NCBI GenBank assembly: GCA_944383825.1
Contig: CALWRA010000001.1
Location: 1-64,000 of the forward strand
DNA from: an uncultured Acetatifactor sp.
Lineage (GTDB): Bacteria > Bacillota > Clostridia > Lachnospirales > Lachnospiraceae
Direction: 5' to 3'
Length of the DNA stretch: 64,000 bases
Shown: in pieces, positions 1 to 64,000 of the stretch
How positions within the stretch are numbered: position 1 is the stretch's first letter
Layout: every line of letters begins with the position of its first letter
The notes under the pieces: generated by a model
The model's database searches: none
Told to the model about the DNA's origin: nothing
The model's input: the letters and a program-made list of their open reading frames with translations, nothing else
Translations under genes and position numbers: made by a program

Positions 1-264
1 GTAACTGCTCCTACAATGCAGTTCCAGATTTTCTGCGGTGTCTGCGTTACGATCGTCACAATGCCTGTAAGCATGGTGTTCATTACCTCTTTGGCTTTCG
101 CTATCATGTTTGCGCCCCACGTCGCTACTTTTGTAACTGCTCCTACAATGCAGTTCCAGATTTTCTGCGGTGTCTGCGTTACGATCGTCACAATGCCTGT
201 AAGCATGGTGTTCATTACCTCTTTGGCTTTGGTCTGCATATTCAAGCCCCATGTGGCTACTCTG
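1..264 (-). repeat. 132-bp tandem repeat inside tape measure gene
   Basis: Two nearly identical 132-bp units (1-132 and 133-264) are followed by a degenerate third unit. The unit encodes 44 residues with spaced Trp residues (VATWGAN...KIWNCIVGAV). The period is a multiple of three, so copy-number change would lengthen or shorten the tape measure in frame and hence the tail. Confidence 0.9.
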
Positions 265-2672
265 GTTACTGCGTCTACAATGCTATTCCAGATTTTCTGC
301 GGCAGCTCTTTTACGATATTGATAATCTTGCTCACAAATTCCGTAATGACTGTGCCGCCTTTTTCCTGCATACTTGCGCCCCACTCGGCTATTTTCGTTA
401 TGCCGTCTGCAATCGCCCCCGCAATCTGCCCCGGCAGCTCTGCCAGCTTTCCTACTATCGTGCTTACCAACTGTCCTGCTGCCGACAAAATTTTAGGCAA
501 GCCGGATATTAAGCCGGACACAATAGCGGTAATGATTTTCGGTATTGCCGCAATCAGCAAAGGCAGCGCATTTATAATGCCGTCCACAAGTGCTACTACT
601 ATATCGCCTGCGCTCTCCAAAATCTGCGGTATGCCCTCTACCAGCGCCTCTATGATCGCCGTTATGATCTCCGGCAGCGCCTCGATAATAACAGGCAGCG
701 CCGCTATAATTCCGTCCGCCAGCCCCGTAACCAGCTGCAAAGCTGCGTCTACCAGCATTGGCACGTTTTCAACCAAAGTCTGCACTATTGTAAGCACCGC
801 AGAGATCACGCTGGGTATCAGTTGCGGCAGCGCCTCGCCCAGTCCGCTTGCCAGCCCTGCTATGATCTGTGTTGCCCCCTCTGCCAGCGACGGCACAAGC
901 TCCACAATGCCGCTAATCAGTGTTGTTATAATTTCCGTTGCGCTTTCTGTAAGCGTCGGTATTGTCTCTATTATGCCGTCTACGAGCGACGTTATCATGT
1001 CTACGCCCGCCTGCACGATCGTAGGCGCACTGTCTACAATGCCGTCCACAAGCCCTGTAACCAGCTCTACGGCAAATCCCGTGATCTGCGGCAGCATTTC
1101 AGCCAGCCCGCTTACCATGTTCCCCAGTGCGTCCCCAAAGCTCTGCGCCAGTTTTCCCATGTCGCCGCCCGCCTCGGCTGCGCCCTGCTGCAACTCATTT
1201 GCAAACTGCGAAAAGATCGGTAACGCCTGCTCTCCGATCGGCATAATAAAGCTGGTCTGTAATATCCTGCCCGCTCCCTGTATCGCCTCTCCGAACGTGT
1301 CATATTTTACGGCGTTGATCTGTCCCATTGCGTCCGTAGTCTTGCTGATCTCGCCCTCTACGCTCATAAGCGACGTACAAGCGTCTGCGCCCATATCTTC
1401 CCACATAGTACCCATAAGCCCTACGCCTGCGGTATACTGTAAGCTCTCGTCGTCGCAGTTTTTCAGCGCCTCGCTGATCTGGTTCATTGCCTTTTTTGCG
1501 CTGTCGCCGCCCGCTTGGAATTTCCCTACCATTTCGTCAGCGTTAAGCCCCAGACTGGTAAGGTATTCATTTGCCGTGCCGTCATTCATTCGTATATTAA
1601 ACTCTTTAAAAGCGTCGCCCATTTTGTCAATGCTCCATACTCCCGTATCTGCGCCGTTTTTAATTGAGTTAAACATATCCTCTGCGCTCAATCCTGCCTG
1701 TACGTACTGGTTGCTGTACTCGTTTATCACGTCCAGCAAATCCCCGTTCTGGTTCAGCCCCTCTTGTGCTCCCTGTGCAATGAGGTTGTATGCCTCGTCG
1801 CCGCTTATCCCGAATTTCTGCATAAGCTGGGTTGCTGCCCTCGTACTCTCCGCTACGTCCATGTCGAACGTATCACGCAGGGTTAATGCGTTCGTTGTCA
1901 TTTTTTCCAGTTCGTCTGCCCCCAGATCGCCCGCCTGCTGCTTTACAGTCGCCATAGAGGCTGCTATATCTTCAAAGCCCTCTCCATAATTGCCGTTATA
2001 GATATTCTCCATAACTTGCTTGTACTTGTCTGCCTCGTCAGTTGCCGTGCCTGTGGCGGCGCAGAAGTCGTTTAAAGCCCCTTTCGCCTCGTCCGCTTGG
2101 CTCACGGTATAGCTTAAGCCAGCCACTACCGCCGTTCCGATCGCTGCGGCTGCCGTCCCTACTACAGCCACTCCCTTTGCCATTGCTCCGCCCAGTCCAC
2201 CTAAAATACCGCTTAAGCCGGAAAACTTGCCGCCTGCTGCCTCTGCCTGCTGCCCGCTTTCCTCGATCTCCTGCCCCATTTCGTCTGCGGCTTTCTCTGC
2301 CTTTTCCAGCTCGTCCGCTGTCTTATTTAATTCCTGCTCGGTTTTTACAAGCGCTGCTTTCTGGTAATTCAGCTGTGTTTCCAGCTTTTTACTTGCCTCG
2401 CTGTTATCTCCCGTCGCCTTACGGCATTTTTCTAATGCCGCCTCTGTCTCTTTTACCTTTTTTGCCTGCTCGTCGTAGGTCTTTTGTAATACGCTCTGCT
2501 TTGCCTTAAGCGCCTCTGCGCTGTTGGCGTTGTCCTTATATTCAGCCGTTACAAGTTTCATTTCCGAATTAAGCACTTTAAGGGTGCTGTTTATTTCCTT
2601 GCAGGCTGCCTTATACTCTGCCTCTCCGTCAAAGCTAAGACGTGTTTTAATGTTGTCTGTCTTATCAGCCAT
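1..2672 (-). CDS. Tail tape measure protein (C-terminus truncated by window edge)
   Basis: An open minus-strand frame runs from an ATG at 2672 off the left edge (at least 890 codons). It begins MADKTDNIKTRLSFDGEAEY, followed by a Lys/Glu-rich helical region and then long alternating hydrophobic helices, typical of siphophage tape measure proteins that fix tail length and are ejected with the DNA. It starts 4 bp after the tail-chaperone extension stops, the canonical position. The visible C-terminal part carries a 44-residue tandem repeat. A 657-codon open frame lies opposite it on the plus strand but is a shadow of this repetitive gene. Confidence 0.9.
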   Translation of the reverse strand, partial: MADKTDNIKTRLSFDGEAEYKAACKEINSTLKVLNSEMKLVTAEYKDNANSAEALKAKQSVLQKTYDEQAKKVKETEAALEKCRKATGDNSEASKKLETQLNYQKAALVKTEQELNKTADELEKAEKAADEMGQEIEESGQQAEAAGGKFSGLSGILGGLGGAMAKGVAVVGTAAAAIGTAVVAGLSYTVSQADEAKGALNDFCAATGTATDEADKYKQVMENIYNGNYGEGFEDIAASMATVKQQAGDLGADELEKMTTNALTLRDTFDMDVAESTRAATQLMQKFGISGDEAYNLIAQGAQEGLNQNGDLLDVINEYSNQYVQAGLSAEDMFNSIKNGADTGVWSIDKMGDAFKEFNIRMNDGTANEYLTSLGLNADEMVGKFQAGGDSAKKAMNQISEALKNCDDESLQYTAGVGLMGTMWEDMGADACTSLMSVEGEISKTTDAMGQINAVKYDTFGEAIQGAGRILQTSFIMPIGEQALPIFSQFANELQQGAAEAGGDMGKLAQSFGDALGNMVSGLAEMLPQITGFAVELVTGLVDGIVDSAPTIVQAGVDMITSLVDGIIETIPTLTESATEIITTLISGIVELVPSLAEGATQIIAGLASGLGEALPQLIPSVISAVLTIVQTLVENVPMLVDAALQLVTGLADGIIAALPVIIEALPEIITAIIEALVEGIPQILESAGDIVVALVDGIINALPLLIAAIPKIITAIVSGLISGLPKILSAAGQLVSTIVGKLAELPGQIAGAIADGITKIAEWGASMQEKGGTVITEFVSKIINIVKELPQKIWNSIVDAVTRVATWGLNMQTKAKEVMNTMLTGIVTIVTQTPQKIWNCIVGAVTKVATWGANMIAKAKEVMNTMLTGIVTIVTQTPQKIWNCIVGAV

Positions 2673-2675
2673 AAA

Positions 2676-2912
2676 TCACAGCCCCCCTAAAGCTATGTCA
2701 ATATCGTCCATTGTCTCTGCGGCTTGTGGTGCTGCTGCCCGCTGCTCCTGTCGGAAAATGTGCGGGTTATATTCCTTGTGGTATTGGAAAAGCGTTACGA
2801 TCTGGTACGGCGTTTTGCGCCACGCCTCACGCTCCCGATACCCCAGCAGCACCATTGCAATATACAAAAGGCGTGCAGTATCTAACTTTCCTGCACGCCC
2901 TGTCTGTTTCCC
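2676..2912 (-). CDS. Tail assembly chaperone, frameshifted extension (gpT-like part)
   Basis: This minus-strand frame has no good ribosome site of its own and is entered from the upstream chaperone by a -1 slip at 2906-2912. After the slip it reads KQTGRAGKLDTARLLYIAMV... and ends IALGGL just before the tape measure start. By analogy to lambda gpG/gpGT, the fused protein is made at low ratio and bridges tape measure and tail tube protein during tail assembly. It is absent from virions in known cases. Confidence 0.8.
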   Translation of the reverse strand, partial: GKQTGRAGKLDTARLLYIAMVLLGYREREAWRKTPYQIVTLFQYHKEYNPHIFRQEQRAAAPQAAETMDDIDIALGGL

Positions 2913-3286
2913 TCGTCGTCTCCGTTGTCGTCGTCAGCTGCTCCGCTGTCCTCGTCCCCGTCTCCGGCTGCTCCCAGTGCGAAAGACGCATAAATAGCGT
3001 TCTGTACTTCTTTGAGGTTTCCTAAGTGGATAAGCGTTCCTACCCGCTTTTCCTCAATCAGCTGTGCGTTTTCGTCCTCTGATAACTGCCATTCGTTAAT
3101 AAGCAGGGTAAGCAGCCAGCGGGTGTCTTTAAATAAATCCGGGTTTTTGTCGTTGAAAATCTCGCCCAGCTTGTCATAGCCCCCAAATTTTCCCTGTACC
3201 TCGTCCAGCGCATTAAGGGAAAACAAAAGCCCGTACTCTTTCCCCTTTAATGTCACTGTGTATACTCCGTCTTTAATTGCGCTCAT
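2882..3286 (-). CDS. Tail assembly chaperone (gpG-like)
   Basis: A 134-residue protein starting MSAIKDGVYTVTLKGKEYGL, with an acidic Gly/Asp-rich tail (GDGDEDSGAADDDNGDDEG). Position between the major tail protein and tape measure gene, size, and a slippery heptamer 8 codons before the stop identify the G component of the frameshifted tail chaperone pair. It is expected to coat the tape measure during tail tube polymerisation. Confidence 0.85.
   Translation of the reverse strand: MSAIKDGVYTVTLKGKEYGLLFSLNALDEVQGKFGGYDKLGEIFNDKNPDLFKDTRWLLTLLINEWQLSEDENAQLIEEKRVGTLIHLGNLKEVQNAIYASFALGAAGDGDEDSGAADDDNGDDEGNRQGVQES
2906..2912 (-). promoter_or_regulatory. Programmed -1 frameshift site GGGAAAC
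   Basis: The heptamer is in the correct phase of the upstream frame (G GGA AAC), fitting X XXY YYZ. A -1 slip enters the downstream frame that otherwise lacks a start. Prophage B has a different heptamer at the same place, which supports function. Confidence 0.85.
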
Positions 3287-3340
3287 ACCTACAAATTAAG
3301 GCGCAGCCACACGCTGCGCCTCTCTCCTTTCTGATCTCTT

Positions 3341-3904
3341 TTATGCTGTCGGTAATGTATCTGCCTTTTCCGGCACTTCTGTAAACCACGTCGTAGCTGC
3401 TGTATCCGTTTCAACTCCTACAAAGTCCGCTTTCCAAAGCCCGTCTTTCTTTCTTGTGGTAAAATCTGCCTCAATGTCCGGCGTATTGAATTTAATGCTT
3501 TCGCCTTTCGTCTCGTACTTTTCAGACGGTACTTTAAACTTAGCTTTCAGCAGCCAGACATAACGGTACTTTCCGCCTGTTTTCTTTGCACGAAAACCTA
3601 CTGCAACATACGGCGGCTCGTCCTCTTTGCCAGCCCATACCACTTTATTTTTATCCACCGCCTGCCCCAGCAGCTCCGCCAGCACTTCCGGCGTAAGGTC
3701 TTTTACTCCCAGCTTTAACGTGCCGCTTGCAAACTCCGTTACGCTCTCGCTCAACGTATCGTCTGCATATAAACTGCCGTCTGCCGTTTTTACGGACAGA
3801 TCAGCGGTCATAGCCTCTGCCATTTTCTTAGGCGTGTCGTAACTCTCTACTCCGTCCGTCTCCGTACAGATCGCATAGTACAAATCTTTTAAACCTAATG
3901 TCAT
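3341..3904 (-). CDS. Major tail tube protein
   Basis: 187 residues. N-terminus MTLGLKDLYYAICTETDG, followed by a beta-rich body (YVAVGFRAKKTGGKYRYVWL, KFNTPDIEADFTTRKKDG) like the phi13-type major tail proteins of Firmicutes siphophages. It lies between the tail terminator gene and the tail chaperone, the normal place for the tube subunit. It polymerises around the tape measure to make the tail tube. Confidence 0.88.
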   Translation of the reverse strand: MTLGLKDLYYAICTETDGVESYDTPKKMAEAMTADLSVKTADGSLYADDTLSESVTEFASGTLKLGVKDLTPEVLAELLGQAVDKNKVVWAGKEDEPPYVAVGFRAKKTGGKYRYVWLLKAKFKVPSEKYETKGESIKFNTPDIEADFTTRKKDGLWKADFVGVETDTAATTWFTEVPEKADTLPTA

Positions 3905-3911
3905 TGCTTTG

Positions 3912-4247
3912 TCACTCCTTTAAAATTTCAATCGTTATCGGGATTTCCCAGTATCCCGTGTCCGTATCCAGATACTCCGTATCTACGCCGTTAATATAAG
4001 CGTCTGCTGCCCGCAGCACCTTTAACGTCTTATCTAACTGCTCTTCAAAGTTTCCCTTGTGGAAAAGTGTTACCCTGTAAAGCTCCCTGCCGCAGCTTTC
4101 GTGATCGTCTGCGCTCGCTGCCGCACCTTTGGTAAGGCGTAGATATGTATAATATGCCTCTGGTTTTTCTTCCCCAGAATATACGCCCCGCTGCGCTGGC
4201 AACCCTGCGCTTTCCAAAATCTCTTTTAAGCTATCCACCGTTTTCAC
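3912..4247 (-). CDS. Tail terminator / tail completion protein
   Basis: 111 residues (MKTVDSLKEILESAGLPAQRG...). Small alpha/beta protein directly upstream of the tail tube gene and overlapping the gp10-like gene by 16 bp. Size and order (connector, closure, gp10-like, terminator, tube) fit the tail terminator that caps the tube and joins it to the head. Assignment rests mainly on synteny. Confidence 0.7.
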   Translation of the reverse strand: MKTVDSLKEILESAGLPAQRGVYSGEEKPEAYYTYLRLTKGAAASADDHESCGRELYRVTLFHKGNFEEQLDKTLKVLRAADAYINGVDTEYLDTDTGYWEIPITIEILKE

Positions 4248-4662
4248 TCTCCCATACTTCCAGCTCTGCTGCCGTCACTTTCTCCCGTGCCTTGTCATTG
4301 GCTGCGGTCATATACGGTCTGGCGGGCTGGCTCGGTTTCCCGTACTCTGCGACAAATCCCACCGTTGCATAGCGCACGTTGCTTTTATCGCCCTTTCTGT
4401 CATTCCCATGCTTTGCCCTGCCCTGCGGGTATACGTCTATGTATTTCTCCGTATCGTCGCCTTTTACCGCTGTCGGCTTGATCGAACGGACAAAGCCGCC
4501 CGTATCGTTCAGCCCCATTGCCTCTGCCTCTGCCCTCTGCGCCTCTACCAGCACGTCTGCGCCCGCTTTCAGCATTTTAGGTACTGCCGCTACTACTGCC
4601 TGCTCCCGCCTGCTGAACCGTTCTATGAGATCGTCCAGCCCTACTGTGTTAAACTCTCCCAT
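4231..4662 (-). CDS. HK97 gp10-like head-tail joining protein
   Basis: 143 residues, MGEFNTVGLDDLIERFSRRE, with the family hallmark C-terminal segment VGFVAEYGKPSQPARPYM. HK97 gp10-family proteins act at the neck or tail-completion step. The stop overlaps the next gene's start, so translation is probably coupled. Confidence 0.8.
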   Translation of the reverse strand: MGEFNTVGLDDLIERFSRREQAVVAAVPKMLKAGADVLVEAQRAEAEAMGLNDTGGFVRSIKPTAVKGDDTEKYIDVYPQGRAKHGNDRKGDKSNVRYATVGFVAEYGKPSQPARPYMTAANDKAREKVTAAELEVWESENGG

Positions 4663-4665
4663 AAT

Positions 4666-5001
4666 CTACACCCCGCTTTTCTCGCTCTTGTGGCGCAGAT
4701 CGGTTAAAGTAAGCTCTATGGTATCGTCGTCAATATCGTAGGTCTTAAGGACGAAAAAACGTCGCCCGTTAAGCTCTGCTGTATCTTCGCCCTCATAATC
4801 TGCCCTGTGTACGTCTATTTTCCCCTCTACCACTTTGCCTGTTTGCTGGCTCTTGAAATACTCGTTGTAGCCTGCGGGCTTTTTATTGCAAAAGACTGTA
4901 CGGCTGATCTCTTCCGGCTTATTTTCAAAACCGTCTTTATCCACCCGCTCTGCTGGCGGCAGCTCTTTAATAAGCGTGATTTCGTCTACCCAGTTTGCCA
5001 T
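4666..5001 (-). CDS. Head closure (head-tail adaptor) protein
   Basis: The start is placed at the ATG at 5001 (MANWVDEITLIKELPPAERV), which overlaps the stop of the upstream connector gene. A longer frame upstream is basic and unlike the family. At 111 residues, with the conserved beta segment GRRFFVLKTYDIDDDTIELTL, it matches phage head closure proteins that seal the portal exit after packaging. Confidence 0.75.
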   Translation of the reverse strand: MANWVDEITLIKELPPAERVDKDGFENKPEEISRTVFCNKKPAGYNEYFKSQQTGKVVEGKIDVHRADYEGEDTAELNGRRFFVLKTYDIDDDTIELTLTDLRHKSEKSGV

Positions 5002-5002
5002 A

Positions 5003-5350
5003 TCATGCCCCGCTTTCCGCCCCTGTGGTGTCCGTTTCGGACACGTCCGGCGCTGCCGTCTTTTCCTCGTTGTACTCCCCCGACATTGCAAGGCGCATTT
5101 TCAGCGTGTCGTATGACTGTCGGAATTGCGCCGCCTTATCGTGGTATCCAAACTCTGATTTACAGTAAAGCGTTACCGCCCGTATAATCAGTTCGTCTGT
5201 CTCGTCCAGCTTTTTAATGCCGTCGTTTTTCAGATCAGCCATGCAGGCTGCTATACAGTCCTGTATTTCTTCTGTGATCTTTTCATTGGTGCTGCTGATA
5301 CGCAGCGCCGCCCTCATTTTCTCGGTTAATGTGGTGGTATGTGCCGCCAT
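5003..5350 (-). CDS. gp6-like head-tail connector
   Basis: 115 residues from the ATG at 5350, which has an AGAGGG ribosome site 8 nt upstream; an in-frame GTG 9 nt earlier is a weaker choice. Helical pattern with ALRISSTNEKITEEIQDCI...LIIRAVTLYCKSEFGY is the gp6-like connector family. It forms the ring below the portal. Prophage B has a counterpart at 39783-40094. Confidence 0.82.
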   Translation of the reverse strand: MAAHTTTLTEKMRAALRISSTNEKITEEIQDCIAACMADLKNDGIKKLDETDELIIRAVTLYCKSEFGYHDKAAQFRQSYDTLKMRLAMSGEYNEEKTAAPDVSETDTTGAESGA

Positions 5351-5403
5351 ACCCTGCACCCTCTTTCTTAAAAAGGCAGAGTGCTTTTACCCTGCCTTTC
5401 CTG

Positions 5404-5802
5404 TTATTTTACGATCTGGGCTACCTCTGCCTTTACCAGCTCGTCCGCACGTTCTTTGCTTACCGTAAGCTCCGTGCCAGCCTCTACGATCTCATTTAAC
5501 TGCTTATCCAGATACCGCATAGCAGCCTTTACCTTTACTTTTCCGGCGTTTTCTTTTTCTTTCTGTGCCTTTGCGGCTGCTGCCTCGGCGGCGGCTACCT
5601 GTTCCGGCGTTGCCGTCCCTACTTTATTGCCGTCTGCGTCGTATGTGTTCGTACTGCCGTCTGCATTGGTTTCTAATGCTCCCTCCGGCACGTTATTTGT
5701 AGCTGTCACGCCTGCCGCTACCTGTACGTCTTTATCGGCGGCAGCCTTTCCCGCTGCCGCCTTTGCCGTTGTCTTTTTCCCTGTCGTCGTCTTTCCTGCC
5801 AT
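5404..5802 (-). CDS. Ala/Lys-rich head-region protein, unknown function
   Basis: 132 residues. The N-terminus is a low-complexity Lys/Thr/Ala stretch (MAGKTTTGKKTTAKAAAGKA), followed by an Ala-rich helix and a compact C-terminus (RYLDKQLNEIVEAGTELTVS). It lies immediately after the major capsid gene, where decoration or minor head proteins often sit. No family is recognised with confidence. Confidence 0.55.
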   Translation of the reverse strand: MAGKTTTGKKTTAKAAAGKAAADKDVQVAAGVTATNNVPEGALETNADGSTNTYDADGNKVGTATPEQVAAAEAAAAKAQKEKENAGKVKVKAAMRYLDKQLNEIVEAGTELTVSKERADELVKAEVAQIVK

Positions 5803-5820
5803 TTACGCTACCTCTCTTTC

Positions 5821-7056
5821 TTATGCGCTGGCGATCTTCTTAAGGGTTACAAGGCTGTTTTTGTCAACTACCTTGCCGTCTGCCAGCATAATGCCTTTTG
5901 TTACCTGATCGTCTGTATCGTTGTCCTCATACTTCTTTACACCCATTGCGTAATTGGTATTCAGCACGTAGTCCTTGAAGTTAAAGAGAAAACCGAACAC
6001 TGTGCCTGCCGTCAGAGACGCTGCGTAACTCGTCACGTAATCGCAGCATACTACAGGTCTGCCTAAAAGCGTCCTTTCCGGCTTTCCGGCAATCCCGTAA
6101 TTTACCCTGCCGATCGGCTGCCCGTTGGTATCCGTCAGCCCGTAATACTGCATGAATGTTTTCTTGCTCATGCACCATACAGCGCCGTTTTCGTATGCCT
6201 GCGGTAATGCTGCCTCTGCGTTAATCAGATCGGCGTAGCTCGGTGCTGCGCTGTCGATCGCCTGCCCCGCTGCGGGTGTCTCGGCTAAAATTCCTTTTGG
6301 TTTTCCTGTGCCGTCGCCGGAAATGATCGCCTGCTCCAACGCCTTTGTCATAGCCTCTACGATATTGTTAATCAGCAGCGTTTCAAAAGCACTGATCGCC
6401 ATTGTATCCACTTCCAGAGATACCGCTACTGCACAGCGCAGCTTATGGTATGCAAAGGTAATCATGCCGTCTTTGGAAATGGTATGTTTCTGCTTATCGC
6501 TGCCTGCGCCCTCGTTTACCCATGTAGCCGTAGGCTTAACCGTGGATACGGGAATAGAAACGCCGCCCTTGTACGCTGTCCTCGTCACAAGGGCTAAGAT
6601 CATGCCCGTGCTTTCCAGCTTTTCTACGATCTGGTTAAGTACCGTTGTAGGAATGGTAGCGCCTACGTCCGTTGTCTTGCTTACTGCGTCTGCCCTGTAC
6701 TCTTTCGGCAGCGCTGTACCACGGCAGACATACTGCATGAATGCCTTACGGTATGCCATGCTCCCGTATTTGTCGCCGTCCTCGCCTGCCCCGTCTGCGC
6801 CCTTGAAATTACGTAACACCGTAGGCGCTGTGCCGTCCCCGCCGTCTCCGTCGTCTACAGGCTCTCCCGCTGCGATCTTCCCCAGCAGTTTTTTTCTTTT
6901 CTCGGCAGCGTCCAGCAGCTTAGTACGCTGCTCCTGCAACTCGTCTACCTCTGTTTCCAGCTTTGTAATTTCCTCGTCGGTCAGCTCTGCCGCTCTGGTG
7001 TTCAGTTCATTTTTGATCTGGGCTAATCTTGCCTCAATTTCTTTTAATGTTTTCAT
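5821..7056 (-). CDS. Major capsid protein, HK97 fold
   Basis: 411 residues. Residues 1-70 are a Glu/Lys-rich coiled coil (the delta/scaffold domain normally cut off by the prohead protease). The body has HK97 hallmarks: SKTTDVGATIPTTVLNQIVE, AFETLLINNIVEAMTKALEQ, and GDGTGKPKGIL. It follows the protease gene, as expected for a self-scaffolding HK97-type head. Confidence 0.93.
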   Translation of the reverse strand: MKTLKEIEARLAQIKNELNTRAAELTDEEITKLETEVDELQEQRTKLLDAAEKRKKLLGKIAAGEPVDDGDGGDGTAPTVLRNFKGADGAGEDGDKYGSMAYRKAFMQYVCRGTALPKEYRADAVSKTTDVGATIPTTVLNQIVEKLESTGMILALVTRTAYKGGVSIPVSTVKPTATWVNEGAGSDKQKHTISKDGMITFAYHKLRCAVAVSLEVDTMAISAFETLLINNIVEAMTKALEQAIISGDGTGKPKGILAETPAAGQAIDSAAPSYADLINAEAALPQAYENGAVWCMSKKTFMQYYGLTDTNGQPIGRVNYGIAGKPERTLLGRPVVCCDYVTSYAASLTAGTVFGFLFNFKDYVLNTNYAMGVKKYEDNDTDDQVTKGIMLADGKVVDKNSLVTLKKIASA

Positions 7057-7079
7057 GTCCTTTTGATCTCCTTTTCTGG

Positions 7080-7676
7080 TTATAAACTTGCCTTGATCTT
7101 TAGTATTGCTGCCCGCCTCTTAAGCCGCTCCTGCTTTTCTGCCTCGTAACTCCTACGGGCAAAATTGCGGGCGCTTATTTCAGTATCGCCGTTGGCTGGT
7201 ATGCTTACTGCGGATACATCATAAACTTTCTTGATCTTTAAAATGGTTCTTGTGTGCGTCGCCCTGTCGTAGCTTTCCTCGGACACGGTAAACGCCCACG
7301 ACATTTTATTTATCATGCCTGCGTCTATGTCTTGATACAGCCCACGGGCTAAGTCTGTTTTACCCAGATCAGCGGCAATTAAAAGCCCCTTGTGATCTGG
7401 TATTAAAATAAGCGTTTTATTTGACTGTCTGGCAAATACCCTGCCCTCGTGATCGTACTGCATGATAACGTCGCTCATGTCAGCGCCGTCCAGTGCGTGT
7501 GCGTCTATCCTCTCGTAGTATTTTGTGCCGTCCTCAAACTCATAAAGCAGATACGGCTTGTCGAACGTGGTAGCGTAGCCCTCTACGTAATACTCTGTAT
7601 CAATCCTTTTCGTAGCTGCCTGCGCTGATAAAGGCGCAGCAAGCGCCCTGTACTCTCTTTCTTTTTTCACTGGCAT
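7080..7676 (-). CDS. Prohead protease, HK97 family
   Basis: 198 residues. Conserved blocks include YVEGYATTFDKPYLL, the His in QYDHEGRVFARQSNKTL and the Ser in INKMSWAFTVSEESYD, fitting the phage prohead serine protease family (U35/S78). It matures the capsid by removing the delta domain. It lies between portal and capsid, a standard order. Prophage B uses an unrelated ClpP-type protease instead. Confidence 0.92.
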   Translation of the reverse strand: MPVKKEREYRALAAPLSAQAATKRIDTEYYVEGYATTFDKPYLLYEFEDGTKYYERIDAHALDGADMSDVIMQYDHEGRVFARQSNKTLILIPDHKGLLIAADLGKTDLARGLYQDIDAGMINKMSWAFTVSEESYDRATHTRTILKIKKVYDVSAVSIPANGDTEISARNFARRSYEAEKQERLKRRAAILKIKASL

Positions 7677-7691
7677 TTCTGCACCCTCTTT

Positions 7692-8975
7692 CTATGTATT
7701 GTCCGGCTCTTTCGGTTCTGCTGGCGGCTCTTCCCCGCCGTCCGGCTCTTTTGCTGGCTCGTTTCCTGCCTGCCCGCCACCTGCTGCCGCTGGCACTTGC
7801 TGTACGATAATCTGCGGCTGGCTGGCGCTGTTCTTCAGCTCGCTTACCTCGGTATATTCCTTGCGGATATAGTATTTATCGCCGCCCTCAACGTGTGCCA
7901 TGTTCCATATATCCATTACGCCGTTACGGTTCAGCAGCGCACGGTCAAAAAGCTGTGTACTTACCTGTAGCTTTGTGGCGTTACTGGCATACTGTAAACG
8001 GTTCGCAGAGAAAATAATAGCGTTTCCGCAGGCTATCTCACGCTCCGTAAATGTCATATTTGTCATTACAAGCGATAACTGGATAGCGAACGGCTCTATT
8101 TTTCCCTCGTAATAGGCGTTCCACGTTTCCTCGTTAAACCTGTTTTGCAGTATATCCATATTGGTATTAAAATGCGTGCATACGTTGTCCTGTATGTTCT
8201 GCATTTGCAAGGCGTTTGGTGTGTACGGCTTGCTTTCTACCTGTTTCAGCTCTGAAAATTTATTGTCATAAATAATCATGCCGCTGTCATTGTCGGCGCT
8301 TAAATTGTCCTCGGTAAAGCGCTGCCGCTCTTTCTTAATATCCTCTGGTTTCAGCATATTTGCCACTTTTGCCAGAAAGCGGATATTTGCAGAATTTTTG
8401 ACGGCATTTATAATGCCCTCGTTCTGGGTATGTATCAGCTGCATTGTCGGCTTAAGCGTCCGGTTATCCTCTCCGAAAAGCTCGTCTGTATACTCAAAAT
8501 CTGTAAGTATCCCCACCCGCTCAAACTCAATAGCGGCATGATCTCCATTTGCAAATTGATAACGCAAGTATACCTGTCCTGCTGCCTCTACCACTTCGCA
8601 GCGCTGCGCCCTCAATGGATACCAGCCACACAGGCTGCCTCTGTCGTCCTCGATCGACACAATAAAAGCGGTATGCTCTACTGCTACGTAGGTGGCAAGC
8701 CGCTTAATAAACTTTGTCGTATCCATGAAATAGTTAGGTTTATGCTGTAATGTCCTTTCCAGCGATTTTAAGGCGCTGCCTGTAATCTCCGGCTTTAATT
8801 TGCTGCAATGCGTGGCAAAATTGTTTACCGCCGTTCTGGTTAAGTCCATTTCATATACGCCGCCGTTATAGCTCGTAAACGTCGGGCTGTATCCGTTCAG
8901 CATTTTAAAATAGCTGTCGATATACCGCAGCTCTTTACCATGAAAAAGATAGTCTAAGAATTTTATAACGCTCAC
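7692..8975 (-). CDS. Portal protein, HK97 type
   Basis: 427 residues with portal-family blocks YLFHGKELRYIDSYFKMLNG, ILQNRFNEETWNAYYEGKIEP and the Pro/Glu-rich C-terminal tail. It forms the dodecameric DNA entry ring and docks the terminase. It is located 8 bp after the large terminase gene. The N-terminus lacks any signal and the start has a clear ribosome site. Confidence 0.9.
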   Translation of the reverse strand: MSVIKFLDYLFHGKELRYIDSYFKMLNGYSPTFTSYNGGVYEMDLTRTAVNNFATHCSKLKPEITGSALKSLERTLQHKPNYFMDTTKFIKRLATYVAVEHTAFIVSIEDDRGSLCGWYPLRAQRCEVVEAAGQVYLRYQFANGDHAAIEFERVGILTDFEYTDELFGEDNRTLKPTMQLIHTQNEGIINAVKNSANIRFLAKVANMLKPEDIKKERQRFTEDNLSADNDSGMIIYDNKFSELKQVESKPYTPNALQMQNIQDNVCTHFNTNMDILQNRFNEETWNAYYEGKIEPFAIQLSLVMTNMTFTEREIACGNAIIFSANRLQYASNATKLQVSTQLFDRALLNRNGVMDIWNMAHVEGGDKYYIRKEYTEVSELKNSASQPQIIVQQVPAAAGGGQAGNEPAKEPDGGEEPPAEPKEPDNT

Positions 8976-8983
8976 GCTCCTTT

Positions 8984-10636
8984 CTATGCGGCATTTTTAA
9001 GCAGCTCGCCACACTCTTCCCAGTATTTCTGCCGCACGGTCATTGCGTCTATGACAGATACAAAGCCGTCAATGTGCGCCCGCTGCTCTATCTTTATTGG
9101 TCTGAATTTCCGTGTTTCCATGTTGTGCTTAAGCGCCACGTTCAAGAAATGCCCCTTAAGCAAATTGTTATCTGCGATCTTGAAATTACCGTCTTTTATG
9201 ATACCCTCAAACTCCCGTATAACTGGCGTTAGGTTCTCGCCTTGGTATACGTCGTCCATGTGAAAACCGTAATTTGCCATATCGGTAATAAGGTACTGGG
9301 CGCTGTATCGGTCATATCCGATTTTCAGCGGACGTATGCCGTAAACTTCCAGCAGCATAGTAAACCAGTTGTAAACGTCGTGATAGTCTACGTAGTTGTC
9401 GCCGCTTAAAGTTATCAGCCTCTTTTTGACAAACAGATCATACGTCACGCCGTCCGTAGCCTGCAAATATTCCAGCCGCCCCCGTGGCATAAAGAATTGA
9501 GTAAAGGCGTACAGTACGCCGTCTTTCTCAATTACCACACTGGCTGCCGTAAGGTCTGTTGTCTGTGACAGGTCGATACCGCCTACTGCGTAGCAGTCCC
9601 TAAAGTCCTCTAAGGTCTTTTCAACGCCTGTGCCGTCTACTGTCGCATATTCCAGCCATGCAATAGAGCTGTTCTGCTTGATATTGCAGTATTTTGTAAT
9701 AAACTCTGCCTTTTTGCTTAAACTGCCCTCTGCTACTGCGATCTCGTCCATAAAAAAGCTCTCCTGCACAGATACGCCCATGTTCGGGTTAGCCTTTTTC
9801 AGCTCTTCTATGTCGTTCCACTTTTCTATGTCGTCTATCATGTATAAGAACGGCAAAAGCCGTCTTTCCTTGCTGTTGCCCTTTAAAAAGCTGGTGCTAC
9901 GTTTCATCAGTTCGTCATAAATACTGTCGTTGATATATCCGGCTGTACTTATGCTCAATATCATAGGCTGCCGCCGTGCGCCCAGCGCAGACTTCATAAC
10001 CTCGTACTGTTTCAGTCCAGCGTCCCCGCTCCATGCTGCCATTTCATCACATACCACAAGCTGCGGGTTAAATCCGTCTGATTTTTTCGCATTGAAAGCG
10101 ATCGGTTTAATGGTGGTGTTCGTCTCGGCAATGTAAATATCGCTGCGCCGTTTCTTTGCCAGCTCTGCAAGTTCCTCTTCCGCCTGCACCATTTGATAAA
10201 AGCCGTCGTACACAAGCGCTGCCTGATCTAATTTCGGTGCAAGGCAGTATATTTCTTGTCCGTACTCCGGCTCTAAATATGCCATATATGCTATGATCGC
10301 AGAGGCAAATAAACTTTTACCGTTTTTTCTTCCGATCACAATAAAAATTTCACGGAAAATCCGTGTTTTTTCTGCGTCCTGTATACCAAAAATGACGCAT
10401 ACTATAGCTTTCTGCCATAGCTCCAATGTCAAAAGGTCATTGCGCCCCTTGCTGTGGTGGCAAAAATTTTCGATAAACTTTATCGCTTTATTTGCCGCCT
10501 TTGCATTAAAAAAATACTCCTGCTTTTCCAGCCCCGCTACAATGATCTGATAAACTGCCAGTATCCATTTACCCGCCACAATTTCGCCGCTCGTGATCTT
10601 GGCGCAGTATTCGTAAATATAGTTCCTGTAAGGCAT
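8984..10636 (-). CDS. terL: Terminase large subunit
   Basis: 550 residues. ATPase domain with Walker A-like GRKNGKS (residues 102-108) and Walker B LVVCDE (193-198); nuclease domain beginning VGGIDLSQTTDLTAAS with acidic metal ligands. It drives packaging and cuts the concatemer. It is paired with a small subunit and preceded by an HNH gene, the arrangement seen in cos-packaging HK97-like phages. About as long as its prophage B paralogue (555 residues). Confidence 0.96.
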   Translation of the reverse strand: MPYRNYIYEYCAKITSGEIVAGKWILAVYQIIVAGLEKQEYFFNAKAANKAIKFIENFCHHSKGRNDLLTLELWQKAIVCVIFGIQDAEKTRIFREIFIVIGRKNGKSLFASAIIAYMAYLEPEYGQEIYCLAPKLDQAALVYDGFYQMVQAEEELAELAKKRRSDIYIAETNTTIKPIAFNAKKSDGFNPQLVVCDEMAAWSGDAGLKQYEVMKSALGARRQPMILSISTAGYINDSIYDELMKRSTSFLKGNSKERRLLPFLYMIDDIEKWNDIEELKKANPNMGVSVQESFFMDEIAVAEGSLSKKAEFITKYCNIKQNSSIAWLEYATVDGTGVEKTLEDFRDCYAVGGIDLSQTTDLTAASVVIEKDGVLYAFTQFFMPRGRLEYLQATDGVTYDLFVKKRLITLSGDNYVDYHDVYNWFTMLLEVYGIRPLKIGYDRYSAQYLITDMANYGFHMDDVYQGENLTPVIREFEGIIKDGNFKIADNNLLKGHFLNVALKHNMETRKFRPIKIEQRAHIDGFVSVIDAMTVRQKYWEECGELLKNAA

Positions 10637-10644
10637 TTATGCCG

Positions 10645-10998
10645 TTACTCGTCCCGCAGCGCTGCAAGCCTGCTGTTCTTTCTCTTTGCAGCTGGCACTA
10701 ACTCCGTTAGCTGCTTAATGATCGCTGCGTAATTCTTGCTTAAAGCTATGTACGTCTCTGCCTCTGGGCTTTTCTTTGTCCCCCATTGGTTCTGCCCGTT
10801 CTGGTATTCACTCGTCCAGCCCTCTTGCTCTATCTTTGCCTGTAGATCGTCCAGCTCCACGCTCATAAATGCAGCTTTTTCTATCAGCGGCGTTACTAAT
10901 TTTCGTTTGTTGTCCTCTAAGTCCTTGAAAATTCCCCTAAGTCTCGTTTTCTCGGACTTGATACGCTGTTCTTTTGTCTTTTCTTTCTTTGTCGCCAT
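10645..10998 (-). CDS. terS: Terminase small subunit (P27-like)
   Basis: 117 residues, Lys-rich N-terminus (MATKKEKTKEQRIKSEKTRL) then helices and a C-terminal NSRLAALRDE that is nearly identical to the end of the prophage B small subunit (DRLAALRDE). The family recognises the packaging site and loads TerL. It ends 9 bp before terL. Confidence 0.85.
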   Translation of the reverse strand: MATKKEKTKEQRIKSEKTRLRGIFKDLEDNKRKLVTPLIEKAAFMSVELDDLQAKIEQEGWTSEYQNGQNQWGTKKSPEAETYIALSKNYAAIIKQLTELVPAAKRKNSRLAALRDE

Positions 10999-11074
10999 TT
11001 CTTTACCCTCTTTCTGCCTACCACACCCCCTACACCACCCGTGCGTGCGCCCGTAGGGTAATTTTAGGGTATCC

Positions 11075-11092
11075 CCCTCGGTATTTTCCCCC
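11075..11092. other. Candidate cos site (conserved block between HNH and terS)
   Basis: The plus strand reads CCCTCGGTATTTTCCCCC in the HNH-terS intergenic region. Prophage B has CCCTCGGTTCTTTTCCCCC at 45625-45643, at the same position relative to HNH and terS, although flanking DNA is otherwise different. Such a block beside HNH/TerS is where cohesive-end sites sit in HK97-type phages. The cut position itself cannot be read. Confidence 0.5.
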
Positions 11093-11093
11093 T

Positions 11094-11393
11094 TTAATTT
11101 TTGTTTCTGATAGGGGGGAGTATGCCGCCTGCTGCATCAAATCTGTACCGTAACGTCGGCTCGTGCTTATGATGCTCTTTGTTGTGGCAATCTTGGCACA
11201 ATGCCTCTAAGTTATCCCAGCATAGCGTTACGTTCGTATCATTAATGTTGTCTCTGGTTATGTACCGCTTATGATGCACTATCTTTGCAGGCTCGCCGCA
11301 GCGCTCGCATATATAATCTTGTGACATTAAGTAAGCGGCTCTGGTTTGTTCCCATGCCGCCGATAAATAAAAGCTCTTAGCCCATGCTTTCAT
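11094..11393 (-). CDS. HNH endonuclease (packaging-associated)
   Basis: 99 residues with a full HNH zinc-binding core: CERCGEPAKIVHHKRYITRDN, then DNLEALCQDCHNKEHH. Small HNH proteins beside terminase genes assist TerL in specific cos cleavage in HK97-like phages. Prophage B carries a clear homologue in the same place. Confidence 0.93.
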   Translation of the reverse strand: MKAWAKSFYLSAAWEQTRAAYLMSQDYICERCGEPAKIVHHKRYITRDNINDTNVTLCWDNLEALCQDCHNKEHHKHEPTLRYRFDAAGGILPPIRNKN

Positions 11394-11471
11394 ACTGTCC
11401 CTCTCCTTTCTCTTTCATTCCCCGGCGCCCTAAGTTTCATGCGCTGGGTGGAGGCTAAAGAATGAAAACAA

Positions 11472-11527
11472 AAAAGAGTAGGTAACTGCTGCCGCATCTG
11501 CACGGCTAAGCTATTGCCTACTCTTTT
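11472..11527 (-). terminator. Terminator between early and late regions
   Basis: A long hairpin with outer arms AAAAGAGTAGG / CCTACTCTTTT and an internal GCCG/CGGC stem. On the minus strand it is followed by a T-rich run. It separates the late-regulator/SSB side from HNH-terminase, so late transcription probably needs antitermination or a separate promoter in the roughly 190-bp gap. Confidence 0.7.
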
Positions 11528-11586
11528 CATGTTACCATTATAACCTTTCTGAAATACCATGTAAACCCCACGATTTTACCATGATA

Positions 11587-11820
11587 TTACCGCCCTGCTG
11601 CCAGCGGCTTTATCTCTACTGGCACTATCTCGTAGTATTTAAGATTGATACCCCTATGCTTTATCTCTACTTGTATGCTCTCTGGTAGTTCCCCGTTATA
11701 GTCAGATATAATAAGCGGTGGTTTCGTAGGGTATTGTAATATCTGGTGTCTTGGATAATAGCGGTAATCTGTACCAGTCACAAGCGCCCCGTCTTTCTTT
11801 CTGCGTATCACGTATAGCAT
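11587..11820 (-). CDS. Hypothetical protein
   Basis: 77 residues, MLYVIRRKKDGALVTGTDYR, beta-rich, ending 1 bp from the upstream regulator's stop. No family recognised. Position at the end of the early region, next to a terminator, is compatible with a small accessory late-control protein, but that is only context. Confidence 0.6.
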   Translation of the reverse strand: MLYVIRRKKDGALVTGTDYRYYPRHQILQYPTKPPLIISDYNGELPESIQVEIKHRGINLKYYEIVPVEIKPLAAGR

Positions 11821-12411
11821 TTACTTTGCCCTCTCTTCGTCAATGCCCCAAAGCAGTACCGAAAGCTCGTTGATAATGGCAGTTACCCAGCGTCTCGGTG
11901 TATTCTTGCCCGTTTCCAGTTCCTCTGCGATTTCCGCATAGTCCTTACCCTGCATAAAATACAACTCAAACGCCTTATACTCTACCTCTCTGCCTGCTGC
12001 CTTGCGTCTGCGCTCTATCTCGTCTACCGCCTTGTCTATGTGCGCCGTCATAATCAGCGTTTTAAAGCGGCTGCGTCTTACGCTCTCTAAATACGTACGC
12101 TGCTGCTCGTCAGTCATTCCGCAAAGTTCCAGCTGCGTACCGTCGCTTATGGCGTTCTCAATGTGAAAAACTGCGTCTCTGTAGCATTTCATAAGCGTAA
12201 AGGTATTGTGGTACTTGTCCCTCTTCTTTTCTTTCTCTTCCTGCTTTTTAAACTCTGCTACTGCTGCCTTTGCTGCTTTCTGTATCAGTTCCTCAAAATC
12301 AGCCGCAGGAAGTGCTACCCATTGCTCGCCCTCTGGCGCTCCTGCTGTCTCTTCGCTCTCTGGCTTTATCTCTGTAGCCAGTCCCTTAATTTCCGTCTCT
12401 TTTTCCTGCAT
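11821..12411 (-). CDS. Phage late transcriptional regulator-like protein
   Basis: 196 residues. N-terminal half is Glu/Lys-rich and helical. The C-terminus (YKAFELYFMQGKDYAEIAEE, then KNTPRRWVTAIINELSVLLW) looks like a sigma-region-4/HTH module as in ArpU/RinA-type activators. It sits between SSB and the packaging genes, where such activators turn on late genes in many Firmicutes phages. The family call is by pattern only. Confidence 0.6.
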   Translation of the reverse strand: MQEKETEIKGLATEIKPESEETAGAPEGEQWVALPAADFEELIQKAAKAAVAEFKKQEEKEKKRDKYHNTFTLMKCYRDAVFHIENAISDGTQLELCGMTDEQQRTYLESVRRSRFKTLIMTAHIDKAVDEIERRRKAAGREVEYKAFELYFMQGKDYAEIAEELETGKNTPRRWVTAIINELSVLLWGIDEERAK

Positions 12412-12433
12412 CTAAATTACCTACCTTTCGCTT

Positions 12434-12838
12434 TTAGTTAAACGGCAGCTCGTCGTCTACGCCGTCTGGGATATTCATAAAACCGTCGTTATAATCTGGC
12501 TGCTGCCCTGCTGCCGCTCTCGCCTCTGCCTCTGCCTTTGTTTCTCCAAAGCCTACGTTATTTGCCACTACCTCTGTGTAATAGACTTTCTGCCCCGTTC
12601 TCTGGCTGTCATAGCTGCCCGTTTTAATCTTTCCCGTTACCTCTGCCTTATTGCCCTTGCTTAGCCATTTGTCTACCCATTCCGCAGTACGTCCAAAACA
12701 CTTGATATTTATAAAATCTGTTTCCCGTCCGTCGTCTACCGCCAGCGTAAAGCGTGCAATAGCGGTGCTGTTATCCTGCCCGCCATATCTAAGCTCTGGA
12801 TTTTTCGTCAATCTTCCAGAAAGTGATACGTTATTCAT
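12434..12838 (-). CDS. ssb: Single-stranded DNA-binding protein
   Basis: 134 residues, MNNVSLSGRLTKNPELRYGG, with OB-fold blocks FTLAVDDGRETDFINIKCFG and KAEVTGKIKTGSYD. The acidic C-terminal tip DDELPFN matches the DDDIPF motif that recruits replication partners. It protects single strands, which fits rolling-circle replication by the Rep encoded upstream. Confidence 0.95.
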   Translation of the reverse strand: MNNVSLSGRLTKNPELRYGGQDNSTAIARFTLAVDDGRETDFINIKCFGRTAEWVDKWLSKGNKAEVTGKIKTGSYDSQRTGQKVYYTEVVANNVGFGETKAEAEARAAAGQQPDYNDGFMNIPDGVDDELPFN

Positions 12839-12926
12839 TCGCCTTGCCCCTTTCGTTAATCTCTCTAAGCTGCTGCCAGATGCTTACCAGCAGCAACACA
12901 ATAACCACAAGTAAAAAATTAGTCAT
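12831..12926 (-). CDS. Small single-pass membrane protein
   Basis: 31 residues, MTNFLLVVIVLLLVSIWQQL then a charged tail. One transmembrane segment at the N-terminus. The stop overlaps the ssb start (ATGAATAA) and an AGAGAGGC-type ribosome site precedes the ATG at 12926. Function unknown. Confidence 0.65.
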   Translation of the reverse strand: MTNFLLVVIVLLLVSIWQQLREINERGKANE

Positions 12927-13155
12927 TTTCTGCCTCTCCTTTCTCGCACGGTGGAAACGGGCAGCTGTTACAATCTGGATTTTCACACTTGCCGCCGTTT
13001 CTGTCTCTAAGCAGCTTATATGGCAGTATCCAAACTGGCGTAGTAAGCAGAATTACCCATTTTACCAATACCACCAGCAGAAATGCTGCAAACTCTGCCG
13101 CTCCCTCTGCAAATTCTTCTACAGCCTCTACTATTCCGTCCATAAAATCAAGCAT
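12919..13155 (-). CDS. Small membrane protein with cysteine-rich tail
   Basis: 78 residues. An acidic N-terminal helix, one hydrophobic segment (FAAFLLVVLVKWVILLTTPV) and a C-terminal cluster with four Cys (CENPDCNSCPFPPC) that could bind zinc. It overlaps the 31-residue membrane protein gene. No family recognised. Confidence 0.65.
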   Translation of the reverse strand: MLDFMDGIVEAVEEFAEGAAEFAAFLLVVLVKWVILLTTPVWILPYKLLRDRNGGKCENPDCNSCPFPPCEKGEAEND

Positions 13156-13206
13156 CTGTAAACGCCCCCTCGTCGCAAAATGTCAGCGCCGCTGTAAGCC
13201 CGTCTG

Positions 13207-13611
13207 CTACGCCCTGCCTTTTTTGTATCCGTTCTGGATAAACTTAAGCTCGCTGCTGCCGTCCAATGCGTTATTTTCATATACGCCGTAGTCGCATACT
13301 ACTGGTTTTACTTCCCAGCTAAGCGCATTGCCTTTAATCTCTAACGGCTGTAAACCGTCTGCCGCATTCCTAAAAACTGTACCTGCTCCGTCGCAGGCGC
13401 TACCCATTGTCCGCATGATGTTTGCCACGGCATCTGTAAAGGCGTTTGCTGCCCTGCTTATCGCCCCGCTAAAGTCGGTATATTTAATGGTGTCTACCAG
13501 ATGCTTAAACGCACGTTTCGCAGCCTTTCGCTGCTTTCTCTTGTCTATGCTCGCTGGTGGGTTTACTCCGTGGCGCTTTTTATAGTTCTTTTTCCATTGT
13601 CTGTACTTCAT
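13207..13611 (-). CDS. Hypothetical basic protein
   Basis: 134 residues. The N-terminal 45 residues are strongly basic (MKYRQWKKNYKKRHGVNPPA), then helical. Stop/start overlap (4 bp) with the next gene upstream shows translational coupling. No recognised family. Confidence 0.6.
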   Translation of the reverse strand: MKYRQWKKNYKKRHGVNPPASIDKRKQRKAAKRAFKHLVDTIKYTDFSGAISRAANAFTDAVANIMRTMGSACDGAGTVFRNAADGLQPLEIKGNALSWEVKPVVCDYGVYENNALDGSSELKFIQNGYKKGRA

Positions 13612-13841
13612 GCTCCCGCCTCGCTTTCCTGCTTAATCTCAATACGCCTGCTGCCGTTCTGCTGTATAATCGCCTCTACGTGCAGATAGGCAGGCAGCAA
13701 TATAACGCTGCCCGCTCTTAACTGGTAATCAATACTCTTGCGCATCTTCTCGTATTCTTCGGCTCTGGCTGCTACCTTGCAGCCTAAAATAATTGTAATC
13801 TGCTGCGCCTTACTCTTCTTTTTCCGCTGCCGTCTGTTCAT
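13608..13841 (-). CDS. Hypothetical protein
   Basis: 77 residues, MNRRQRKKKSKAQQITIILG, basic N-terminus. Its start lies inside the 3' end of parB (31-bp overlap) and its stop overlaps the next start, so it belongs to the parB operon. No recognised family. Confidence 0.55.
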   Translation of the reverse strand: MNRRQRKKKSKAQQITIILGCKVAARAEEYEKMRKSIDYQLRAGSVILLPAYLHVEAIIQQNGSRRIEIKQESEAGA

Positions 13842-15021
13842 TGCCTGCCTCGCTTTCTGCTTTCGCTGCCTGCTCCTGCTGCCAGCCCTCTATATCCTGC
13901 TGCCCCTCTATCTGTCCGTCGTCTGCTGTCGGCTCTTCTGGGTGCTGGCAGCGCATCATAATGTCATGCAGTAAATATAAATCGTCCTCGCTTACTTTAT
14001 CTGCCTGCTGCATAATCGCTCTGGCGGTAAATACTACCCATTCTGTGTTATTCCAGTCTTTCTGCGGCGTGTCCGTTTCGGACACCTTAAGCACCGCATC
14101 TGCTGCGGCTTTTGTGGCAGCGCTCACGCTCTCTTTTACCCATTCACGCATAACCTTTGCGTGCTGGGCTGCGATTTCTGCCGCCCTTGCCTTTTCCTCT
14201 GCCTCTGCCTGCTTGCGCTCGGCTTTCTCTATCTCCTTTTCTGTCTCTTCCTGCTGCTTTTCGTAATCGTGCTGCGCCTCTTCGGCATCTGCTGCGGCTT
14301 TGGCTGCTGTTTTCTCTGCTACCTTAAGGGCTATTTCCTTTGCCCTTATGTCCTCGCCTGCTGCTACTTGGTTTGCAATAGCTCTCTGCTCTTCTGGCGG
14401 CAGCTTTGCAGCCTCATAGGCAGCAGTAATACCCATGTTGCCATTTTTCAGCTGCTCTTTAACCTCTGGCGTGGCATTGTTGTTAATGCTCTCCATTCTG
14501 GCTACGTTAGTGCTGCTCTCATTCAGCATAGCTGCGATTAAATCACGCATCTTGCCTTGAATTTCTAACCCGTCCTCTTCTTTGGCTCTGATAAGTGCGG
14601 CTTTTGTGCGCTCTACTAATCTGGTCTTTTCGTAAGCCGTAAGCGGCTGCGTGTATCCGTTGCCTGCCAGTAACGAAAGCTCATACATAGCCTCGCTCAT
14701 ATCCTTATAGCGGTATAGCACTTTCTCATACTCTTTGTGTCCCCGCTCCAAATTGAAAATATTAGCGGCGTTTCTGCGGTGTCCGTCGATAATTCTAAAT
14801 TCTCCGTTTACCCTTGCCAATACTGTAGGCTGCTCCTGCCCTACGTGTAAAAAGCTATCTGCCAGCTCTTCTATGCCCTCTAAGTTCTGGTGTGTGTTCT
14901 CGTCCGCTGCCTTTACCTCATACGGGCTTAAGTAAATCTCGGTGTACTTATCCACCGTGCCTGCTGCCGTTCCTGCTTTGCTCTTTGCGTTCAAAATATC
15001 ATTTATACCAAACTTTGCCAT
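13810..15021 (-). CDS. parB: ParB-like partition protein with long coiled coil
   Basis: 403 residues. Residues about 25-120 contain the ParB nuclease-like fold (GVDKYTEIYLSPYEVKAADE, VLARVNGEFRIIDGHRRNAA with the GHRR motif), then the HTH region (MLNESSTNVARMESINNNAT). The C-terminal half is an unusually long Ala/Glu/Lys coiled coil and acidic tail. With ParA it would segregate or position an extrachromosomal form. A parS site was not identified by eye. Confidence 0.93.
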   Translation of the reverse strand: MAKFGINDILNAKSKAGTAAGTVDKYTEIYLSPYEVKAADENTHQNLEGIEELADSFLHVGQEQPTVLARVNGEFRIIDGHRRNAANIFNLERGHKEYEKVLYRYKDMSEAMYELSLLAGNGYTQPLTAYEKTRLVERTKAALIRAKEEDGLEIQGKMRDLIAAMLNESSTNVARMESINNNATPEVKEQLKNGNMGITAAYEAAKLPPEEQRAIANQVAAGEDIRAKEIALKVAEKTAAKAAADAEEAQHDYEKQQEETEKEIEKAERKQAEAEEKARAAEIAAQHAKVMREWVKESVSAATKAAADAVLKVSETDTPQKDWNNTEWVVFTARAIMQQADKVSEDDLYLLHDIMMRCQHPEEPTADDGQIEGQQDIEGWQQEQAAKAESEAGNEQTAAEKEE

Positions 15022-15039
15022 ATTCTTTACCTCGCTTTC

Positions 15040-15255
15040 TTAGCTGTAATCTCTTGCGAATGTTGCCGCAAATCCTCGTTTAAATGTGTCCCAGTCCTCT
15101 TGTTTTCCTACTCGGTAGTATTTAATTATCTGCTTGTGCTTTTCATACGTTCTGCCTATGCAGATACCTAACCCTCTATCTTCTTTTATCCAGAATATAC
15201 GTAAATCTTCGTGCATTTCGTAAATGCTGCTTTTGTACGCCTGCCTGCTTTCCAC
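15040..15255 (-). CDS. Hypothetical protein (possibly the 3' part of a frameshifted gene)
   Basis: 71 residues from a GTG at 15255; contains FWIKEDRGLGICIGRTYEKH. It overlaps the 53-codon frame 15186-15347 by 70 bp in another phase. The upstream frame has the good ribosome site, so the two may be one gene broken by a single-base indel, or two overlapping genes. Confidence 0.5.
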   Translation of the reverse strand: MESRQAYKSSIYEMHEDLRIFWIKEDRGLGICIGRTYEKHKQIIKYYRVGKQEDWDTFKRGFAATFARDYS

Positions 15256-15347
15256 TCTCTCAATGCAGTATGAAAAAAGTCGTTCCAGCTTTCCGTTGTC
15301 ATTTCCTGCATATACTCTGGGTAAGAGTTATATTTTGAAAATGCCAT
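15186..15347 (-). CDS. Small hypothetical protein downstream of parA
   Basis: 53 residues from an ATG at 15347 with GCGAGGTAGG just upstream, MAFSKYNSYPEYMQEMTTES. It starts 4 bp after parA ends. Its 3' third overlaps the next frame out of phase. See the linked finding on a possible frameshift. Confidence 0.55.
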   Translation of the reverse strand: MAFSKYNSYPEYMQEMTTESWNDFFHTALREWKAGRRTKAAFTKCTKIYVYSG

Positions 15348-15350
15348 ATC

Positions 15351-16130
15351 CTACCTCGCTTTTCCCGTATACTCGGTTATAAATCTCTTATAGTCCTGCG
15401 CAGCTCCGCAGCATGGGCTATACTCATAAATCGGCTTTCTCATAAAAGAGTTTTCCGCTACTTTTCTGGAATATCTGATAACGCCCAGTATGTTATATTT
15501 CTCTGTATCTGCCTGCTGCTTTAGCCACTCCACGCCTGCTGCCTCTCCGTCCGTGTTCTGGTATACAGTAACCAGTACGCCACGCATCTTAAGCGACGGG
15601 TTAAGCGCCTTTGCGTCCTCTATCTGCTCTGCTACAATATCCAGCCCCTCTAATGCGTCCTCGTCAATCTTCATGGGTACTATAACCTCGTCCGTGATCG
15701 CCAGCGCATTTACCACATTAAGCCCTATGTCTGGCGGGTTGTCGATAATGCAGTAATCATACCCGCACCTTACCCAGTCTGCGTGCTGTATCAGTTCCTT
15801 GTATCTCTCCGTCTGGCTCTCGTCGTCCGTTTTTGTCAAATTCCATGTAGCCCCGAATAATGACATATTAGAGGCTATAATATCTATGCCCTCGTACTCT
15901 GTCGCCTGTATCAGCTCTGTTGCGGTCCGCCAGTCCCCACAAAGCAGCTTTGCGATCGGCGCTACCTCGTCGGCGTTGTATCTGCCGTATGCCTTGCTTA
16001 AATTTCCCTGCTTGTCGTTGTCGATCAGCAGCACTTTATAGCCTCTCTTCATCAGCTCGTATGCCATATTTACGGCTGTAAAAGTCTTTGCTACTCCGCC
16101 CTTTAAATTCAAAATGCTTATTGTCCTCAT
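15351..16130 (-). CDS. parA: ParA-family ATPase
   Basis: 259 residues. Deviant Walker A KGGVAKT (residues 10-16), DNDKQGNLSKAYG switch region and the Walker B-like YDYCIIDNPPDIGLNVVNAL. It belongs to the ParA/Soj family that moves ParB-bound DNA over the nucleoid. It is in an operon with parB but separated from it by one or two small frames. Confidence 0.96.
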   Translation of the reverse strand: MRTISILNLKGGVAKTFTAVNMAYELMKRGYKVLLIDNDKQGNLSKAYGRYNADEVAPIAKLLCGDWRTATELIQATEYEGIDIIASNMSLFGATWNLTKTDDESQTERYKELIQHADWVRCGYDYCIIDNPPDIGLNVVNALAITDEVIVPMKIDEDALEGLDIVAEQIEDAKALNPSLKMRGVLVTVYQNTDGEAAGVEWLKQQADTEKYNILGVIRYSRKVAENSFMRKPIYEYSPCCGAAQDYKRFITEYTGKAR

Positions 16131-16152
16131 TCTTTACCTCTCTTTCTGCGCC

Positions 16153-16563
16153 TTAACGCAAAATAATAGTTTCCAGCTCTTTTGTCAGCTCGTCCGGCTT
16201 TAATAAATACTGCTCTATCAGTTCTGCTGCCCGCTGCCAGCCATAGCATACAGCTGTATAGTAGCCCTGCCCGTGCAGGAATTTAAGCCAGTCTTTCTGC
16301 TTTTGCGTTGTGGTATTCTTTCCAGCCTTAAGCTCTATGTACAGCCCGTGATATTCTGCCCTCGGCGCTGGTAAAACAATATCCGGCATGCCTGCCTTTA
16401 CTCCTTGCCGCTTAAGCGCTACCGCCGTGGCTGCGTCACGCTTGCCGCCGTTCGGTACGTGGTGCATATATTCCAGCTCCGGCATACGCCCCAGCTGGTA
16501 CGCAGCCCAGTTAAACAGTGCCTCTTGGTGTCCGCTCTCGTCGTCCAGCCTAAAGTTTCTCAT
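16153..16563 (-). CDS. VRR-NUC domain nuclease
   Basis: 136 residues with PD-(D/E)xK-type core: HVPNGGKRDAATAVALKRQG, GMPDIVLPAP, GLYIELKAGKN, then WLKFLHGQGYYTAVCYGW. The family includes phage Holliday-junction or flap-type nucleases. The start overlaps the stop of the 41-residue Cys-rich gene (ATGA). Prophage B has a homologue in the same coupling. Confidence 0.93.
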   Translation of the reverse strand: MRNFRLDDESGHQEALFNWAAYQLGRMPELEYMHHVPNGGKRDAATAVALKRQGVKAGMPDIVLPAPRAEYHGLYIELKAGKNTTTQKQKDWLKFLHGQGYYTAVCYGWQRAAELIEQYLLKPDELTKELETIILR

Positions 16564-16685
16564 GCTCTCGCCTCTCTTTCCTGCATTACCTCATTTCTGC
16601 AAAGATCGTAATACTCGCAGAAAAGGCAGCAACAAAGGCAATGCTTACCCCTCTGGAATATCCAATACTTAAGCCTCTGTATCAT
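16560..16685 (-). CDS. Small Cys-rich protein coupled to VRR-NUC
   Basis: 41 residues, MIQRLKYWIFQRGKHCLCCC, with a cluster of six Cys (HCLCCCLFC...DLC) that may bind metal. ATGA overlap with the nuclease start indicates coupling. Prophage B has a 57-residue Cys-rich protein in the same spot. Confidence 0.6.
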   Translation of the reverse strand: MIQRLKYWIFQRGKHCLCCCLFCEYYDLCRNEVMQEREARA

Positions 16686-16845
16686 TCTCTTTTTCCACCT
16701 TTCCGCTGTCTCCCCGCTCTATCTCGTCTCTTGCGTTTAATACGGCTGCAATCAGTGAAAAGCCTAAAAAGCTCATTACCAGCAATGCCATAATAACTGC
16801 TACGATCATCAGCCCTATTGTTATAACCCATTCAAAAGCGCTCAC
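16669..16845 (-). CDS. Small membrane protein downstream of rep
   Basis: 58 residues from a GTG at 16845. One long hydrophobic span (VITIGLMIVAVIMALLVMSF) followed by an acidic tail. A GGGGGG ribosome site precedes the GTG; an overlapping ATG in front is closed at once by TGA. Function unknown. Confidence 0.6.
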   Translation of the reverse strand: MSAFEWVITIGLMIVAVIMALLVMSFLGFSLIAAVLNARDEIERGDSGKVEKENDTEA

Positions 16846-16846
16846 A

Positions 16847-17614
16847 TTATCCCCCCCTCGTCGTGTTTTCTATCAGTCTGTAGCAGAAATACCCGTAGCC
16901 GTAATAATCTGGGCTGTGTACGCCTTTTCTTATGCTGTCTTTGTCTACGTAATAGCCCTTGATCGGTCTTGCCTCTGCCTTAAACCATTCTCTGTCTGTA
17001 ATTATCCTGTACTCCGGCTCTGGTCTTACAAGGTTTTTGCTGCAATTCCAGCGCTTGCCCTGTAATGCTCCGTCCGTTCCTCTGTTGTGCGTTCCCGTAT
17101 ACTTGATGAAATATACCGCAAGGTCTTTGTAGTCTCCCGTATCGTCCAGCGGGAATACCTTTACTCTGTTATGCCCCTCATACGCCTTATACCAGCATTG
17201 CTGTAATATCTTTGTGTCGATCTGGTTAATAACAAGGTGGTGGTGTCTCGCTCCCTTTGTGCCGATCTCCATAACGTGTATGTATTTAAGCTCCCTGCCC
17301 TGCTTTTTAAATTCCTTTCGCAGCTCCCGCAGAAAAATATCTATGTCTTTTCGCATTTCCTCTTTTGTCCTGTCCGGCTGTCCCTTATGTCGTATGTAAT
17401 CTAAAACTATGTGATAGTCTCCATACTCAAAATTTGCGTTCATCAGAATACGCAGCTTTCTTTCTGCCTGTCTGGTATTTATCTTTTGCTGCTGCTCCTG
17501 CGTCGGCTTTACCTTATCCCCCCTCTTTATCCCTTTCTTTTTGTATCTGCTGGTAAAGTACCTCTCTATCTCTATCGTTTTTCCAGCTTTGGTTATTCTC
17601 TCTACATACGGCAT
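16847..17614 (-). CDS. HUH endonuclease, rolling-circle replication initiator
   Basis: 255 residues. The HUH metal motif lies at residues 124-126 (GARHHHLVINQ) and candidate catalytic tyrosines at 168 and 172 (AVYFIKYTG), the order seen in Rep proteins that nick one strand and covalently hold its 5' end. It heads an operon leading to VRR-NUC, ParA and ParB, with a structured upstream region that could hold the origin. Prophage B carries a longer homologue. Replication role is inferred. Confidence 0.85.
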   Translation of the reverse strand: MPYVERITKAGKTIEIERYFTSRYKKKGIKRGDKVKPTQEQQQKINTRQAERKLRILMNANFEYGDYHIVLDYIRHKGQPDRTKEEMRKDIDIFLRELRKEFKKQGRELKYIHVMEIGTKGARHHHLVINQIDTKILQQCWYKAYEGHNRVKVFPLDDTGDYKDLAVYFIKYTGTHNRGTDGALQGKRWNCSKNLVRPEPEYRIITDREWFKAEARPIKGYYVDKDSIRKGVHSPDYYGYGYFCYRLIENTTRGG

Positions 17615-17665
17615 ACTCTGTACCCTCTTTCTGTCGGATAGTTAATACTTTTATCAAGTGTTAAA

Positions 17666-17684
17666 ACGGGCTTGAAATGCCCGT
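17666..17684 (-). promoter_or_regulatory. Hairpin in rep leader
   Basis: ACGGGC/GCCCGT arms with a 7-nt loop, 51 bp upstream of the rep start, followed on the minus strand by TTTTAACA. It could be an attenuator or the nick-site hairpin for HUH Rep. Confidence 0.45.
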
Positions 17685-17747
17685 AATTTCTTGACTTTCT
17701 GCCATACGTAGCTTATACTGTTTATAGGTTGAAAAGCTGTATAGCCT

Positions 17748-17779
17748 AGCCCCTATGGTATTCCCGTACCGTAGGGGCT
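17748..17779. terminator. Hairpin AGCCCCTA/TAGGGGCT upstream of rep
   Basis: A 12-bp interrupted stem in the gap between the DUF4406-like gene and rep. The T-run is on the plus-strand side only. The same AGCCCCTA/TAGGGGCT arms recur upstream of rep in prophage B (50892-50932). It is either a terminator or part of the replication origin. Confidence 0.5.
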
Positions 17780-17786
17780 TTTAACT

Positions 17787-18293
17787 TTATTCATTTTTAC
17801 GGCTGTATTTCCGTAACGCCGCCTCGTATGCTCTCTGGTACGGTTCTACACAGCTGTAGCCTGTGCAAGTATGTAAATGCCGCCCACGGCAAAAGTGACA
17901 GGCATACAGCTTGGCGTAATCGTTCGCCAGCCTCTCTGCGTTACGTTGTTTTTCATATTCCGGCTCAAACGGCAAATTCATAGCGTCTATAACAGGAATT
18001 TGCAGCTTTATTGCTGTTGCTATTTCCCTCTTCATTCCCTCACTTATGCCGTACTTTGTGCCAGCGATCACAAAAGCACAGCTTTTCATAAGCTCTAAGC
18101 CCGCCGTCATTCCTATTGCCCGCTCCTGCGGCTTGTCCTCATTTAAGCACTGCGTCATATATAAATGCGGCGTGATCGGCGCTAAACCAGCCTCTAGCGC
18201 CTGCCGTGTAAGCTGCTGTGCATAGTCTATGTGCCTATCCAGTTCTGCGCTGTCCTTTGCCCTGTACGGGCTGCATATATAAACCGTCCTCAT
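17787..18293 (-). CDS. DUF4406-like / nucleoside deoxyribosyltransferase-like protein
   Basis: 168 residues, MRTVYICSPYRAKDSAELDR, with GLAPITPHLYMTQCLNE and SCAFVIAGTKYGISEGMKRE. This is the Rossmann-like fold of DUF4406 and nucleoside 2-deoxyribosyltransferase relatives, often phage-borne and presumed to act on nucleotides. The C-terminal extension has Cys/His (CHFCRGRHLHTC). The start overlaps the upstream stop by 4 bp. Confidence 0.75.
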   Translation of the reverse strand: MRTVYICSPYRAKDSAELDRHIDYAQQLTRQALEAGLAPITPHLYMTQCLNEDKPQERAIGMTAGLELMKSCAFVIAGTKYGISEGMKREIATAIKLQIPVIDAMNLPFEPEYEKQRNAERLANDYAKLYACHFCRGRHLHTCTGYSCVEPYQRAYEAALRKYSRKNE

Positions 18294-18607
18294 GCTTTCC
18301 CGCCTTTCTGCTCATGCTCTGCCCGTGCCTGCTCATTTCCCGCCAGAAAAGCCGCAAGGCACATAAGATCGTCTGCGCTTTTCTCGTCAAGAAATCCACT
18401 GTTTACACAGCACTTACAATAGCCTGTAATCATCATGTACCTGTCGTACACTTCCTGCGGCGTTTTGCAGGCTTTCAGGCTCTCGATCATACCCGTTAAA
18501 TACTGTATGTTCTTTATCCCCAGCTTGCCGCCTTTGCCGTGCGCCTCTATTCTGATCTCCTGCGCCATGCGCTGCCCGCTCCCGTTGTAAATTGTCTTAC
18601 TTTCCAT
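18290..18607 (-). CDS. Hypothetical protein
   Basis: 105 residues, MESKTIYNGSGQRMAQEIRI, containing CKCCVNSGFLDEK. It overlaps neighbours on both sides by 4 and 11 bp. No recognised family; part of the early replication operon. Confidence 0.6.
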   Translation of the reverse strand: MESKTIYNGSGQRMAQEIRIEAHGKGGKLGIKNIQYLTGMIESLKACKTPQEVYDRYMMITGYCKCCVNSGFLDEKSADDLMCLAAFLAGNEQARAEHEQKGGKA

Positions 18608-19376
18608 TTTCTGCCTCTTCCTTTCTTCTGATCTGCTGTACGGATACCTCGTAAGCTGTCCGTATCTCTGTTTTCCTCTCCGCTGTTGTCCTTGTAGGCG
18701 TAAGCTGGTCTACTGTGTAAATCATTTCTGTAGTTTTCCTGTATTCCCTGCTCTGGTATCTTCCCAAAAGCTCTACCGTATCGCCCTGCTGCCAGCCTGC
18801 TACCTCGTCTGCCTGCTCCTGCCAGCAGATACACGGTATGTAACAAGTGCCGTCTGTAAGCTCGTTTTGTACCTTTACAAAAATATCAGTAATACGCTTT
18901 CCTCTTGGCGTTTCTCTGCGTCTGGGCTTAAATACCAGCTCGCCCACAAGTGCTACGTCGTTCTGCCGCATAGCCTTTGGACTCAACTCCACAAAATCAG
19001 CCAGAACAAATACCAATACCCGCCCGCTCTTAAATTCCTTAAGCGTCTGTACTTTTCCAGACAGCAAAAGCCTGCTGCCTTTTGCAAACTCTCTCAATAC
19101 GTCAAATTCTATGCCGTCATATTGAAAAGGTGTGTTTTTCTCAAAAGCTATTACTACCTCGTCAATAATGCCGCTCGGTCTTGGCGTTTCAATCTTCCCC
19201 AGATAGCCGGAAAACGGCAGCCCGCATATATCGCTTACCTCTTCAAGCTCTGTAACCTCTCCTGCCAGCCCTACAGCGTTCTTTATCCTGCCGCCTGCTG
19301 TCAGCTCGTCTAAAATTCCGTTGTTAAGGTCTTTTAAAAAATCCGGCTTATTATCCTGCTCTACGTTTTTTCCCAT
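18597..19376 (-). CDS. OB-fold single-strand DNA-binding-like protein
   Basis: 259 residues with two OB-like halves: GYLGKIETPRPSGIIDEVVI...RLLLSGKVQTLKEFKSGR, and VALVGELVFKPRRRETPRGK...GDTVELLGRYQSREYRK. The second half resembles SSB/PriB-type domains. Likely a second ssDNA-binding or primosome-like factor beside the true SSB. Family call is by fold pattern. Confidence 0.65.
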   Translation of the reverse strand: MGKNVEQDNKPDFLKDLNNGILDELTAGGRIKNAVGLAGEVTELEEVSDICGLPFSGYLGKIETPRPSGIIDEVVIAFEKNTPFQYDGIEFDVLREFAKGSRLLLSGKVQTLKEFKSGRVLVFVLADFVELSPKAMRQNDVALVGELVFKPRRRETPRGKRITDIFVKVQNELTDGTCYIPCICWQEQADEVAGWQQGDTVELLGRYQSREYRKTTEMIYTVDQLTPTRTTAERKTEIRTAYEVSVQQIRRKEEAENGK

Positions 19377-19641
19377 ATCCTGCGCCCTCTACTTTCTCTG
19401 CATAGGCTTTCAGCTCTTCTATCGCCCGCCTATAGCACTCTGTTTCGTTTTCTTCCTTTACCCTCACGATCTGCTGCGCCCGCCTGTCGTTTGCATATTC
19501 CCAGATTTCTATAAAATCGTCGTCGTTTGGATATATGCTGAAATGACTGTGCAGCCGCAAGTCTCTTATCTTTTGTAATGGTCTGTATATCTGGTAAAAC
19601 TCTTGTATAAGCGCCCTGCGCTCGTCGTCCCGTTCTTCCAT
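19351..19641 (-). CDS. Hypothetical protein
   Basis: 96 residues, charged and helical (MEERDDERRALIQEFYQIYR). Overlaps the OB-fold gene start by 26 bp. No recognised family. Confidence 0.6.
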   Translation of the reverse strand: MEERDDERRALIQEFYQIYRPLQKIRDLRLHSHFSIYPNDDDFIEIWEYANDRRAQQIVRVKEENETECYRRAIEELKAYAEKVEGAGYGKKRRAG

Positions 19642-19653
19642 AGCCCACTACTC

Positions 19654-19995
19654 CTATTTTTCCGGCATTTCGTATACCCTCGGTATATCTGCTGCCATAG
19701 GCGGCGTAGGAACGCTGCCACGTATAAGCCCTAAGCTGCCCTCGGCATATAAATAGCTGGCGCATATTTTCTGTATCTCGTCCAGTACCTCTAAACAGCG
19801 CTCTTTACTCTCATACTCTGCTATCTCTTCTAAACAGCCGTCAGAAATGCAAAGCGTATGCCGCTTTTTATCCGCCTCTGCGCCGCCTCTTTTTCTCTTT
19901 AAGTCCTCATACCCGCCGTACTCTATGCAGGCATAATTACCGCCCAGCCTGTAGAGCTTTTCCCTGTTCTGGCTACGTATAAAAATACTACTCAT
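19654..19995 (-). CDS. Hypothetical protein
   Basis: 113 residues, MSSIFIRSQNREKLYRLGGN, with CLEVLDEIQKICASYLYAEG and a Pro-rich C-terminus. This conserved-looking small phage protein has no function I can name. Overlaps the next gene by 8 bp. Confidence 0.6.
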   Translation of the reverse strand: MSSIFIRSQNREKLYRLGGNYACIEYGGYEDLKRKRGGAEADKKRHTLCISDGCLEEIAEYESKERCLEVLDEIQKICASYLYAEGSLGLIRGSVPTPPMAADIPRVYEMPEK

Positions 19996-20377
19996 TGTCC
20001 GCCTCTCTTTCCGTGTCCTTATGCTCTTCGTATCCCTCTAAGTATCCTGCACACTCTATATCAATCTCTTTCCCGTCCTTACCGTCGTTGTTTATCACGA
20101 TCTCGCCGTAATATGCGTAAATACAGCAGCCGTCATAATCAAATACCCGTATACTGCCTTTTGTGGCTGGCTCTGGCATTTCAATTACCAGCGGCTCTGT
20201 CTGCTGTTCCTGCTGCATGATCGCCGCTACCCGTTCGTCTGTCTGTGGCGGCTGGCTCTGTGATCTCCACCAGATCAGCAGCATAAAAAGAATAATTCCC
20301 GCTATACCTGCTGCCAGAATAGCCGCACACTGTATAAGTAGCTTTAATACCTTATTTTCCCGTCTGTGTCGTCTCAT
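19988..20377 (-). CDS. Membrane-anchored hypothetical protein
   Basis: 129 residues: basic N-terminus, one membrane segment (AAILAAGIAGIILFMLLIWW), a Gln/Thr/Pro linker and an acidic C-terminal domain. Topology suggests a bitopic protein. Overlaps neighbours by 4-8 bp. Function unknown. Confidence 0.6.
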   Translation of the reverse strand: MRRHRRENKVLKLLIQCAAILAAGIAGIILFMLLIWWRSQSQPPQTDERVAAIMQQEQQTEPLVIEMPEPATKGSIRVFDYDGCCIYAYYGEIVINNDGKDGKEIDIECAGYLEGYEEHKDTEREADNE

Positions 20378-20760
20378 TCCCTACCCCGCTTTCTTTTTCT
20401 GCCCTCTATACTTAACCGTTGTTTTTCCTCTTCCCAATCAAAAGAAGTACACGCAATACAGCGCTTGCATTGCTCTATAGGCTCGTCGTCAAACTCTTTA
20501 CTAAATCCCATGCAAGCCCCGTTTCCGTCCCTGCCTGCTACTCCTATTTTCTTTTGTAAGCTGCATTTTTCTATACGCCTGCTTATGCGGCAGCTTTTAC
20601 AAATAATCTTTTTACCCGTTGTGCAGCCCTCTTGACGTGCAAAGTACGCCGCCCATTCCCTGCTTACACCGCCCGATCTGTCAGCGCTTAAAAAAGCTAC
20701 TATCTGCTCGCCGCATATATCGCAATATACCTTTGTGCGTACTTCCCTAAATATTGCCAT
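20374..20760 (-). CDS. Zinc-finger-like protein downstream of methyltransferase
   Basis: 128 residues from the ATG at 20760, which overlaps the methyltransferase stop; the longer frame upstream lies inside the methylase gene. It has paired CxxC motifs (VYCDICGEQ, CKSC, CKRCIAC), suggesting zinc ribbons. Role unknown. Confidence 0.65.
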   Translation of the reverse strand: MAIFREVRTKVYCDICGEQIVAFLSADRSGGVSREWAAYFARQEGCTTGKKIICKSCRISRRIEKCSLQKKIGVAGRDGNGACMGFSKEFDDEPIEQCKRCIACTSFDWEEEKQRLSIEGRKRKRGRE

Positions 20761-21742
20761 TGTCTGCCTCGCTTTCCGCTGTCTCTCCCAGTAATATTTT
20801 TCTAAATATGCTTTCAAATATTGGTACTGGGATACTATTACCCGCCTGCTTGTAAAGCGGCATTGTATACCGTCCTACCCGATCATGCACCGCCGCAGCC
20901 GCCTTGTAGTCCTCGTCCGTATAGCCCTGTAAGCGCCAGCACTCTAACTCTGTTAGATACCTATAGCGTCCGTTTCCCATATCCACTACTTGTGCCGGTG
21001 TTCTGTCCTGCCTTGCAGTGATTGTAAAAGCGTAATCCTCTATTACCGTTGCCCGCCTTATTCCCTTTTTGCCGATCGCCTCTAATACGCTTGGCTGTGT
21101 TACGTCATATACTGGCGGTGCGTCTGGTAACAAAAAATCTTTTATATCCCTCATTGGTGTTTTTATCAGATCGTCAAATCTGAATTTTTCGCCATTTAAA
21201 ACAGATACCGTGAATACCCTTTCTCTCGCCTGCGGTAAACCAAATTCCCTAGCGTCCAATATCTCAAAATTGCTGCAATAACCCAGCCTATCCATTTCCG
21301 ATATATATTTATTGAAATTCACACGCATATAGCGGCTTAAGACGTTCTTTACATTCTCCCAGATAACGTATTTTGGTTTCCATTCTCCCATTTGCTCTAT
21401 TATGTGAATTGTTTCCCACATAAGGCTGCTGCGTGTTCCGCTCCCCTTGCCTGCCCCTTTTCCACGGTTTATGCGTCCGTCCTCTGCTTTTGCTTTCCCT
21501 TGATGTCCGGCAATGCTAAAATCTTGGCACGGGCTACCATGTATCAGAATATCCGGCTTCAAATTCCAGCCTACAACGCTCTGCGTCTTATATGGCAAAT
21601 CGTCCGAAAACATTGCATTATAGGAACGTACCGCCTTTTCGTCTATCTCTACGTAATCAATCGCTTTTACAGGTATTCCTATATTGCGTAGAGCGCAGCG
21701 TGGGCTACCTATCCCGCCGAATAACTCTAAAATCTGCACCAC
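20747..21742 (-). CDS. DNA (cytosine-5)-methyltransferase
   Basis: 331 residues with C5-MTase motifs: I ELFGGIGSPRCA, IV HGSPCQDFS (catalytic Cys), VI VIWENVKN, VIII QARERVFTV and X LYKQAGNSIPVP. No restriction partner is next to it, so it is probably an orphan methylase that shields phage DNA. It appears intact, unlike the prophage B enzyme. Confidence 0.95.
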   Translation of the reverse strand: MVQILELFGGIGSPRCALRNIGIPVKAIDYVEIDEKAVRSYNAMFSDDLPYKTQSVVGWNLKPDILIHGSPCQDFSIAGHQGKAKAEDGRINRGKGAGKGSGTRSSLMWETIHIIEQMGEWKPKYVIWENVKNVLSRYMRVNFNKYISEMDRLGYCSNFEILDAREFGLPQARERVFTVSVLNGEKFRFDDLIKTPMRDIKDFLLPDAPPVYDVTQPSVLEAIGKKGIRRATVIEDYAFTITARQDRTPAQVVDMGNGRYRYLTELECWRLQGYTDEDYKAAAAVHDRVGRYTMPLYKQAGNSIPVPIFESIFRKILLGETAESEADNGNI

Positions 21743-22049
21743 GTTCTTTTACCTCTCTTTCGTCCTCATGCTCCCAGTAATATTTATCTACAATCAGCAT
21801 TTCTTTACTGAAAAGGCAGGATACGCCCAGCGGTACTGTAATAATCGCTATTGTTGTGTCGCCGTCCAGCACCCACACAGCAAATACCGTAGCGATCAGC
21901 AGAGCTACGCCGTATAACTTCTGTTTGATGTAATACCAGCGGCGGGCTTTTTTCTCCTGCCTGCTCCTGTATCTCTTCCTTATGTCTGCCATACCGTCTG
22001 CATAGCCCGCCTCGTATGCGTCCTCTAAATTGCTGAAAACTGCCCTCAT
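21705..22049 (-). CDS. Two-helix membrane protein conserved in both prophages
   Basis: 114 residues from the ATG at 22049 (MRAVFSNLEDAYEAGYADGM); a longer frame upstream has no good ribosome site. Hydrophobic segments around GVALLIATVFAVWVL and AIITVPLGVSCLFS, then MLIVDKYYWEHE. Prophage B has the same protein at 51240-51584 (ALITVPLGLSLLLSREMLIINRYYW). Function unknown. Confidence 0.7.
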   Translation of the reverse strand: MRAVFSNLEDAYEAGYADGMADIRKRYRSRQEKKARRWYYIKQKLYGVALLIATVFAVWVLDGDTTIAIITVPLGVSCLFSKEMLIVDKYYWEHEDEREVKERGADFRVIRRDR

Positions 22050-22281
22050 TGCCTGCCTCTCTTTCTCTTTTCTGGGTGGCGCTCTGATCGTCATAGCTGC
22101 CACGCTCCTACTCTGGCGTAAATTTACTGTGTGGGTGGCTTTTCGCATTAAAAAGCCGCTGAAAACCTGTTGACCGTCCGCACGCTCTCCGGCTGGCGTG
22201 TCCGCCGCTATTTTGTCACAGTATACAGAAAACGGTTATAGCCCGCCGCTCCTGCTGCCAGCTGCCACACTGGCTACACAA
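22050..22281. other. Gap without a supported gene
   Basis: About 230 bp between the membrane protein and the tRNA-like gene. It holds short GC-rich inverted motifs and an open frame extending upstream of 22049 that lacks coding character. I see no clear promoter or terminator. Confidence 0.4.
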
Positions 22282-22353
22282 TACGCCTTGCTGGAATTGA
22301 ACCAGCGCCCCGCCTCGTCCGGCTGCGGTATTCTGCCACTAAATTAAAGGCGC
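22282..22353 (-). tRNA. tRNA-like gene, anticodon uncertain
   Basis: A 72-nt cloverleaf can be drawn: acceptor GCGCCTT/AAGGCGT, D arm ATTT...GAAT with GG in the loop, and a good T arm (GCTGG TTCAATT CCAGC). The anticodon arm is odd: only CCGC/GCGG pairs cleanly, with A.G and G.A mismatches below a loop CCGGACG, and position 33 would not be T. It could be a degenerate phage tRNA or a tRNA mimic. No CCA is encoded. Confidence 0.55.
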
Positions 22354-22463
22354 TTATATATAAAAGCATTGATACCGCAGCCAGCGCTTTGCTGTTGTGG
22401 CTGTCTCTGTTTACATTCCGTGCCTGTGGTCTTACCTTATGTCACGCCCATTTCTCAATGCTT

Positions 22464-23381
22464 TTATTTCCTTATGTCAAAATCTTCAAATCGCTTACAG
22501 CTGTTAAATATAATTCTGTTATTTACCCAGCGCTGCAAGTGCTTAAGCCTGTGCCCTGCTGGTATGTTCTGTTTGTCATATAGCATTACGTATGGTGCAT
22601 ATCCCAGATCACGTAACGTATATACCCTCTCTAAATCCTGCTCAAAAGTTGTATTAAAATTGCATAGGACATATACGCCCATTTTCCGCCGTTCCCAGCC
22701 CGTGATCTCTTGAAACTCTTTAAACTTTGGTATGATCTTCTCTTTATCCTCGTATCTGTCCCACGCAAAATGTATGCGCTTTATCTTCATTCGCTTTATG
22801 TACTCCGCTTTTTCCTGCGTCATTATGCGAATATCGCAGCCCTGCGAAAAATCAACCCATGCGCCGCTATTTATCAGCTGATCGCTTAACTCTCTCCATT
22901 CCTTACAGGCAAACATATTAGGGTCTAAAAGCACTATATTTTTCTGTCCGTTCCAAAACTCCGATAAATCCGCCACTTTCCTTGCTGCCTGTCCCTCTTT
23001 CTTTTCCACTATGCAAAAGTCGCACCCTCTGGGGCAGCCTCTCGTAAGAAAGCCGTAAGCTGTGTGCCTTGTCTCTGGTATCCTATCGTAGTAAATCGTA
23101 TAGTCTGGGTATATATGCTCTATCTCGTCTGGTAGCTGCTGCCCGCCGTCTGGATAGTTGTAGCCCGTCCCGCCCTTTATGATCTCGTCAGCGTCTATGC
23201 AATACTCGTAATCTGGCGTAAACGTAAAAACCTTACTCATATATACCCTATCCATGTGACCGCTAAATAACGGCTCGTACCACTCTACGCTATCTCCTGC
23301 TGCTTTGTGGTATGCTGATATTTTCATAAGCGGCAGATTAGGGAAGTTGTGACCGTCTACGTCAATAAGCCCCACTTTCAT
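22464..23381 (-). CDS. Radical SAM protein
   Basis: 305 residues. The cluster motif CxxxCxxC sits at about residues 115-122 (TRGCPRGCDFCIVEKKEG), followed by NIVLLDPNMFA and FSQGCDIRIM, giving a radical SAM barrel. The N-terminus resembles a B12-binding-like start (MKVGLIDVDGHNFPN). Substrate unknown. It overlaps the HTH gene stop by 4 bp, so it is cotranscribed at the very start of the early operon. Confidence 0.88.
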   Translation of the reverse strand: MKVGLIDVDGHNFPNLPLMKISAYHKAAGDSVEWYEPLFSGHMDRVYMSKVFTFTPDYEYCIDADEIIKGGTGYNYPDGGQQLPDEIEHIYPDYTIYYDRIPETRHTAYGFLTRGCPRGCDFCIVEKKEGQAARKVADLSEFWNGQKNIVLLDPNMFACKEWRELSDQLINSGAWVDFSQGCDIRIMTQEKAEYIKRMKIKRIHFAWDRYEDKEKIIPKFKEFQEITGWERRKMGVYVLCNFNTTFEQDLERVYTLRDLGYAPYVMLYDKQNIPAGHRLKHLQRWVNNRIIFNSCKRFEDFDIRK

Positions 23382-23572
23382 AACGCCCGTTGTCCTGCTG
23401 CCGCCGTATAAGTTCCCAGCGTAGCCCCGCAGCGCTTAAGTTCTCTGTAAATCGTGTCTCTATGCGTCCCCAGTGCTTCCGCAATTTCCTTTACGCTGCT
23501 GCCCTGCTTACTCATAGCCTCTATGGTCTGTCTGTCCTCATAGCGCAGGCGCTTATACTTTCGTTTCTCCAT
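23378..23572 (-). CDS. Small HTH protein like the IS30 transposase N-terminus
   Basis: 64 residues from the ATG at 23572. The segment DRQTIEAMSKQGSSVKEIAE followed by GTHRDTIYRELKR matches the DNA-binding domain of IS30 transposases, and YTAAAGQRA mimics the linker after it. There is no catalytic domain. It is probably a regulator. Prophage B has the equivalent at 57987-58169. Confidence 0.75.
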   Translation of the reverse strand: MEKRKYKRLRYEDRQTIEAMSKQGSSVKEIAEALGTHRDTIYRELKRCGATLGTYTAAAGQRAL

Positions 23573-23616
23573 GCCCTCTGCTCCTTTCCGTTCGGGCGGC
23601 TGTCGCCGCCCCGTCC

Positions 23617-24267
23617 CTATCTTTCTGTTACCGCCTCTAAGCAAAGCGGCTTAACAAGAATATGCATACATAAAAGCCCTTTTATTGCTGTCGGCAGATC
23701 ATACGGTATAATCCTTTCTGTATTGCACTGATCGAACATTGCATTTATTCCGGCTATCTGCCATTCTTCTACGTCGTTCTCTCTATTTTTCAAAAATTCT
23801 GCTGCGTCCCTAGCCTCTCTCATGCAGTCTTTCATAACTCTTGCGTTGTTATCGTGGGCGCTTACTCTGCATTGCAGTTTATCCGGCTCTGCCTCGCATT
23901 GTCTCTTAAACTCTTCCGCCTCTTTTTCCTCTGCGTCCTCTTCCTTAAGCATTTCATCAGCGAACCAATAAACCAGCTTATACATTCTTTTAATTGCTTT
24001 CTTACGGCTCTCGCTCAATTCTTCCTTTTCCTCTGTCTCCGGCTTGTCCTCTACCTTATCAACATAAATACGGCTTTCGCTATGCTCTGTACTCCAAAAT
24101 TCCGTTATGCCGTTCTCTGTCCGCTCGTAAAATATCCCGCTGCCGTCCTTGCAAACATACTGCTTATGAATGACGTTGTTTTCCATGTTTGACGTTTCTT
24201 TGTACTCTTTTCCGTACAATACTGCTGCCTTTGCTGCCTCATACTCTTTAAATGTCACTCTTTCCAT
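23617..24267 (-). CDS. Hypothetical early protein
   Basis: 216 residues from the ATG at 24267, preceded by AGAGAGG; a longer frame reads back into a terminator hairpin. Charged and helical, with an acidic linker (KPETEEKEELSESRKKAIKR) and three Cys. It is the first gene of the prophage A early operon. No family recognised. Confidence 0.65.
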   Translation of the reverse strand: MERVTFKEYEAAKAAVLYGKEYKETSNMENNVIHKQYVCKDGSGIFYERTENGITEFWSTEHSESRIYVDKVEDKPETEEKEELSESRKKAIKRMYKLVYWFADEMLKEEDAEEKEAEEFKRQCEAEPDKLQCRVSAHDNNARVMKDCMREARDAAEFLKNRENDVEEWQIAGINAMFDQCNTERIIPYDLPTAIKGLLCMHILVKPLCLEAVTER

Positions 24268-24299
24268 TCCCTGTACCTCTCTTTCGTTGTAAAAAAATA

Positions 24300-24330
24300 A
24301 GCGTGTCAGAGTTTTTACGCTCTGCACGCT
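24300..24330 (-). terminator. Hairpin terminator at right end of prophage A
   Basis: Arms AGCGTG-CAGAG / CTCTG-CACGCT with one bulged base; the minus strand continues TTATTTTTTTAC. It lies only 33 bp upstream of the first early gene, so it may act as an attenuator or block read-through from host DNA. Confidence 0.7.
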
Positions 24331-24359
24331 CTTCTTTTCTGCTGTTTCCTATAAAAAAA

Positions 24360-24398
24360 GAAAATCGGCAGAGGCTTTATAACCTCTTGTCGATTTTC
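24360..24398. terminator. Second hairpin terminator at right end of prophage A
   Basis: GAAAATCGGCAGAGG pairs with CCTCTTGTCGATTTTC around an 8-nt loop; the minus strand continues TTTTTTTATAGG. It probably insulates the prophage from tRNA-Ser transcription, as the 58201-58249 hairpin does for prophage B. Confidence 0.7.
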
Positions 24399-24490
24399 AT
24401 TCTAAAACTTATCAATAACTTTTGTCTTTCTTTACAAAGCTTTACCTGTAGGAAAAACCACGTAAATTTCTTATAGAAAAAACGCAAAAA

Positions 24491-24517
24491 AAGAAATCTT
24501 AATCGCTCAAGATTCTT
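24491..24517 (-). terminator. Terminator of tRNA-Ser
   Basis: AGAATCTT/AAGATTTCT stem followed on the minus strand by a run of seven T. It lies 24 bp downstream of the tRNA 3' end and ends the tRNA transcript before prophage A. Confidence 0.8.
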
Positions 24518-24540
24518 TTTGTTCCCACATGGTAGTGAAA

Positions 24541-24628
24541 CGGAGAAAGAGGGATTTGAACCCTCGCGCCGCGTGAGCGACCTACACCCTTAGCAGGGGC
24601 GCCTCTTCAGCCTCTTGAGTATTTCTCC
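24541..24628 (-). tRNA. tRNA-Ser (GCT)
   Basis: An 88-nt class II tRNA: acceptor GGAGAAA/TTTCTCC, anticodon GCT in loop CTGCTAA, long variable arm (GGTCGCTCACGCGGC-type stem) and T arm GAGGG TTCAAAT CCCTC. Discriminator is G, and CCA is not encoded. It has its own promoter and terminator. It is intact and not duplicated at either prophage end, so it is a host gene lying between them, not a split attachment site. Confidence 0.95.
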
Positions 24629-24691
24629 TTAATCTGAACTACGTCTCTACCAAATATGTTATTGCCACGCTACTTTCATAACGCAGATGTT

Positions 24692-24720
24692 ATTATACAT
24701 AAGATTACATTATTTGTCAA
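24692..24720 (-). promoter_or_regulatory. Consensus promoter of tRNA-Ser
   Basis: TTGACA (24715-24720), 17-bp spacer and TATAAT (24692-24697) on the minus strand, about 64 bp upstream of the tRNA. The TTGA of the -35 box would also have supplied the stop codon of plsC before prophage insertion. Confidence 0.9.
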
Positions 24721-24731
24721 TTGCTTTTTTG

Positions 24732-24747
24732 ATTTTCGTATTTTTCT
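24732..24747 (+). repeat. Left attachment repeat of prophage B
   Basis: ATTTTCGTATTTTTCT, identical and in direct orientation to 58312-58327. Joining sequence left of this copy to plsC right of the other copy gives a sensible plsC ending (...ENQKSN stop). Confidence 0.85.
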
Positions 24748-24765
24748 GAATTTTGTCAATAGTTT

Positions 24766-24772
24766 TGCGACA
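24766..24772 (+). repeat. TGCGACA, left inverted end motif
   Basis: Lies 18 bp inside the left attachment repeat. The inverted copy is at 58286-58292, 19 bp inside the right one. A 7-mer occurs by chance in 33 kb (another copy at 54165-54171), so only the symmetric placement is suggestive. Confidence 0.4.
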
Positions 24773-24797
24773 CTTTTTTAGTCACTTTTTTTAAATT

Positions 24798-25844
24798 TCA
24801 TGCCGTGATTTTCTCCAATTCCTCTTCAAACAATTCCTTGGATGTCTTAAAGCCTAAAATGCCCCTGGGGTATGTATTTATCCAGCTTTCTATAAACTCT
24901 ATATCCTTATCCTGCTTTTCGTCAAAATCTTCTCCCTTTGGTATGTGGCGGCGTATCAGTTTGTTTTGGTTCTCGTTTGTCCCCCTCTCCCATGAACTAT
25001 ACGGGTGACAATAGAAAATGTATGTGCGGCGTTCCCCTGGATGCAGTATAGAACGCTCCATTCCCTCGCAATCGGAAAACTCTGTTCCGTTATCTACGGT
25101 TATGCTTTTGAATATTTTATGGAACATACCGCCCCATTTTCTTTCCAGACGGTCCAGGGCATCCACAACGCTTTCCGCCTTTTGGTCTTTCAGCTTAAAG
25201 ATAATCTCATCCCTGGTCTTTCTCTCCGTCATAACAAGCAGACATGATTTTGTCACGCCCTGTTTGCCCTTTACGGTATCCATTTCCCAATGTCCAAATA
25301 TTTCACGGTCTTTTACCTCTTCCGGGCGGTTTGCAATGCTCTCCCCGGCCGCCGCCCTCTTCTGTACTTTCACTTTTTTGTTTTTCTTCTTTTTCTTTCC
25401 CTTTACTGGCAAATCTTTGTTCGTGATTTTTAGGAATATCCCATTATCAATATATCTGTATAATGTCCTTACGCTGATTGTGGTTTTAAACTCTTTTCCG
25501 CTTGTCTCTGCCGCTGCCAATGCGGCTTCCGGGCTGTATTTATCATTGGCAATTTTATCTTCCAGAAATTCCGCATATTCAACGTCATTTCCGATTTTTA
25601 AACTTTTGCCTTTTCCCTGGGCGTTCCAATCATGGGTCTGCTGCCCCTTATCACTGCTGTACCTTACCTCTTCCGTGTAATCGGAATTTCTGTGGACGTA
25701 TTCGCCCCGTTTTATCTCTCTGTATATCGTGCTTCTGTGAACGTGCAGATACTCCGCAACCTCCGGCTTTGAATATCCTTTGTTCAGCAGTGTTTCCATT
25801 TTTATTCTATCACTGTGTTCTAAATGCTTATAGTGCTTACCCAT
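24798..25844 (-). CDS. IS30-family transposase, probable prophage recombinase
   Basis: 348 residues. An N-terminal HTH (residues 10-47, HRSTIYREIKRG) and a DDE catalytic core: D189 (HWEMDTVKGK), D251 (ITVDNGTEFSD) and E286 or E291 (SSWERGTNENQNKLIRR). Length and motifs are complete. It is the leftmost gene of prophage B, 50 bp inside the left attachment repeat, and no separate terminal repeats bracket it as an independent IS. It is therefore the best candidate for the enzyme moving the phage. IS30-type transposases are known in Spiroplasma filamentous phages. Confidence 0.95.
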   Translation of the reverse strand: MGKHYKHLEHSDRIKMETLLNKGYSKPEVAEYLHVHRSTIYREIKRGEYVHRNSDYTEEVRYSSDKGQQTHDWNAQGKGKSLKIGNDVEYAEFLEDKIANDKYSPEAALAAAETSGKEFKTTISVRTLYRYIDNGIFLKITNKDLPVKGKKKKKNKKVKVQKRAAAGESIANRPEEVKDREIFGHWEMDTVKGKQGVTKSCLLVMTERKTRDEIIFKLKDQKAESVVDALDRLERKWGGMFHKIFKSITVDNGTEFSDCEGMERSILHPGERRTYIFYCHPYSSWERGTNENQNKLIRRHIPKGEDFDEKQDKDIEFIESWINTYPRGILGFKTSKELFEEELEKITA

Positions 25845-25920
25845 GAAAATAGCCCCCTTTGAATGTGATAGGGCAACCCGGAATAATCCGTTGTTGCCCC
25901 GTCTGCTCCCGCATTTCTGT

Positions 25921-26460
25921 TTATTCTTTTATTTCTTCCAAGTAGGATATTTCAATGGTAATACTGAATGGTTTATCGCTTTCTATAAAATCGTACTCGT
26001 CATTCCATACGGTCAGCATTTTATATTCTCCGCCTGACACTTCTATGCCAATGCGCTGCACTTCTTTCTTTAATATGTTTTTTACACGTTTCACGCTGCC
26101 TTGCTTAATGTTTCCGATATGCGTATCATATACAAATACTTGTATCTGTTCCACCCCACCCTCACAAGATATAGTGTTTATGGTTGGTTTTGTATTTAAT
26201 TCATACTTGAAAATTTCCTCGTCAATTCGATTATCTTCTAATAAGTCTCTTTTTTTTAGTTTATAATCCTCATTAAAATCAACCAATTCCATAATATCTT
26301 CCATGTGGCTTTCCACATCATCCAATATGAAACGCTGCGTCTTTACTATATGCTTTGGTTTTTTCTCTTCCTGCGCCGCATTATCTGGCATCTGCACGGG
26401 CTGCGGCTCTACTGCTGCCGTGTCCTTTTTCTTTGAAAATAAATTGCTGAAAAATCCCAT
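25921..26460 (-). CDS. Hypothetical protein in the transposase cassette
   Basis: 179 residues. The basic start MGFFSNLFSKKKDTAA is followed by a charged linker and a C-terminal domain containing IQVFVYDTHIGNIKQGSVKR that faintly recalls HIRAN domains. It is transcribed with the RHH-like gene and the transposase. Function unknown. Confidence 0.6.
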   Translation of the reverse strand: MGFFSNLFSKKKDTAAVEPQPVQMPDNAAQEEKKPKHIVKTQRFILDDVESHMEDIMELVDFNEDYKLKKRDLLEDNRIDEEIFKYELNTKPTINTISCEGGVEQIQVFVYDTHIGNIKQGSVKRVKNILKKEVQRIGIEVSGGEYKMLTVWNDEYDFIESDKPFSITIEISYLEEIKE

Positions 26461-26487
26461 TCTGCTTTCCCTCTCTTCCTTTTGTAT

Positions 26488-26679
26488 CTATGATGTTCCC
26501 ATTCTCTGTTTAATTGCTTGGTTTATATATTCATTTACACTTTCCCCGGCTTCGGCTGCTTTTTCCTTGATAACTGCTTTTTCCCCTTTGGGTACGGTCA
26601 AATTGATGCGGTCATATTTCTCATTGATAAAATTATTCTGATACTGAAACTGATTAAATTCTTTTTTTGTTTTCGGCAT
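26488..26679 (-). CDS. Ribbon-helix-helix-like DNA-binding protein
   Basis: 63 residues. The segment YDRINLTVPKGEKAVIKEKA followed by GESVNEYINQAIKQRM has the strand-helix-helix pattern of Arc/CopG-type regulators. It is the only obvious repressor candidate in the left cassette, and palindromic sites lie at the promoters nearby. It could be a copy-number, lysogeny or transposase regulator. Confidence 0.7.
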   Translation of the reverse strand: MPKTKKEFNQFQYQNNFINEKYDRINLTVPKGEKAVIKEKAAEAGESVNEYINQAIKQRMGTS

Positions 26680-26699
26680 CCGTTACCCTCTTCCTTTCT

Positions 26700-26749
26700 C
26701 TTGCCAAGTGTTGTATAATAAATCTAACAGTTGGGGCGGCTTTGGCAAG
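26700..26749. promoter_or_regulatory. Inverted repeats upstream of the RHH gene
   Basis: CTTGCCAA (26700-26707) and TTGGCAAG (26742-26749) are inverted copies about 34 bp apart. An A/T-rich -10-like stretch lies between them. A possible autoregulatory operator; a GGGCGG/CCGCCC hairpin is also present at 26734-26759. Confidence 0.4.
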
Positions 26750-26777
26750 TCCACCGCCCTTTCTGCTACCCTAAAGC

Positions 26778-26918
26778 CTATTCATTAGGCTTTTCTTCTT
26801 TTCTCGGCTTCGCATCCACAATTCTTCTGATTAAATCTAAGATTTCATGTTCGCTATGCCCTTTCTCGTCACACCATTCAATGACTTCCTTAATCTCTTT
26901 TTTGTCCATATCTTCCAT
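26778..26918 (-). CDS. Small acidic hypothetical protein
   Basis: 46 residues from an ATG at 26918 with GAAAGGAG 7 nt upstream: MEDMDKKEIKEVIEWCDEKG. First gene behind the consensus promoter at 26982-27010. Its 3' end overlaps an AAAGCCTA/TAGGCTTT hairpin. No family recognised. Confidence 0.65.
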   Translation of the reverse strand: MEDMDKKEIKEVIEWCDEKGHSEHEILDLIRRIVDAKPRKEEKPNE

Positions 26919-26981
26919 GTTGTTCTCCTTTCTCGCTTGCCCGGTACTCGTTAAGTTTATGTATCTCTCTTAACTGTCTTA

Positions 26982-27027
26982 ATTATATCCTATATTGCGT
27001 AATATGTCAATACATATTGTGTAATAT
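26982..27027 (-). promoter_or_regulatory. Consensus promoter with two palindromic operators
   Basis: TTGACA (27005-27010), 17-bp spacer and TATAAT (26982-26987) on the minus strand. The palindrome ATATTGCGTAATAT (26992-27005) fills the spacer, and ATATTGTGTAATAT (27014-27027) lies 22 bp away, two helical turns. The promoter reads into the small acidic gene, the RHH gene and the transposase, so a bound repressor would silence them. Confidence 0.85.
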
Positions 27028-27555
27028 TTTTATCTTTTTACGTTCGATAAACCCGGCGGATGTGCCAGGTTTAAAGAATATGTTTACCATTGAAATAACG
27101 ATACTGCGGATTAGATTTATTGCATTGTTGGGCGTTTGTATGCGGTCCCATTCTTTTGCCTGTTCTGTAAATTCCCTTGCTTCCTCTATGCTTTCAAACC
27201 AATCATTGTATATGTCATTTCGTGAAGTGCTTGTATAACTGCTCTCCGGCATCTTCTCCGCTTCAATCTGGCGTGTGATGTTCGCCGTTACTCTTCCTCT
27301 GTTATCAAATGTTGATGTTACGCAATAATATGTTTTCATATCCTCTTCCTTTCCGCCGGGGACTGCTGCCCCGGCTTTCCTTTTATAAAATGTTCTTTCA
27401 AATGTTCCGTTCCCGTTGAGGTTCTTTAAAATCCTGCTCATTGCATTTTTCAGCTTTCTTTCTGTAAAACTGTACTCGTCCCATGAATTAAAGATTGTTC
27501 CGCAATCGCTTACTATAAAAATCATGTTCGCTACTTTCTTAATTGTAAATGCCAT
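27007..27555 (-). CDS. Composite hypothetical ORF (two cistrons fused in frame)
   Basis: 182 codons. The first part (MAFTIKKVANMIFIVSDCGT...) runs through a GCCGGGG/CCCCGGC hairpin and a strong GGAAAGGAAGAGG ribosome site, read as AGAAVPGGKEED, into a second part starting MKTYYCVTSTFDNRGRVTAN. The second part looks like an independent small protein with its own start. No function recognised. An operator palindrome overlaps its 3' end. Confidence 0.6.
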   Translation of the reverse strand: MAFTIKKVANMIFIVSDCGTIFNSWDEYSFTERKLKNAMSRILKNLNGNGTFERTFYKRKAGAAVPGGKEEDMKTYYCVTSTFDNRGRVTANITRQIEAEKMPESSYTSTSRNDIYNDWFESIEEAREFTEQAKEWDRIQTPNNAINLIRSIVISMVNIFFKPGTSAGFIERKKIKILHNMY

Positions 27556-27596
27556 GTTACGTTCCTCGCTTTCGTATTCCTCTTTTAACTGTCTTT

Positions 27597-27620
27597 ATTA
27601 TAATTCATATTGCGCAATAT
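27597..27620 (-). promoter_or_regulatory. Promoter -10 with palindromic operator
   Basis: TATAAT (27597-27602) and the perfect palindrome ATATTGCGCAATAT (27607-27620) have the same 10-nt offset as at 26982-27005, but the -35 box is poor. It drives the composite ORF and is probably controlled by the same repressor. Confidence 0.7.
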
Positions 27621-27735
27621 TTTTAAAAAATATTTTATGCAGACAAAAAAGCGCACCTTTTATTGATGCGCTTTCTATCCGTGACACATTATGAAATTCC
27701 TTGCTTTTCCAGTCCCAAAAGGCGGCTGTTTCTGG

Positions 27736-28899
27736 TTACACTTTCGCCAAATTCTTGACATTTACCGCCGCCGTTACGGTCTTTCCGATACCGATAACGA
27801 CACAGTCCCCTTTTACCTCGATAACATCATATTCCTTGTAGTAGGTTTTGAAACTCTTCCCGGTGTATGTAATGTTATTCGTTACCTTTACTTTGTCCCC
27901 CACGCTGATTTTATCGGATGCGGTTTTGCTGCCGGACAGAATGGCGTTTACCTCGCTCTGTACCTTGTCATAGTCATATCCGGCGGCGGTAAGGCGGTTT
28001 TTCCGGTCCGTGCTGTTTCCCCACTTCCCGGCAATGACTTCCTTTGCCACTTCCGCAACGCTCTTTGTTCCTTCCGCCGTTCCTGCGGATGCTTCCTTGT
28101 CATACTTTGGAACGCCATAGCCCCGGATGTAGCGGCCGTTTACGGCAATCGTCCGGCGTGCCACGGCGTTGTCCTTGTTGCCCTCGATAACGGTAATCTT
28201 TCCGCCGCTTACGCTCTCAACAATCCCCACATGGTCCGGCCACCCGGTATTGTCTCCGGTCCCGGTGTCGTTCCAGTCGTAAAAGATGATGTCCCCAGGC
28301 TGCGGCGTTCTGCTGTCGCTCTCGCTCCACTCTCCCAGGTTCTTAAATAACGCAATCATCTGTCCGCATCCGCACTCGGTCGGTATGATGTCCGTTGCGC
28401 CGCACTTGATAGCAACGGCGGAAACGAATGCAGCGCACCACGCATCCGTATATTTTACCTTGTAGCCCCTGGCAAGGGGCTTGTGGCTGTTGTATACGTC
28501 AATGATGCTTTTGTGCGTCCCGTCCGCTTCCTTTTTTCCAACCCACGCCCTCGCCTGGGCGATAACTGCGCTTGCTGTCTTTGCCATGCCCTCTTCTCCT
28601 TTCCTGTCATACCCGGTTAGATTGTACTGTGTGACAATCCGCATGGTATTTTCCACATATGTACTGCTTGTTGCGTACCCGTCCGCCTTAATGGTTTCCA
28701 GGTATTCTTCCGGGTCTGTGATTCCCCGTAAATTCTGGTATCGTTCCAGCTGGATAAACTCAAAGTACCCTTTTGCGCTCTCTTCCATGCTGCCGTATAC
28801 CCGTAAATTATCTTTAATCTGCGTGAGCGTCCCCGGCGCATATTCTTCCATTGTGGAAAGGTTTACGCTCCTACCGGTCCACTTTGTCCCGCATTTCAA
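27736..28899 (-). CDS. Endolysin: glucosaminidase fragment fused to CHAP amidase
   Basis: The continuous frame has a C-terminal part of a glucosaminidase domain (MEESAKGYFEFIQLERYQNL...), then a CHAP domain (catalytic Cys in YTDAWCAAFVSA, His in PDHVGIVES), a CW_7 wall-binding repeat (VIAGKWGNSTDRKNRLTAAG) and an SH3-like tail. A strong ribosome site AGGAAAGGAG (28596-28605) precedes an in-frame ATG at 28587, so the functional CHAP lysin probably starts there (283 residues). The N-terminal domain lacks its beginning and catalytic Glu. It digests peptidoglycan at lysis. Confidence 0.85.
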   Translation of the reverse strand: MKCGTKWTGRSVNLSTMEEYAPGTLTQIKDNLRVYGSMEESAKGYFEFIQLERYQNLRGITDPEEYLETIKADGYATSSTYVENTMRIVTQYNLTGYDRKGEEGMAKTASAVIAQARAWVGKKEADGTHKSIIDVYNSHKPLARGYKVKYTDAWCAAFVSAVAIKCGATDIIPTECGCGQMIALFKNLGEWSESDSRTPQPGDIIFYDWNDTGTGDNTGWPDHVGIVESVSGGKITVIEGNKDNAVARRTIAVNGRYIRGYGVPKYDKEASAGTAEGTKSVAEVAKEVIAGKWGNSTDRKNRLTAAGYDYDKVQSEVNAILSGSKTASDKISVGDKVKVTNNITYTGKSFKTYYKEYDVIEVKGDCVVIGIGKTVTAAVNVKNLAKV

Positions 28900-28965
28900 T
28901 CCAAAATAATTGTGGTATACGGATGCAAGGCGGCTTTCTCCTCAGCCGATGTCTGCTTGTCCATT
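28900..28965 (-). pseudogene. Broken 5' end of the glucosaminidase gene
   Basis: In phase with the lysin, this stretch reads GESRLASVYHNYFG after a TGA, the remnant of a glucosaminidase active-site region. The only ATG (28965) opens a different frame that stops after 22 codons. A deletion plus frameshift is the simplest reading. Confidence 0.65.
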
Positions 28966-28967
28966 CC

Positions 28968-29210
28968 TTACACTTCCTCTTCTGCGGTTTCAATGGTGGT
29001 TTCAACCGTTGTTTCCACGTTTGCGGCATCTGTAAAGCCCTCTCCGATAATGTAGGCCACCACGGACGCACCCGCCATGATAAGGGCCGTAATCTGGGTT
29101 GTCGTGTTTTCCGTTCCGCCCGTGGCTACTATCATCATGGAAACAAAAGATGCTACCGCCGTCCATAACTTCCGGCTTGTAAGTTTTCTTACCCAATCAA
29201 TGTTCTTCAT
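28968..29210 (-). CDS. Holin
   Basis: 80 residues, MKNIDWVRKLTSRKLWTAVA, with two hydrophobic spans and the TSRKLW motif of Firmicutes phage holins. An acidic C-terminal tail follows. It is located directly before the endolysin. It makes the membrane lesions that release the lysin. Confidence 0.88.
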   Translation of the reverse strand: MKNIDWVRKLTSRKLWTAVASFVSMMIVATGGTENTTTQITALIMAGASVVAYIIGEGFTDAANVETTVETTIETAEEEV

Positions 29211-29265
29211 GCTGTTGTTTCTCCTTTCCTATATTCCAAAAGCCTTTCCGGCTTGTGGTCTTTGG

Positions 29266-29580
29266 TTACTCATAAATGCCTTTTATGCCCTGTTCTGCCA
29301 GGAAGTCCCGCTGTTCATGCTTGATTTTCCGGGCGTATTCCAATGCGGCTTCCGTCTCCCCGTTGGCGTGTCCGTTCTTTAGGGCGGTTGCCACCGCTTC
29401 CCCCAGGGCGATAGCGGCCATGACGCTTTTTATTATGAGTGTTTCGTTTTTTTCCCGGATTTTCTCTTTTTCGTCCTCTTCCTTCTGCTGCTTCTTGATT
29501 TTCTGCTCTATCATCCAAAAGCAAAAAGCGGTTACGCCGCTCGGCACACTCATAGCAATTAACAACGTCTGCAAATCCAC
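29266..29580 (-). CDS. Membrane-anchored lysis-region protein
   Basis: 104 residues from a GTG at 29580 (AAAGGAG 10 nt upstream). An N-terminal hydrophobic segment (LLIAMSVPSGVTAFCFWMIE) and a Lys/Glu-rich coiled coil. This architecture is common in phage genes just upstream of holin; a holin-accessory or spanin-like role is possible but unproven. Confidence 0.65.
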   Translation of the reverse strand: MDLQTLLIAMSVPSGVTAFCFWMIEQKIKKQQKEEDEKEKIREKNETLIIKSVMAAIALGEAVATALKNGHANGETEAALEYARKIKHEQRDFLAEQGIKGIYE

Positions 29581-29659
29581 CTTTCCCACTCTCCTTTCCT
29601 CTGTTTTTCCATGTCAATCATATAATGGATTGGCTTTTTATTCTGACCCACTTATTCCG

Positions 29660-29815
29660 TTATACCGCCGTTTTAATCTGGCTCTGCAATGCGAATTTCT
29701 CAAATTTCGGAAACTGTGACAAAATGGGATAAAGGTACAAGAGGAAATCATAGGTTTTCTGGTACGCTTTCATGCTTTCCATGTACGCATCTGCCTGTTT
29801 TGCCTTTTCTGCCAT
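29660..29815 (-). pseudogene. Truncated DGR accessory protein Avd
   Basis: 51 residues, MAEKAKQADAYMESMKAYQK then TYDFLLYLYPILSQFPKFEK, matching the first helices of bAvd four-helix-bundle proteins of diversity-generating retroelements, which are normally about 120 residues. It stops early at 29660 and the rest of the bundle, template repeat and reverse transcriptase are absent. It follows the variable tail gene, as in complete DGRs. Confidence 0.8.
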
Positions 29816-29833
29816 GTTTTAAACTCCATTTCC

Positions 29834-29876
29834 GCATACTGCGCAAAAACATGAGTTGTTTTCTTGTGCAGTATGC
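29834..29876. repeat. Hairpin/cruciform between target gene and avd stump
   Basis: Nine perfect pairs GCATACTGC/GCAGTATGC, extended by weaker pairs. It lies 54-96 bp past the target stop. DGR variable genes carry such an inverted repeat just downstream of the variable region to promote retrohoming; a terminator is the alternative. Confidence 0.6.
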
Positions 29877-29929
29877 TATATATATTTTTGTGTCCTTCTC
29901 CTGGGTGGGCTTCCGCCCACCCTTACAGA

Positions 29930-31024
29930 TTACAGACTGTCACACACGCACCGCACTCCCATGTTCGCGTTCACGTCCCACGGGTAGTTGTAGCAAACGG
30001 CGGCACGGCTGCCGCAATGCACGCCGTTGATCCAACCGCCGCCGACAAGGATGGCGTGTAAGGCTGTACTGCTCGTCATATAAATCTGCCCGTAACCGCT
30101 CATAACGTCATGCCACGCCCAGGAAGTGGCCGTAGGGTCTAGCACAAACTCGTCCATCCACTCCCAGACGTTCCCGGCAATGTCCATGATGTTTTTTACG
30201 GAAATTGCGTTTTTGATTTTTCCAACTGCCGTTCTTGCCGTGTTTGTTGTTGCCGTGTGGCCGTTCGTGTTGCTGCCGTCTAAGCCCTGTGGGCTTCCCT
30301 CTGCCGCAATCAGCCATTCTGCAAGGCTCGGCAGTCTCTTTCCTACCCTGGCGGCTTTCTCATTGGCGATATACCAATTAAGGCCCTCTGTACCTGTGAT
30401 TGGCGTTGCATTGTATACGGACTGTAAACCGTTCGCCCCGTCATCTGAAGCTATGTAAATATCCGCCCATAAGCCGTTCCCCAGGTACGCCATGCCGGAC
30501 GGTTCGCATTTCGGGCGGTGTAACGCCGTCCATACAGAGTTTGGCGCAATATCTTCCCTCACGTTGCTTTCCCAGCCGCTCCCACGGACGCTTCCGCTTA
30601 CGTTGATTTCCCGGCCGTACTCGTCCACGTTGCGGACATATCCATAATGGAAACCGCCAATCTTCCGGGTGTTGGTATCGTCCCATTCTTCCCCGTCCGG
30701 GAATGTTGAATTTTCAGAGATTAAATAAACCTCGCTTGCGCTGTCAAGCCCATTGTCACAGATATAGATATAATAATCCTTTCCATGCTCAAAGCTGCTT
30801 GCCCCGTCCAGGTTGGCGGTGGAAAGTACGGTTTCCTCGGTCTGAAAAATGGCATCCCCAACGGCGATAACCGCCCCGGCAAGCACTGTTATCTGTCCTG
30901 CTGCCGTATACTGTATAAATGCCTTTTCCGCCGCCACAATGTCCGATACTGCCGCCATTTTGGCAACTGTGATTTTTGCCCGTTCATCCGTCATATTCTC
31001 GTCATAAACAAATAATCTTCCCAT
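29930..31024 (-). CDS. Variable tail protein with C-type lectin fold (DGR target)
   Basis: 364 residues. The N-terminal half is a tail-fibre attachment-type domain. The C-terminal half is the formylglycine-enzyme/C-type lectin fold used by DGR targets (RLPSLAEWLIAAEG, IAGNVWEWMDEF, VGGGWINGVHCGSR, NMGVRCVCDSL). At exposed positions near the end, codons are NNY (CAC, GTC, GGT, ATC, CAT, GTT, TAC, GAC), as expected if AAC/AAT template codons had been adenine-mutagenised. It likely binds the host receptor. Confidence 0.85.
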   Translation of the reverse strand: MGRLFVYDENMTDERAKITVAKMAAVSDIVAAEKAFIQYTAAGQITVLAGAVIAVGDAIFQTEETVLSTANLDGASSFEHGKDYYIYICDNGLDSASEVYLISENSTFPDGEEWDDTNTRKIGGFHYGYVRNVDEYGREINVSGSVRGSGWESNVREDIAPNSVWTALHRPKCEPSGMAYLGNGLWADIYIASDDGANGLQSVYNATPITGTEGLNWYIANEKAARVGKRLPSLAEWLIAAEGSPQGLDGSNTNGHTATTNTARTAVGKIKNAISVKNIMDIAGNVWEWMDEFVLDPTATSWAWHDVMSGYGQIYMTSSTALHAILVGGGWINGVHCGSRAAVCYNYPWDVNANMGVRCVCDSL

Positions 31025-31512
31025 TATGCCAACTCTCCTTTCATTTCTTCCACTTCCTCTTCTGTAATCCCCAGGCGTTCATAGAACGCAGCCGCCGCCG
31101 GAACGCCGATTGTTTCCGCATCCGCCGCAATGGCCCGTGAAAGTGTCAAAACCGTGTGCTTTGTCTGGCTGTTGTTTTCCGCCGTCCCGGCTTCCTCTCC
31201 TGCTGCCGCTGCCGCTTCCGCTTCATCCTGCGCCGCTGCACTGTCAATGTCGATATGCTCTACGCTGTTTACTGTTGCCGTTAAGTTCCCGGCCTTAACC
31301 TTGTCCCCCTCTGCTACCTCGTTTACAAACATGAGGGTAACGCCTTTCCTGTCCTCGGTCTTTTCCAGGATAGGGCAGAAAATGTAATTCTGGTTTTCCA
31401 GTTTCTCAACCGCCGCCAGCCAGTCCGCCGCCTTTAATCTTCCTTTCTTCGCAAGTTTAAATGTGTTTACCAAATCCGCCTTTGTCTTAATCACTTTTGG
31501 AAATCCTACCAT
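31024..31512 (-). CDS. Tail-region structural protein, unknown
   Basis: 162 residues from the ATG at 31512 (AGAGAGGA upstream): MVGFPKVIKTKADLVNTFKL. An N-terminal domain of about 75 residues, an Ala/Glu-rich linker and a C-terminal helical domain. Its stop overlaps the variable tail gene start, suggesting a fibre-associated or chaperone role. Confidence 0.6.
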   Translation of the reverse strand: MVGFPKVIKTKADLVNTFKLAKKGRLKAADWLAAVEKLENQNYIFCPILEKTEDRKGVTLMFVNEVAEGDKVKAGNLTATVNSVEHIDIDSAAAQDEAEAAAAAGEEAGTAENNSQTKHTVLTLSRAIAADAETIGVPAAAAFYERLGITEEEVEEMKGELA

Positions 31513-31534
31513 TTTTTCTTCCTCTCTTTCTTTA

Positions 31535-32575
31535 TTATTGTGCAATGAATGAGCCAATATAATTTCCGATATAGCCCAATTCAGAGCTTTCATGCAATGT
31601 AATGTTCTGCGTAGTCATAAGATTTTCGTTTGTCACGGAAAAGGCTTTTGGCGTAACCAAAACGCTTTTCAAATCCGCTTCCACGGTATAATCCCCGGCT
31701 TCCGTCACATAAAAGCCCAGCTTGCTTTCCGTGACCGTTGTTTCCTGCACGGTCCCGGTTGTGGTGTTGGTAAGTGTTACCTTTACCGGGCTTGTAATCT
31801 GCTCCAGCGTGCTTATGATGTAAAGTTTAAAGGCCATGTTGTGGACTTTTTCTTTTAAATCATCAATCTGCAATTGCAGCTTCCCGGCAACGTCCCCGGA
31901 AAGCTGCGTCTGCTTCTCCGCAAACCATTCATCCCACTGGGCTTCCTGGTCCGTCATAAATGCCTGTGTCAGTTCCGCATACTCTTCCACAAACGCCGCA
32001 TGATCCTCTTCCATGCTCTTCTTTTCCAGGGCAAACCAGGCGTTAAACTGCGCTGTAAGCTGTGAAAAATCAAAATCTTCAAACTGTGATGCAATAAAAC
32101 CGCACAATCCGGGGTCTGCCCTGGTGTCTGTAATGTCGCTCTGGGATATGGCAACCGCTCCGGCGGCCACATAAATTTCCGCAAGGCATTTTTCCTGTAT
32201 GGTTTCGTTGTTTGTCAGTTCCGGCGGCTGCGGGCTGCTTGAATATGCCCCCTCTAAGATAAAAATGCTTGGTTTCCGCTCTGTTTCGTCATTCCGCAAG
32301 ATTACACGGTCAATCCTTGGCAATGTGCCGTTTGAGCCGCTCACGGGTAGTTCCAGGACGGTTGTATTGTGTATGGTATGCAGATTGATATAGGCGTACC
32401 CGGTGCGGCTTCCGCCGTCCACTTTTACCGCCATGCTCTCCCCGTCTGCGGTCACTTGTAAATGTCCATACGCCACGCCCTCTTTATAGAACGGGGCTTT
32501 GTCCTCGTTCATGTCCTGGCCGTTATATAAGCGGTCTTTGTTTACGGAATTGTAAAAAAATCCTCTTACTGCCAC
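31535..32575 (-). CDS. Tail fibre / upper baseplate-like protein
   Basis: 346 residues, MAVRGFFYNSVNKDRLYNGQ, with a baseplate-binding N-terminal block ending ITDTRADPGLCGFI, a helical Trp/Glu-rich stalk (FNAWFALEKKSMEEDHAAFV) and a beta-rich distal domain. The ITDTR...CG motif is typical of fibre N-domains in Firmicutes siphophages. It precedes the variable tip protein. Confidence 0.75.
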   Translation of the reverse strand: MAVRGFFYNSVNKDRLYNGQDMNEDKAPFYKEGVAYGHLQVTADGESMAVKVDGGSRTGYAYINLHTIHNTTVLELPVSGSNGTLPRIDRVILRNDETERKPSIFILEGAYSSSPQPPELTNNETIQEKCLAEIYVAAGAVAISQSDITDTRADPGLCGFIASQFEDFDFSQLTAQFNAWFALEKKSMEEDHAAFVEEYAELTQAFMTDQEAQWDEWFAEKQTQLSGDVAGKLQLQIDDLKEKVHNMAFKLYIISTLEQITSPVKVTLTNTTTGTVQETTVTESKLGFYVTEAGDYTVEADLKSVLVTPKAFSVTNENLMTTQNITLHESSELGYIGNYIGSFIAQ

Positions 32576-32594
32576 CTGTCCATTCTCCTTTCCT

Positions 32595-33641
32595 CTAATT
32601 GTCCCAGTTTATCGCCACGGGCAAGGCATCCCCAAACGTGGGGACAACGTACATTCCGCCGTATTCGTGAACCTCGCATAGTTCCGTGATGCGCAGATTT
32701 AAAACTTTTCCCCATTTCGCTTTCTCCACCGTCACAATATCCCCCAAATCATAATCCACGCCGTAGGTAAAATTAACCTCTGCTTCCACTTCTGCTTCAA
32801 TGTTTTCAATCACGGCGTTTTCCGCCATATACTGTTCTCCCCGGATGCGCAGTGCTTCCAAGTATTCCGCATTGGTGGAAAAATCGTCTTTATTGATGTC
32901 CTTTGCGTCCAGAAATTCTTCCCGCAAATCAAAGCCGCTGCCGCCGCCTACCGTTACATAGATGCGGTCCGCCCCGTCTCCTGCTCCGCCCACAATGATT
33001 TTTGTTTTGGCGGTTTCGTCTGAATAGGTGTGCTTTGCCCGGTTTAAATTGTTATAGCTTTCGGAAAAGATAACACGGGGCTTTGTGCCTTGCTTCGTGG
33101 TACGGTCAACGCCCTTATAGGTTTCAAACGTCATTTTCTTTTCCTTGAAATCCGGCACAACCCTAAACCCAATTTCACAGTACCTTGCAATCTTGGAAAG
33201 GTAGGTCAATACGTTCTTATAGGTTGCCTGAAACGTGATTTTTGTTGTGTCCCCGGTCCCTTCTGCAATCTCCAATAACGGCACGGCTTCCATGCGGTTC
33301 AGCATATACCGCATGGCATCCTCGCACGTTCCGCTGAATGTGAACATTGGCCCGGTCAGCCTATCGCTAAAGTAAACAGGCAGGAAATAGCCATTCCGCA
33401 CAATCTCATTTACAAGCGTGCTTTCCTCTTCCGTCTGGTCCCCACGGATAACGGCGGCTTCATCCTTTCCCTTTGGCCGTATGATGTTCCCAGGCTGCAA
33501 AAGCCTGATGTTTTCCTCTGTTGCCGGGGCGTGCAGTTCAAATGTGCCGCACTCATAATATTTTCTGTGCCACTGTAAGGATGTGTGGTTTTCAATTATC
33601 CCCAGGCGGTACAAATTGCGGTCATATACGATAATTTCCAT
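32595..33641 (-). CDS. Gp37-like tail tip protein
   Basis: 348 residues. MEIIVYDRNLYRLGIIENHT, HRKYYECGTFELHAPA and GYFLPVYFSDRLTGPM are hallmarks of siphovirus ReqiPepy6 Gp37-like proteins (Tal N-domain-like hub). It lies 5 bp after Dit. It forms the hub at the tail tip. Confidence 0.85.
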   Translation of the reverse strand: MEIIVYDRNLYRLGIIENHTSLQWHRKYYECGTFELHAPATEENIRLLQPGNIIRPKGKDEAAVIRGDQTEEESTLVNEIVRNGYFLPVYFSDRLTGPMFTFSGTCEDAMRYMLNRMEAVPLLEIAEGTGDTTKITFQATYKNVLTYLSKIARYCEIGFRVVPDFKEKKMTFETYKGVDRTTKQGTKPRVIFSESYNNLNRAKHTYSDETAKTKIIVGGAGDGADRIYVTVGGGSGFDLREEFLDAKDINKDDFSTNAEYLEALRIRGEQYMAENAVIENIEAEVEAEVNFTYGVDYDLGDIVTVEKAKWGKVLNLRITELCEVHEYGGMYVVPTFGDALPVAINWDN

Positions 33642-33645
33642 GCTG

Positions 33646-34596
33646 CTACACCCCCAGATAAGAAATGCGGTAATAGACGGACACGGACAGGTAATTTATC
33701 CCTCTTTCGGCGTTATAGGTAATGGTGTTTGTCCCGTCCTGCAACTGAATAAAATCCCCGTCCTCGTCCAAGTATTGGTTTATGATTGTCCCGTACAGGG
33801 CGGTAACCTCGTCCCAGTCAATCATCCCGTACCGGTCCCTATGCTCTTCAATCTCCGCCTGCGTCACGCCGTCCAAAAGATAGATGTTTTTCTTTCCCGT
33901 ATGGGTGAAGATAATTACATACTGTCCGCTCTGCAATTCAAAATCATTGCCGCTGTAGCCCACCCTGATATATTTCCCGCTCTCGGAATGGTAAATTGCC
34001 GGGTTCTTCACGGTCCCGTCTGCCCGGAATATCCCCGTTATTCCTATGTTATCCGCCCCGCTGTCGTTTTCGATTTCCTTTACCAATTCTGCTTCTCTGT
34101 GTCCAAATTCCACGCCTTCAATATCAAATCCATTTTCAAAGTACCAATCAGAAACCCAGCTTGCCATTACCACTTCAATATCCGACAAATCTTTAAAATA
34201 TGGGTCTGTACAGATAAGGCTTATGGTGTAATCCCTCACAACGCCCGTTGTTGCCCCCGGCGTTACGCCCTCAACCTCATATTCGATTGTTTTAACATCC
34301 CCGTCCTCTTCGTATGTAAACGTCCCGGTCCTGCCTTTCGGAAATACCCGGTAAAGCAATTCCCGGTTCTTTTTATAGTCCCCGTCCATTTCGGCGGTAA
34401 TGACAATGTTCCGTTCCTTTGCCGTGCTGCCCTGGTAGGTGCTTCCGTCCGTGGTGGTGTTCTCGGATGTCGTAACAGTACAGTCATAGCCGTAAATCCC
34501 GTCAAGTGCCAATAGGTGGAACGGGTGAAACCCGTCCCATGTAAAGGCTATGGATACATTCTTATCACTCGTACAGGTAACTTTTATATCCGGCAT
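33646..34596 (-). CDS. Distal tail protein (Dit)
   Basis: 316 residues. N-terminal beta domain with HPFHLLALDGIYGYDCTVTT, GDYKKNRELLYRVFPKGRTG and YTISLICTDPYFKD, as in phage tail-family/Dit proteins; the C-terminal half is a galectin-like beta domain. It joins the tail tube to the tip. Order tape measure, Dit, hub is canonical. Confidence 0.85.
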   Translation of the reverse strand: MPDIKVTCTSDKNVSIAFTWDGFHPFHLLALDGIYGYDCTVTTSENTTTDGSTYQGSTAKERNIVITAEMDGDYKKNRELLYRVFPKGRTGTFTYEEDGDVKTIEYEVEGVTPGATTGVVRDYTISLICTDPYFKDLSDIEVVMASWVSDWYFENGFDIEGVEFGHREAELVKEIENDSGADNIGITGIFRADGTVKNPAIYHSESGKYIRVGYSGNDFELQSGQYVIIFTHTGKKNIYLLDGVTQAEIEEHRDRYGMIDWDEVTALYGTIINQYLDEDGDFIQLQDGTNTITYNAERGINYLSVSVYYRISYLGV

Positions 34597-34600
34597 ACGC

Positions 34601-37489
34601 TTACCCCCTCTGCATCTGGATGGCTATTGCCCTGGTCTGTATTCTCGTCTGTCTTGCCACTTCATAAGGTGTCAGGGCTTTCGGGCTTGTGATGTTGATT
34701 TCCTGGTGGAATCCGCCGTTTCCCTTTAGCCCGTCCACTGCCGTATTGGCCGCCGTTCCTGTCAGCGGCGTTACAACCGCTTTCCCGTTTACCATGCTGA
34801 GAAGTTCCGGCCCGGCTTCCGCCACCATTGCCGTACCCTCACGCAGTACGCCGCCCTTTGCCAGTCTCGGCAGCGATACCGTCCCGATTTTCCCCAGGGA
34901 AACGCCCGGTATCGCATTGATAATATCTATCACGCCGTTAATCATGCCGATAAACTTATTTACAATCCCTTCAATGGTAGAAAGACAGCTGTTGATTGCG
35001 GATTTAAAGGCGTTGCTTACTGCGCTTCCGATTGCCGTACCCACATTTACAAAGCATCCCTTTATTTTTTCCCACAAGCTGGAAAAGAAGGAAGTCACGT
35101 TGGCAAATGCGGTCTTTATGTTCGTCCATGCGTTTTGAAACTGTGTCCCAAACCATATTGCCACATTTGAAAGGGCGGTCTTTATCTCCGTCCACCTTGC
35201 CCCAAACCATGAACCGATTGCGGCAAATACGTTTGTTACATTCGTGTAGGCGTTTGTGAATATGGTTAAAAACCACGTTGCCACGGTTGCAAGGGCGGTC
35301 TTTATATCGTTCCACCGGGCGGCGAACCATGCGCCGATTGCAGCAAATACATTTGTTACATTCGTGTAGGCGTTTGTGAATATGGTTAAAAACCACGTTG
35401 CCACGGTTGCAAGGGCGGTCTTTATATCGTTCCACCGGGCGGCGAACCATGCGCCGATTGTGGAAAATACGGTTGTCACCCCGGTATATGCTTCCGTAAA
35501 CCTGTCAATGAACCACTGGCCTACGCCCTGGAATATGGCAACAATGCCGTTCCACAAGTTTTGAAAAAACTGTGTTGCATTCGTTACAAGGTTTCCTGCG
35601 AATTGCAGGAACGTATTAAAGGCGTTTGGTATCGTAATTGTAAAAAAATCAACGATTGCCCCAAATACTGCTGCTGCCGCCGCTTTCACTGCTTCCCATA
35701 CCGCAATGACTTTGTTTCGGAAATCCTCGTTTGTCATAAAAAGCGTTATGAGGGCAGATATAAGCGTTGCAATTATCGTCACGATAAGGCCGATAGGATT
35801 GGCTGCCATGGCTGCGTTTATTGCTCTAATTCCCGTTGCAATGGCTGGCAAAATGCCCCCCAGGGATGTTATTACGGTAATTATCCCCTGTATCATGCTT
35901 ACCACGTTCCAGGCCAGAAACCCGGCGGCAATCCCGGCGATAATGGAAATTATGGTGCTACCGTTTGCAGACACAAAAGAAATAAATTCCTTTACCTTGT
36001 CAATGACCGCCAGTACGATTGTTTTTACCTGTGGTATCTGGCTTTTTACTTCTGAAATAACATCACTGATAACGGGCTGTAATTCTTCCCCTATGGGTTT
36101 TACCAGGTCAGCGTTGATGTTCCTGCCTAATTCCTCTATCTGGCTTCCTATGTCGTTGTATTTGTTCTCATTGATTGTCCCCAGGGCATCATTGGCCGTT
36201 GAGATTTCCCCTTGCATATCCACAAGGGAACGTATGGCATCCTCGCCCAAATCTTCCCATTTTGTTCCGTACAGTTCCACGCCCAAAAGGTTTCTTTGTA
36301 CTTCATCATCACATGAGAAAAGCGCCTGGTTAACGGTCTGGAACGCTTCTCTTGCGCCCTCTCCGCCCTGTGCAAACTTGGCTTTTAAATCGTCCACACT
36401 TAATCCCAACGCCTGGAACGCTTCATCTGATGTCCCGTCTTTTGCCCTTATGCCAAATTCTTTTACGGCATCATTCAGATAATCTATCTGGAATGTGCCG
36501 TTTTTCGCCCCGTTCGCAATCATGTTAAAGGCTTCCTCGGCGGAAATCCCCAAATCTGCATAATATATGGAATATTCCGCCAGCTGGTCCGCCAAATCGC
36601 CGTTCTGGTTTAATCCATTCTGCGCCCCCTGGGCTAAAAGGTTGTAGGCTTCCTCGGACGATATGCCAAACTGCTTCATCATGGCATTTACACCCCGGAT
36701 GCTCTCGTTTACGTCCATATCGAACGTATCACGCATCAAAAGGGCGTTTTCCGTGGTATTCTTTAATTCGTCCCCGGTCTGCCCTGTCTGCTGCCTTACC
36801 GCCGACATGGCGGCGGCAATGTCGTTTATGTCCTCACCAAAATTATCTTTATAGATGCTTAAAAGGGTATCTTCCAGCCCCTCAACTTCCGTATCTGCCG
36901 CCCCGGTCTGGGTAATGACGGTATTTAACGCCTTGTCGCAGTCCGTTTCAAATTTCGTGGCGTATGTGGCTGCCGCAACAAACCCAGCCCCTAATGCCTT
37001 GGCGGCGGCCGCCGCTTTCTCCCCCAAATCTCCCAGGGTGTCTTTCAGGCTTCCGGCTTTTTCCTGCGCTTTTTGCAAATCATCCCCGGACAGCTGGGAC
37101 GAATCGCCTAACTGCTTCACGGCTTTTTCCGTCTCTGCCGCCGCCGTCTCCAAATCCCTTATTTCTAAGGTTGTCCGCTCAATCTCACGTTTTACGGCCC
37201 TGTATTGTTCCTCGGACGCTTCGCCTTTTTTAAACTGCTCCTGTACCTGGGCTTCCGCCGTTTTCAAAATATCCAATTTTTCTTTTGCTTCGGAAATCGC
37301 ATTGGCAAGCAAGGTCTGTTTCTGTGCCAATGCTTCCGTGTTCTTGGGGTCTAATTTTAAGAGTTTGTTTGTCTCCCTTAACTCGGCCTGTGTGTCCCGG
37401 ATATTGCCGTTTACGCCTTGTAGCGCATTTTGAAGTTTATCTGTTTTTCCGTCTATCTCAATCGTAATGCCTTTAATATTATTCGCCAC
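34601..37489 (-). CDS. Tail tape measure protein
   Basis: 962 residues from the GTG at 37489, which has GGGGGAAAG upstream; an ATG 24 nt earlier lies in the ribosome-site region. N-terminal coiled coil (TQAELRETNKLLKLDPKNTE), TP901-type core (FGEDINDIAAAMSAVRQQTG, MLMRD-like segment), then hydrophobic helices and Trp-rich repeats. It sets tail length. Confidence 0.93.
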   Translation of the reverse strand: MANNIKGITIEIDGKTDKLQNALQGVNGNIRDTQAELRETNKLLKLDPKNTEALAQKQTLLANAISEAKEKLDILKTAEAQVQEQFKKGEASEEQYRAVKREIERTTLEIRDLETAAAETEKAVKQLGDSSQLSGDDLQKAQEKAGSLKDTLGDLGEKAAAAAKALGAGFVAAATYATKFETDCDKALNTVITQTGAADTEVEGLEDTLLSIYKDNFGEDINDIAAAMSAVRQQTGQTGDELKNTTENALLMRDTFDMDVNESIRGVNAMMKQFGISSEEAYNLLAQGAQNGLNQNGDLADQLAEYSIYYADLGISAEEAFNMIANGAKNGTFQIDYLNDAVKEFGIRAKDGTSDEAFQALGLSVDDLKAKFAQGGEGAREAFQTVNQALFSCDDEVQRNLLGVELYGTKWEDLGEDAIRSLVDMQGEISTANDALGTINENKYNDIGSQIEELGRNINADLVKPIGEELQPVISDVISEVKSQIPQVKTIVLAVIDKVKEFISFVSANGSTIISIIAGIAAGFLAWNVVSMIQGIITVITSLGGILPAIATGIRAINAAMAANPIGLIVTIIATLISALITLFMTNEDFRNKVIAVWEAVKAAAAAVFGAIVDFFTITIPNAFNTFLQFAGNLVTNATQFFQNLWNGIVAIFQGVGQWFIDRFTEAYTGVTTVFSTIGAWFAARWNDIKTALATVATWFLTIFTNAYTNVTNVFAAIGAWFAARWNDIKTALATVATWFLTIFTNAYTNVTNVFAAIGSWFGARWTEIKTALSNVAIWFGTQFQNAWTNIKTAFANVTSFFSSLWEKIKGCFVNVGTAIGSAVSNAFKSAINSCLSTIEGIVNKFIGMINGVIDIINAIPGVSLGKIGTVSLPRLAKGGVLREGTAMVAEAGPELLSMVNGKAVVTPLTGTAANTAVDGLKGNGGFHQEINITSPKALTPYEVARQTRIQTRAIAIQMQRG
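35220..35460 (-). repeat. 120-bp tandem repeat in tape measure gene
   Basis: Two nearly identical 120-bp units (about 35220-35339 and 35340-35459), with a diverged third to the left. They encode 40-residue units containing ARWNDIKTALATVATWFL. Same principle as the 132-bp repeat of prophage A but a different sequence. Confidence 0.9.
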
Positions 37490-37781
37490 CGGCCTTTCCC
37501 CCTTTCTTTCCAAATTTCTTCCTTAGTCCCCCACGGTCCGGCTTCGTCTGCTCCATGCGGTAGCAATCCTTTAGGTACTTCCGCCCCTCTTCCGTCTGCG
37601 AATTTTCAAAAATCATGGCTTCCCGCAGAAAGAAAAGGTATATGTCTATCTCCATTTCCTGGACTTCGTAAATGTTGATATGGCAGTAATCCATAACCGA
37701 TTTTTCCGGGCGTGTCAGGATTGTATATGGAATTTCGCCCTTTTTATCCTGTCTGGGATAATAGGGCATTTTCAGTTTGGG
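37479..37781 (-). CDS. Tail assembly chaperone, frameshifted extension (gpT-like part)
   Basis: After a -1 slip at 37775-37781 the frame reads KLKMPYYPRQDKKGEIPYTI and ends KKGGKAGGE, overlapping the tape measure start. As an independent ORF it would begin inside the upstream gene without a ribosome site. The fusion product is expected to recruit tail tube subunits to the tape measure. Confidence 0.85.
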   Translation of the reverse strand, partial: PKLKMPYYPRQDKKGEIPYTILTRPEKSVMDYCHINIYEVQEMEIDIYLFFLREAMIFENSQTEEGRKYLKDCYRMEQTKPDRGGLRKKFGKKGGKAGGE

Positions 37782-38128
37782 TCTGCTTTCAGCCCGTCCA
37801 CAAACTTCATATAGGCTTTGAGGATTTCGGTACACTCTTCTATGTCATAATCCGCCACATCCTCTTCCGTGACCGGGACTTTCCCCATATTATTGCTAAG
37901 TACCGCAACCAAAAGGCGGTACAGGCTTTCCATATCTTCCGCCGTTGCGCTTTCCTCGTCCACGCTTTCCAGGTCCTTGATTGCTTCAAACACTTGTTTC
38001 TGTGGCATACGCACAAGGATTTTCCGGCCCTTTTCTACCACGTTCCCGGCTTCATCCGTCTTGTCCTTTAAAGTAAACGGCCAGAAAGTACGCTTAATTT
38101 TGTTCATGTTAAATTCTTTAACTGCCAT
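37772..38128 (-). CDS. Tail assembly chaperone (gpG-like)
   Basis: 118 residues, MAVKEFNMNKIKRTFWPFTL, with RKILVRMPQKQVFEAIKDLE, resembling Gram-positive tail chaperones. It lies between tail tube and tape measure genes and ends right behind the slippery heptamer. Confidence 0.85.
   Translation of the reverse strand: MAVKEFNMNKIKRTFWPFTLKDKTDEAGNVVEKGRKILVRMPQKQVFEAIKDLESVDEESATAEDMESLYRLLVAVLSNNMGKVPVTEEDVADYDIEECTEILKAYMKFVDGLKADPN
37775..37781 (-). promoter_or_regulatory. Programmed -1 frameshift site CCCAAAC
   Basis: The phase is C CCA AAC, immediately followed by the zero-frame TGA stop. A -1 slip reads through into the extension. Perfect X XXY YYZ heptamer. Confidence 0.9.
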
Positions 38129-38211
38129 TCTGTGTTCCCTCTCTTCCGGTTATAATAAGGTGGCCCGCTGTGTGGGCTGGCCGCCTGTGTCCTCGTTTCC
38201 CTATGCTGCGG

Positions 38212-38775
38212 TTAAGTTTCTTCCGGGTCTGCTGCGGCTTCCATATCCTCTTCATAAAGGATTAACGTACCCTCTTTGTCCATGGGCTGCGCTTTAAATT
38301 CCGCATCAATCACGGTCTCGTTGTCCTTTGCGAACGCAATCGTAAATCCTGCCTGGTTGTTTCCTACAACCGTAACCCGGATGTTTCCGTCCTGGGTGTC
38401 TTTATGGACAAAACGCAGAAGGTATTTCTTTCCCGTTGCGTTCCCAATGCCGCCGATTTTTACCGTCCTTTTCCCGGCACTCTCCGTTACCCTCGCCGTC
38501 TGGCACAGCTTTTCAAGCGTTGTGCCGCACCATGTCATAATGCCGGATTTAAGGGTTGCTTCCTCTTCCGTGATGATAACCTTGGAAACCTTCCCCATAT
38601 CGTCCTTTGCTTCGTAAAATTCCGGTGCATATTCGATTTCTGCGCCGCCCTTGATATGCCCCAGGCGGTTTTCTTCCGTTTCAATCACATCATCCGCCGG
38701 GATTTCTGTATCTGTCCCCTGGAAGTCTGTGCAGTACAAATCCCCGCTGCCTAATACAATGCTTTCTTTGTTCAT
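38212..38775 (-). CDS. Major tail tube protein
   Basis: 187 residues, MNKESIVLGSGDLYCTDFQG, with GGAEIEYAPEFYEAKDDMG and IGNATGKKYLLRFVHKDTQD. This belongs to the major tail protein type common in Clostridia phages and differs from prophage A's tube protein. The start overlaps the terminator gene stop by 4 bp. Confidence 0.87.
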   Translation of the reverse strand: MNKESIVLGSGDLYCTDFQGTDTEIPADDVIETEENRLGHIKGGAEIEYAPEFYEAKDDMGKVSKVIITEEEATLKSGIMTWCGTTLEKLCQTARVTESAGKRTVKIGGIGNATGKKYLLRFVHKDTQDGNIRVTVVGNNQAGFTIAFAKDNETVIDAEFKAQPMDKEGTLILYEEDMEAAADPEET

Positions 38776-39137
38776 CCTTGCTTCCTCGCTTTCCGTAATA
38801 ATCCCGTGACCTCATAGGCCGTCTGGAAACATTCCTCGCTGTCTATATAGGCCACAAATTTTACATAATCTACGTCATACAAAACCTTATTTTCAATCTC
38901 CGCCCTTATTTCGTCCGCCGCTTCATCATCCGCCACGGTATAAAGTTCCAGCTGCCAGTCTTCCGCCACAAGGGCGTTTGGCATATCGTCCGCCCCGGCT
39001 GTCTCTTCCCGTGGCATAAGGTAAACCATATAGGGAAGCGGCGGCACGGGTTCGTCCACGGTCCCCGTAAAGGCGTTCTTTGTGACTGGCAGTCCTAAAC
39101 TTTTCGCCCTTTCCGTCAATCCTGCTGCCGTTACCAT
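38772..39137 (-). CDS. Tail terminator-like protein
   Basis: 121 residues, MVTAAGLTERAKSLGLPVTK, with PPLPYMVYLMPREETAGADD. Size and position directly before the tube gene fit the tail terminator/minor tail family. Synteny-based. Confidence 0.7.
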   Translation of the reverse strand: MVTAAGLTERAKSLGLPVTKNAFTGTVDEPVPPLPYMVYLMPREETAGADDMPNALVAEDWQLELYTVADDEAADEIRAEIENKVLYDVDYVKFVAYIDSEECFQTAYEVTGLLRKARKQG

Positions 39138-39140
39138 GCC

Positions 39141-39536
39141 TTACCCCCTTAATTTGCTTTCAATCTTCCTTGTTACCATTTCCCCTACTTGTTCATTAAC
39201 CGGGGCTATATGGGTAAATTCCTTTACCCGTCCGCCGTTCCGGCTCTGGTGTCCGTGTTCCAAAAGGTGTGTTAGTTGGTAACGCTTTTTATCTTTGTTG
39301 AATACCGTGTAACCTTGAATTTCTATTACAGATTTTCGTTTTTCACGTTGTCCTGCCGTCCACCCTTTGGCGTACTTTCCCGTTCTGCTTTGGTATGGTC
39401 CTGGTTGCTTGAGCATTTTCGCCGCTTCTTTTGCCGCTTCCTTGATGCTTTCGTTTGCTGTCCGTATTACCTCTACGTTAAATTCTTTCAACTGCCTTAT
39501 AATTTCTTCGTCCAGGTTCTCAATGGTTACGTTCAA
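39141..39536 (-). CDS. HK97 gp10-like head-tail joining protein
   Basis: 131 residues, MNVTIENLDEEIIRQLKEFN, with GPYQSRTGKYAKGW, YQLTHLLEHGHQSRNGGRVK and HIAPVNEQ, all marks of the gp10 family. Overlaps the closure gene by 4 bp. Confidence 0.85.
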   Translation of the reverse strand: MNVTIENLDEEIIRQLKEFNVEVIRTANESIKEAAKEAAKMLKQPGPYQSRTGKYAKGWTAGQREKRKSVIEIQGYTVFNKDKKRYQLTHLLEHGHQSRNGGRVKEFTHIAPVNEQVGEMVTRKIESKLRG

Positions 39537-39820
39537 CTTTTCCCCGCCCTTTCTTCAACGTACAATTCCGTTTTTCCGTCCGGCCTTGGCCCGTAGGTAC
39601 GGTATATCGCATAGCGTTTCCCGTCTATGGAAACTTCCGTCTGTCCGGCGTATTCAAAATCCCATACTTCCAGCTGGAACGCTGCTTTATATCCCAGCTG
39701 TCCGGCGGCCGCAAATTCATCACGCCCCACCGGGTTGATTTTGGCAATCACTTCCGTTTCCAGGTATTCCGCCTGGTTCTTTTTAATCAATAGTTTGACT
39801 GATTTCTCTATGATACCCAC
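39533..39820 (-). CDS. Head closure (head-tail adaptor) protein
   Basis: 95 residues, MGIIEKSVKLLIKKNQAEYL, with YKAAFQLEVWDFEYAGQTEV and KRYAIYRTYGPRPDGKTELY. Fits the small adaptor sealing the connector. It overlaps the gp6-like gene by 38 bp. Confidence 0.75.
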   Translation of the reverse strand: MGIIEKSVKLLIKKNQAEYLETEVIAKINPVGRDEFAAAGQLGYKAAFQLEVWDFEYAGQTEVSIDGKRYAIYRTYGPRPDGKTELYVEERAGKS

Positions 39821-40094
39821 CGCCTTTTATCTTGGTGCATATGGTGTCATATGCCGCAAGTAATTTTTCCTGGTTGTCCGGGTTTCCAAAATTGGCGTTA
39901 CAGTAAACCAGGACGGCTTCAATGATTAAAGGGTCTTTAATATCTGCTTCATCCAGATATGCGCTGTTTACGCCAATGCGCTTTAAGTCTGTAAGGGCAA
40001 CTTCTACAAGCTGCCCCACATCCTCGTCCAAAATGTCGCTTGACGTTTTCCTAATCCTTATCTTGGCTTTGGCAATCAGTTCTTCCTTTGTCAT
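39783..40094 (-). CDS. gp6-like head-tail connector
   Basis: 103 residues, MTKEELIAKAKIRIRKTSSD, with LIIEAVLVYCNANFGNPDNQ; the all-helical pattern is the gp6-like connector. Follows the capsid gene. Confidence 0.85.
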   Translation of the reverse strand: MTKEELIAKAKIRIRKTSSDILDEDVGQLVEVALTDLKRIGVNSAYLDEADIKDPLIIEAVLVYCNANFGNPDNQEKLLAAYDTICTKIKGGGYHREISQTID

Positions 40095-40112
40095 GCTTTA
40101 GCCGCCTTTCTT

Positions 40113-41336
40113 TTATCCTGCTGCCGCCGGGTTCTTCACACGGATAAAACCGTTTTTCGCAACCACGTTTCCACCCATGAATACATCCGCCCTGTAGGCA
40201 ATCTGTCCCTGTTTGAATTTGTAATGCTCGGATTTCCTTGCGTCAATATCAGAGAATACGGCAACCTCATAATTGGACAGCGGGCCGTAAGCCATGCAGT
40301 AGGCTTCTGCCGTGCCGCCCACTTCCGTACATGCGGAATTGATGATATACGGCACTTCATCAATTGTTCCCGTGTTCCCGTGGTTCTTGATTGTGTATAC
40401 CTTCCTTCCCTGTTTATCCCTCAGCATGGCAAACTTTTTCAAATCTTTCTTGTTGAGGATTAACACGGCCACGTCCTCAACCTCTTCATCCCCGCCATAG
40501 GAATAAATGATTTCATCCAGCGTGGTTTCCGTGATTGCTGTAATGGTCGTAATGTCGGTTGCCGGGTCAATAATCTGCTCATCCTCTTCTGCCGGGTTAT
40601 AGAAAATACCACGGAATTTTCCCGTGCCGCCCGGTCCAATTAAAATCTGCCTGGATGCGTAACGCTTGATTGCACGGGTTACGCTCTCTTCCACAACGCC
40701 GTCATAGTCTGCGTCCGGCAGCTTTACCATTTCTTCCGGCTCTTCTGCATACGCTGTGATTTTTTCACGCACGATTTCCGCATAGCCAAAATTAGGTTCG
40801 GAAAGGTTGTAGTCCGCCCCCTCGTTCGTGCTTCCTGCCCCGTCCCCGTAACTTTCCACGAACGGGCGTTTATAGCTTTCCCCGCCGGGAAGCGGCACGG
40901 TCTTTACACGGTCAATCAGGGAAGAAACATTGTTGAATGTCGGCATGATGTCCGGGCTTGTGTGCTGCGGAATTACAACGCTTCCGTCCGTGGTGGTAAG
41001 TGCTGCCTTTGGCGCAACAAGTACCTTTGCCGCAAATGTTACTTTTTTTCCGTCTTTTAACGCTCTTCCGCTCTTGGCTCTCGCCTGGTCTTTGGGTTCG
41101 TTCCCCTCGCCGCCCGGTTCTCCCGCTCCCGGCTCTTCGCCCTCTTCCGCCGCTCTGGCGGCTGCGGCCAGGTTCTCACGGGCCTTGATTTCGTCCAGGA
41201 TTTCCCCTATGGTGTTCGCTTCCTCAACGATTGCGTTCAGTTCCTTGCCGCCCTTGTCCTGGGCTTCCTTGTTGAGCGCAACAAGACGGGCTTTCAGTTC
41301 TTTTTTGCTCATTTTCATTAACTGTTCTCTGTTCAT
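40113..41336 (-). CDS. Major capsid protein, HK97 fold
   Basis: 407 residues. Coiled-coil delta domain over the first 100 residues (MKMSKKELKARLVALNKEAQ), an acidic Gly-rich linker, then DGSVVIPQHTSPDIMPTFNN, ITAYAEEPEEMVKLPDADYD and RQILIGPGGTGKFRGIF. Located after the ClpP-type protease that should remove the delta domain. Confidence 0.93.
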   Translation of the reverse strand: MNREQLMKMSKKELKARLVALNKEAQDKGGKELNAIVEEANTIGEILDEIKARENLAAAARAAEEGEEPGAGEPGGEGNEPKDQARAKSGRALKDGKKVTFAAKVLVAPKAALTTTDGSVVIPQHTSPDIMPTFNNVSSLIDRVKTVPLPGGESYKRPFVESYGDGAGSTNEGADYNLSEPNFGYAEIVREKITAYAEEPEEMVKLPDADYDGVVEESVTRAIKRYASRQILIGPGGTGKFRGIFYNPAEEDEQIIDPATDITTITAITETTLDEIIYSYGGDEEVEDVAVLILNKKDLKKFAMLRDKQGRKVYTIKNHGNTGTIDEVPYIINSACTEVGGTAEAYCMAYGPLSNYEVAVFSDIDARKSEHYKFKQGQIAYRADVFMGGNVVAKNGFIRVKNPAAAG

Positions 41337-41355
41337 TCTCTCGTCCTCTCTTTCT

Positions 41356-42120
41356 CTAATCCATGTGCTGAATGGTTATGCTTGCAATCCTGTTTCTGGC
41401 TTTGGCATCCGCCGCCGCTTCTTTTTCGTCCGGCGGATTTCCCCCGGCAAGTTCCTTTGGCATGTTCTTGCAGTAAAGCCTTGTGTAATCCTGGACAGCG
41501 GCAACGGCGGTATTTTCTTCCCCTACCGTCACATTGAAATATGCGGCGGCTTTCTCGCCGGAAAGCCACGTTTCCGCTTCCATAAGTTCTTTTATCTGGT
41601 CGATTGTTGCGCCCTCTGCCAGATGCTCTTCGTAAATGCTCCAAATCCCGGCTTCTATGGTTTCCAGCGTGTCCGCCATTTTCCGCAATTCGTTGGCGTT
41701 GCCCTCGCATCCACACCAGGGCTTGTGTATCATCAGATAAGCGTTTTTCGGTATGGTTGGCCTGTCGCTGTCCACAAACGGCAGAAGGGACGCTATCGAA
41801 CCTGCCAGCGCATCCACATAGCAGTGCTTCTTTCCCTGGTAGCGTTTCAGCATATTGTAAATGGCAATCCCGGCGAACACTGAACCGCCGCCGCTGTTGA
41901 TGTAAATATTAAGGTCCCGTCCGGCCGCTTCCGCAAGGAAGTTTTTAATTGCGTCCGGGTATTGATCCTCGTCCTGCCATGCGCCCCACCAATCGGAAAC
42001 AATGTCCCCGTAAAAGTACAGGTCCACCGTGGTGTCCGTCATGTTCTTAATCTCACAGAACGGCTTCACGGTCGCATTTTTGCTGTTCTTGCACGCAATA
42101 AACTGTTTTTCCTTTGGCAT
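41356..42120 (-). CDS. ClpP-like prohead protease
   Basis: 254 residues. Crotonase/ClpP fold with LNIYINSGGGSVFAGIAIYN, catalytic Ser in ALAGSIASLLPF and His in YLMIHKPWCG. Phage ClpP-like proteases mature capsids. Prophage A has an HK97 U35-type protease instead, so the head module has been swapped. Confidence 0.93.
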   Translation of the reverse strand: MPKEKQFIACKNSKNATVKPFCEIKNMTDTTVDLYFYGDIVSDWWGAWQDEDQYPDAIKNFLAEAAGRDLNIYINSGGGSVFAGIAIYNMLKRYQGKKHCYVDALAGSIASLLPFVDSDRPTIPKNAYLMIHKPWCGCEGNANELRKMADTLETIEAGIWSIYEEHLAEGATIDQIKELMEAETWLSGEKAAAYFNVTVGEENTAVAAVQDYTRLYCKNMPKELAGGNPPDEKEAAADAKARNRIASITIQHMD

Positions 42121-42124
42121 CTTC

Positions 42125-43486
42125 CTAACCCCCTTTCATAATCTGCATATAGGCACGGGCCGCCGCCCTCATTGCCCGTTTTTCCCTGTCGCTTGCCCCG
42201 GTATCGTCCGGCGGCTCTTTGGGCTGTGCGTCCTGCTGCCCCACCTGGTATAAAGACTGGTCCCCAACCTTTACGTAGTTCAGCGATACAAGGCGTTGGT
42301 CCCCGTCCTCTACCGGTCCGTAATACATCAATTCCCGGTACTCGTTGATTGTCAACGCCCCACGGTCGAACATTCCGCCGCCTATGGTTTCCCTGGTTTG
42401 CAATGTGGCGTACTGTAAAAGGTTCGCCACAAAATCAATCCTGTTTCCGTACCCGATTTCACGGGGCGTTAAAAGTTTGAATGTAAATTCATAGGACAGC
42501 TGGATGCTGATAGGCTCAACCACGTTTTCGTAAAAAGAGATAAATTCCGTATCGTTCAGCGTGGATGTCAAAATCTTGTCATTTACACCGTAATAACGGT
42601 ATACGTTATCACGCAGGAATGTAATCTGGTTCGTTGGTATGTTCGGCGTTCTCTGCGCAATCTCTTTAAACTCCACTGTGTTGTCAATGGCGGCAATGCC
42701 CCCGGCGTTGTCCCGGTTCATATATGCGTCCTGGAAGTCCTGGGCTATCTGCTTTAGTTCCTCATTGTCTGCGATATTGTTATATTTCAGATACCCTGCA
42801 AGGGAATTGGAACGGTTTACAATGTTCTTTATGGTTTCCCCGGATGTTTCTATGAGGTCCAGGCTTCTTTTCAGTTCCATATCCGGCGTTGTCCCCAGGA
42901 AGCGGCGTTTATTGTACCTTGCCTTGATGTGTATTACGCTCTGATATGGCACGGTGTAGGTTTTTCCGTCATAGTCCCAGCGGAAGCGGAAAAGGATGTT
43001 GTTGTTTTCATCCTCAAAAATCCGGTAAGACGTTGTTGTGATTGGCTGTATGCTCTCTACCTTGGTAAAATCCTTATTCCAGAAAATGACGGAAAAGGAA
43101 TTGGATGTGTAAACCAAATCAACGGCAATGCGGTATAAGAAATCATAGGTTGACATTTCCGGGCATGGGCGCAAGGACAAAAGCCTTGCAAGGTAATCGT
43201 TTTTTATTACCATGCCTTTTTCATCCCGGCGAATTACCTGGGGCTTTAGCTTCCCCACGTTCTTTCCGATTGCGTCCGCAATCGCTCCCACAATATCATT
43301 GTCCCGCAGCGTCCCCGTTGGCTCATACTCTCCCCGGCTCAATAGCAGCGGCCTGTACTTAGCCCGGAACGCATTAAAAATATTTGCAATTATTCCCGTT
43401 TCGCTCTCCCCCTTTCTTTCAAAAAATAAGGGCCAGATTTCCCACGCCTTTATCTTACAATGGTTCGTGTTGAAATTCTGACCCAC
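42125..43486 (-). CDS. Portal protein, HK97 type
   Basis: 453 codons from a GTG at 43486; the first 30 residues read through a GAAAGGGGGAG ribosome site (FFERKGESE), so the true start may be an ATT or ATA near 43390-43395. Portal marks: NDYLARLLSLRPCPEMSTYD, GYGNRIDFVANLLQYATLQT and MYYGPVEDGDQRLVSLNYV. Forms the DNA entry ring. Confidence 0.9.
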   Translation of the reverse strand: MGQNFNTNHCKIKAWEIWPLFFERKGESETGIIANIFNAFRAKYRPLLLSRGEYEPTGTLRDNDIVGAIADAIGKNVGKLKPQVIRRDEKGMVIKNDYLARLLSLRPCPEMSTYDFLYRIAVDLVYTSNSFSVIFWNKDFTKVESIQPITTTSYRIFEDENNNILFRFRWDYDGKTYTVPYQSVIHIKARYNKRRFLGTTPDMELKRSLDLIETSGETIKNIVNRSNSLAGYLKYNNIADNEELKQIAQDFQDAYMNRDNAGGIAAIDNTVEFKEIAQRTPNIPTNQITFLRDNVYRYYGVNDKILTSTLNDTEFISFYENVVEPISIQLSYEFTFKLLTPREIGYGNRIDFVANLLQYATLQTRETIGGGMFDRGALTINEYRELMYYGPVEDGDQRLVSLNYVKVGDQSLYQVGQQDAQPKEPPDDTGASDREKRAMRAAARAYMQIMKGG

Positions 43487-43510
43487 TTTTACGTCTGCTG
43501 CCGCTCCGGC

Positions 43511-45178
43511 TTATGCTGTTTTTTTCTCGTTTAATAGCTTCTTTCCTATCTCGTTGTGGTACTTTGATACCATTGTCAGGGCATCAAATACGCTCATTGC
43601 GCCGTCTATGCGCATCCGCTTTTCAATCTTTACGGGCTTCATGCGGCTGTCGTTTAGGTTGATGTCCACCGCTACATTCAGAAAATGTGTGGCAAGCATG
43701 GAATTGTCCCCAAAATCAAAAAGCCCGTCCTTTAAATTCCCCTCAAACTCATGCAGGATAGGCGTTAGGTTTGTCCCCTGGTAAACATCATCCGTATGGA
43801 AACCGGCCGTTTTCAAATCTTCCACAAGGTAATTTGCGGAATACCTGTCATAGCCGATTTTCAGCGGCTTTATCTTGTATACTTTCACAAGTTCTATGAA
43901 CCAATTATAAACGTCCCTGTAATCCACCTGGTTTTCCCCGGATATAAATAAAAATCCCCGGTCCTTGTAAATGTTGTACGGCGTGTTGTCCTCATTTACT
44001 GCCACTTCATACCGTTTCTGCGGCATATAAAAGCGTGTGAATACATGGTTTATTCCGTCCCGGTTTATGACAACGCTTGCGGCGGTAAGGTCCGTTGTCC
44101 TGGAAAGGTCAATGCCGCCCACGCAGTAACATCCCTTAAAATCTTCCAAGCGCAGCGGCTTGTCCTCATGTACGCATTTCATCACGTCCCAATAGTCAAG
44201 CCATGCCACGGCGGAATTTTGCTTGATGTTGCAGAATTTTGTCATAAACTCCACTTTCTTTGAAACGGAATTTCTGGCAATCTCTATCTGCTCCAAATAA
44301 TATTCCTCTGATACGGACACGCCCATGTTTGGGTTGCTTTTCTTTAATTCCTCTATGCTGTCCCACTTCTCTATATCGTCTATCATGTAAATAAAAGGCA
44401 AGATGCGCTTTTCCCGGCTGCTGCCCTTCAAAAACGCCGTTGCCCTTTTAAACAGTTCATCATAAATGCCGTCATTCACATATCCGGCGGTTGCTATGGA
44501 TATGATTAACGGCTGCTTTCTTGCCCCCAGGGCTGATGTCATAACCTCGTACTGCTTCAATCCCTGGTCTCCCGGCCATGCTTCCATTTCGTCATTTACA
44601 ACAAGCTGGGGGTTGAAACCGTCTGATTTTTTTGAGTTAAACGCAATCTTTTTTATACTTGTGTTGAACGCCTTTATATAAATATCGCTCCGGCGTTTCT
44701 TTGTAATCATGTCCAGTTCATCATCTGACTGCACAATCTGGTAAAAGGCATCATATACAAGGTCTGCCTGGTCTAATTTCGGCGCAAGGAAGTAAATCTT
44801 TGCCCCGTACTCCCCGTCTATGTACGCCATGTATGCGGCTATCGCCGCCGCAAAAAGCGTCTTTCCGTTCTTACGGGCAACGATTATGAATACTTCCCTA
44901 AACTGCCTGTACCCCGTTGCCTTGTCCGTTACGCCAAATATGGCGGAAACAATCGCCTTTTGCCATAGTTCCAGGTGTAAAAGGTCGCTGCGCCCCTCGG
45001 AATGGTGGCAGAAATTCTCTATGAATTTTATCGCCTTATTTGCTTTTTTCTCGTTAAATCCCCACTCGCCATTCAATAGCCCGGCTGTTAAAATCTCATA
45101 GCACAACCGCACCCATACACCTACTGTTACTTCGCCTTTTTGGATTGCTTCGTGGTATCTGAAAATCCAGTTATCCAT
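43511..45178 (-). CDS. terL: Terminase large subunit
   Basis: 555 residues, with Walker A-like ARKNGKT (101-107), Walker B LVVNDE and nuclease GGIDLSRTTDLTAASVV. Clearly homologous along its length to the prophage A enzyme. Packages DNA and cuts concatemers. Confidence 0.96.
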   Translation of the reverse strand: MDNWIFRYHEAIQKGEVTVGVWVRLCYEILTAGLLNGEWGFNEKKANKAIKFIENFCHHSEGRSDLLHLELWQKAIVSAIFGVTDKATGYRQFREVFIIVARKNGKTLFAAAIAAYMAYIDGEYGAKIYFLAPKLDQADLVYDAFYQIVQSDDELDMITKKRRSDIYIKAFNTSIKKIAFNSKKSDGFNPQLVVNDEMEAWPGDQGLKQYEVMTSALGARKQPLIISIATAGYVNDGIYDELFKRATAFLKGSSREKRILPFIYMIDDIEKWDSIEELKKSNPNMGVSVSEEYYLEQIEIARNSVSKKVEFMTKFCNIKQNSAVAWLDYWDVMKCVHEDKPLRLEDFKGCYCVGGIDLSRTTDLTAASVVINRDGINHVFTRFYMPQKRYEVAVNEDNTPYNIYKDRGFLFISGENQVDYRDVYNWFIELVKVYKIKPLKIGYDRYSANYLVEDLKTAGFHTDDVYQGTNLTPILHEFEGNLKDGLFDFGDNSMLATHFLNVAVDINLNDSRMKPVKIEKRMRIDGAMSVFDALTMVSKYHNEIGKKLLNEKKTA

Positions 45179-45181
45179 TAA

Positions 45182-45571
45182 CTATTCATCCCGTAATGCC
45201 GCCAGACGGTCCACTTTTTCTTTCTCTTTTGGCGGTAAATATTCAATGAGCGAATGTATAATTGCGGTGTATTGGCGTGAATATTTTTCGTAAATCTGCG
45301 TTGACGGATGCGCTTTTACAAACTTCTGGGATGCGTTGACGGTTTCCGTTGTAAGGCCCTCTTTTTTTAATTCTTCCTTTGCCTGGAAACACGCCACTTT
45401 TAAAAATGCGGCTTCCTCAATCAGCGAATTTACAAGGGTTCTTTTATGTTCATCATCTATCCCAACAAACATTTTTTCTAAAAAATCTATCTCTTTCTTA
45501 ATCCTCGCACTTGTAAGTTTGTTCGGCCTTTTTTTCTTATCTGCGCCTATCTTCTCTTTGTTTTCTACCAT
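45182..45571 (-). CDS. terS: Terminase small subunit (P27-like)
   Basis: 129 residues, basic start MVENKEKIGADKKKRPNKLT, helical body (LVNSLIEEAAFLKVACFQAK) and shared C-terminus DRLAALRDE. Ends 4 bp before terL. Confidence 0.87.
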   Translation of the reverse strand: MVENKEKIGADKKKRPNKLTSARIKKEIDFLEKMFVGIDDEHKRTLVNSLIEEAAFLKVACFQAKEELKKEGLTTETVNASQKFVKAHPSTQIYEKYSRQYTAIIHSLIEYLPPKEKEKVDRLAALRDE

Positions 45572-45584
45572 GAATTAACCCCCC

Positions 45585-45989
45585 TCATATGTGCGCAACC
45601 TTGCAGAGTTTTTTTGAAGTAACTCCCTCGGTTCTTTTCCCCCGGCCAAAATTCACGGGCCGGGGGGTGTGGTCTGCTTTACTGTTTTCTTTCGGCGGTA
45701 ATAAATTTCCGTTTTCGTCAAATTCATAACGCTTTGGTGTATGTGCTGCCTTATGCTCCTTGTTGTGGCAGTCCTCGCAGACATATTCCAGGTTGTCCAG
45801 GTTCAATGTGATGTCTGCGTTGCCTATGTTCCCCGGTGTAATATATTCTTTGTGATGCACAATGTAACCCGGCTTGTAAATCCCTCTTGCCCTGCACCTC
45901 TCGCACAATCCATTAGCCCTTGTGATCACCTGCTGCCTTGCCCTCTTCCATGCGGCAGACTTATAAAATTCCTTTGCATATTCTTTCAT
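45585..45989 (-). CDS. HNH endonuclease (packaging-associated)
   Basis: 134 residues. CERCRARGIYKPGYIVHHKE and DNLEYVCEDCHNKEHK form the HNH zinc core. The last 40 residues read through the candidate cos block and are basic, so they may be a non-essential extension. Confidence 0.93.
   Translation of the reverse strand: MKEYAKEFYKSAAWKRARQQVITRANGLCERCRARGIYKPGYIVHHKEYITPGNIGNADITLNLDNLEYVCEDCHNKEHKAAHTPKRYEFDENGNLLPPKENSKADHTPRPVNFGRGKRTEGVTSKKLCKVAHI
45625..45643. other. Candidate cos site
   Basis: CCCTCGGTTCTTTTCCCCC on the plus strand, matching 11075-11092 of prophage A. Here it lies inside the 3' end of the HNH reading frame, whose C-terminal tail is longer than in prophage A. Confidence 0.5.
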
Positions 45990-46126
45990 GATCCCACCGC
46001 CCTTTCTGTAAATGCTTTATGGGCTATGCGTAATCCCTACCCATAACCCAATTATAAATTCTTTTGCCTTGCTATTATGCCCCTTTATCCTGTTGCCGTC
46101 CGGCGTTCCTATGCTCCTGCTCCCGT

Positions 46127-46474
46127 TTATGTCTGCGTCCTGCTCCCGTCCGGCAGCATCCCCAGCCCCTCGGCTACTGCGGTTATAAATTCATTGCGGT
46201 AATCGTAGAATTTACGGCGGCCGCATATCACGCCATAGATGCTTTCATACGGCACGGAATAAACCACGCTTTTATATATCTGCCTTTGTAGCTGCTCCCG
46301 TGCCGCTCTTCCGTCTATGTTATGGCATGATTGATTAAGGGCTGCTTCTATCACGCCTGCTGCCGTTTTGTCAAACTCGGATGCGCTCCCCTTTGCTATC
46401 CGGCGTTTGCGCTTCTCGCTGCCCTGGATAATCTTTTTTACCGTGGCCTTTATATCATCATCAATTCTCTGCAA
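46127..46474 (-). CDS. Late-regulator-like protein
   Basis: 115 residues, MQRIDDDIKATVKKIIQGSE, with VPYESIYGVICGRRKFYDYR and a helical C-terminus; the IYGV...GRRKFYDYRNEF pattern recalls small regulators found just before terminase genes. Activator of late genes is the likely role. Confidence 0.6.
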   Translation of the reverse strand: MQRIDDDIKATVKKIIQGSEKRKRRIAKGSASEFDKTAAGVIEAALNQSCHNIDGRAAREQLQRQIYKSVVYSVPYESIYGVICGRRKFYDYRNEFITAVAEGLGMLPDGSRTQT

Positions 46475-46492
46475 TACTGCCCCCCCAATCCG

Positions 46493-46933
46493 CTATTCTT
46501 CGTAGGTTGTCTTTTTATTTTCTGACCGTTCAACTTTGATGCTCTCTTTCGCCATTTTGGAAACCTTCGCTTTTACCCCGTGTCCTACATCAACCGTTAT
46601 CCCTTTCATTGCCTTGTCCTCTATGGCATCCACGGTTAATAACAGGATTTCCACAACTTTTCCTTTCACTGGCTTTTCTGCCCCGTCACCAAATAATTCA
46701 TGGATGCGCTTCTTTGCCTTTTCCTTTCTCTCCGCTGCCTTGGCGTATGCCCTCGCTTCCTCACACTGGCATTGTAATGTAACCTGTTCGTTTATGCGTT
46801 CTTCGTTCCACCCGGCCATTGTCCGCACCATGCCGGATTGTCCGCAAAATTTACAATATCCCGTCTGCTCCTGCAAGCCGTCCGGCATTTCCCGTTTCTC
46901 TTCCTCTGCCGCTGTGTTTTTTTCTGCCGCCAT
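46493..46933 (-). CDS. Zinc-finger hypothetical protein
   Basis: 146 residues: acidic N-terminus, YCKFCGQSGM and CQCEEARAYAKAAE (four Cys, likely one zinc ribbon) and a C-terminal Lys/Val-rich domain. Located between VRR-NUC and the late regulator. Function unknown. Confidence 0.65.
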   Translation of the reverse strand: MAAEKNTAAEEEKREMPDGLQEQTGYCKFCGQSGMVRTMAGWNEERINEQVTLQCQCEEARAYAKAAERKEKAKKRIHELFGDGAEKPVKGKVVEILLLTVDAIEDKAMKGITVDVGHGVKAKVSKMAKESIKVERSENKKTTYEE

Positions 46934-46936
46934 ATA

Positions 46937-47680
46937 TTATTCCCTCTCTTTCCTGCCTGTCTCATAGGCTTTCATTGCAATTGTCAAAACTGCCGCCGAC
47001 TGCTCCACGGTCAAATACTGCTCCCGTACAAGCGTTGTCAAATCCCTGTTTGTGGTTTCCAGTGTTTCTTCCAGGGTTCTTTTTGCAAACCCTATTCCGC
47101 ACGACAAATCTATGATTGTCTGTTTTATTCCCTTTGCGTATTCTCCCGGCACTGCTGCCAATTGCTTATTCATTGCCTTTTCGTCTCTGCCTGGGTTGTA
47201 ATACCTGCATCCCCGGCACTCTTCCCTACCAAACATCCGGGACGGCAGTTTGATACCGTCACATTTTCCGGCAATCCACGGCGCATTGATGCACGCTTTC
47301 TTTGGCATCCGCCCCGGCTCTGAGAGGTACGCAAGTATCTCTTCCCTGGCTTCCTCTGCGCCGTAGCATACCGCCGTTTTATATCTTTGTGTTTCAAGCA
47401 TTGCCATATACTCTTCCTGGGCTTTCGTGGCTTTGTTCTTCCCAAACTTCAATTCGATATAAAGCCCGTGAAACCCGTTTTTTGCCACTGGCAAGCATAT
47501 GTCCGGCACTCCGCTTTTAAGGCCCGCCGCCTTTAATATGCCGCCATTGGTCCTTTTTCCCTCGTTTGGCACATGGTAAATCAATGCCAGTTCCGGCAGT
47601 ATGCTTTCTGTCCTCTTCGCCCAATCGAATAACACAATCTGTTCTGTTGTCTCGCTCCGCTTCATGTTCTGCATTTTCAT
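46937..47680 (-). CDS. VRR-NUC domain nuclease with C-terminal extension
   Basis: 247 residues from the ATG at 47680, which overlaps the upstream stop (ATGA). Nuclease core: YHVPNEGKRTNGGILKAAGL, GVPDICLPVAKNG, GLYIELKFGKN. It is extended by a Cys-containing region (CRGCRYYNPGR) and a helical tail not found in prophage A. Confidence 0.9.
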   Translation of the reverse strand: MKMQNMKRSETTEQIVLFDWAKRTESILPELALIYHVPNEGKRTNGGILKAAGLKSGVPDICLPVAKNGFHGLYIELKFGKNKATKAQEEYMAMLETQRYKTAVCYGAEEAREEILAYLSEPGRMPKKACINAPWIAGKCDGIKLPSRMFGREECRGCRYYNPGRDEKAMNKQLAAVPGEYAKGIKQTIIDLSCGIGFAKRTLEETLETTNRDLTTLVREQYLTVEQSAAVLTIAMKAYETGRKERE

Positions 47681-47850
47681 GTTCCATTCTGTCCCCTTTC
47701 CCGGCGGTATTTGCAGTATTTCCACACGCAAACTACTTTGTATTGGTTTTCTATGTATTTTGGATTTTCACATGCCCCGTTTTCTTGGTTGTAAGATATA
47801 CACCTTCTGCAATAGTCCGGATGTGTTGGAAATAAAATAATCTCCGCCAT
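47677..47850 (-). CDS. Small Cys-rich protein coupled to VRR-NUC
   Basis: 57 residues, MAEIILFPTHPDYCRRCISY, with five Cys (CRRC...C...CVWKYC). It starts 4 bp after parB ends and overlaps the nuclease start. Counterpart of the 41-residue Cys-rich protein of prophage A. Confidence 0.65.
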   Translation of the reverse strand: MAEIILFPTHPDYCRRCISYNQENGACENPKYIENQYKVVCVWKYCKYRRERGQNGT

Positions 47851-47853
47851 TTT

Positions 47854-48780
47854 CTATTCTTCGTCTAAGGCATATTCCCGCTTCCGGCGTTTGCAGTCCT
47901 CTAACATCCGTTCCAAAATGCCCGTTTCCTCTTCGGAAAGATAGATATAATACTTTTCAAGCATCTTTACGGCGTGTAATTTTTTGGCGTTCGCCTTTTC
48001 TTCCTCGTTTGTGTCTGTATCTGACACGTTCTGCTCCCTGGCTGTGTCCTCGGCGGTTTTCCGCTTTTTCCTGCTGCCCTCTGCAAGCTGCTTTATTTCC
48101 TCGCTTTTTATGTCCGCCCCGGCTTCCACTGCTGCCGCAACCTCATTTTGTGCGCCGTCTGCCAGTTTGCTTGTTTCATAGGCTTTTGTGATACCCATAT
48201 TCCCGTTTGCAAACTGCTCTTTTACTTCCTCAGTCGCATTGTTGTTGATTGCTTCCAACTGCGCTATTTTGGTCGGGCTTTCCCCTAATATCTGCGCCAC
48301 ATAGTCCCTTACCCTTTTTCCGGCTTCCAGGACTAACAATTTTTCTTTCCTTGCCTGGGTTAGGACCTCTTTCCAGTCTGCCGCCTGGTTCATCAAATCA
48401 TAATCTGTCATTTTGCGGTTGAATGTGTTGCCAATCAGCAGCGATAACCTAAACTGCGTTTCCGTCATGTCCTTAAAGCGGCACGGTATATTCCTTGTAA
48501 TTTCCGTGTGTCCCTCGTTTTGTAATATCACAAGGGCTTCTCTTCGCCTGTGTCCGCCGGAAAGAAGATACTCCCCGTTTACCCGGCCAATGATTAAAGG
48601 CTCTTGCAGCCCGTCCATAAGGATTGACGTTGCCAGTTCTTCCAAATCGTCCATGCTGTAACGGTTGTGCCTTGTCACTTTGATTTCGTCCAGGTCAAGC
48701 GTGATTTCTTCGTAATTCTCCACACCCTCAACCGCCGCCCTGGTTGCCCCGTTCATAAGGTCCATGATGTTAAATGCCAT
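47854..48780 (-). CDS. parB: ParB-like partition protein
   Basis: 308 residues: ITLDLDEIKVTRHNRYSMDD, GRVNGEYLLSGGHRRREALV (GHRR) and HTH region ILGESPTKIAQLEAINNNAT, then a Glu/Lys tail. Directly behind parA (1-bp gap). Shorter C-terminal coil than prophage A ParB. Confidence 0.95.
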   Translation of the reverse strand: MAFNIMDLMNGATRAAVEGVENYEEITLDLDEIKVTRHNRYSMDDLEELATSILMDGLQEPLIIGRVNGEYLLSGGHRRREALVILQNEGHTEITRNIPCRFKDMTETQFRLSLLIGNTFNRKMTDYDLMNQAADWKEVLTQARKEKLLVLEAGKRVRDYVAQILGESPTKIAQLEAINNNATEEVKEQFANGNMGITKAYETSKLADGAQNEVAAAVEAGADIKSEEIKQLAEGSRKKRKTAEDTAREQNVSDTDTNEEEKANAKKLHAVKMLEKYYIYLSEEETGILERMLEDCKRRKREYALDEE

Positions 48781-48781
48781 G

Positions 48782-49606
48782 TTATGCCCTCTCTTTCCGG
48801 CCTGCCGCCTGTGCTTTCCCCATGTATTCCAGGATAAAGTTTTTATATCCCTGTGCCGCCCCGCTCCGCACGGAATAGGCTATGGGCGTTTTGTGGTAAA
48901 ATGTGCTGTCCTTTACTTTCTTTGAGTGGCGTATCACGGTATCAAAGACGGGCAGTCCGCTTTTTGTCCTCAACCATGTTTCCGCCGCTTCGCTTGTGTC
49001 GGATTTCTCATAATCCGTAATCAGCACCCCGGCAAGCCTGGATTTCCTGTTAAGCTGCCTTATGTTGTTTACCTGCTCCACCAATTCTTCCAACCCGTCC
49101 AGGGCGTAGCAGTCCAGGTTTACGGGAATGATGATTTCATCCGCCGCCACAAGGGCGTTGATTACGTTCATTCCTAAATCCGGCGCATTGTCTATGATGC
49201 AGAAGTCGTAATAATCCCCGTCCCAATCCTTTAAATTTTCAAACGCTCTGCGGTATCTGTCATGCTGCGGCGTTTCCATGTCTGCCTTTATTTCCAGTTC
49301 TGCCAACTCCATAAAGTAATTGCACGGCACAATATCCAAATTCCGGTTCTTGGTGTGCTTTATATCCCTTACGTTAAAAACGGCATTTTTCAAGACTGCT
49401 GCCGCCGGGGCTTCTGTCTGGTTCTGGTAGGCATCAAAAAGGCGGCTTGCGTTCCCCTGTTTATCGTTATCGAACAAAAGCACCTTTCCCGGCTCTACTG
49501 CCCCACGCTTTGATTTAAAGCCGTCTGCCAGCAGTTCCGCCATGCTGACCGCTGTTGTCGTTTTGGCACATCCGCCCTTTAAGTTCAGTGTGCAGATAAT
49601 TTTCAT
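48782..49606 (-). CDS. parA: ParA-family ATPase
   Basis: 274 residues with Walker A KGGCAKT, LLFDNDKQGNASRLFDAYQN and YDFCIIDNAPDLGMNVINAL. Overlaps the rep stop by 4 bp: rep, parA and parB form one operon, as in plasmids. Confidence 0.96.
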   Translation of the reverse strand: MKIICTLNLKGGCAKTTTAVSMAELLADGFKSKRGAVEPGKVLLFDNDKQGNASRLFDAYQNQTEAPAAAVLKNAVFNVRDIKHTKNRNLDIVPCNYFMELAELEIKADMETPQHDRYRRAFENLKDWDGDYYDFCIIDNAPDLGMNVINALVAADEIIIPVNLDCYALDGLEELVEQVNNIRQLNRKSRLAGVLITDYEKSDTSEAAETWLRTKSGLPVFDTVIRHSKKVKDSTFYHKTPIAYSVRSGAAQGYKNFILEYMGKAQAAGRKERA

Positions 49607-50523
49607 GTTGCGTTCCCTCGCTTTCTCCTTTTTGGCTTGTCTTTTGGTTTCTCGCCCTTTTTCACCATACGGGCGTATATGTAAAAGGCTGCGTTTACTT
49701 TGTTGTGCTTGGCTTCCGCATCCAGGAACGTATAGCCCGGATATGCCTTTTCCATTTCTTCTTTCAGCACTCCATAATCAAAGGCCATTTTCTCAACCTT
49801 TGCCTTGCTAAATTTGCTGTAACTTCTCTTTGGCTCGTCCGGCTTTTTTAAATTCTTGGACGGACACCAACGCTTTGTTCCGTGTGGGTTCTGTGTTATG
49901 TATGTGGCAAGCCCGGTCAATAAAAAGTTTTCGTCCGGGGCTATGTTTCTTGTGTTCGGTCTGTCGCACTTCCCCCACATGGCTTCCAGTTCGTCCCTGT
50001 CTATCCCCCCGGATATGAGCAAATGGAAATGTGGGCGTTTGTACTCCCCAAATGCGATTATGTATATATACTTGGCGTTCTCTAAGCCTAATTTTTTCCG
50101 TTTCCTGTTTATGCGCCGGATGAAATTTACCACGTCTTTTTTTGCATCCTCGTATGTTTCCGGCAATAACCCGTCATTCCACCCAAACGTAGCCCATATA
50201 TCCCCTTTGCCAAAATTGATATTTGCTAAACGGATTAAATACCGCCTTGCGTTCTTGTCGTTTAGGTTCTTTTGTGACGGGCTTGTCTCTCTCTTCTTTG
50301 CTGTCTTTGGCATATCCGCCTTTACTTTAAAGGACGGGTACACCATGCTTTCAAGCAATGTCGTGTTGTCTTTTAGGTTCGTGCTTTTGTAGGTGGATGT
50401 CCTGTAAAGGCAGTTTGTCCACCCCTCTTTCAGAAACCTCTCCCATTCCGCTTCCTGTAATTTCTCGCACTGCTCCTTGTACGCTTCCTCATAGTCGTAA
50501 TTGTCATAATATCTTTTTGCCAT
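49603..50523 (-). CDS. HUH endonuclease, rolling-circle replication initiator
   Basis: 306 residues. HUH at residues 165-167 (YKRPHFHLLISGG) and candidate catalytic Tyr208 (GLATYITQN). An N-terminal extension of about 80 residues has no counterpart in prophage A Rep. Directly upstream of parA/parB. Expected to nick at an origin in the preceding 300 bp. Confidence 0.87.
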   Translation of the reverse strand: MAKRYYDNYDYEEAYKEQCEKLQEAEWERFLKEGWTNCLYRTSTYKSTNLKDNTTLLESMVYPSFKVKADMPKTAKKRETSPSQKNLNDKNARRYLIRLANINFGKGDIWATFGWNDGLLPETYEDAKKDVVNFIRRINRKRKKLGLENAKYIYIIAFGEYKRPHFHLLISGGIDRDELEAMWGKCDRPNTRNIAPDENFLLTGLATYITQNPHGTKRWCPSKNLKKPDEPKRSYSKFSKAKVEKMAFDYGVLKEEMEKAYPGYTFLDAEAKHNKVNAAFYIYARMVKKGEKPKDKPKRRKRGNAT

Positions 50524-50649
50524 TGCCCCACCTTTTTATCTATGTAAAACCCACCATTCCAGGCGGATGTATCTTATATCCATAAAATATGGTTGATGTG
50601 TTAAGGCCCATTACAAGGACGGGAAAACCTGGTTTCCTGTCATAAAAAA

Positions 50650-50787
50650 TTAAATCCTGCCGGTCCAGTCCTCGAAAAGTTCCAGAAATGCCTGTGCGGT
50701 TTTTAAGCATCCCAGAAACGCCAATAAGATAAGTTTCAAAACCATACATCCGATAACCAATACTGCCGCAATGATAACTATTTTCAT
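50650..50787 (-). CDS. Small membrane protein upstream of rep
   Basis: 45 residues from an ATG at 50787 with GGAAAGG upstream, MKIVIIAAVLVIGCMVLKLI. One transmembrane span and an acidic amphipathic end. A frame in another phase (50540-50749) is less convincing. Confidence 0.65.
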   Translation of the reverse strand: MKIVIIAAVLVIGCMVLKLILLAFLGCLKTAQAFLELFEDWTGRI

Positions 50788-50827
50788 ACGCCCCAGCCTT
50801 TCCGCCTCTTTCAGCCGCTTTTTACTA

Positions 50828-50868
50828 TATATAGGTATTCTGTGTTTACAAACACAATATGTTGTGTT
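50828..50868 (-). promoter_or_regulatory. Promoter and overlapping palindromes upstream of rep operon
   Basis: Palindromes TGTGTTTACAAACACA (50841-50856) and AACACAATATGTTGTGTT (50851-50868) share an arm. A minus-strand promoter TTGTGT, 18 bp, TATATA overlaps them. Likely operator or Rep-binding iterons controlling rep. Confidence 0.6.
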
Positions 50869-50891
50869 ATACTGTCCATGTTGAGTTCCAA

Positions 50892-50932
50892 AGCCCCTAT
50901 TGTTTCAGGTCCCCACCTTTGCAATAGGGGCT
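50892..50932. terminator. Hairpin AGCCCCTATTG/CAATAGGGGCT
   Basis: An 11-bp stem with a 19-nt loop, placed just upstream of the rep-operon promoter as in prophage A (17748-17779). The T-run lies on the plus-strand side; on the minus strand only GGGGCTTTGG follows. Terminator or origin element. Confidence 0.55.
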
Positions 50933-50940
50933 TCGCTTTT

Positions 50941-51240
50941 TTATGCTTCCGGCAGTTCGCCGTATATTTCTTCGTAAATTCCCGTTGCATATTTCATCAA
51001 AAGGGCTTTTGCTTCTTTTTCCTCGATAGCTTCCCCTATATAACGGTAGTCCGCTTCATGTGTTAAAAGCCAGTTCCCTTTTTTGCTTCTCCATAACTCG
51101 CAGTCATATGTCCTTCCTACTTCTTTTCCTGGATATAACGCCTGTGTAAAATAGTTTTGTACTTCATACCATTTCTTTACATCCGCAATTTTTTCCATGT
51201 TGTCCGTGTTGTACTTCATTCCGCCTATGATAAATAACAT
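50941..51240 (-). CDS. Hypothetical protein
   Basis: 99 residues from the ATG at 51240, overlapping the upstream stop; MLFIIGGMKYNTDNMEKIAD, with WLLTHEADYRYIGEAIEEKE. No recognised family. Confidence 0.6.
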   Translation of the reverse strand: MLFIIGGMKYNTDNMEKIADVKKWYEVQNYFTQALYPGKEVGRTYDCELWRSKKGNWLLTHEADYRYIGEAIEEKEAKALLMKYATGIYEEIYGELPEA

Positions 51241-51584
51241 TACTCCACCGCCTTTTCTGTTTCTCCCTGGCATTTCCAGTAATATCTATTGATAATCAGC
51301 ATTTCACGGGACAGTAAAAGGGATAACCCCAACGGGACCGTAATAAGGGCTATGGTAGCATCCCCTTCTAAAGCCTTTACTGCTGCCGCCGTGAATATCA
51401 GCATGGCAACTCCCGTTATTTTCTGCATGGCAAAATACCTTTTGCGTTCTCTCCTACGTCTGGCCGCCGTCCTCTTTTTCCGCTCCTGCTGCATGGCATC
51501 CATATATCCGGCTAAATATGCGCTGTCTATCGCTTCTCTATACGGGTTGCTCTGTATCTTCTGCACTGCTCCCGGTATCGTCAT
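51240..51584 (-). CDS. Two-helix membrane protein conserved in both prophages
   Basis: 114 residues. Basic cytoplasmic part (MDAMQQERKKRTAARRRRER), then GVAMLIFTAAAVKAL and ALITVPLGLSLLLS, then REMLIINRYYW. Homologous to 21705-22049 of prophage A though in a different operon position. Role unknown; superinfection control is one possibility. Confidence 0.7.
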   Translation of the reverse strand: MTIPGAVQKIQSNPYREAIDSAYLAGYMDAMQQERKKRTAARRRRERKRYFAMQKITGVAMLIFTAAAVKALEGDATIALITVPLGLSLLLSREMLIINRYYWKCQGETEKAVE

Positions 51585-51858
51585 GTTTCTTTTCCTCGCT
51601 TTCTTTTTCTTCGGGCGGTGTAAATGTAAAATCCGCTCCGCTTGCTAGGTCAATGCCACAAACAAAATTTTTTACCAAAAATCCGTCCTCTTTGGGCGGT
51701 TCTCCCGTAAACATTGCTTTTATGTACGGGTTCGGCACTCCGGCGTTAATGGCATTTTCCACTAACTCCATTTTTGCTGCCTGTTTTACCATTGCGTAAT
51801 AATCCGGCTGTTTTACCGTAACCGGGGTATCTGATGTAAAATTGTCTAAAAATCCCAT
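51538..51858 (-). CDS. Hypothetical protein
   Basis: 106 residues, MGFLDNFTSDTPVTVKQPDY, with a helical middle (YAMVKQAAKMELVENAINAG) and an acidic tail. Overlaps the next gene by 47 bp. No family recognised. Confidence 0.6.
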   Translation of the reverse strand: MGFLDNFTSDTPVTVKQPDYYAMVKQAAKMELVENAINAGVPNPYIKAMFTGEPPKEDGFLVKNFVCGIDLASGADFTFTPPEEKESEEKKHDDTGSSAEDTEQPV

Positions 51859-52149
51859 TTATTCTTCCTCTCCTTCTGCATCTTCAAAAAAGAAATCTCC
51901 TAAACTTGCTTCCTTTCCCGTATTATCCGTAAATATAAAGTCCGCCGCATCCCCATACCCCTCTACTGCATGGATTTCATATACTTTTCCAATCGTGGCA
52001 TTTTCCACTTGTTCAACATCTGGCGTCCCGTTAAAAAACTTTCTTATATGCTCGTTGTCTTTTATTCTCGCTTTGAATGGCGCTGATAATTTTCTTAATC
52101 CTGTAAATGGGTGTGTGTCCAGAACGCTATAATATTCAAACTGGCTCAT
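51859..52149 (-). CDS. Hypothetical protein
   Basis: 96 residues, MSQFEYYSVLDTHPFTGLRK, ending in an acidic stretch. Adjacent to the next stop without a gap. No family recognised. Confidence 0.6.
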   Translation of the reverse strand: MSQFEYYSVLDTHPFTGLRKLSAPFKARIKDNEHIRKFFNGTPDVEQVENATIGKVYEIHAVEGYGDAADFIFTDNTGKEASLGDFFFEDAEGEEE

Positions 52150-52166
52150 GCTTTGTTCCCTCCTTA

Positions 52167-52526
52167 TTACTCCGTCATTTCTTCCATAATTTCTTTTATT
52201 TTGTCCATAGTGCTTTCCGCCTGGTCTATTGTCATGTTCCTATCGTCTATGTAGAAATCCGCATAGATTTTACGTGTATCGTTCCCCCACCGCTTTATCT
52301 GCTCCGGCAGCGGCCCGTTTACGGCATCAAACTGTATGCCCTGTTCGTGACACCATGCCACGGCGTTTTCCAAATCTTCCCCGGCTCTGCTGGTCCATAG
52401 AATTATTTTGTGTCCCTGGGCTTTTACTGCCTTTGTGAACGCAATCATTTTTTTGTTTGGGCCTATGATTTCCGGGAAACGTGTTACCGCCAACGTATTA
52501 TCAAAATCAATTGCATATATCGCCAT
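52167..52526 (-). CDS. HAD-superfamily hydrolase-like protein
   Basis: 119 residues. Motif I DFDNTL at residues 7-12, motif II-like ILWTSRAGE and a late acidic motif YIDDRN. Small phage HAD proteins may be nucleotide or polynucleotide phosphatases; substrate not predictable. Confidence 0.82.
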   Translation of the reverse strand: MAIYAIDFDNTLAVTRFPEIIGPNKKMIAFTKAVKAQGHKIILWTSRAGEDLENAVAWCHEQGIQFDAVNGPLPEQIKRWGNDTRKIYADFYIDDRNMTIDQAESTMDKIKEIMEEMTE

Positions 52527-52873
52527 TACTCGCCCTCGCTTTCTGCTCCCGGCGCAAGGCTCATTTCATATTTCATAAGCATTGCGGCGGTCTGTACCGC
52601 TTCACACGCAAGGTCTAAAGCCATATCCGCCAATTTCAGCGGCGTTATATCTTCTTTCAGAAAACACGGCGTTTCTTTCCCCCTCACATCATCCCATAGG
52701 CATTTAAAGGACGTTTCCAGGGCTTCCAGGGCTTCTTTGCTTTCTTCCAGTTCTTCATAAATGACTGCCGCCCCCTCATGCTTTGACTGGAACAACGGGA
52801 AGCGTTCGTTTGCTCGGTTCAGTTCCTTGTTTGCTGATACCACCATTTCTTCTTTCAGTTTTTTCATTGCCAT
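52526..52873 (-). CDS. Hypothetical helical protein
   Basis: 115 residues, MAMKKLKEEMVVSANKELNR, all-helical, with a MazG-like length but without clear E-x-x-E motifs beyond YEELEESKEALEALE. Possibly related to NTP pyrophosphohydrolases; not certain. Coupled to the HAD gene. Confidence 0.55.
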   Translation of the reverse strand: MAMKKLKEEMVVSANKELNRANERFPLFQSKHEGAAVIYEELEESKEALEALETSFKCLWDDVRGKETPCFLKEDITPLKLADMALDLACEAVQTAAMLMKYEMSLAPGAESEGE

Positions 52874-52902
52874 ATTGTGTTCCCTCGCTTTCCTGCTGCC
52901 GC

Positions 52903-53223
52903 CTAAACCAAATACGGGGCGGAAAATTCATATTGCGGACGGTCCGCCGCCGGGTTCATCTGCTCCGGCTCTGTGTATAACTTCAATGTGATTGCCGGGT
53001 TTCCGTCTGCATCCGTCCCCCTTGGATTGAAGTTATACTTAAAGCCCAAATGGCTGTTCATGGATGCGCCTTTTAATGTAAAGGCAAAATTGTTCAGTTC
53101 CCTAACGCCCACCGTTACCCCCTGGGCGTGTAAATCAGTCCAATTTCTGAACGTCCTTTTAATGTGTTCCAAAAAATCCGGATCTATCTGGTTATTTATA
53201 GGCATCATTGCTTTTACTTCCAT
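52903..53223 (-). CDS. Hypothetical protein
   Basis: 106 residues from the ATG at 53223 (GAAAGCGAGGAAAAG upstream), MEVKAMMPINNQIDPDFLEH, with a beta-rich C-terminus. No family recognised. Confidence 0.6.
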   Translation of the reverse strand: MEVKAMMPINNQIDPDFLEHIKRTFRNWTDLHAQGVTVGVRELNNFAFTLKGASMNSHLGFKYNFNPRGTDADGNPAITLKLYTEPEQMNPAADRPQYEFSAPYLV

Positions 53224-53357
53224 TTTCTTTTCCTCGCTTTCCCCGTTCTGGCTTTTCCTGTCCATGCACGGCGGCGTTGTATCTCCTTATAACGCTTTAG
53301 CAGCCGCTTCACTTCCGGCATATCCAAAACGGAAATTTTAATTTCCATTTCTGCCAT
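53214..53357 (-). CDS. Small basic protein
   Basis: 47 residues, MAEMEIKISVLDMPEVKRLL followed by an Arg/Lys tail. Ribosome site GAAGAGG upstream; 3' end overlaps the next gene by 10 bp. Possibly nucleic-acid binding. Confidence 0.55.
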   Translation of the reverse strand: MAEMEIKISVLDMPEVKRLLKRYKEIQRRRAWTGKARTGKARKRKWK

Positions 53358-53360
53358 GTT

Positions 53361-53654
53361 CTAAACCTCTTCTTTTATCGTGATTTTGAAATATAAAGTT
53401 GTCTGCAAATCGCTAAATCTGTAATCCGGCGTTTGTTCCGGGTGCAGCGGCGGCAGCAATCCTTTTTCTTTGTGCTTCCTATGCGTTATGTCCAGGGTTG
53501 CGCCCAGCCGCTCCACTTCTGATTTTAAATGCTCCCTATACTCCGCTTCATATCTGAAAGCCCCGGCAAATCCGGCGTATACCTCTTTTTCTCCTGCCAT
53601 TACCCGGATGCGGTCCGGGCCTGCCATTCTTTCCAATACCTCTTCTAAAACCAT
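53361..53654 (-). CDS. Hypothetical protein
   Basis: 97 residues, MVLEEVLERMAGPDRIRVMA, containing AGEKEVYAGFAGAFRYEAEY. Adjacent to neighbours within 10 bp. No family recognised. Confidence 0.6.
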   Translation of the reverse strand: MVLEEVLERMAGPDRIRVMAGEKEVYAGFAGAFRYEAEYREHLKSEVERLGATLDITHRKHKEKGLLPPLHPEQTPDYRFSDLQTTLYFKITIKEEV

Positions 53655-53663
53655 GCGCCGCCC

Positions 53664-54143
53664 CTACCTTGTAGCTTCTACAATGGCGTTGTATAGGTCT
53701 GCCGTCCTCTCCCCGGCTTCCAGGCGTTCTTTCAATGGTAAAAGCACGGGGTAAATGATTTTTCCAAAATATCCGCCAGGTGTATATTTTGATAACATAT
53801 CTTTTATGGCATCTTCCGCCGCTTCCCAATTCCTTAATGCTTCCGGCTCTTCCCCTATCACAAGCCCGTCCATTTCCTCTTCAATATGTTTTGCCAACTT
53901 CTCCGCCGCCTGGTTGGCGCATACACGGGCGATAAATCCGGCATTAAAAAGAAACTCGCATACGTTAAAAGCCAGTTCCCCCGGTTGGATGCTTCCGGCG
54001 GTTTCTTCCCGTCCTGCTCCCGGCTCTGCTTCCTCTCCTGCCGCCGCTTCTGGTGCTGCTGCCTTGGCTGTCCCTTTTACGTCCGGCTCGTCTCCCGGCT
54101 CTTCCGTCTTATTCATCCCGGTAAATTCTTTGTTCTCTTCCAT
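53664..54143 (-). CDS. Hypothetical acidic protein
   Basis: 159 residues from the ATG at 54143, preceded by GAAAGCGAGGAAC. The frame stays open upstream into the methyltransferase C-terminal part, but the ribosome site marks the true start. Acidic Ala/Glu linker then a helical domain with three Cys. No family recognised. Confidence 0.6.
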   Translation of the reverse strand: MEENKEFTGMNKTEEPGDEPDVKGTAKAAAPEAAAGEEAEPGAGREETAGSIQPGELAFNVCEFLFNAGFIARVCANQAAEKLAKHIEEEMDGLVIGEEPEALRNWEAAEDAIKDMLSKYTPGGYFGKIIYPVLLPLKERLEAGERTADLYNAIVEATR

Positions 54144-54495
54144 GTTCAGTTCCTCGCTTTCCTCTGTCGCATAAATGCTTTTTGCTATCTCTTCCGCTAT
54201 TGCGGTAAAAACCGTTGTCGTTACGGCGTTCCCAAATTGTTTATAGGCTTGGCTGTCTGATACCACTTGTTTCCAATCGTCCATAGGAAACGCTTGCAAA
54301 ATGCCGTATTCTTTCGGCGTTAATCTCCGTACCCGTAGGCGCTTTGTATCAAATATCTTCACTTCTCTCTGCCCCCCCCGGATGTTGTAAGGGTTGGGGC
54401 TATCCCGTCCACGGAATACACCCGGCGGCATTGTTCTTTCCCTTTTATGTCAAGCATCCCCACCATTTTGCAGCCCTGGTTATCTGCTCTTCCCA
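54144..54495 (-). pseudogene. C5-methyltransferase, C-terminal part (frame broken at G8)
   Basis: A frame from an ATG at 54495 reads MGRADNQGCKMVGMLDIKGK, then YSVDGIAPTLTTSGG, and stops just after a G8 run. The next phase continues VKIFDTKRLRVRRLTPKEYG and motif X YKQFGNAVTTTV. One extra G would join them. It completes the target-recognition and motif IX-X part missing from the upstream gene. Confidence 0.7.
54372..54379 (-). repeat. Poly-G tract (G8) in methyltransferase
   Basis: Eight G on the coding (minus) strand at the frame switch between the GIAPTLTTS and VKIFDTK segments. Slipped-strand mispairing to G9 would restore the frame. Confidence 0.75.
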
Positions 54496-54722
54496 TTGTC
54501 TTGTTCCTTTCGCTCTTCAATTACCGCTATCATGTCTTTCTTTCCTGTATACCCCTTATAGTCCCTGGCGGTAAGGCATGGGGAAATGTCCGTAATCCTT
54601 AAAACATTCCTTCCGCATTGGTTTACCGCTACCGTAACCGGGAAATCTATTTCCTGCTGCCCGGATTGATTAAAATATATTGGTAATTGTGTTTCTTCGT
54701 TAGGCTTCCGCCCCCCCCCCAA
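54480..54722 (-). pseudogene. C5-methyltransferase, middle part
   Basis: The frame reads RKPNEETQLPIYFNQSGQQE then RITDISPCLTARDYKGYTGK, a typical target-recognition segment, ending DNGKSR. It is out of phase with the N-terminal gene because of the G10 tract at its start. Its 3' end overlaps the ATG of the C-terminal part. Confidence 0.7.
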
Positions 54723-55701
54723 CTCTAAGCGTCTTTCCGCATCCGTTTGGGTCTAATAGGCCTGTTTCCTCTGAAATATCCGCAATAACGCTTTCTTCCG
54801 TCTGCCCGTCCTCTAAGACAATAACGCCGTGTATATCCTGGGCGGTAAGCGTAAACATTGGTTCTTCCTCTGCCTTTGCCCGTGGTCCGTTCTGTCTTTT
54901 GTTGATGCGGTCCGGCGTGATGCACGCATGACATTTTCCCATTTTCTCTAATTTCTCCATTGCCTGGGTTATAATCGTCTGTGCCTTTTCGTCCGGCAGA
55001 TAATACTTTTCCGGCACATCCTTTTCCAGATAGTCGGAAAGTTTCGGGACAAGTTCGTGCTGCTCTTCCGGGAATGTAAATTGTATTCCTTTTTTATTTC
55101 TGGTCCCCACCACGGCGTAACGGTCCCTGTTCTGCGGTACTCCCCAATATTTTGAATTGAACCGCTCTATATGCGCCGTGTAGCCGTGGCGTTCATATTC
55201 CAGGCAAAGCACTGGCAGATACAGCCGTAACCCTCGCACATTCTCCGCAATGATAACGGCCGGCATGGCATCCGCCCTTTCCCGTTCCGTTTCTTCCAGT
55301 AGGCGCATGATTTCAAAAAAGCATCCGCTGCGGCTTGCCGCCTTGAAGTCTGTGCATCCGCATCCAGGGCATACCGTGTTCCCTGTGTATTCTTCCGGCT
55401 TTATCTCTATTTCCTTGCCGCAATCCTCACATTTTAAAACCATTCCCTTTTGCTTCCCGGCAACACTCAAATCCTGGCAAGGGAAACCAAACGCCCATAC
55501 ATCCGCTTTTGGTATATCTGCCTGGTGCAAGTCTTTTATATCTGCTTCCTGCACATGATCCCCGACATTCTCCCGGTAGGTTTCCACGGCGTATTTATCA
55601 AAATCCCATGCCCCGGCTATCTCATACCCGGCGTTTTTAAAAGCTATCCCCATGCCGCCGCATCCGCAAAAAAAATCATTTACTTTTAATGTCCGCTTCA
55701 T
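54700..55701 (-). CDS. DNA (cytosine-5)-methyltransferase, N-terminal part
   Basis: 333 residues with motif I DFFCGCGGMGIAFKNAG, catalytic motif IV AFGFPCQDLS, an inserted zinc ribbon (CEDCGKEIE...CPGCGC), motif VI AENVRGL and VIII QNRDRYAVVG. Motifs IX-X are missing because the frame shifts at G10. As read it should be inactive. Confidence 0.88.
   Translation of the reverse strand: MKRTLKVNDFFCGCGGMGIAFKNAGYEIAGAWDFDKYAVETYRENVGDHVQEADIKDLHQADIPKADVWAFGFPCQDLSVAGKQKGMVLKCEDCGKEIEIKPEEYTGNTVCPGCGCTDFKAASRSGCFFEIMRLLEETERERADAMPAVIIAENVRGLRLYLPVLCLEYERHGYTAHIERFNSKYWGVPQNRDRYAVVGTRNKKGIQFTFPEEQHELVPKLSDYLEKDVPEKYYLPDEKAQTIITQAMEKLEKMGKCHACITPDRINKRQNGPRAKAEEEPMFTLTAQDIHGVIVLEDGQTEESVIADISEETGLLDPNGCGKTLRVGGGAEA
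54711..54720 (-). repeat. Poly-G tract (G10) in methyltransferase
   Basis: Ten G on the coding strand. With G9 the N-terminal gene (...KTLRV) would continue into the middle part; with G10 it ends GGGAEA. Confidence 0.8.
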
Positions 55702-55712
55702 TGGCTTTTTCC

Positions 55713-55910
55713 CTATTCCTCGTATGTAATCATTACGGAATAGAAAACATCATAAGCCACAATCTCTTTCCCTCTCATTTTCGGAATGGTATGTGTTGCG
55801 TATGTAATCCCCTTTACTGCGCTTGCGGCATATTCCAGTTCTTCCAAATCTTTATTCACTGTTTCCTCTAAATCCGTTAAACTGCTGCTTTTCCTTAAAA
55901 TAATTTTCAT
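55713..55910 (-). CDS. Hypothetical protein
   Basis: 65 residues, MKIILRKSSSLTDLEETVNK, with YATHTIPKMRGKEIVAYDVF. Leader GAAAGCGAGGAAC. No family recognised. Confidence 0.6.
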   Translation of the reverse strand: MKIILRKSSSLTDLEETVNKDLEELEYAASAVKGITYATHTIPKMRGKEIVAYDVFYSVMITYEE

Positions 55911-55933
55911 GTTGAGTTCCTCGCTTTCGTCTT

Positions 55934-56194
55934 TTATTTCTCTAATACTTCTTCCGTCCGGCTCACTCTGATAACTGATACCCTGGGCGTGAAATGATTT
56001 ATTATAAATCCTGCTCCCTCTGCAATTTTCTTTTCCAGGGCTTCTTTAAACAACTTTGCGTTATGCTCCGCCTTAAATGTTTCGGCAATATAGGTTTCTG
56101 TGTGTCCGCTGCTCTCCACGCTCTCTTCCCCGTCCTCGTCATAGTCTATAAACGGGACTTCCTGGGTAACCCGTACCTGGTAAAACTCTTTCAT
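55934..56194 (-). CDS. Hypothetical protein
   Basis: 86 residues from the ATG at 56194 (MKEFYQVRVTQEVPFIDYDE), with HTETYIAETFKAEHNAKLFK. Leader GAAAGTGAGGGAAC. No family recognised. Confidence 0.6.
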   Translation of the reverse strand: MKEFYQVRVTQEVPFIDYDEDGEESVESSGHTETYIAETFKAEHNAKLFKEALEKKIAEGAGFIINHFTPRVSVIRVSRTEEVLEK

Positions 56195-56212
56195 GTTGTG
56201 TTCCCTCACTTT

Positions 56213-57001
56213 CTAAAATTTCATTTGATACTCTCTTGAATAGTTAAACCATACCGTTTCTATTCTCTTTAGTCCGTGTTCTGCTTGGGTCTGCTTTTGA
56301 GCTTTATTCCACCCGTTCAGGATTTCATTGTAAATGGCATTGTCATATCCGCTTATGAGAATTTTTCCCGGATGTTCCTGTATCGCTTCTAAAAGTTCTA
56401 TATGGTCTTTTTCCGTCATTTCGATATTGTACAGATAACCCTTTCTTGTTCCTGGTAAATACGGTGGGTCTAGGTATATAAATACGTCCGGCGTATCATA
56501 CCGCTTCAACAATTCCAATGCCGGAAGTTTTTCTATTTGTGCGTGTTTCAATCGCTCCGCCGCCAATAAGACCCGGTCCGGCAATTCACTCCAGTGCTTT
56601 GTTGTTTTTGGACTATTTCCTTGTTGGCTTGAACGGAACCCGTTTTTATAAACGTTACTGCTTCCCATACCCAACCAACAACGCACCATAAATTTTCTTG
56701 CCCGTTCCAACTCTGTTTCAGCTGAAACTTCTTTATAGGCGTTTTCGTATTCCTCACGGCTATACGGCGTCATTTCAAGTGCTTTTGCAAATTCTTCCGG
56801 ACGGTTCCTTATCACTTTGAAAAGGTTATAAACTTCTCCGTCCAAATCGTTTATTGTTTCTATTTTTGCCGGGTCTTTATTAAAAAACACCGCCCCACTT
56901 CCAAAGAATAATTCCAGGTAAACCCTGTGTTCCGGAATGAAAGAAATTATCCATTCTGCCAGGCGGTTTTTTGCCCCCGGATATTTTAATAACGTTTCCA
57001 T
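56213..57001 (-). CDS. DNA N6-adenine methyltransferase (Dam/D12 class)
   Basis: 262 residues. SAM-binding KYPGAKNRLAEWI and LELFFGSGAVFF, catalytic DPPY in YLDPPYLPGTRK. D12-class orphan methylase, probably GATC-type by family, protecting DNA from restriction. Intact. Confidence 0.95.
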   Translation of the reverse strand: METLLKYPGAKNRLAEWIISFIPEHRVYLELFFGSGAVFFNKDPAKIETINDLDGEVYNLFKVIRNRPEEFAKALEMTPYSREEYENAYKEVSAETELERARKFMVRCWLGMGSSNVYKNGFRSSQQGNSPKTTKHWSELPDRVLLAAERLKHAQIEKLPALELLKRYDTPDVFIYLDPPYLPGTRKGYLYNIEMTEKDHIELLEAIQEHPGKILISGYDNAIYNEILNGWNKAQKQTQAEHGLKRIETVWFNYSREYQMKF

Positions 57002-57133
57002 GTTAAGTTCCGCACCTCTTTCTATCAGTCCACCAACTCTTCCGCTTGGTTTATTTTTATAATTGATACTTTCGGCGACAACTACTCTTTAAATATTAAA
57101 GGCGAATGTTCCATAAAAATCATTGCTGAAAAA

Positions 57134-57289
57134 TTAAAGGCAGCTTCCCCACGTTCTGACGGCTGAAAATAATTTTTCTGATAAGGAAATCATTTTGAGT
57201 GTCTTTTTACTCAGTGTGGTTTCCTTTTTCATTCTTTCTTCTGTTTTTTCTAATAAGAGTATTGTTATTGCTTCCATTTTCTCGGTCAT
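57134..57289 (-). CDS. Small hypothetical protein
   Basis: 51 residues from an ATG at 57289 with leader GAAAGCGAGGAAAC, MTEKMEAITILLLEKTEERM, Lys/Glu-rich. No family recognised. Confidence 0.55.
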   Translation of the reverse strand: MTEKMEAITILLLEKTEERMKKETTLSKKTLKMISLSEKLFSAVRTWGSCL

Positions 57290-57328
57290 GCTTTGTTTCC
57301 TCGCTTTCTTCTCGTCCTGCTGCCCCTA

Positions 57329-57363
57329 TGATATAATTGCTTTACCGGGCGGCCCATGCCCGG
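57329..57363 (+). promoter_or_regulatory. Plus-strand extended -10 promoter and leader hairpin
   Basis: TGATATAAT (57329-57337) forms an extended -10 box with a weak -35. A CCGGGC/GCCCGG hairpin at 57345-57363 lies in the leader before the only plus-strand gene. Confidence 0.65.
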
Positions 57364-57388
57364 AATATCATAGAAAGGGGATGTGGAA

Positions 57389-57583
57389 ATGGATTATTCC
57401 GTACTTGATGAACAAATTGCGCATCTTATAGACCATTACAAAACGGCTGCGGAAGAAACTTTGAGGGCTGCCACCCTGGATAATAACACTGCCGCTTGCC
57501 TGTCTAATCTGATTGCGGATAATGTAACCGTTTTAAACAATATCCGCATGGCCGTTTCTGACTACTTGGAAACGTGCCATTAG
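57389..57583 (+). CDS. Lone plus-strand small protein
   Basis: 64 residues from the ATG at 57389 (AAAGGGGA 8 nt upstream), MDYSVLDEQIAHLIDHYKTA, all-helical. It has its own promoter and terminator, opposite to every other prophage B gene, so it may be expressed in the lysogen or regulate the early operon. No family recognised. Confidence 0.7.
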   Translation: MDYSVLDEQIAHLIDHYKTAAEETLRAATLDNNTAACLSNLIADNVTVLNNIRMAVSDYLETCH

Positions 57584-57593
57584 TTCCGTGAAT

Positions 57594-57620
57594 ACCCTGG
57601 GCTTTACGCCTGGGGTTTTT
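57594..57620 (+). terminator. Terminator of plus-strand gene
   Basis: ACCCTGGGC/GCCTGGGGT stem with 5-nt loop and TTTTT. It overlaps the 3' end of the convergent gene 57604-57951. Confidence 0.75.
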
Positions 57621-57951
57621 CATTTGAAATCGCCATGTATAAAGCCCCTGTTAATTCCTTTAATTCTGCTTCCAGTTCATCCGTTGTTCTGCTGATTTTC
57701 TCCATGATTTCTTCCAGGCTGTCAACGTCAACGGTCATAATGAAATATGAAAAAGCTGGGGTTGTATTCTCTGTTTCTTCTTGGTCTGCCTTTGCTATGG
57801 CTTCCAGGACTTCAACATTTGTTCCTCTCTCTTTTTTTCTCATATCCTGCGCTAATTCGTTAATAGTGCGGATTGCCGCCTTTACTTCCTGGATTTTCTT
57901 TAAATCTCTATTGTTTATGCTTTCAATAGATATAGATATTGTTTTTTTCAT
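57604..57951 (-). CDS. Hypothetical helical early protein
   Basis: 115 residues, MKKTISISIESINNRDLKKI, coiled-coil type with LEEIMEKISRTTDELEAELK. Convergent with the plus-strand gene. No family recognised. Confidence 0.6.
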   Translation of the reverse strand: MKKTISISIESINNRDLKKIQEVKAAIRTINELAQDMRKKERGTNVEVLEAIAKADQEETENTTPAFSYFIMTVDVDSLEEIMEKISRTTDELEAELKELTGALYMAISNEKPQA

Positions 57952-57986
57952 AATGCGTTTTCCTTTCTTCCTGCCGCCGTATCTCT

Positions 57987-58169
57987 TTAAACCGTCTTTT
58001 GTGCCACGTCTGCGCTATACGGCGTACCGCCCCGGCGCAACTCGTTATATATGGTTGCCTTGTGAACGCCTATTGCTTCCGCAATCTCCGTTACCTTTTT
58101 CCCGGCCCGTTCCATTTCTTCAATCTTCTTTCTGTCCGGGTACGCAATGCGCTTATTGCCTTTTCTCAC
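57987..58169 (-). CDS. Small HTH protein like the IS30 transposase N-terminus
   Basis: 60 residues from a GTG at 58169 with AAGGTGG 9 nt upstream; the longer frame reads into the terminator. DRKKIEEMERAGKKVTEIAE then GVHKATIYNELRR matches the transposase HTH (HRSTIYREIKR). First gene inside the right end. Likely regulator or end-binding protein. Confidence 0.75.
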   Translation of the reverse strand: MRKGNKRIAYPDRKKIEEMERAGKKVTEIAEAIGVHKATIYNELRRGGTPYSADVAQKTV

Positions 58170-58200
58170 GTTCTCTTCCCACCTTTCTAAAATTGGCAAA

Positions 58201-58249
58201 ACAAAAAAGTGCTGCAAGAGTTTTTAATACTCTTACAGCACTTTTTTGT
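58201..58249. terminator. Bidirectional terminator at right end of prophage B
   Basis: A near-perfect 20-bp stem ACAAAAAAGTGCTG...CAGCACTTTTTTGT with A/T runs on both sides. It stops plsC transcription from entering the phage. Confidence 0.85.
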
Positions 58250-58285
58250 TGTCGAATATTGGTAAGTGCTTGAGTTATTTTCTCT

Positions 58286-58292
58286 TGTCGCA
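58286..58292 (-). repeat. TGCGACA, right inverted end motif
   Basis: Inverted copy of the left motif, 19 bp inside the right attachment repeat; it continues as TGCGACAAGAG. Prophage A's right end has CGACAAGAGG within its terminator. Confidence 0.4.
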
Positions 58293-58293
58293 C

Positions 58294-59019
58294 TTACATA
58301 GTAAACTTAGCATTTTCGTATTTTTCTATTGCTTTCTCTATCCTGCTCTTGACTTCTTCCGCTATCTCTGTCGTCTTCATCTCCCCATATTCCTCATAAT
58401 AAATGGGAGGAAGGTAAATCAGCTTTACTGTTACAGGCTTAATTGATTTCTCATCAAACGGCCTGAAAGAATCAATCAGCGCGCAGGGTACAATAGGACA
58501 TCTCGCTTTTACCGCACTTTTAAATGTCCCGCCTTTAAAAGGCAGAAGTTTATTCCCCATTCCACTTCTGGTTCCCTCGGCAAAAATCAAAAAATTTCTT
58601 CCTTTTTTCACTTCTTGTGTCACTTGGGAAATCACCTGCATTGATTGACGCAGATCCTCTCTGTCAATGGGTATGGCTTTCAAAGCAGCCACTACCTGCT
58701 TCAGTAAAATAATATTGCTTGCCTCTTTTTTAATAACAAAAGAAAAAGGAACCGGACAAGAGTCCAAAAATACTAGTACATCAAACAGCCCCTGGTGGTT
58801 TGGAAAGAACATAAATCCGTTCTGTTTAGGAATATTCTCAATGCCATAAGTCTCTATTTTCACTCTCCCCGCATGATTTGCTGCCTTTGTAACCTTTTTC
58901 ACCCGGGCATATGCTTCTTCGAGGCCGATCTTCTCGTCTTTTCCACATTTCCAGATCAAGTAGAAATAATAAGGCACTTTCCACAAAAGACGGATAACCA
59001 TTAAAATAATACGTCTCAT
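58294..59019 (-). CDS. plsC: 1-acyl-sn-glycerol-3-phosphate acyltransferase
   Basis: 241 residues. N-terminal membrane segment, catalytic HxxxxD in FFPNHQGLFDVLVF, substrate motif FAEGTRSGMG. Makes phosphatidic acid at the membrane. The C-terminus (AKFTM) is phage-derived beyond the 16-bp repeat; the predicted original end is QKSN. Function should be unaffected. Confidence 0.95.
   Translation of the reverse strand: MRRIILMVIRLLWKVPYYFYLIWKCGKDEKIGLEEAYARVKKVTKAANHAGRVKIETYGIENIPKQNGFMFFPNHQGLFDVLVFLDSCPVPFSFVIKKEASNIILLKQVVAALKAIPIDREDLRQSMQVISQVTQEVKKGRNFLIFAEGTRSGMGNKLLPFKGGTFKSAVKARCPIVPCALIDSFRPFDEKSIKPVTVKLIYLPPIYYEEYGEMKTTEIAEEVKSRIEKAIEKYENAKFTM
58312..58327 (+). repeat. Right attachment repeat of prophage B
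   Basis: ATTTTCGTATTTTTCT inside the last codons of plsC, identical to 24732-24747. The phage supplies the new last six codons and stop. Confidence 0.85.
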
Positions 59020-59044
59020 TTAGAATCTCCCATCTATGAACAGA

Positions 59045-59596
59045 TTATTCTTTTTTGTAGCGGGTAATTGCCAACTCATACAAATCAGTTCCCATACAAT
59101 CAATCACAACGATTGCTGGAAAATTCTTTACCTCCAGTCTACGTATGGCTTCTGTACCCAAATCGTCATAAGCAATCACCTGTGCAGATACAATGGCCTT
59201 TGCCAATAGCGCTCCTGCTCCTCCTACTGCAGCAAAGTAGACTGCACCGTTTCTCATGATAGCGTCTTTGACTTCCTGGTTTCTTCTCCCCTTCCCTATC
59301 ATTCCCCTTAGTCCCAAGTCTAAAAGCAAAGGAGTATATTTATCCATCCTTCCTGAAGTAGTAGGACCTGCAGACCCGATAGGCATTCCATCTCTTGCAG
59401 GAGATGGTCCCATATAATATATCACATTATTCTTCACATCTACTGGGAGTTCTTCTCCTCTATGCAAAGCTTCATACATTCTCCTATGAGCCGCATCCCT
59501 GGCAGTGTAAATAGTCCCTGTCAAACACACATAATCGCCTGCCCTGAGAGATGAAACCGTCTTGTCGTCAAGTGGTAGATTAATATGCTTATCCAT
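59045..59596 (-). CDS. Fumarate hydratase class I, beta subunit
   Basis: 183 residues. GDYVCLTGTIYTARDAAHRR, IYYMGPSPARDGMPIGSAGP, TTSGRMDKYTPLLLDLGLRG and IGKG are conserved in the C-terminal (beta) subunit of Fe-S fumarase/tartrate dehydratase. Works with the alpha subunit encoded just upstream. A tartrate specificity cannot be excluded. Confidence 0.92.
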   Translation of the reverse strand: MDKHINLPLDDKTVSSLRAGDYVCLTGTIYTARDAAHRRMYEALHRGEELPVDVKNNVIYYMGPSPARDGMPIGSAGPTTSGRMDKYTPLLLDLGLRGMIGKGRRNQEVKDAIMRNGAVYFAAVGGAGALLAKAIVSAQVIAYDDLGTEAIRRLEVKNFPAIVVIDCMGTDLYELAITRYKKE

Positions 59597-59651
59597 ATTT
59601 TTGCTTCCCTTTTTATATTATTGAGAAATACTGGGCTGTATACAGTTTTAT

Positions 59652-60494
59652 TCAAATAATTCTACATACATGACGGTTCACATGACAGCAGATATTAACA
59701 GCTACCGGCAGACCTGCAATGTGGGTAGGATATGTGTTGATCTTAACCGCGATAGCCGTTGTGCTTCCCCCCAGTCCTCCGGGCCCAATTCCCAATCCGT
59801 TTATTCTTTGAAGCATCTCCTCTTCAAGCTCCCTCACATAAGGAATCGCCGATGCTTCCTCTATGGGGCGAATCAGAGCTTTCTTTGCCAATATAGCAGA
59901 TTTTTCAAAGGTTCCTCCGATCCCCACTCCTACTACCATAGGAGGACAGGCATTCGGCCCTGCATCTTTTACAGCTGTCAGAATCGCATTTTTAATTCCT
60001 TCCAGACCATCTGCAGGCTTCAGCATGAATACCCGGCTCATATTTTCACTGCCAAATCCTTTCGGAGCAACTGTAATTCTGACCTGTTCCCCCGGCACAA
60101 GCTCATAATGAATCACTGCAGGCGTATTATCCTTTGTATTTTCACGCAAAACAGGATCCCTCACTACCGACTTACGCAGATACCCCTGCTCATATCCCTG
60201 GCGTACACCTTCCTGAATGGCGCACTCCAGAACTCCCTCTGCAAAATGCACATCCTGTCCAATTTCCATAAAAATAACAGCCATCCCCGTGTCCTGGCAA
60301 AGGGGAATCATTTCTTCCTCTGCAATGTTCATGTTTTCCTGAAGCTGCTTCAAAATATGTCTGCCCAAAGGTGCCTTCTCAATATTAGACGCTTTCCTTA
60401 AAGCATTTTTCATATCTCTGGGCAGAAAATAGTTAGCTTCGATGCACATTTCTTTAATGCTGCGCGTCACCTCATTTACATCCACTACCCTCAT
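59652..60494 (-). CDS. Fumarate hydratase class I, alpha subunit
   Basis: 280 residues. Conserved PLCQDTGMAVIFMEIGQDVH (Cys ligand), GFGSENMSRVFMLKPADG, PNACPPMVVGVGIGGTFEKS (Cys) and GLGIGPGGLGGSTTAIAVKI. Carries most ligands of the 4Fe-4S cluster. Interconverts fumarate and malate. Confidence 0.93.
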   Translation of the reverse strand: MRVVDVNEVTRSIKEMCIEANYFLPRDMKNALRKASNIEKAPLGRHILKQLQENMNIAEEEMIPLCQDTGMAVIFMEIGQDVHFAEGVLECAIQEGVRQGYEQGYLRKSVVRDPVLRENTKDNTPAVIHYELVPGEQVRITVAPKGFGSENMSRVFMLKPADGLEGIKNAILTAVKDAGPNACPPMVVGVGIGGTFEKSAILAKKALIRPIEEASAIPYVRELEEEMLQRINGLGIGPGGLGGSTTAIAVKINTYPTHIAGLPVAVNICCHVNRHVCRII

Positions 60495-60503
60495 GCCGTT
60501 TTA

Positions 60504-60914
60504 TCACTCCACAATCTGTCCGCGTATCTCCTCAAGCTCATTCTGATCAGTTTCATGGGGACTCCAATTAATACTCTGTCCATCACCTTCATACCGCGGA
60601 ATCAAATGAATATGAAAATGTGCAACCGTCTGTCCTGCGGCCTCTCCGTTATTCTGCACCAGATTAAGTCCGGCACAATTGAGCTTTTCCTTCATCTTTA
60701 TCGCCAGTTTCTTTGCAATAATCAACGCATCTGCGGCGGTATCATCCGGAAGTTCATATAAATCTGCTGCATGTTCCTTTGGAAGAATCAGCGCATGTCC
60801 TTTTGTGGCAGGCCCCAGATCAAGTATTACCCGGAATTTTTCATCCTCATATAGCGTTTTCGAGGGAATTTCTCCATTTGCAATTTTGCAGAAAACACAG
60901 TCCTCTTTTTTCAT
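60504..60914 (-). CDS. HIT-family nucleotide hydrolase
   Basis: 136 residues from the ATG at 60914 (MKKEDCVFCKIANGEIPSKT). Zinc-type Cys pair CVFC and catalytic triad HFHIHLIPRY. Hydrolyses purine nucleotide phosphoramidates in known members. Confidence 0.95.
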   Translation of the reverse strand: MKKEDCVFCKIANGEIPSKTLYEDEKFRVILDLGPATKGHALILPKEHAADLYELPDDTAADALIIAKKLAIKMKEKLNCAGLNLVQNNGEAAGQTVAHFHIHLIPRYEGDGQSINWSPHETDQNELEEIRGQIVE

Positions 60915-60934
60915 GATTACCTCCATCTCATCTT

Positions 60935-61939
60935 TCAGGCGCCTTTCTGTTCAAAAGGAAACAGCAGATCCAACGTTCTGAGTATTTTAAAATCCCCTTT
61001 CATTTTCATAGAGCCCGCCATAAAGGCTCTCTGAAAAGTCATTCTTCCGTTTACAATATCCTCCATCGTGCTTCTGCTCATTTGAATTTCAACATCCGGC
61101 TGATTAGGACTTCCATAAAAGCACTGCATGTCCTTACCATCCACGTTCAAAATCAATTTTTGATTGATCTCTTCCATGCCCAGGGAATATTCCGCCTTAA
61201 ATCCCGTCTGTGGCTTAAAACAGCTTTCAAAATCTTTCAAATATTCCTCTTCAGATTCGACTCCTCCATGATGCAGCATATCCTTAAACAAACTTGTAAG
61301 CTCCTGAATATCTTCCTTTTGTTTTTGAACATAGCTTTCATCGGACACATATTGCGACAGCTGCTCCGTCTCCTGTGGAGTAAGATCGATTGCCGGTGAA
61401 ATGGATACCTTCTGCTTTACCGCCTGATTACTTGCAGGAAAGCTGGCCATATGCTGGTTAATTGTCCGATACATATTCTCAGCTTTTTTCTCAATAATTC
61501 GGACATATTCCGAATTCATCTCCAGCGTTACTGTATTTTCAATATAGCCGCAGATGCCGCTGCAGGGAAGTCCTCCCAAAATCTCCCATGCAGTAGAAAG
61601 ATTCAGCTTTGCTTCCCGTTCGCCATACGTAGTGGACATAACGATTGGACACATATATATTTTCGCAATTTTTTCCTTGTCTCCAAACAGCCAGCAGGCA
61701 TCCAAAAACTGCTGCATGTACCCTCCGATACCGTACCATTCCACTGTAGTAGCCAGAATAATGCCATCCGCATCTTTTAATGTCTGCGGCAGCGTAGGAA
61801 TGGTATTCTTATGTTCATACAAATTATACCGGGTCACATTTACCCGCAACTCTTCAAGAATTTCCTGCATCTTATTGATTACAAATAAGGTAGGATCGTC
61901 GATAATTCCTCTTCCGCCATAATAAATGTTAATATTCAA
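60935..61939 (-). CDS. Flavodoxin-fold reductase with SCP2-like domain
   Basis: 334 residues. N-terminal NADPH-FMN reductase-like fold (DADGIILATTVEWYGIGGYM, VMSTTYGEREAK); C-terminal SCP2/sterol-carrier-like domain (YSLGMEEINQKLILNVDGKD...GRMTFQRAFMAGSMKMKGDF). Redox substrate unknown. Confidence 0.82.
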   Translation of the reverse strand: MNINIYYGGRGIIDDPTLFVINKMQEILEELRVNVTRYNLYEHKNTIPTLPQTLKDADGIILATTVEWYGIGGYMQQFLDACWLFGDKEKIAKIYMCPIVMSTTYGEREAKLNLSTAWEILGGLPCSGICGYIENTVTLEMNSEYVRIIEKKAENMYRTINQHMASFPASNQAVKQKVSISPAIDLTPQETEQLSQYVSDESYVQKQKEDIQELTSLFKDMLHHGGVESEEEYLKDFESCFKPQTGFKAEYSLGMEEINQKLILNVDGKDMQCFYGSPNQPDVEIQMSRSTMEDIVNGRMTFQRAFMAGSMKMKGDFKILRTLDLLFPFEQKGA

Positions 61940-61951
61940 TCTTACACCTCT

Positions 61952-62545
61952 CTAACTACGTCGTTTGTTTCCTTTCCACAGCAGGCACATCAGGCTCCCG
62001 CATACAAAGCCTGTTGCCAGTCCTCCTATATGGGCCGCATTGTCAATATTGCTGCCTGTAAATCCGCTGTACAGAGAATAGAAAATCATCAGCATTACTC
62101 TGACCGGAGTTACATTTTTCATAGGTCTGTGAAAAAGCAACACCATTGCCAGCAAAACGCCGTCCAATCCGAATACAGCCCCGCTTGCGCCAATAGAACC
62201 TGAAATGTCGTCTGTCACAAGCTTAAAAAAAAGCGATGCCAGGTTCCCTCCAATTCCCGAGAGGAAATAAAGAACTCCATATCTTATATGTCCTATCTCT
62301 TTTTCAATCATGGCTCCCAGGAAGAAGAGGATGAACATATTGTTAAAAATATGGCTGACGCCGCTGTGCAGAAACATGGCCCATATAATTCTTCCATATT
62401 CTCTCTTTACAGCTACATGCCATACGTCCAGTATTCCCTTATTATATAACAAGTCTCCGGTAAAAGTACATATAATAAAAATAATTACATTAGTCAGCAC
62501 CAAAGCAGCGCTGACAACAGGCCAGCTTTTCCACTTCTGCAACAC
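61952..62545 (-). CDS. Rhomboid-family intramembrane serine protease
   Basis: 197 residues, about six membrane spans. Catalytic Ser in GSIGASGAVFGL and His in NAAHIGGLATGF; HSGVSHIFNNMFILFFLG is the conserved second-helix motif. Cleaves membrane proteins within the bilayer. Confidence 0.94.
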   Translation of the reverse strand: MLQKWKSWPVVSAALVLTNVIIFIICTFTGDLLYNKGILDVWHVAVKREYGRIIWAMFLHSGVSHIFNNMFILFFLGAMIEKEIGHIRYGVLYFLSGIGGNLASLFFKLVTDDISGSIGASGAVFGLDGVLLAMVLLFHRPMKNVTPVRVMLMIFYSLYSGFTGSNIDNAAHIGGLATGFVCGSLMCLLWKGNKRRS

Positions 62546-62632
62546 AGGGCACGCATCCTCTCAAAAATATCTCTTTACAATGTACCACTGTTTACCACTG
62601 TCCGTCAACAAAAGCATTTTCTTGTTATTTTT

Positions 62633-63784
62633 TTATCTAAAAAACAATATTGTTTTGCCCAGCTTAATTTCATCCTCTTCTTCCAGCCTTTTCTTTTCAT
62701 AGGGCTGCATTCTAAGACCATTTTTAAACGTTCCGTTAGTAGAGTTCATGTCTTCCAGAAATATTCCTTCCGGTTCCTTCAGTATGCGGGCATGCATTCT
62801 GCTGACCGCATGATCTTCCAGCACCAAATCAGATTCACTTTTCATTTTGCCGATTGAGAGAATATTCTTATCCAGCCGTACAAGCAGTTTTCCTTCAGCC
62901 GTGTAAAGTCCGTGTATCTTTTCCATGCTTTCCCCGGATTCTTCTATGTAGATTGTTTTTCCCAGCTCTTCTTCGTCATAAGTATTCTCTTCTGCTACTG
63001 CATATCCATTTATTGTTCTTTCCATTTCCTGTCTGTACAGATTTCGGGTTTCCTTATTTTTTCTCTTTTTTCCTTCCAGAAAATTAAAAAACCCTCTTTT
63101 CCCTCTGGAATCTTCATACTCTCTATCCTTTGCAACGTTTTCGTCTGCGGCGTTCTTTTTATCTTTTTCTTTTCTTTCTTTTTCCTTGTTCTCTTCATCC
63201 CTCACAGGTATTTCAGAAACTCTTCCAGGAGCCTTTTTTTCAAGAGATTTCACATCTTCAAATATCTGAGCCTGCAGATACGTATCTCCGCATTGCTCAA
63301 ACCGCTCGTACATTTTGTAAACACATTCCACCAGCCCTTCATCCTCATAGTCGATATGTTCTATCCAAAAATCCAACAGCTTTATAAAATGATTCTCGCC
63401 ATCATAATATGGCACGTATATAAATGAAAATACATTTCTTTCTAACTCCTGAAATATTTGTTCCGGCTGCCATAGAACATTACAATAATCAAGAAGAAAT
63501 CTTTCCAATTCCTGCTGAAGCTGTCCAATCCCCCATACAAAGTCCTGAATCCAGCGTCGGCTAAGGCAGCGTCTTTGGTAAAGCTGGGCCAGACTTTGGC
63601 GTGAAGTAATATCATAATACAGATAGGACAAGCCGTCGATGTACCTAAGACTGCAGGGAAGCAGTCCTTTGATTCCTCCCCTCCCCAGGATACAATATTG
63701 ATATTTTCTTTCCTCAGGCTTTTGGTTCAAAAGCATTCTTTCATAATTATGATTCAGACTCCGTACAAATTCTGTTGTAAGCAT
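62633..63784 (-). CDS. DUF6382/FHA-domain protein
   Basis: 383 residues. N-terminal domain (LRYIDGLSYLYYDITSRQSL...) of the DUF6382 type, a Lys/Glu linker and a C-terminal FHA domain (ILSIGKMKSESDLVLEDHAV, SRMHARI, NSTNGTFKNG) that binds phospho-Thr. Such proteins often sit near type VII secretion or pilus genes. Confidence 0.88.
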   Translation of the reverse strand: MLTTEFVRSLNHNYERMLLNQKPEERKYQYCILGRGGIKGLLPCSLRYIDGLSYLYYDITSRQSLAQLYQRRCLSRRWIQDFVWGIGQLQQELERFLLDYCNVLWQPEQIFQELERNVFSFIYVPYYDGENHFIKLLDFWIEHIDYEDEGLVECVYKMYERFEQCGDTYLQAQIFEDVKSLEKKAPGRVSEIPVRDEENKEKERKEKDKKNAADENVAKDREYEDSRGKRGFFNFLEGKKRKNKETRNLYRQEMERTINGYAVAEENTYDEEELGKTIYIEESGESMEKIHGLYTAEGKLLVRLDKNILSIGKMKSESDLVLEDHAVSRMHARILKEPEGIFLEDMNSTNGTFKNGLRMQPYEKKRLEEEDEIKLGKTILFFR

Positions 63785-64000
63785 TCATTCTTCCTCCAAT
63801 ATTTTTCTGAGATTCCTCACAGTCAAAACAGGAGAAATTCTATGGTTCTCATATACGGCATCCGCCTCCCAAAAGCTTTCTCCGCCCCAAAAATCCATTT
63901 CTCCTATGGGAAATTCCTGCGCTCCTGTTCTCTCCACCAGCACAGTATCCTTCTCCAGTTTTATTTCTATCTGACCCTGCTGCCATGCAATGAACTTTTC
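63785..64000 (-). CDS. Partial ORF of unknown function (N-terminus outside window)
   Basis: The last 71 residues (EKFIAWQQGQIEIKLEKDTV, GGESFWEADAVYENHR) end with TGA directly followed by the ATG of the FHA gene, so they are cotranscribed. No family recognised. Confidence 0.6.
   Translation of the reverse strand, partial: EKFIAWQQGQIEIKLEKDTVLVERTGAQEFPIGEMDFWGGESFWEADAVYENHRISPVLTVRNLRKILEEE

Follow-up and report, generated by a model that had tools for sequence, protein, structure and literature searches.

In the 64,000-nucleotide window analysed here, from the genome of an uncultured Acetatifactor sp., the minus strand carries, in this order, an Mtd-like target gene, its variable region (VR), a hairpin and a truncated avd open reading frame, followed by neither a template repeat (TR) nor a reverse transcriptase (RT). 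The initial annotation had taken this arrangement to be the remnant of a diversity-generating retroelement (DGR), and our analysis bears this out: the Mtd-like target, the hairpin and a 51-aa Avd stub are all present, and TR and RT are absent from the genome. On the same strand, the stub runs into what is left of the 3' end of the RT gene together with its downstream leader (29591–29660), a 107-aa phage gene (29266–29589; phrog_9428, E=1.6e-35) and the lysis genes (27736–29210), viz., a holin (28968–29210) and an endolysin (27736–28899). Elsewhere, the window holds two large-terminase genes (8984–10636 and 43511–45178), each accompanied by ParB-like and replication proteins; the two regions are phage elements that adjoin one another and are possibly phage-plasmid-like.

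The receptor gene, its landing site and the Avd stub

The target gene (29930–31024, minus strand) encodes a full-length tail receptor-binding protein of 364 aa, which matches Pfam mtd_2nd (E=7e-30), the C-type-lectin-like FGE-sulfatase family (E=4e-12) and the PHROG tail-protein family phrog_11262 (E=1.5e-71), and which aligns in sequence over residues 29–364 with the PDB chains of Mtd from Bordetella phage (E=1e-17). The mtd_2nd and PDB matches together reveal the domain architecture of Mtd, with the VR at the C-terminus in the C-type-lectin/FGE-like module. An AlphaFold model of the protein, built on a shallow alignment (mean pLDDT 47.6), was too poor to add support. The locus is akin to the DGR of Bordetella phage BPP-1 (mtd/avd/TR/brt): its target is homologous to Mtd (92% of the length aligned, 27% identity) and carries its VR at the C-terminus, the stop codon is followed by a GC-rich hairpin, and Avd takes the next position. 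Unlike in BPP-1, avd is truncated and TR and RT have been deleted.

The VR (29939–30065, minus strand) spans 127 bp and aligns without gaps to the TRs of related phages. Its IMH-like 3' end (29939–29956, minus strand) comprises 18 nt identical to both the TR and the VR of the intact DGRs L010 and L027, and, by analogy with BPP-1, would be the end at which the cDNA is primed (PMC3240598). The hairpin (29903–29922, minus strand; GGGTGGGC-GGAA-GCCCACCC read from 29922 to 29903) begins 16 nt past the VR and folds as DNA with an energy of -10.9 kcal/mol (z=-5.4), a stability reached by 0 of 200 shuffled sequences. Target sites of phage DGRs are marked by a GC-rich stem of 7–10 bp closed by a 4-nt GRNA loop (PMC3240598), which we looked for 4–34 bp after the VR; the window hairpin, with its 8-bp GC-rich stem and GGAA loop, has this form and this position. 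A second stem-loop, GCATACTGC...GCAGTATGC (29834–29876, minus strand; -13.7 kcal/mol, z=-4.4), lies between the hairpin and the avd stub, inside a stretch of ~50 bp that is missing from L010 and L027.

The stub itself (29660–29815, minus strand), read from 29815, matches the PHROG family 'Avd protein of DGR' (phrog_3206, E=2.4e-11) and, as expected for a fragment, falls under the gathering cut-offs of the two Pfam families that it also matches, bAvd (E=1.1e-6) and 23S_rRNA_IVP (E=1.2e-5). The small ORF thus matches Avd profiles, a point on which the initial annotation had staked its reading. Homologous to codons 1–53 of the 129-aa avd of L010, the stub represents the N-terminal third of Avd, spanning 33 of the 107 bAvd profile positions. 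Its start codon and frame are intact, and over 44 residues, up to ...QSQIKTA, its protein sequence is exactly that of the Avds of L010, L011 and L027. This preservation would suit a stub that works as a small protein in its own right or has been domesticated as a regulator, a reading to which we give very little credence: the stop codon was made by the junction described below, about a third of the bAvd profile remains, recent loss explains the conservation, and the related phage L070 has lost nearly all of avd.

A deletion mapped against intact relatives

Close relatives drawn from IMG/VR and GTDB genomes, where the available downstream sequence suffices, have an intact order of target, hairpin, avd (129 aa), TR, RT and lysis genes. 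The intact DGRs L010, L011 and L027, from Lachnospiraceae and gut phages, resemble the window in their target (88% identity), hairpin, avd start and post-RT sequence, and differ from it in keeping a full avd, TR and RT, with VR-TR differences of their own essentially confined to A's. Against these, the junction falls at 29663–29664 (minus strand), reading ...AAAACGGCGGT|ATAACGGAATAAGTGGGTCAGAATAAAAAGCC..., and joins avd codon 52/53 to the last codons of the RT (ACG GAA TAA, 29660–29652) and the leader downstream of it. Both flanks match the same relative, and positions 29591–29649 are 86% identical to L010 3528–3586. Moreover, the 107-aa gene adjoins the RT directly in the intact loci L014, L017, L025, L038, L039, L071 and L076. 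A single deletion of ~1.6 kb, corresponding to about 1897–3512 of L010 and covering the remainder of avd, the TR and nearly the whole RT, therefore explains the locus. A search of other phages with the exact 30-mer of the junction recovered this deletion from no further genome. An IS30-type transposase ORF (24798–25844, minus strand) lies downstream of the lysis genes and is 78–83% identical in DGR-bearing relatives; we rejected it as the cause of the loss, since its presence in these relatives marks it as regular cargo of such phages.

An assembly artefact, in which avd, TR and RT are present in the cell and were dropped during assembly, finds some support in the tendency of near-repeats like VR and TR (~127 bp) to collapse in short-read assemblies. 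Such a collapse would, however, fuse VR to TR, whereas the actual break is situated within avd, ~275 bp beyond the VR, and is joined to the end of the RT; this position led us to reject collapse at the repeat. Further, three related loci have other, independent junctions of a like kind, and we regard an artefact of any sort as extremely improbable.

The deletion, as mapped, is recent. Over 44 codons, with 23.7 synonymous sites and 108.3 non-synonymous ones, the stub was compared with the L010 avd, the comparison on which the substitution count rests; 12 synonymous differences were counted against 0 non-synonymous (dS about 0.85). The lack of non-synonymous change implies a recent loss, with which the perfect hairpin agrees. 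If half of the divergence lies on the window branch, the stub has been neutral since the deletion and change has been clock-like, the deletion would fall roughly within the last 5–7% of that branch (95% bound).

The written VR and the absent donor

The VR bears the marks of the machinery that was lost. The NNY codons pointed out in the initial annotation are real: where the TRs of relatives have AAY, the window reads GGT, ATC, GTT, TAC, GAC or an unchanged AAC, and the VRs of relatives do vary at these codons. Within each of 14 intact relatives, the VR mismatches the TR of its own locus at 7–13 of 25–26 A's and at 0–1 of 97–98 other bases. The window VR was measured against the TRs of these relatives. 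Of the bases invariant among those TRs, it departs from 9 of 24 A's and from 3 of 70 non-A's (Fisher p=1.6e-4); against the L010 TR alone, the figures are 9/26 A's and 8/97 non-A's (p=0.0018). At the level of sequence, this A-bias is the pattern predicted by A-directed mutagenesis. The non-A differences follow from the divergence of the window's own TR and from continuing ordinary mutation, and, with the exact ancestral TR gone, some of the differences at A's may likewise reflect ordinary divergence. That the DGR family is active is indicated by L010 and L011, which are near-identical phages and yet have different VRs. In comparison with L010, dS is 0.19 in the VR (29939–30070) versus 1.12 in the rest of the target, as rewriting of the VR from a conserved TR would lead one to expect.

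The initial annotation had also suggested a genome-wide search for the donor components and offered, as one of its two readings, that the enzyme of another prophage goes on diversifying the target in trans. In the assembly (2.74 Mb, 43 contigs, 99.86% complete), the RVT_1 profile found no match, and the RT of the closest relative as a query retrieved a best match of just 14.7 bits (E=0.013). For the TR, a DNA search at E<=10 returned the VR itself and chance matches of 14–20 bases, and a six-frame protein search recovered the VR alone. Of a functional DGR, then, the genome lacks a DGR-type RT (its last codons alone remain, at the junction), a TR near-identical to the VR, and Avd beyond its N-terminal third; what it holds is an orphan DGR target, i.e., a DGR-written VR with neither RT nor TR in the genome. 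An RT may lie on unassembled DNA, given the 43 contigs.

Diversification by another prophage thus found no support in this genome. More broadly, a recipient-only DGR could be served from elsewhere in the genome or by related co-infecting phages, and the intact receptor ORF, 18-nt VR 3' end and hairpin, all near-identical to those of L010 and L027, are what such a recipient would need to offer; remote DGR targets are also known (PMC8144416). With RT and TR both absent from a 99.86%-complete genome, a co-infecting phage would be the sole source, and the window VR has non-A differences from the TR of every relative (8/97 against the nearest), above those of any self-contained DGR seen here. We therefore consider ongoing diversification in trans very unlikely.

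The other reading of the initial annotation, deletion of the DGR after it had diversified the receptor, agrees with the deletion mapped against intact relatives, the A-biased VR and the synonymous-only divergence of the stub. Hence, we consider it highly likely that the locus derives from a phage DGR through recent deletion of the donor half, with the receptor gene left behind. In the ancestor, an Avd-RT complex would have copied the TR RNA with errors at its A's, and the Mtd-like gene would have had its 3' end rewritten by the resulting cDNA. One deletion of ~1.6 kb then took avd from codon 53 onward, the TR and the RT save its last codons. What survived was the receptor gene at full length, carrying the last VR that it had received, along with the VR 3' end and the hairpin as landing elements for cDNA, and the lysis genes further downstream. 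In all likelihood, the tail protein is still made and used with diversification switched off, so that the receptor would now change by ordinary mutation alone and be locked on one binding specificity. We infer that diversification was lost and specificity fixed; judged from sequence, the receptor protein is probably frozen. The surviving landing site could presumably still accept the cDNA of a related co-infecting phage. The deletion may have been favoured after a good variant arose, or the resident prophage may simply be decaying neutrally, alternatives that the present data do not separate.

Independent losses and orphan targets

By sequence comparison, at least three related phages or phage groups have each lost the same cassette in an event of their own: L070, L122 and L097/L099. 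The genome of L070 (G433, 98% complete) has no RVT_1 match and no TR, and its target shares 91% identity with that of L119 and 89% with that of L110, both of which bear a DGR. Homology breaks off at the start codon of avd and is regained about 0.1 kb beyond the RT match (site of the loss in L070, 2402–2580), and the VR differs from the L119 TR at 13/22 A's and 11/98 other bases (p=6e-6). L122 is 97.7% identical over 3.2 kb, upstream of the loss, to the DGR-bearing L120 and has no hairpin, avd, TR or RT (site 3162–3260); its VR differs from the L120 TR at 12/27 A's and at 0/99 other bases. L097 and L099, contigs 99.9% identical from two metagenomes, are 82% identical to L093 until just past the hairpin, and the match resumes right after the aligned RT; their VR is without the otherwise invariant Trp-349. 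The hairpins of these orphans are eroded to different stages, with the loop changed from GGAA to AGAA in L070 and the stem damaged in L097/L099, whereas that of the window is not, a contrast that fits both a role of the hairpin in retrohoming and the recency of the loss in the window. Across the set, which includes some redundant contigs, RT is present in 56 of the 62 loci with >=2.5 kb of downstream sequence. The shared extent of the losses may simply reflect that tolerated deletions have to spare the target and the lysis genes. We offer only as a tentative and rather unlikely generalization that cassette removal with retention of the receptor is a recurrent step that fixes specificity in Mtd-type phages, fresh orphans being open to re-diversification in trans during co-infection.

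Orphan DGR targets as such are already known: VRs left after the loss of RT and TR have been described in Treponema denticola (PMC4891356) and, with all3226, in Nostoc/Anabaena, where it was suggested for cyanobacteria that the machinery is removed after selection of a good variant (PMC7517822). Those are cellular genes, in contrast to the prophage tail protein in the window, with its base-level junction, avd remnant and intact landing site. The DiGReF survey likewise reported DGRs inactivated through truncated RTs (PMC3521204); there the RT was broken in place by a transposon, nonsense or frameshift, whereas in the window the donor cassette was cleanly removed. What is added here is a phage example, with the junction resolved to the base, a remnant of avd, a preserved landing site and independent parallels. 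DGRs are thought to let phages track changing host receptors. A fresh orphan with an intact landing site, together with relatives that were orphaned independently and stand at different stages, makes it testable whether phages shed the mutator after a good variant arises and whether, in nature, the target gene of one phage can be written by the DGR of another; the L122/L120 pair provides a natural before-and-after comparison of the loss.

The RT-less loci L149/L153 and L150/L151 were left out of the count of losses, as we identified no close relative of theirs with a DGR and their contigs are possibly fragments. On the ~42-kb contigs L149 and L153, the Mtd-like targets are 80% identical and differ at VR-type positions, and sequence similarity stops right after the target. 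Those of L150 (1167–2105) and L151 (5001–5942) differ at 27% of their nucleotides and have VR-equivalent segments near-identical in protein, which, on sequence comparison, is a naturally frozen VR.

Follow-up and report, generated by a model that had tools for sequence, protein, structure and literature searches.

Why should a tailed phage that resides in a bacterial chromosome carry the replication and partition genes of a plasmid, and by what means was it integrated? Both questions are raised by a stretch of 64,000 nucleotides from an uncultured Acetatifactor sp. (contig CALWRA010000001.1; hereinafter, the window).

A replication and partition operon in an integrated siphophage

Prophage B (24747-58311, minus strand; 33.6 kb), a siphophage delimited by the empty site in sister genomes and by target duplications, contains a minus-strand operon that consists of rep (49603-50523), parA (48782-49606) and parB (47854-48780), the three genes that the original prediction had placed at 47677-50932. 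The reported overlaps of 1-4 bp hold for rep and parA, which share 4 nt (ATGA, 49603-49606), whereas the parA stop and the parB start are separated by one base (48781). The products are a predicted single-tyrosine HUH replication initiator of 306 aa, a Walker ATPase partition protein of 274 aa (AAA_31, 2e-35; phrog_164, ParA-like) with the deviant Walker A box KGGCAKT, and a ParB-like protein of 308 aa (ParB_N, 6e-4; phrog_4715, ParB-like, 1e-39) that contains the sequence GGHRRREA. A Walker-type ParA and a ParB-like protein thus share one operon, as in ParABS systems, and phage genes are combined with plasmid replication and partition genes, the gene content of a phage-plasmid. A VRR-NUC nuclease (46937-47731, minus strand; PF08774, 8e-8) is a constant neighbor of this module, with synteny in relatives. 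Judging by gene order, the rep-parA-parB arrangement is more than chance because it is syntenic in many phages.

Prophage A, in the same window, carries a comparable minus-strand module (13810-17614) that comprises Rep (16847-17614; PF23343, 9e-14), VRR nuclease (16153-16563), ParA (15351-16130) and a ParB-like protein (13810-15021). The same parts are present, as claimed originally, but the supposed difference in order was overstated: the rep-parA-parB order is identical, and only the nuclease gene is located elsewhere.

Rep and its candidate origin

In profile searches, Rep matches phrog_3584 ('replication initiation protein', E=1e-66) and, at a borderline level, PF23343 (REP_ORF2-G2P). The residues H165-x-H167 and Y208 are invariant among 41 homologues. 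The AF2 model (pLDDT 85.6) is structurally most similar to SIRV1 Rep (Z 10.0), followed by AAV/parvovirus Rep (Z 7); Foldseek/VIA also retrieved HUH Reps, with weak Foldseek E-values, none below 0.001. The predicted fold, the absence of which would originally have refuted the idea, together with the catalytic residues supports the identification of Rep as a single-tyrosine HUH nickase of the rolling-circle type. The sole PDB sequence matches of Rep, designed PPR repeats, cover a short C-terminal stretch and were judged to be an artefact. No other replication gene was recognised among the early genes of prophage B that were scanned. The notion that an HUH Rep is unusual in a tailed phage does not stand: at least 99 viral contigs have this Rep, and so do temperate phages of Latilactobacillus and Terrisporobacter that encode integrases and lack par genes. 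Relatives of Rep are common to integrase-bearing phages and one circular phage-plasmid.

The search for a Rep nick site, also proposed originally, yielded a conserved candidate for the double-strand origin upstream of rep (GTCCTTGTAATGGGCCTTAACA, 50599-50620, minus strand), with CTTGTAATGGG as the putative nick sequence. Its 11-nt core is found exactly in 35 of 130 Rep loci (0 in shuffles) and with up to 2 mismatches in 65 (11 in shuffles). The candidate nick site CTTGTAATGGGTATTA is retained from Reps with 73% identity down to those with about 30%, a range that includes the phage-plasmid of P. sordellii and a Terrisporobacter phage. Within the window, the motif alone carries no significance (0.66 occurrences expected at 3 mismatches), and its weight comes from the conservation across relatives. 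Rep probably nicks at this site.

A predicted antisense RNA across the rep leader

The palindromes and the hairpin that had been noted ahead of the operon are both real, and appear to belong to a short plus-strand RNA of the copy-control type (about 63 nt, 50880-50942). The palindrome AACACAATATGTTGTGTT (50851-50868) is the spacer of its predicted promoter, TTTACA-17-TATACT (50845-50873, plus strand), and the hairpin (50891-50933) would form its body and terminator. By consensus scan alone, such a promoter is at chance level (5 versus 3.5), but its -10 box is kept in relatives. In the hairpin stem, 8/8 pairs are kept in 8 sequences, 3 of them with compensatory changes. The loop is complementary to the rep ribosome-binding site (AAAAAGGTGGGGCAATGG, 50520-50537, minus strand), with matches of 10-14 nt across the clade compared to at most 10 nt in shuffles. 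Thus, rep is apparently under plasmid-style control, with the antisense RNA as the likely regulator. Rfam offered no convincing family match for this RNA. Between the RNA and the origin, in a region that aligns in relatives, lies a small hydrophobic, membrane-like ORF (50650-50787, minus strand; 45 aa).

Two other readings of this region were rejected. The ribosome-binding-site-like leader sequence is not the start of a small protein, as there is no consistent start codon across relatives, and AACACAATATGTTGTGTT is not parS, given that its symmetry is lost in relatives whereas the overlapping -10 box is kept.

Ends and insertion of prophage B

Prophage B has no recognised integrase; a search for recombinases of the tyrosine type found none in the window. 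What it encodes next to its left end is an IS30-family DDE transposase (24798-25844, minus strand; HTH_38, 1e-11; rve, 7e-9; motifs WEMDTV, TVDNG and NENQN), present as a single copy in the genome, which is the likely integrase. Since PF00665 misses most transposases of this type in viral contigs, we used protein queries to identify them. The absent integrase and the IS30-type insertion had gone unnoticed in the original prediction.

The prophage ends are inverted repeats. The left one (24747-24773, minus strand) includes TTGACA, and its arm recurs in L076, L155, G225 and 10 viral contigs; the right one (58282-58311, minus strand) includes a -10-like part. An equivalent IS30-type right end, with the motif of the G294 right end, delimits prophage A (24383-24413, minus strand). 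A predicted hairpin just inside the right end of prophage B (58264-58295, minus strand) is like a read-through terminator in relatives, but has no close T run in prophage B. The first gene inside this end (57987-58169, minus strand; PF13936, 2e-9) encodes a stand-alone HTH_38 protein related to the DNA-binding domain of the transposase (E 3e-4 in a search of its own genome with the transposase). The ends are flanked by 15-bp target duplications (24732-24746 and 58312-58326), and the left end adjoins the host tRNA-Ser promoter TTGACA-17-TATAAT (24692-24720, minus strand; tRNA at 24541-24628). In at least 11 genomes of the same genus, the empty site is intact, so prophage B is cleanly integrated. 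In the one-contig genome G225, synteny extends all the way from Rep to the transposase and one prophage, G225a, is cleanly integrated as well, while G225b has the transposase and Rep without detectable ParAB. Every full-length prophage examined has the transposase beside the same end.

An HTH-DDE transposase, terminal inverted repeats and a circle with a short spacer (see below) are all traits of the IS30 family. Target duplications in this family are typically 2-4 bp, with longer ones in some mycoplasma members. Those of seven independent prophages of the prophage B type are 14-16 bp; therefore, we classify the transposase as IS30-family but do not regard the entire phage as an ordinary IS30 element. 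Most likely, this transposase carries out the integration.

Promoter-relative insertion and circle junctions

All 16 clade insertions lie 24-28 nt upstream of the -35 box of the best sigma-A promoter, in a fixed orientation; 14 of the 16 score at least 9 (compared with shuffles, the binomial P is about 1e-20). The test left out the distant transposases G558, G553 and L211 (47-54% identity), for which this rule was not seen.

Junction analysis for circular forms, suggested at the outset, detected them in related viral contigs. The two ends are joined with a 2-bp spacer (AA in L076 and L261, GC in L155 and L262, TA in L269, AT in L270), and L261 and L262 share the same flanking phage sequence but have different spacers. 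The junctions differ only in these 2 bp and do not contain the 16-bp repeat, which rules out this repeat as a site-specific att core.

In the related contigs, the circle junction rebuilds a promoter that integration splits. We tentatively propose that integration itself is the lysogeny switch, a possibility that we would not rate highly. The early promoter would be divided between the ends, with the -35 box TTGACA at the left and the -10 box at the right; joining of the ends into a circle would assemble it and turn on the HTH protein, Rep and ParAB, and insertion would split it again. The right-end hairpin could stop read-through from the host, whereas transcription initiated at the junction would escape it, and the small HTH protein might bind these ends too and act as a repressor of the junction promoter.

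Partition genes and alternative explanations

The most probable explanation, in our assessment, although by no means assured, is that prophage B, a temperate siphophage, exists in two forms, a circle that replicates by the rolling-circle mechanism and a prophage inserted by the IS30-family transposase. With a replicon and a transposase integration module, the phage therefore has the parts for both plasmid-like and chromosomal life. Features read directly from the sequence are the HUH fold (as predicted) with its catalytic residues, the candidate origin, the covarying hairpin that matches the ribosome-binding site, the ends, duplications and empty sites, the promoter-relative insertion and the circle junctions of relatives. 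In the circle form, the HUH Rep would nick the origin about 95 bp upstream of rep, the antisense RNA across the rep leader would block the ribosome-binding site and so limit Rep, and ParAB would aid inheritance of the circles. The transposase would join the two ends into a circle with the 2-bp spacer and insert it at a set distance ahead of a host sigma-A promoter, producing the 15-bp duplication.

The original prediction argued that partition genes make little sense in an integrated prophage; in fact, about half of the Rep+ParAB contigs checked also encode a tyrosine integrase. ParAB is therefore no marker of integrase-less phages and may have a role other than in an episomal prophage. The search for parS-like repeats came out negative: among exact palindromes with an arm of 7 and a gap of 0-4, none usable was repeated in prophage B or shared among 8 relatives; a site of another design may exist. 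As for the episomal phase with rolling-circle initiation that was originally considered likely, the plasmid-like replicon (HUH fold, candidate origin, antisense RNA) is in place and close relatives have unintegrated forms with circle junctions; instead of a plasmid that is maintained, these may represent phage DNA during replication or after packaging. A stable episomal prophage, which ParAB might stabilise, is plausible on these grounds.

Rep might be a lytic initiator only, in a phage that is always integrated by the transposase and circular only in the lytic cycle, with ParAB positioning or segregating replicating phage DNA or regulating rep. The clean integration of prophage B and G225a, the tyrosine integrases of Rep+ParAB contigs, and the close relatives of Rep that serve as the replication gene of integrase-bearing temperate phages without par all fit this possibility, which we regard as rather unlikely but serious, given that a replicon maintained at low copy number is characterised by just such elements, an antisense RNA for the control of rep and a ParAB pair, and that a relative which is a circular plasmid has its own partition gene. 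It is quite improbable that the transposase is a passenger IS and that an unrecognised recombinase integrates the phage via a 16-bp att core: the identical 16-bp repeat at the 3' end of a gene does resemble such a core, and the IS30 of phage FP01 has been treated as an acquired IS (PMC13432834), but the prophage ends themselves are IS30-type inverted repeats, and the constant position of the transposase, the core-less circle junctions and the lack of a tyrosine recombinase in the window all speak against it. Hardly any credence is due to the idea that the phage captured rep-parAB as the decayed, non-functional remains of a plasmid; phages often capture genes, but nothing specific points to it here, and the frames are open, the catalytic residues invariant, and the candidate origin and covarying RNA kept across independent phages.

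In gut Clostridia, phages that lack a recognisable integrase can easily be labelled lytic or defective. The ends, duplications and promoter rule allow such phages to be recognised as temperate and their insertion sites to be predicted, including those ahead of tRNA-Ser and tmRNA genes and, probably, of rRNA genes. Two problems, the means by which a DDE transposase locates sigma-A promoters and the possible assembly of an early promoter through circle formation, are now directly testable, and the antisense RNA on rep supplies a small replicon module for use in gut bacteria that are hard to manipulate.

Comparison with known systems

We found no literature report that combines IS30-type integration, promoter targeting and an HUH Rep-ParAB phage replicon; IS30 'integrases' in large prophages and promoter-targeting ICEs are already known. 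In Faecalibacterium phage FP_Lagaffe (PMC5883640), a large tailed prophage, the 'integrase' is an IS30-family transposase with 55% identity to the one described here, and the prophage has flanking direct repeats, an HTH_38 protein beside the transposase and the same kind of end junction; unlike prophage B, it is a myovirus with other replication genes and no recognised ParAB or HUH Rep. A term search of its description (Cornuault et al. 2018) returned no mention of promoters. The F. prausnitzii phage FP01 (2026) was called lytic, and its IS30 was read as a passenger (PMC13432834). In the inoviruses bajarodino viruses 13 and 74, a gene annotated as a replication initiator lies close to that of a transposase with 42-44% identity, but these are filamentous ssDNA phages, with no partition genes in the stretches read.

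The TnGBS ICEs and ISLre2-type elements similarly use a DDE transposase in place of an integrase, and insert at a fixed 15-17 bp in front of sigma-A promoters, always in the same orientation (Guerillot et al. 2014, PMC3942029). Prophages of the B type share the fixed distance and orientation, but are tailed phages with an IS30-family enzyme, a 15-bp duplication and 24-28 nt between the end and the -35 box, whereas TnGBS is conjugative and has a Mutator-like (p-MULT) transposase.

On the replicon side, plasmid unnamed3 of P. sordellii C173 (NZ_CP124276) is a circular 33.9-kb siphophage genome that encodes a homologue of Rep (35%) and has an origin motif similar to that of prophage B, but its partition gene is of the ParM type and ParAB is absent; PF00665, an insensitive test, detected no IS30-type transposase on it. 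The parABS mycobacteriophages Miko and RedRock are temperate tailed phages that likewise combine a replication initiator or origin with partition genes, and phages of this type have been shown experimentally to form extrachromosomal prophages (Wetzel et al. 2020, PMC7157519). In these mycobacteriophages, parABS replaces the integration cassette (PMC7157519), whereas in prophage B a replicon with an HUH-type Rep, ParAB and an integration module coexist.

Probable insertion of prophage B by an IS30-type transposase

In sister genomes, the 3' end of an acyltransferase gene is directly joined to tRNA-Ser with its promoter region, whereas in the window 33.6 kb lie between the two. This insert, the siphophage prophage B (24747-58311), is flanked by a target duplication, GAAAAATACGAAAAT, at 24732-24746 and 58312-58326. 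No tyrosine recombinase was found within the 64-kb window, and the last gene of the prophage, adjoining its left terminal inverted repeat (24747-24773), encodes an IS30-family transposase; the genome has no other of this kind. In G225, a bacterial genome represented by a single contig, a prophage is syntenic with B throughout; its transposase gene adjoins the corresponding end, and it is flanked by a duplication of 15 bp. Duplications of 14-16 bp flank seven independent prophages (B, two in G225, denoted G225a and G225b, and those of the genomes G294, G338, G359 and G472). Each of these has a Rep and, at its right end, the HTH gene; ParAB are present in all except G225b.

Target choice follows a promoter rule: in 16 of the 16 clade insertions, the best-scoring sigma-A promoter begins 24-28 nt from the left end on the host side, with a score of at least 9 of 12 in 14 of these (P ~1e-20 compared to shuffles). 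The promoter targeted by prophage B is that of tRNA-Ser (TTGACA-17-TATAAT). The rule does not extend to three more distantly related transposases. Prophage A (1-24413) is likewise a phage of the IS30-end kind: its right end (24383-24413), of the same type as that of B, faces tRNA-Ser. It lies between tRNA-Ser and the 16S rRNA gene (gene order inferred from the complete genome G006), probably just upstream of an rRNA operon. The assembly includes neither its left end nor its transposase; the contig breaks off within a repetitive gene where the window begins.

Circle junctions and a predicted junction promoter

In five viral contigs, the phage ends are joined with a two-base spacer (AA in L076/L268, AA in L261, GC in L155/L262, TA in L269 and AT in L270), and L261 and L262 share identical flanking phage sequence but differ in the spacer; five other contigs contain the same left end in integrated form. 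These junctions look like IS30-type circles, in which the spacer comes from the old flank. At the junctions examined, TTGACA of the left end lies 16-18 nt from a TAAAAT/TATCAT-like sequence of the right end (58282-58311 in B), an arrangement also present in the phage genomes Lagaffe, nd12 and nd4. Statistically, each single case of this predicted promoter is weak (P 0.02-0.3), and it is the repetition across diverged phages that counts. In relatives, a terminator-like hairpin immediately follows, and in L076 a transcript begun at the junction would lose part of the hairpin stem (-9 vs -22 kcal/mol). The product of the first gene at the right end is a small HTH_38 protein, a relative of the DNA-binding domain of the transposase. 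Taken together, the promoter, the hairpin and this gene therefore lead us to the tentative hypothesis that an early promoter rebuilt on circle formation and split by insertion would act as a lysogeny switch in prophage B.

A ribbon-helix-helix-like ORF (63 aa, 26488-26679) precedes the transposase gene, and operator-like ATTGCGYAATAT repeats, including those at 26992-27027 and 27607-27620, occur nearby (9 matches vs 3.2 expected). These suggest a separate repressor/operator set, so that another repressor may exist in B. Few plus-strand genes are apparent in B; one of these, in the early region (57392-57583, ~64 aa), would run against the early genes.

The predicted rep-parA-parB replicon

The rep (49603-50523; phrog_3584, borderline PF23343), parA (48782-49606; AAA_31 Walker ATPase) and parB (47854-48780; ParB-like protein) genes are consecutive in this order on the minus strand. 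The original prediction placed this operon correctly; the gene overlaps of 1-4 bp that it described hold for rep and parA, which share ATGA, but not for parA and parB, which are separated by a single base. Beyond parB follow genes for a VRR nuclease, an HNH protein, and the small and large terminase subunits, and the Rep-ParA-ParB-VRR-HNH-TerL arrangement recurs in relatives at ~55-85% identity. Prophage A indeed contains the same parts, namely Rep, VRR, ParA and a ParB-like gene. The cytosine methylase of B is encoded in two pieces (53664-54431 and 54700-55701) corresponding to the N- and C-terminal parts of PF00145; since L076 and L155 have the same two pieces, this split seems to be conserved and not to have arisen by a recent break.

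Judging from sequence and structural modeling, Rep is an HUH enzyme, as originally proposed. Residues H165, H167 and Y208 are invariant among 41 homologues, and in a Foldseek search with the AlphaFold2 model (pLDDT 85.6) HUH Reps were among the best matches, none with E <0.001. In a second structural comparison, SIRV1 ORF119 stood alone at the top (Z 10.0), followed by parvovirus/AAV Reps (Z 7.0) and pMV158 RepB (Z 5.7). The notion that such a Rep is unusual in tailed phages does not hold: homologues are present in at least 99 viral contigs as well as in Terrisporobacter phage TPDSL_ph2 and Latilactobacillus temperate phages, those examined of which encode an integrase and lack par genes. Among the early genes of B covered by the scan, no second replication gene was recognized. 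The filamentous inoviruses L276 and L277 (bajarodino viruses 74 and 13) encode a related IS30 transposase near an annotated replication initiator, hinting at a rep and transposase module common to ssDNA and tailed phages.

The strongest nick-site candidate for Rep, given its conservation across Rep loci, is GTCCTTGTAATGGGCCTTAACA (50599-50620), ~95 bp upstream of rep. Its core, CTTGTAATGGG, occurs upstream of rep in exact form in 35 of the 130 Rep loci; allowing up to two mismatches raises this to 65 loci (0 and 11, respectively, in the shuffled control). The core is still present at Rep identity as low as ~30%. Further upstream, on the plus strand, a predicted promoter (50845-50873) precedes a predicted 63-nt RNA (50880-50942) folding into a single hairpin (-25 kcal/mol), in whose core 8 of 8 pairs are kept across eight relatives, 3 through compensatory changes. 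The RNA loop, CCCCACCTT, is complementary to the rep ribosome-binding site, AAAGGTGGGG; the leader copy agrees with this site over 10-14 nt, and the two change in step (GGGGAAC/GGGGAAC in G225a, GGGGACC/GGGGACC in L076, GGGGAACA/GGGGAACA in L078). Antisense RNAs limit Rep synthesis in many plasmids, and the 63-nt RNA is predicted to do the same here.

Episomal or lytic circles

Insertion by the IS30-type transposase is common to both readings of the circular form. We consider it fairly probable that prophage B alternates between a rolling-circle episome maintained by ParAB and the inserted prophage: the HUH replicon with its predicted RNA control, the ParAB pair, the circle junctions and the existence of a plasmid relative all count in favor of an episome. 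The plasmid relative, NZ_CP124276 (L006), is a circular 33.9-kb P. sordellii plasmid that amounts to a siphophage genome with Rep and ParM; deposited as a plasmid, it looks complete as a phage genome and lacks an integrase. We regard a lytic-only circle as rather unlikely. Two findings count against an episome: tyrosine-integrase phages with Rep and ParAB exist, and the search for parS-like repeats envisaged in the original prediction, run as a scan for exact palindromes (arm 7) repeated within B or shared among eight relatives, turned up no usable site.

Comparison with known systems

In the open-access literature, we did not find the combination described here, the promoter rule of IS30 phages, the junction promoter or the rep antisense RNA. 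An IS30 'integrase' in a large prophage has already been described for Lagaffe, where the direct repeats were remarked on as a surprise (PMC5883640). The same transposase/HTH gene pair is present in FP01, which was taken to be lytic and to have acquired the IS; its orf43-46 include the IS30 transposase and, after it, an HTH protein belonging to the same COG, and FP01 has no integrase (PMC13432834). Given this gene content, FP01 may be a temperate phage of the B type rather than lytic. The parABS mycobacteriophages differ from prophage B in that they have no integration cassette (PMC7157519), whereas the TnGBS ICEs resemble the prophage B clade in the targeting of promoters by a DDE transposase (PMC3942029).

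Follow-up and report, generated by a model that had tools for sequence, protein, structure and literature searches.

We asked why a cytosine-5 DNA methyltransferase gene, carried by a prophage of an uncultured Acetatifactor sp., loses its reading frame twice, each time at a long run of G. In the window (the whole stretch of DNA that was analysed, 64,000 nucleotides) the enzyme is found in pieces on the minus strand of the prophage, in ORFs 54700-55701, 54480-54722 and 53664-54431. The only G or C runs of at least 8 in the window are C10 (54711-54720) and C8 (54372-54379) of the plus strand, which are G on the coding strand. The features discussed below, all on the minus strand, are as follows.

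29930-58217 (approximate bounds), minus strand: prophage carrying the locus, with tail, tape measure, major head, portal, terminase, ParA/ParB-like, Rep and DNA-binding genes
56213-57001, minus strand: adjoining D12-class adenine methyltransferase, intact and tract-free
54700-55701, minus strand: alpha gene as assembled, 333 aa, with motifs I-VIII and the first recognition segment, ending in AEA and a stop directly past tract 1
54711-54720, minus strand: tract 1 (T1), G10 at the 'KTLRVGG' position, a conserved position with G7-G12 in relatives
54480-54710, minus strand: frame Y past tract 1, RKPNEETQ...ITDISPCLTARDYKGYTGKKDMIAVIEERKEQDNGKSR and a stop, an additional recognition module under purifying selection
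Past tract 1, minus strand: frame X, GGSLTKKHNYQYILINPGSRK and a stop, overlapping the first part of frame Y
54505-54510, minus strand: AAAGGA, likely ribosome-binding site of beta, 8 nt ahead of its ATG
54380-54496, minus strand: first part of the beta gene, from the ATG at 54494-54496, MGRADNQGCKMVGMLDIKGKEQCRRVYSVDGIAPTLTTS, with an equivalent start in at least 12 loci
54372-54379, minus strand: second tract (T3), G8, separating the recognition module of beta from motif IX, out of frame as assembled
53664-54371, minus strand: second part of the beta gene, motifs IX-X (PF00145, 1.3e-11, profile positions 263-323 of 324), then a phage domain of unknown function in the same frame

Alpha is matched by Pfam PF00145 (2.3e-42), by NCBIfam dcm TIGR00675 (1e-38, above the cut-off) and by M.HhaI of the PDB (5e-20), and has the motifs of C5 methyltransferases: FFCGCGG (motif I), FPCQDLS (motif IV), AENVRG (ENV) and PQNRDR (motif VIII). 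Motifs IX and X (RRLTPKEYGILQAFP and QFGNAV) are found in beta, on the far side of the tract. Among the neighbouring genes that were scanned, we saw no restriction gene. The window holds two prophages side by side (5821-29000 and 29930-58217), each with terminase, portal and major head genes of its own, and the first of them has a C5 methyltransferase of its own (20747-21742) without long G runs. This other methyltransferase was ruled out as a copy of the split enzyme, with 26% identity in the N-terminal part only.

As can be seen from the translations, the frame switches exactly at G10 and at G8, as an earlier note on this DNA had read it; alpha ends with KTLRVGGGAEA and a stop, and beta with PTLTTSGGGREK and a stop. 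The same note proposed that G9 at both tracts restores the reading. This holds for the second tract, where G9 leads on to motif IX, and in part for tract 1, where it restores one of the two open frames; a different length class of tract 1 opens the other (GGSLTKKHNYQ...). The organism's own genome (2.74 Mb) has 11 separate tracts of at least 8 G, so that two of them in one 1.56-kb gene are beyond chance (Poisson, ~2e-5); a shuffle control gives 3.5 runs expected in the window, but ignores the strong genome-wide depletion of such runs. Long homopolymers inside a reading frame, here G10 and G8, are what is expected of a contingency locus. Elsewhere in the host genome, outside the window (L089, G000:C11:51500-55500), a membrane acyltransferase-like gene is frame-split exactly at a G9 (C11:53566-53574) and is a second candidate phase-variable gene.

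We then compared 16 loci, the window included. The relatives were taken from viral contigs, from genomes and from the record of Roseburia phage Shimadzu, and were found by similarity to the window protein; their number is modest and the wider family was surveyed unevenly. Searches of the family, order and class gave few relatives, so the methyltransferase family is rare among the genomes searched; three further pattern matches (L049, L052 and L054) were unrelated. At least one G7-G12 run lies in the methyltransferase gene at 15 of the 16 loci. Over all 16, runs of at least 7 number 36 in 25.0 kb of methyltransferase versus 4 in 146 kb of flank (binomial, 4e-26). We observed them directly at three recurring places: T0 in motif I, T1 after KTLRVGG and T3 between PTLTTS and motif IX, with the following lengths.

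T0: L063 G7, out of frame; L064 and L066 G8, in frame
T1: window 10, L028 12, L001 8, L002 9, L003 7, L014 8, L045 8, L063 7, L064 8, L066 8, L030 7
T3: window 8, L028 9, L001 10, L002 8, L003 6, L004 9, L014 8, L045 10, L063 8, L061 8, L060 7, L083 8, L029 6, L105 9

At T3, six copies are in frame (L028, L004, L002, L061, L029 and L105) and eight are out of frame (window, L001, L003, L014, L045, L063, L060 and L083), which is not far from the one third in frame expected from random phase. L061 keeps the frame at both of its tracts and shows that the complete state of the enzyme exists; in its relative L060 each tract is one G shorter, and the frame is lost at both. The frame is broken at some point in most of the assembled copies, and a gene that is expendable or switched off most of the time would give the same picture. 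Homologues with the same breaks and no G tracts, named in the earlier note as evidence against phase variation, were not found: in the broken homologues, tracts stand at these very positions and differ in length and phase. L105 (G184:C2) is a methyltransferase remnant that lacks motifs I-VIII and has kept recognition modules, G9 and motifs IX-X; it could be a degraded copy or a reservoir of modules. A small phage gene upstream of the methyltransferase (M-L/F-x-NLFSKK...) has a G run at the same place in two loci (G9 at L002:343, G11 at L014:1195), is in frame in both, and is possibly another slippery gene.

Long homopolymers are the commonest assembly error. The lengths given here were read from assemblies, and some are perhaps miscounted, for example G12 in L028, an older draft. 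The breaks could thus be sequencing or assembly errors, the gene being an ordinary and intact one whose glycine codons are rich in G, as runs of 8 G or more are prone to error, GGG is the commonest Gly codon in the carrier phage (37%), and the Gly residues encoded by the tracts are partly conserved in tractless relatives. However, long G runs are found at the same two positions down to ~60% protein identity and in different sequencing projects, and are nearly absent from flanking genes, while tract-free relatives use mixed codons for the corresponding glycines, with the frame unbroken there. Error could account for single lengths but not for the existence of the runs, and we consider it an improbable explanation.

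The lengths also differ between very close relatives. L001, L002 and L003, counted as contigs and not as independent lineages, are 97-99% identical (27-66 mismatches over about 2.65 kb). Their short indels ahead of motif IX are all at G runs, tract 1 being 8, 9 and 7 and the tract before motif IX 10, 8 and 6, respectively; apart from these there are a 149-bp module, one indel of 24 bp in the tail, which keeps the frame, and differences of 1-3 bp where the contigs end. Tract length thus varies among close relatives more than the rest of the gene, as in contingency loci, and this supports the earlier proposal of a candidate phase-variable phage gene, in which the tracts would switch the frame. 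The 149-bp recognition module (L002:3672-3832) is bounded by G8 runs and is absent from L001 and L003; modules may be gained and lost through the short homology that the G runs offer.

Slippage on homopolymers also happens in transcription. It is conceivable, therefore, that the G runs are sites of programmed frameshifting, by ribosomal or transcriptional slippage, which would give both products from one DNA sequence and leave the DNA unswitched. Consistent with this, frames X and Y past tract 1 both look coding, and the frame upstream of the tract often leads straight to a stop. A programmed site, however, would hold one length and one frame relation, whereas the lengths seen here range from 6 to 12, and even contigs that are 97-99% identical differ in phase. 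We regard programmed frameshifting as unlikely, and quite so.

We noted that alpha and beta are separate genes even apart from the tracts. Frame Y stops at 54480-54482, and the overlapping ATG of beta (54494-54496) opens MGRADNQGCKMVGMLDIKG... Equivalent starts, most of them preceded by an A/G-rich site, are found in L028, L004, L001, L014, L029, L045, L060, L061, L063 and L064, and the start is likewise present in L002, L003 and L062. The recurrence of this start in relatives and the AAAGGA ahead of it indicate that the enzyme is encoded by two genes. Alpha is motifs I-VIII with recognition modules, and beta, with its own start, is a recognition module with motifs IX-X; each has its own tract. 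The overlapping stop and ATG near 54490, which the earlier note took for a further interruption, do exist, but they mark a conserved boundary between genes, which has a likely ribosome-binding site of its own, and are not a defect. On the question of whether the homologues are one gene or two, we directly observed mostly the two-gene layout; in L083 alpha and beta are still in one frame as far as the tract, and the more distant relatives L008, L010 and L011 are single, tract-free ORFs. The split enzyme M.AquI similarly has a larger subunit with motifs I-VIII and a smaller one with motifs IX-X (PMC3404938). The likeness lies in the two genes, the second having its own start and holding motifs IX-X; phase-variable tracts, in contrast, are not described in PMC3404938, and the assembly of alpha with beta would follow by analogy to M.AquI.

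If the breaks were old, the code beyond them should have decayed. Beyond T3, pN was 0.148 and pS 0.531 for the window versus L001, and 0.135 and 0.771 for the window versus L014, all copies being out of frame. Similar values were obtained for the N-terminus of alpha (window versus L001; pN 0.128, pS 0.549) and for the Y module past T1 (window versus L028; pN 0.072, pS 0.568); in distant pairs pS is saturated, so that their dN/dS ratios are unreliable, but the contrast of pN and pS is still reliable. The code downstream of out-of-frame runs is under purifying selection. This is evidence against decay over a long time, and it implies that the correct frame is often translated. A decaying pseudogene in a defective prophage might be suspected from the two frame breaks of the assembled copy and from at least one break in most relatives. 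Yet past the breaks pN is much below pS even when both of the compared copies are out of frame, other disabling changes are absent, and the head, tail, terminase and replication ORFs of the carrier prophage are intact. Moreover, an infectious phage is in the same state: orf41/orf42 of Roseburia phage Shimadzu (LR596903.1) carries G8 and G10 where the window has its two tracts. Shimadzu is a functional temperate phage that infects and evolves in mice (PMC6563222). It is a direct relative with the common two-gene layout, annotated as two methyltransferase genes; it differs in having 60% protein identity, and its annotation does not mention phase variation. We looked for a second assembly of the Shimadzu prophage and found none. 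Decay is strongly disfavoured by these observations, and we give it hardly any weight.

We analysed the frames that follow tract 1. Read in frame X, the sequence encodes a conserved GGSLTKKHNYQHVL segment with a stop close behind it, and in frame Y it leads into another module. The third frame usually meets a stop after 1-14 residues. Where a relative has everything in one frame, its X segment runs on into the next module. Between motifs VIII and IX the relatives have a varying number of ...P-T-L-T-A-x-D-x-x-G... modules (in looser form, repeats of P-T-L-T-x-x-D/G), and one whole module is present in L002 and absent from L001. As X and Y are both open, slippage at T1 may change the recognition segment of alpha as well as turn it on or off, and specificity could change in this way. 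It is even possible, though we think it rather doubtful, that the locus is a combinatorial specificity switch, where the junction tracts would choose the end of alpha (segment X, module Y or none), the beta tract would act as on/off, and exchange of modules at G runs would give many specificities per lineage. AlphaFold2 models of a tractless single-ORF relative (five sequences) had a mean pLDDT of 49, gave no clear fold for the recognition region and were left out of the interpretation.

The earlier reading had missed the two-gene enzyme, the position of the tracts at junctions of recognition modules, and the recurrence of the family in phages of Clostridia. We are fairly confident that the locus encodes a prophage two-subunit cytosine-5 DNA methyltransferase that is phase-variable by slipped-strand mispairing at poly-G. 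Alpha would supply the SAM-binding and catalytic motifs I-VIII and at least one target-recognition segment, and beta, made from its own overlapping start, the recognition module and motifs IX-X, as in M.AquI. The tract of beta, directly ahead of motif IX, would set whether motifs IX-X are produced, i.e. turn the enzyme on or off. The tract of alpha lies immediately ahead of a recognition module or slightly within it, and would set whether alpha is cut short, ends in the conserved GS-TKKHNYQ segment or gains a further module. In some relatives the third tract, within motif I, would be a plain on/off switch. We infer slippage as the mechanism, as we do alpha-beta assembly, methylation and a protective role. 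As the runs differ in length between near-identical phages, the phage population probably switches the enzyme at random, and perhaps the marked DNA sites too. Individual phages of one population would then differ in methylation state, most simply as a hedge between host restriction systems whose target is DNA lacking methylation and systems whose target is methylated DNA.

Phase variation by simple repeats is well known in bacterial pathogens. Poly-G phase-variable methyltransferases have been described for Campylobacter type IIG (PMC4889913) and Helicobacter type III (PMC12003011) enzymes and in the Campylobacter phasome (PMC6321876). In these, as here, the length of a coding G tract sets the frame of the methyltransferase (G7-G13 in Campylobacter), but they are bacterial genes, mostly of restriction-modification systems, whereas here a two-gene C5 enzyme of a phage has several tracts at recognition-module junctions. 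Methyltransferases of phages usually shield phage DNA from restriction (reviewed in PMC12707154). The C5 methyltransferases of Bacillus temperate phages are multispecific, with several recognition domains per polypeptide (Trautner et al. 1996, cited in PMC12707154). As far as they are presented there, they resemble the present enzyme as phage C5 methyltransferases with several modules (those of the present enzyme being putative ones), thought to protect against many restriction systems, and no description of poly-G phase variation or of a gene split was found in that account; here the number and kind of modules vary among near-identical phages. A phage-encoded poly-G phase-variable methyltransferase was not found in the literature searched, which is weak evidence of absence as subscription papers were mostly outside the search. 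What is new is to find these features together: a split C5 enzyme, encoded by a phage, with several tracts and with modules that vary; poly-G phase-variable methyltransferases as such were already known.

If our reading is true, gut phages of Clostridia randomly diversify their own DNA modification against unpredictable host restriction. Annotation pipelines would have recorded such enzymes as broken or separate genes, as with Shimadzu. Shimadzu in Roseburia intestinalis L1-82 is a cultured phage-host pair, which makes the reading directly testable.
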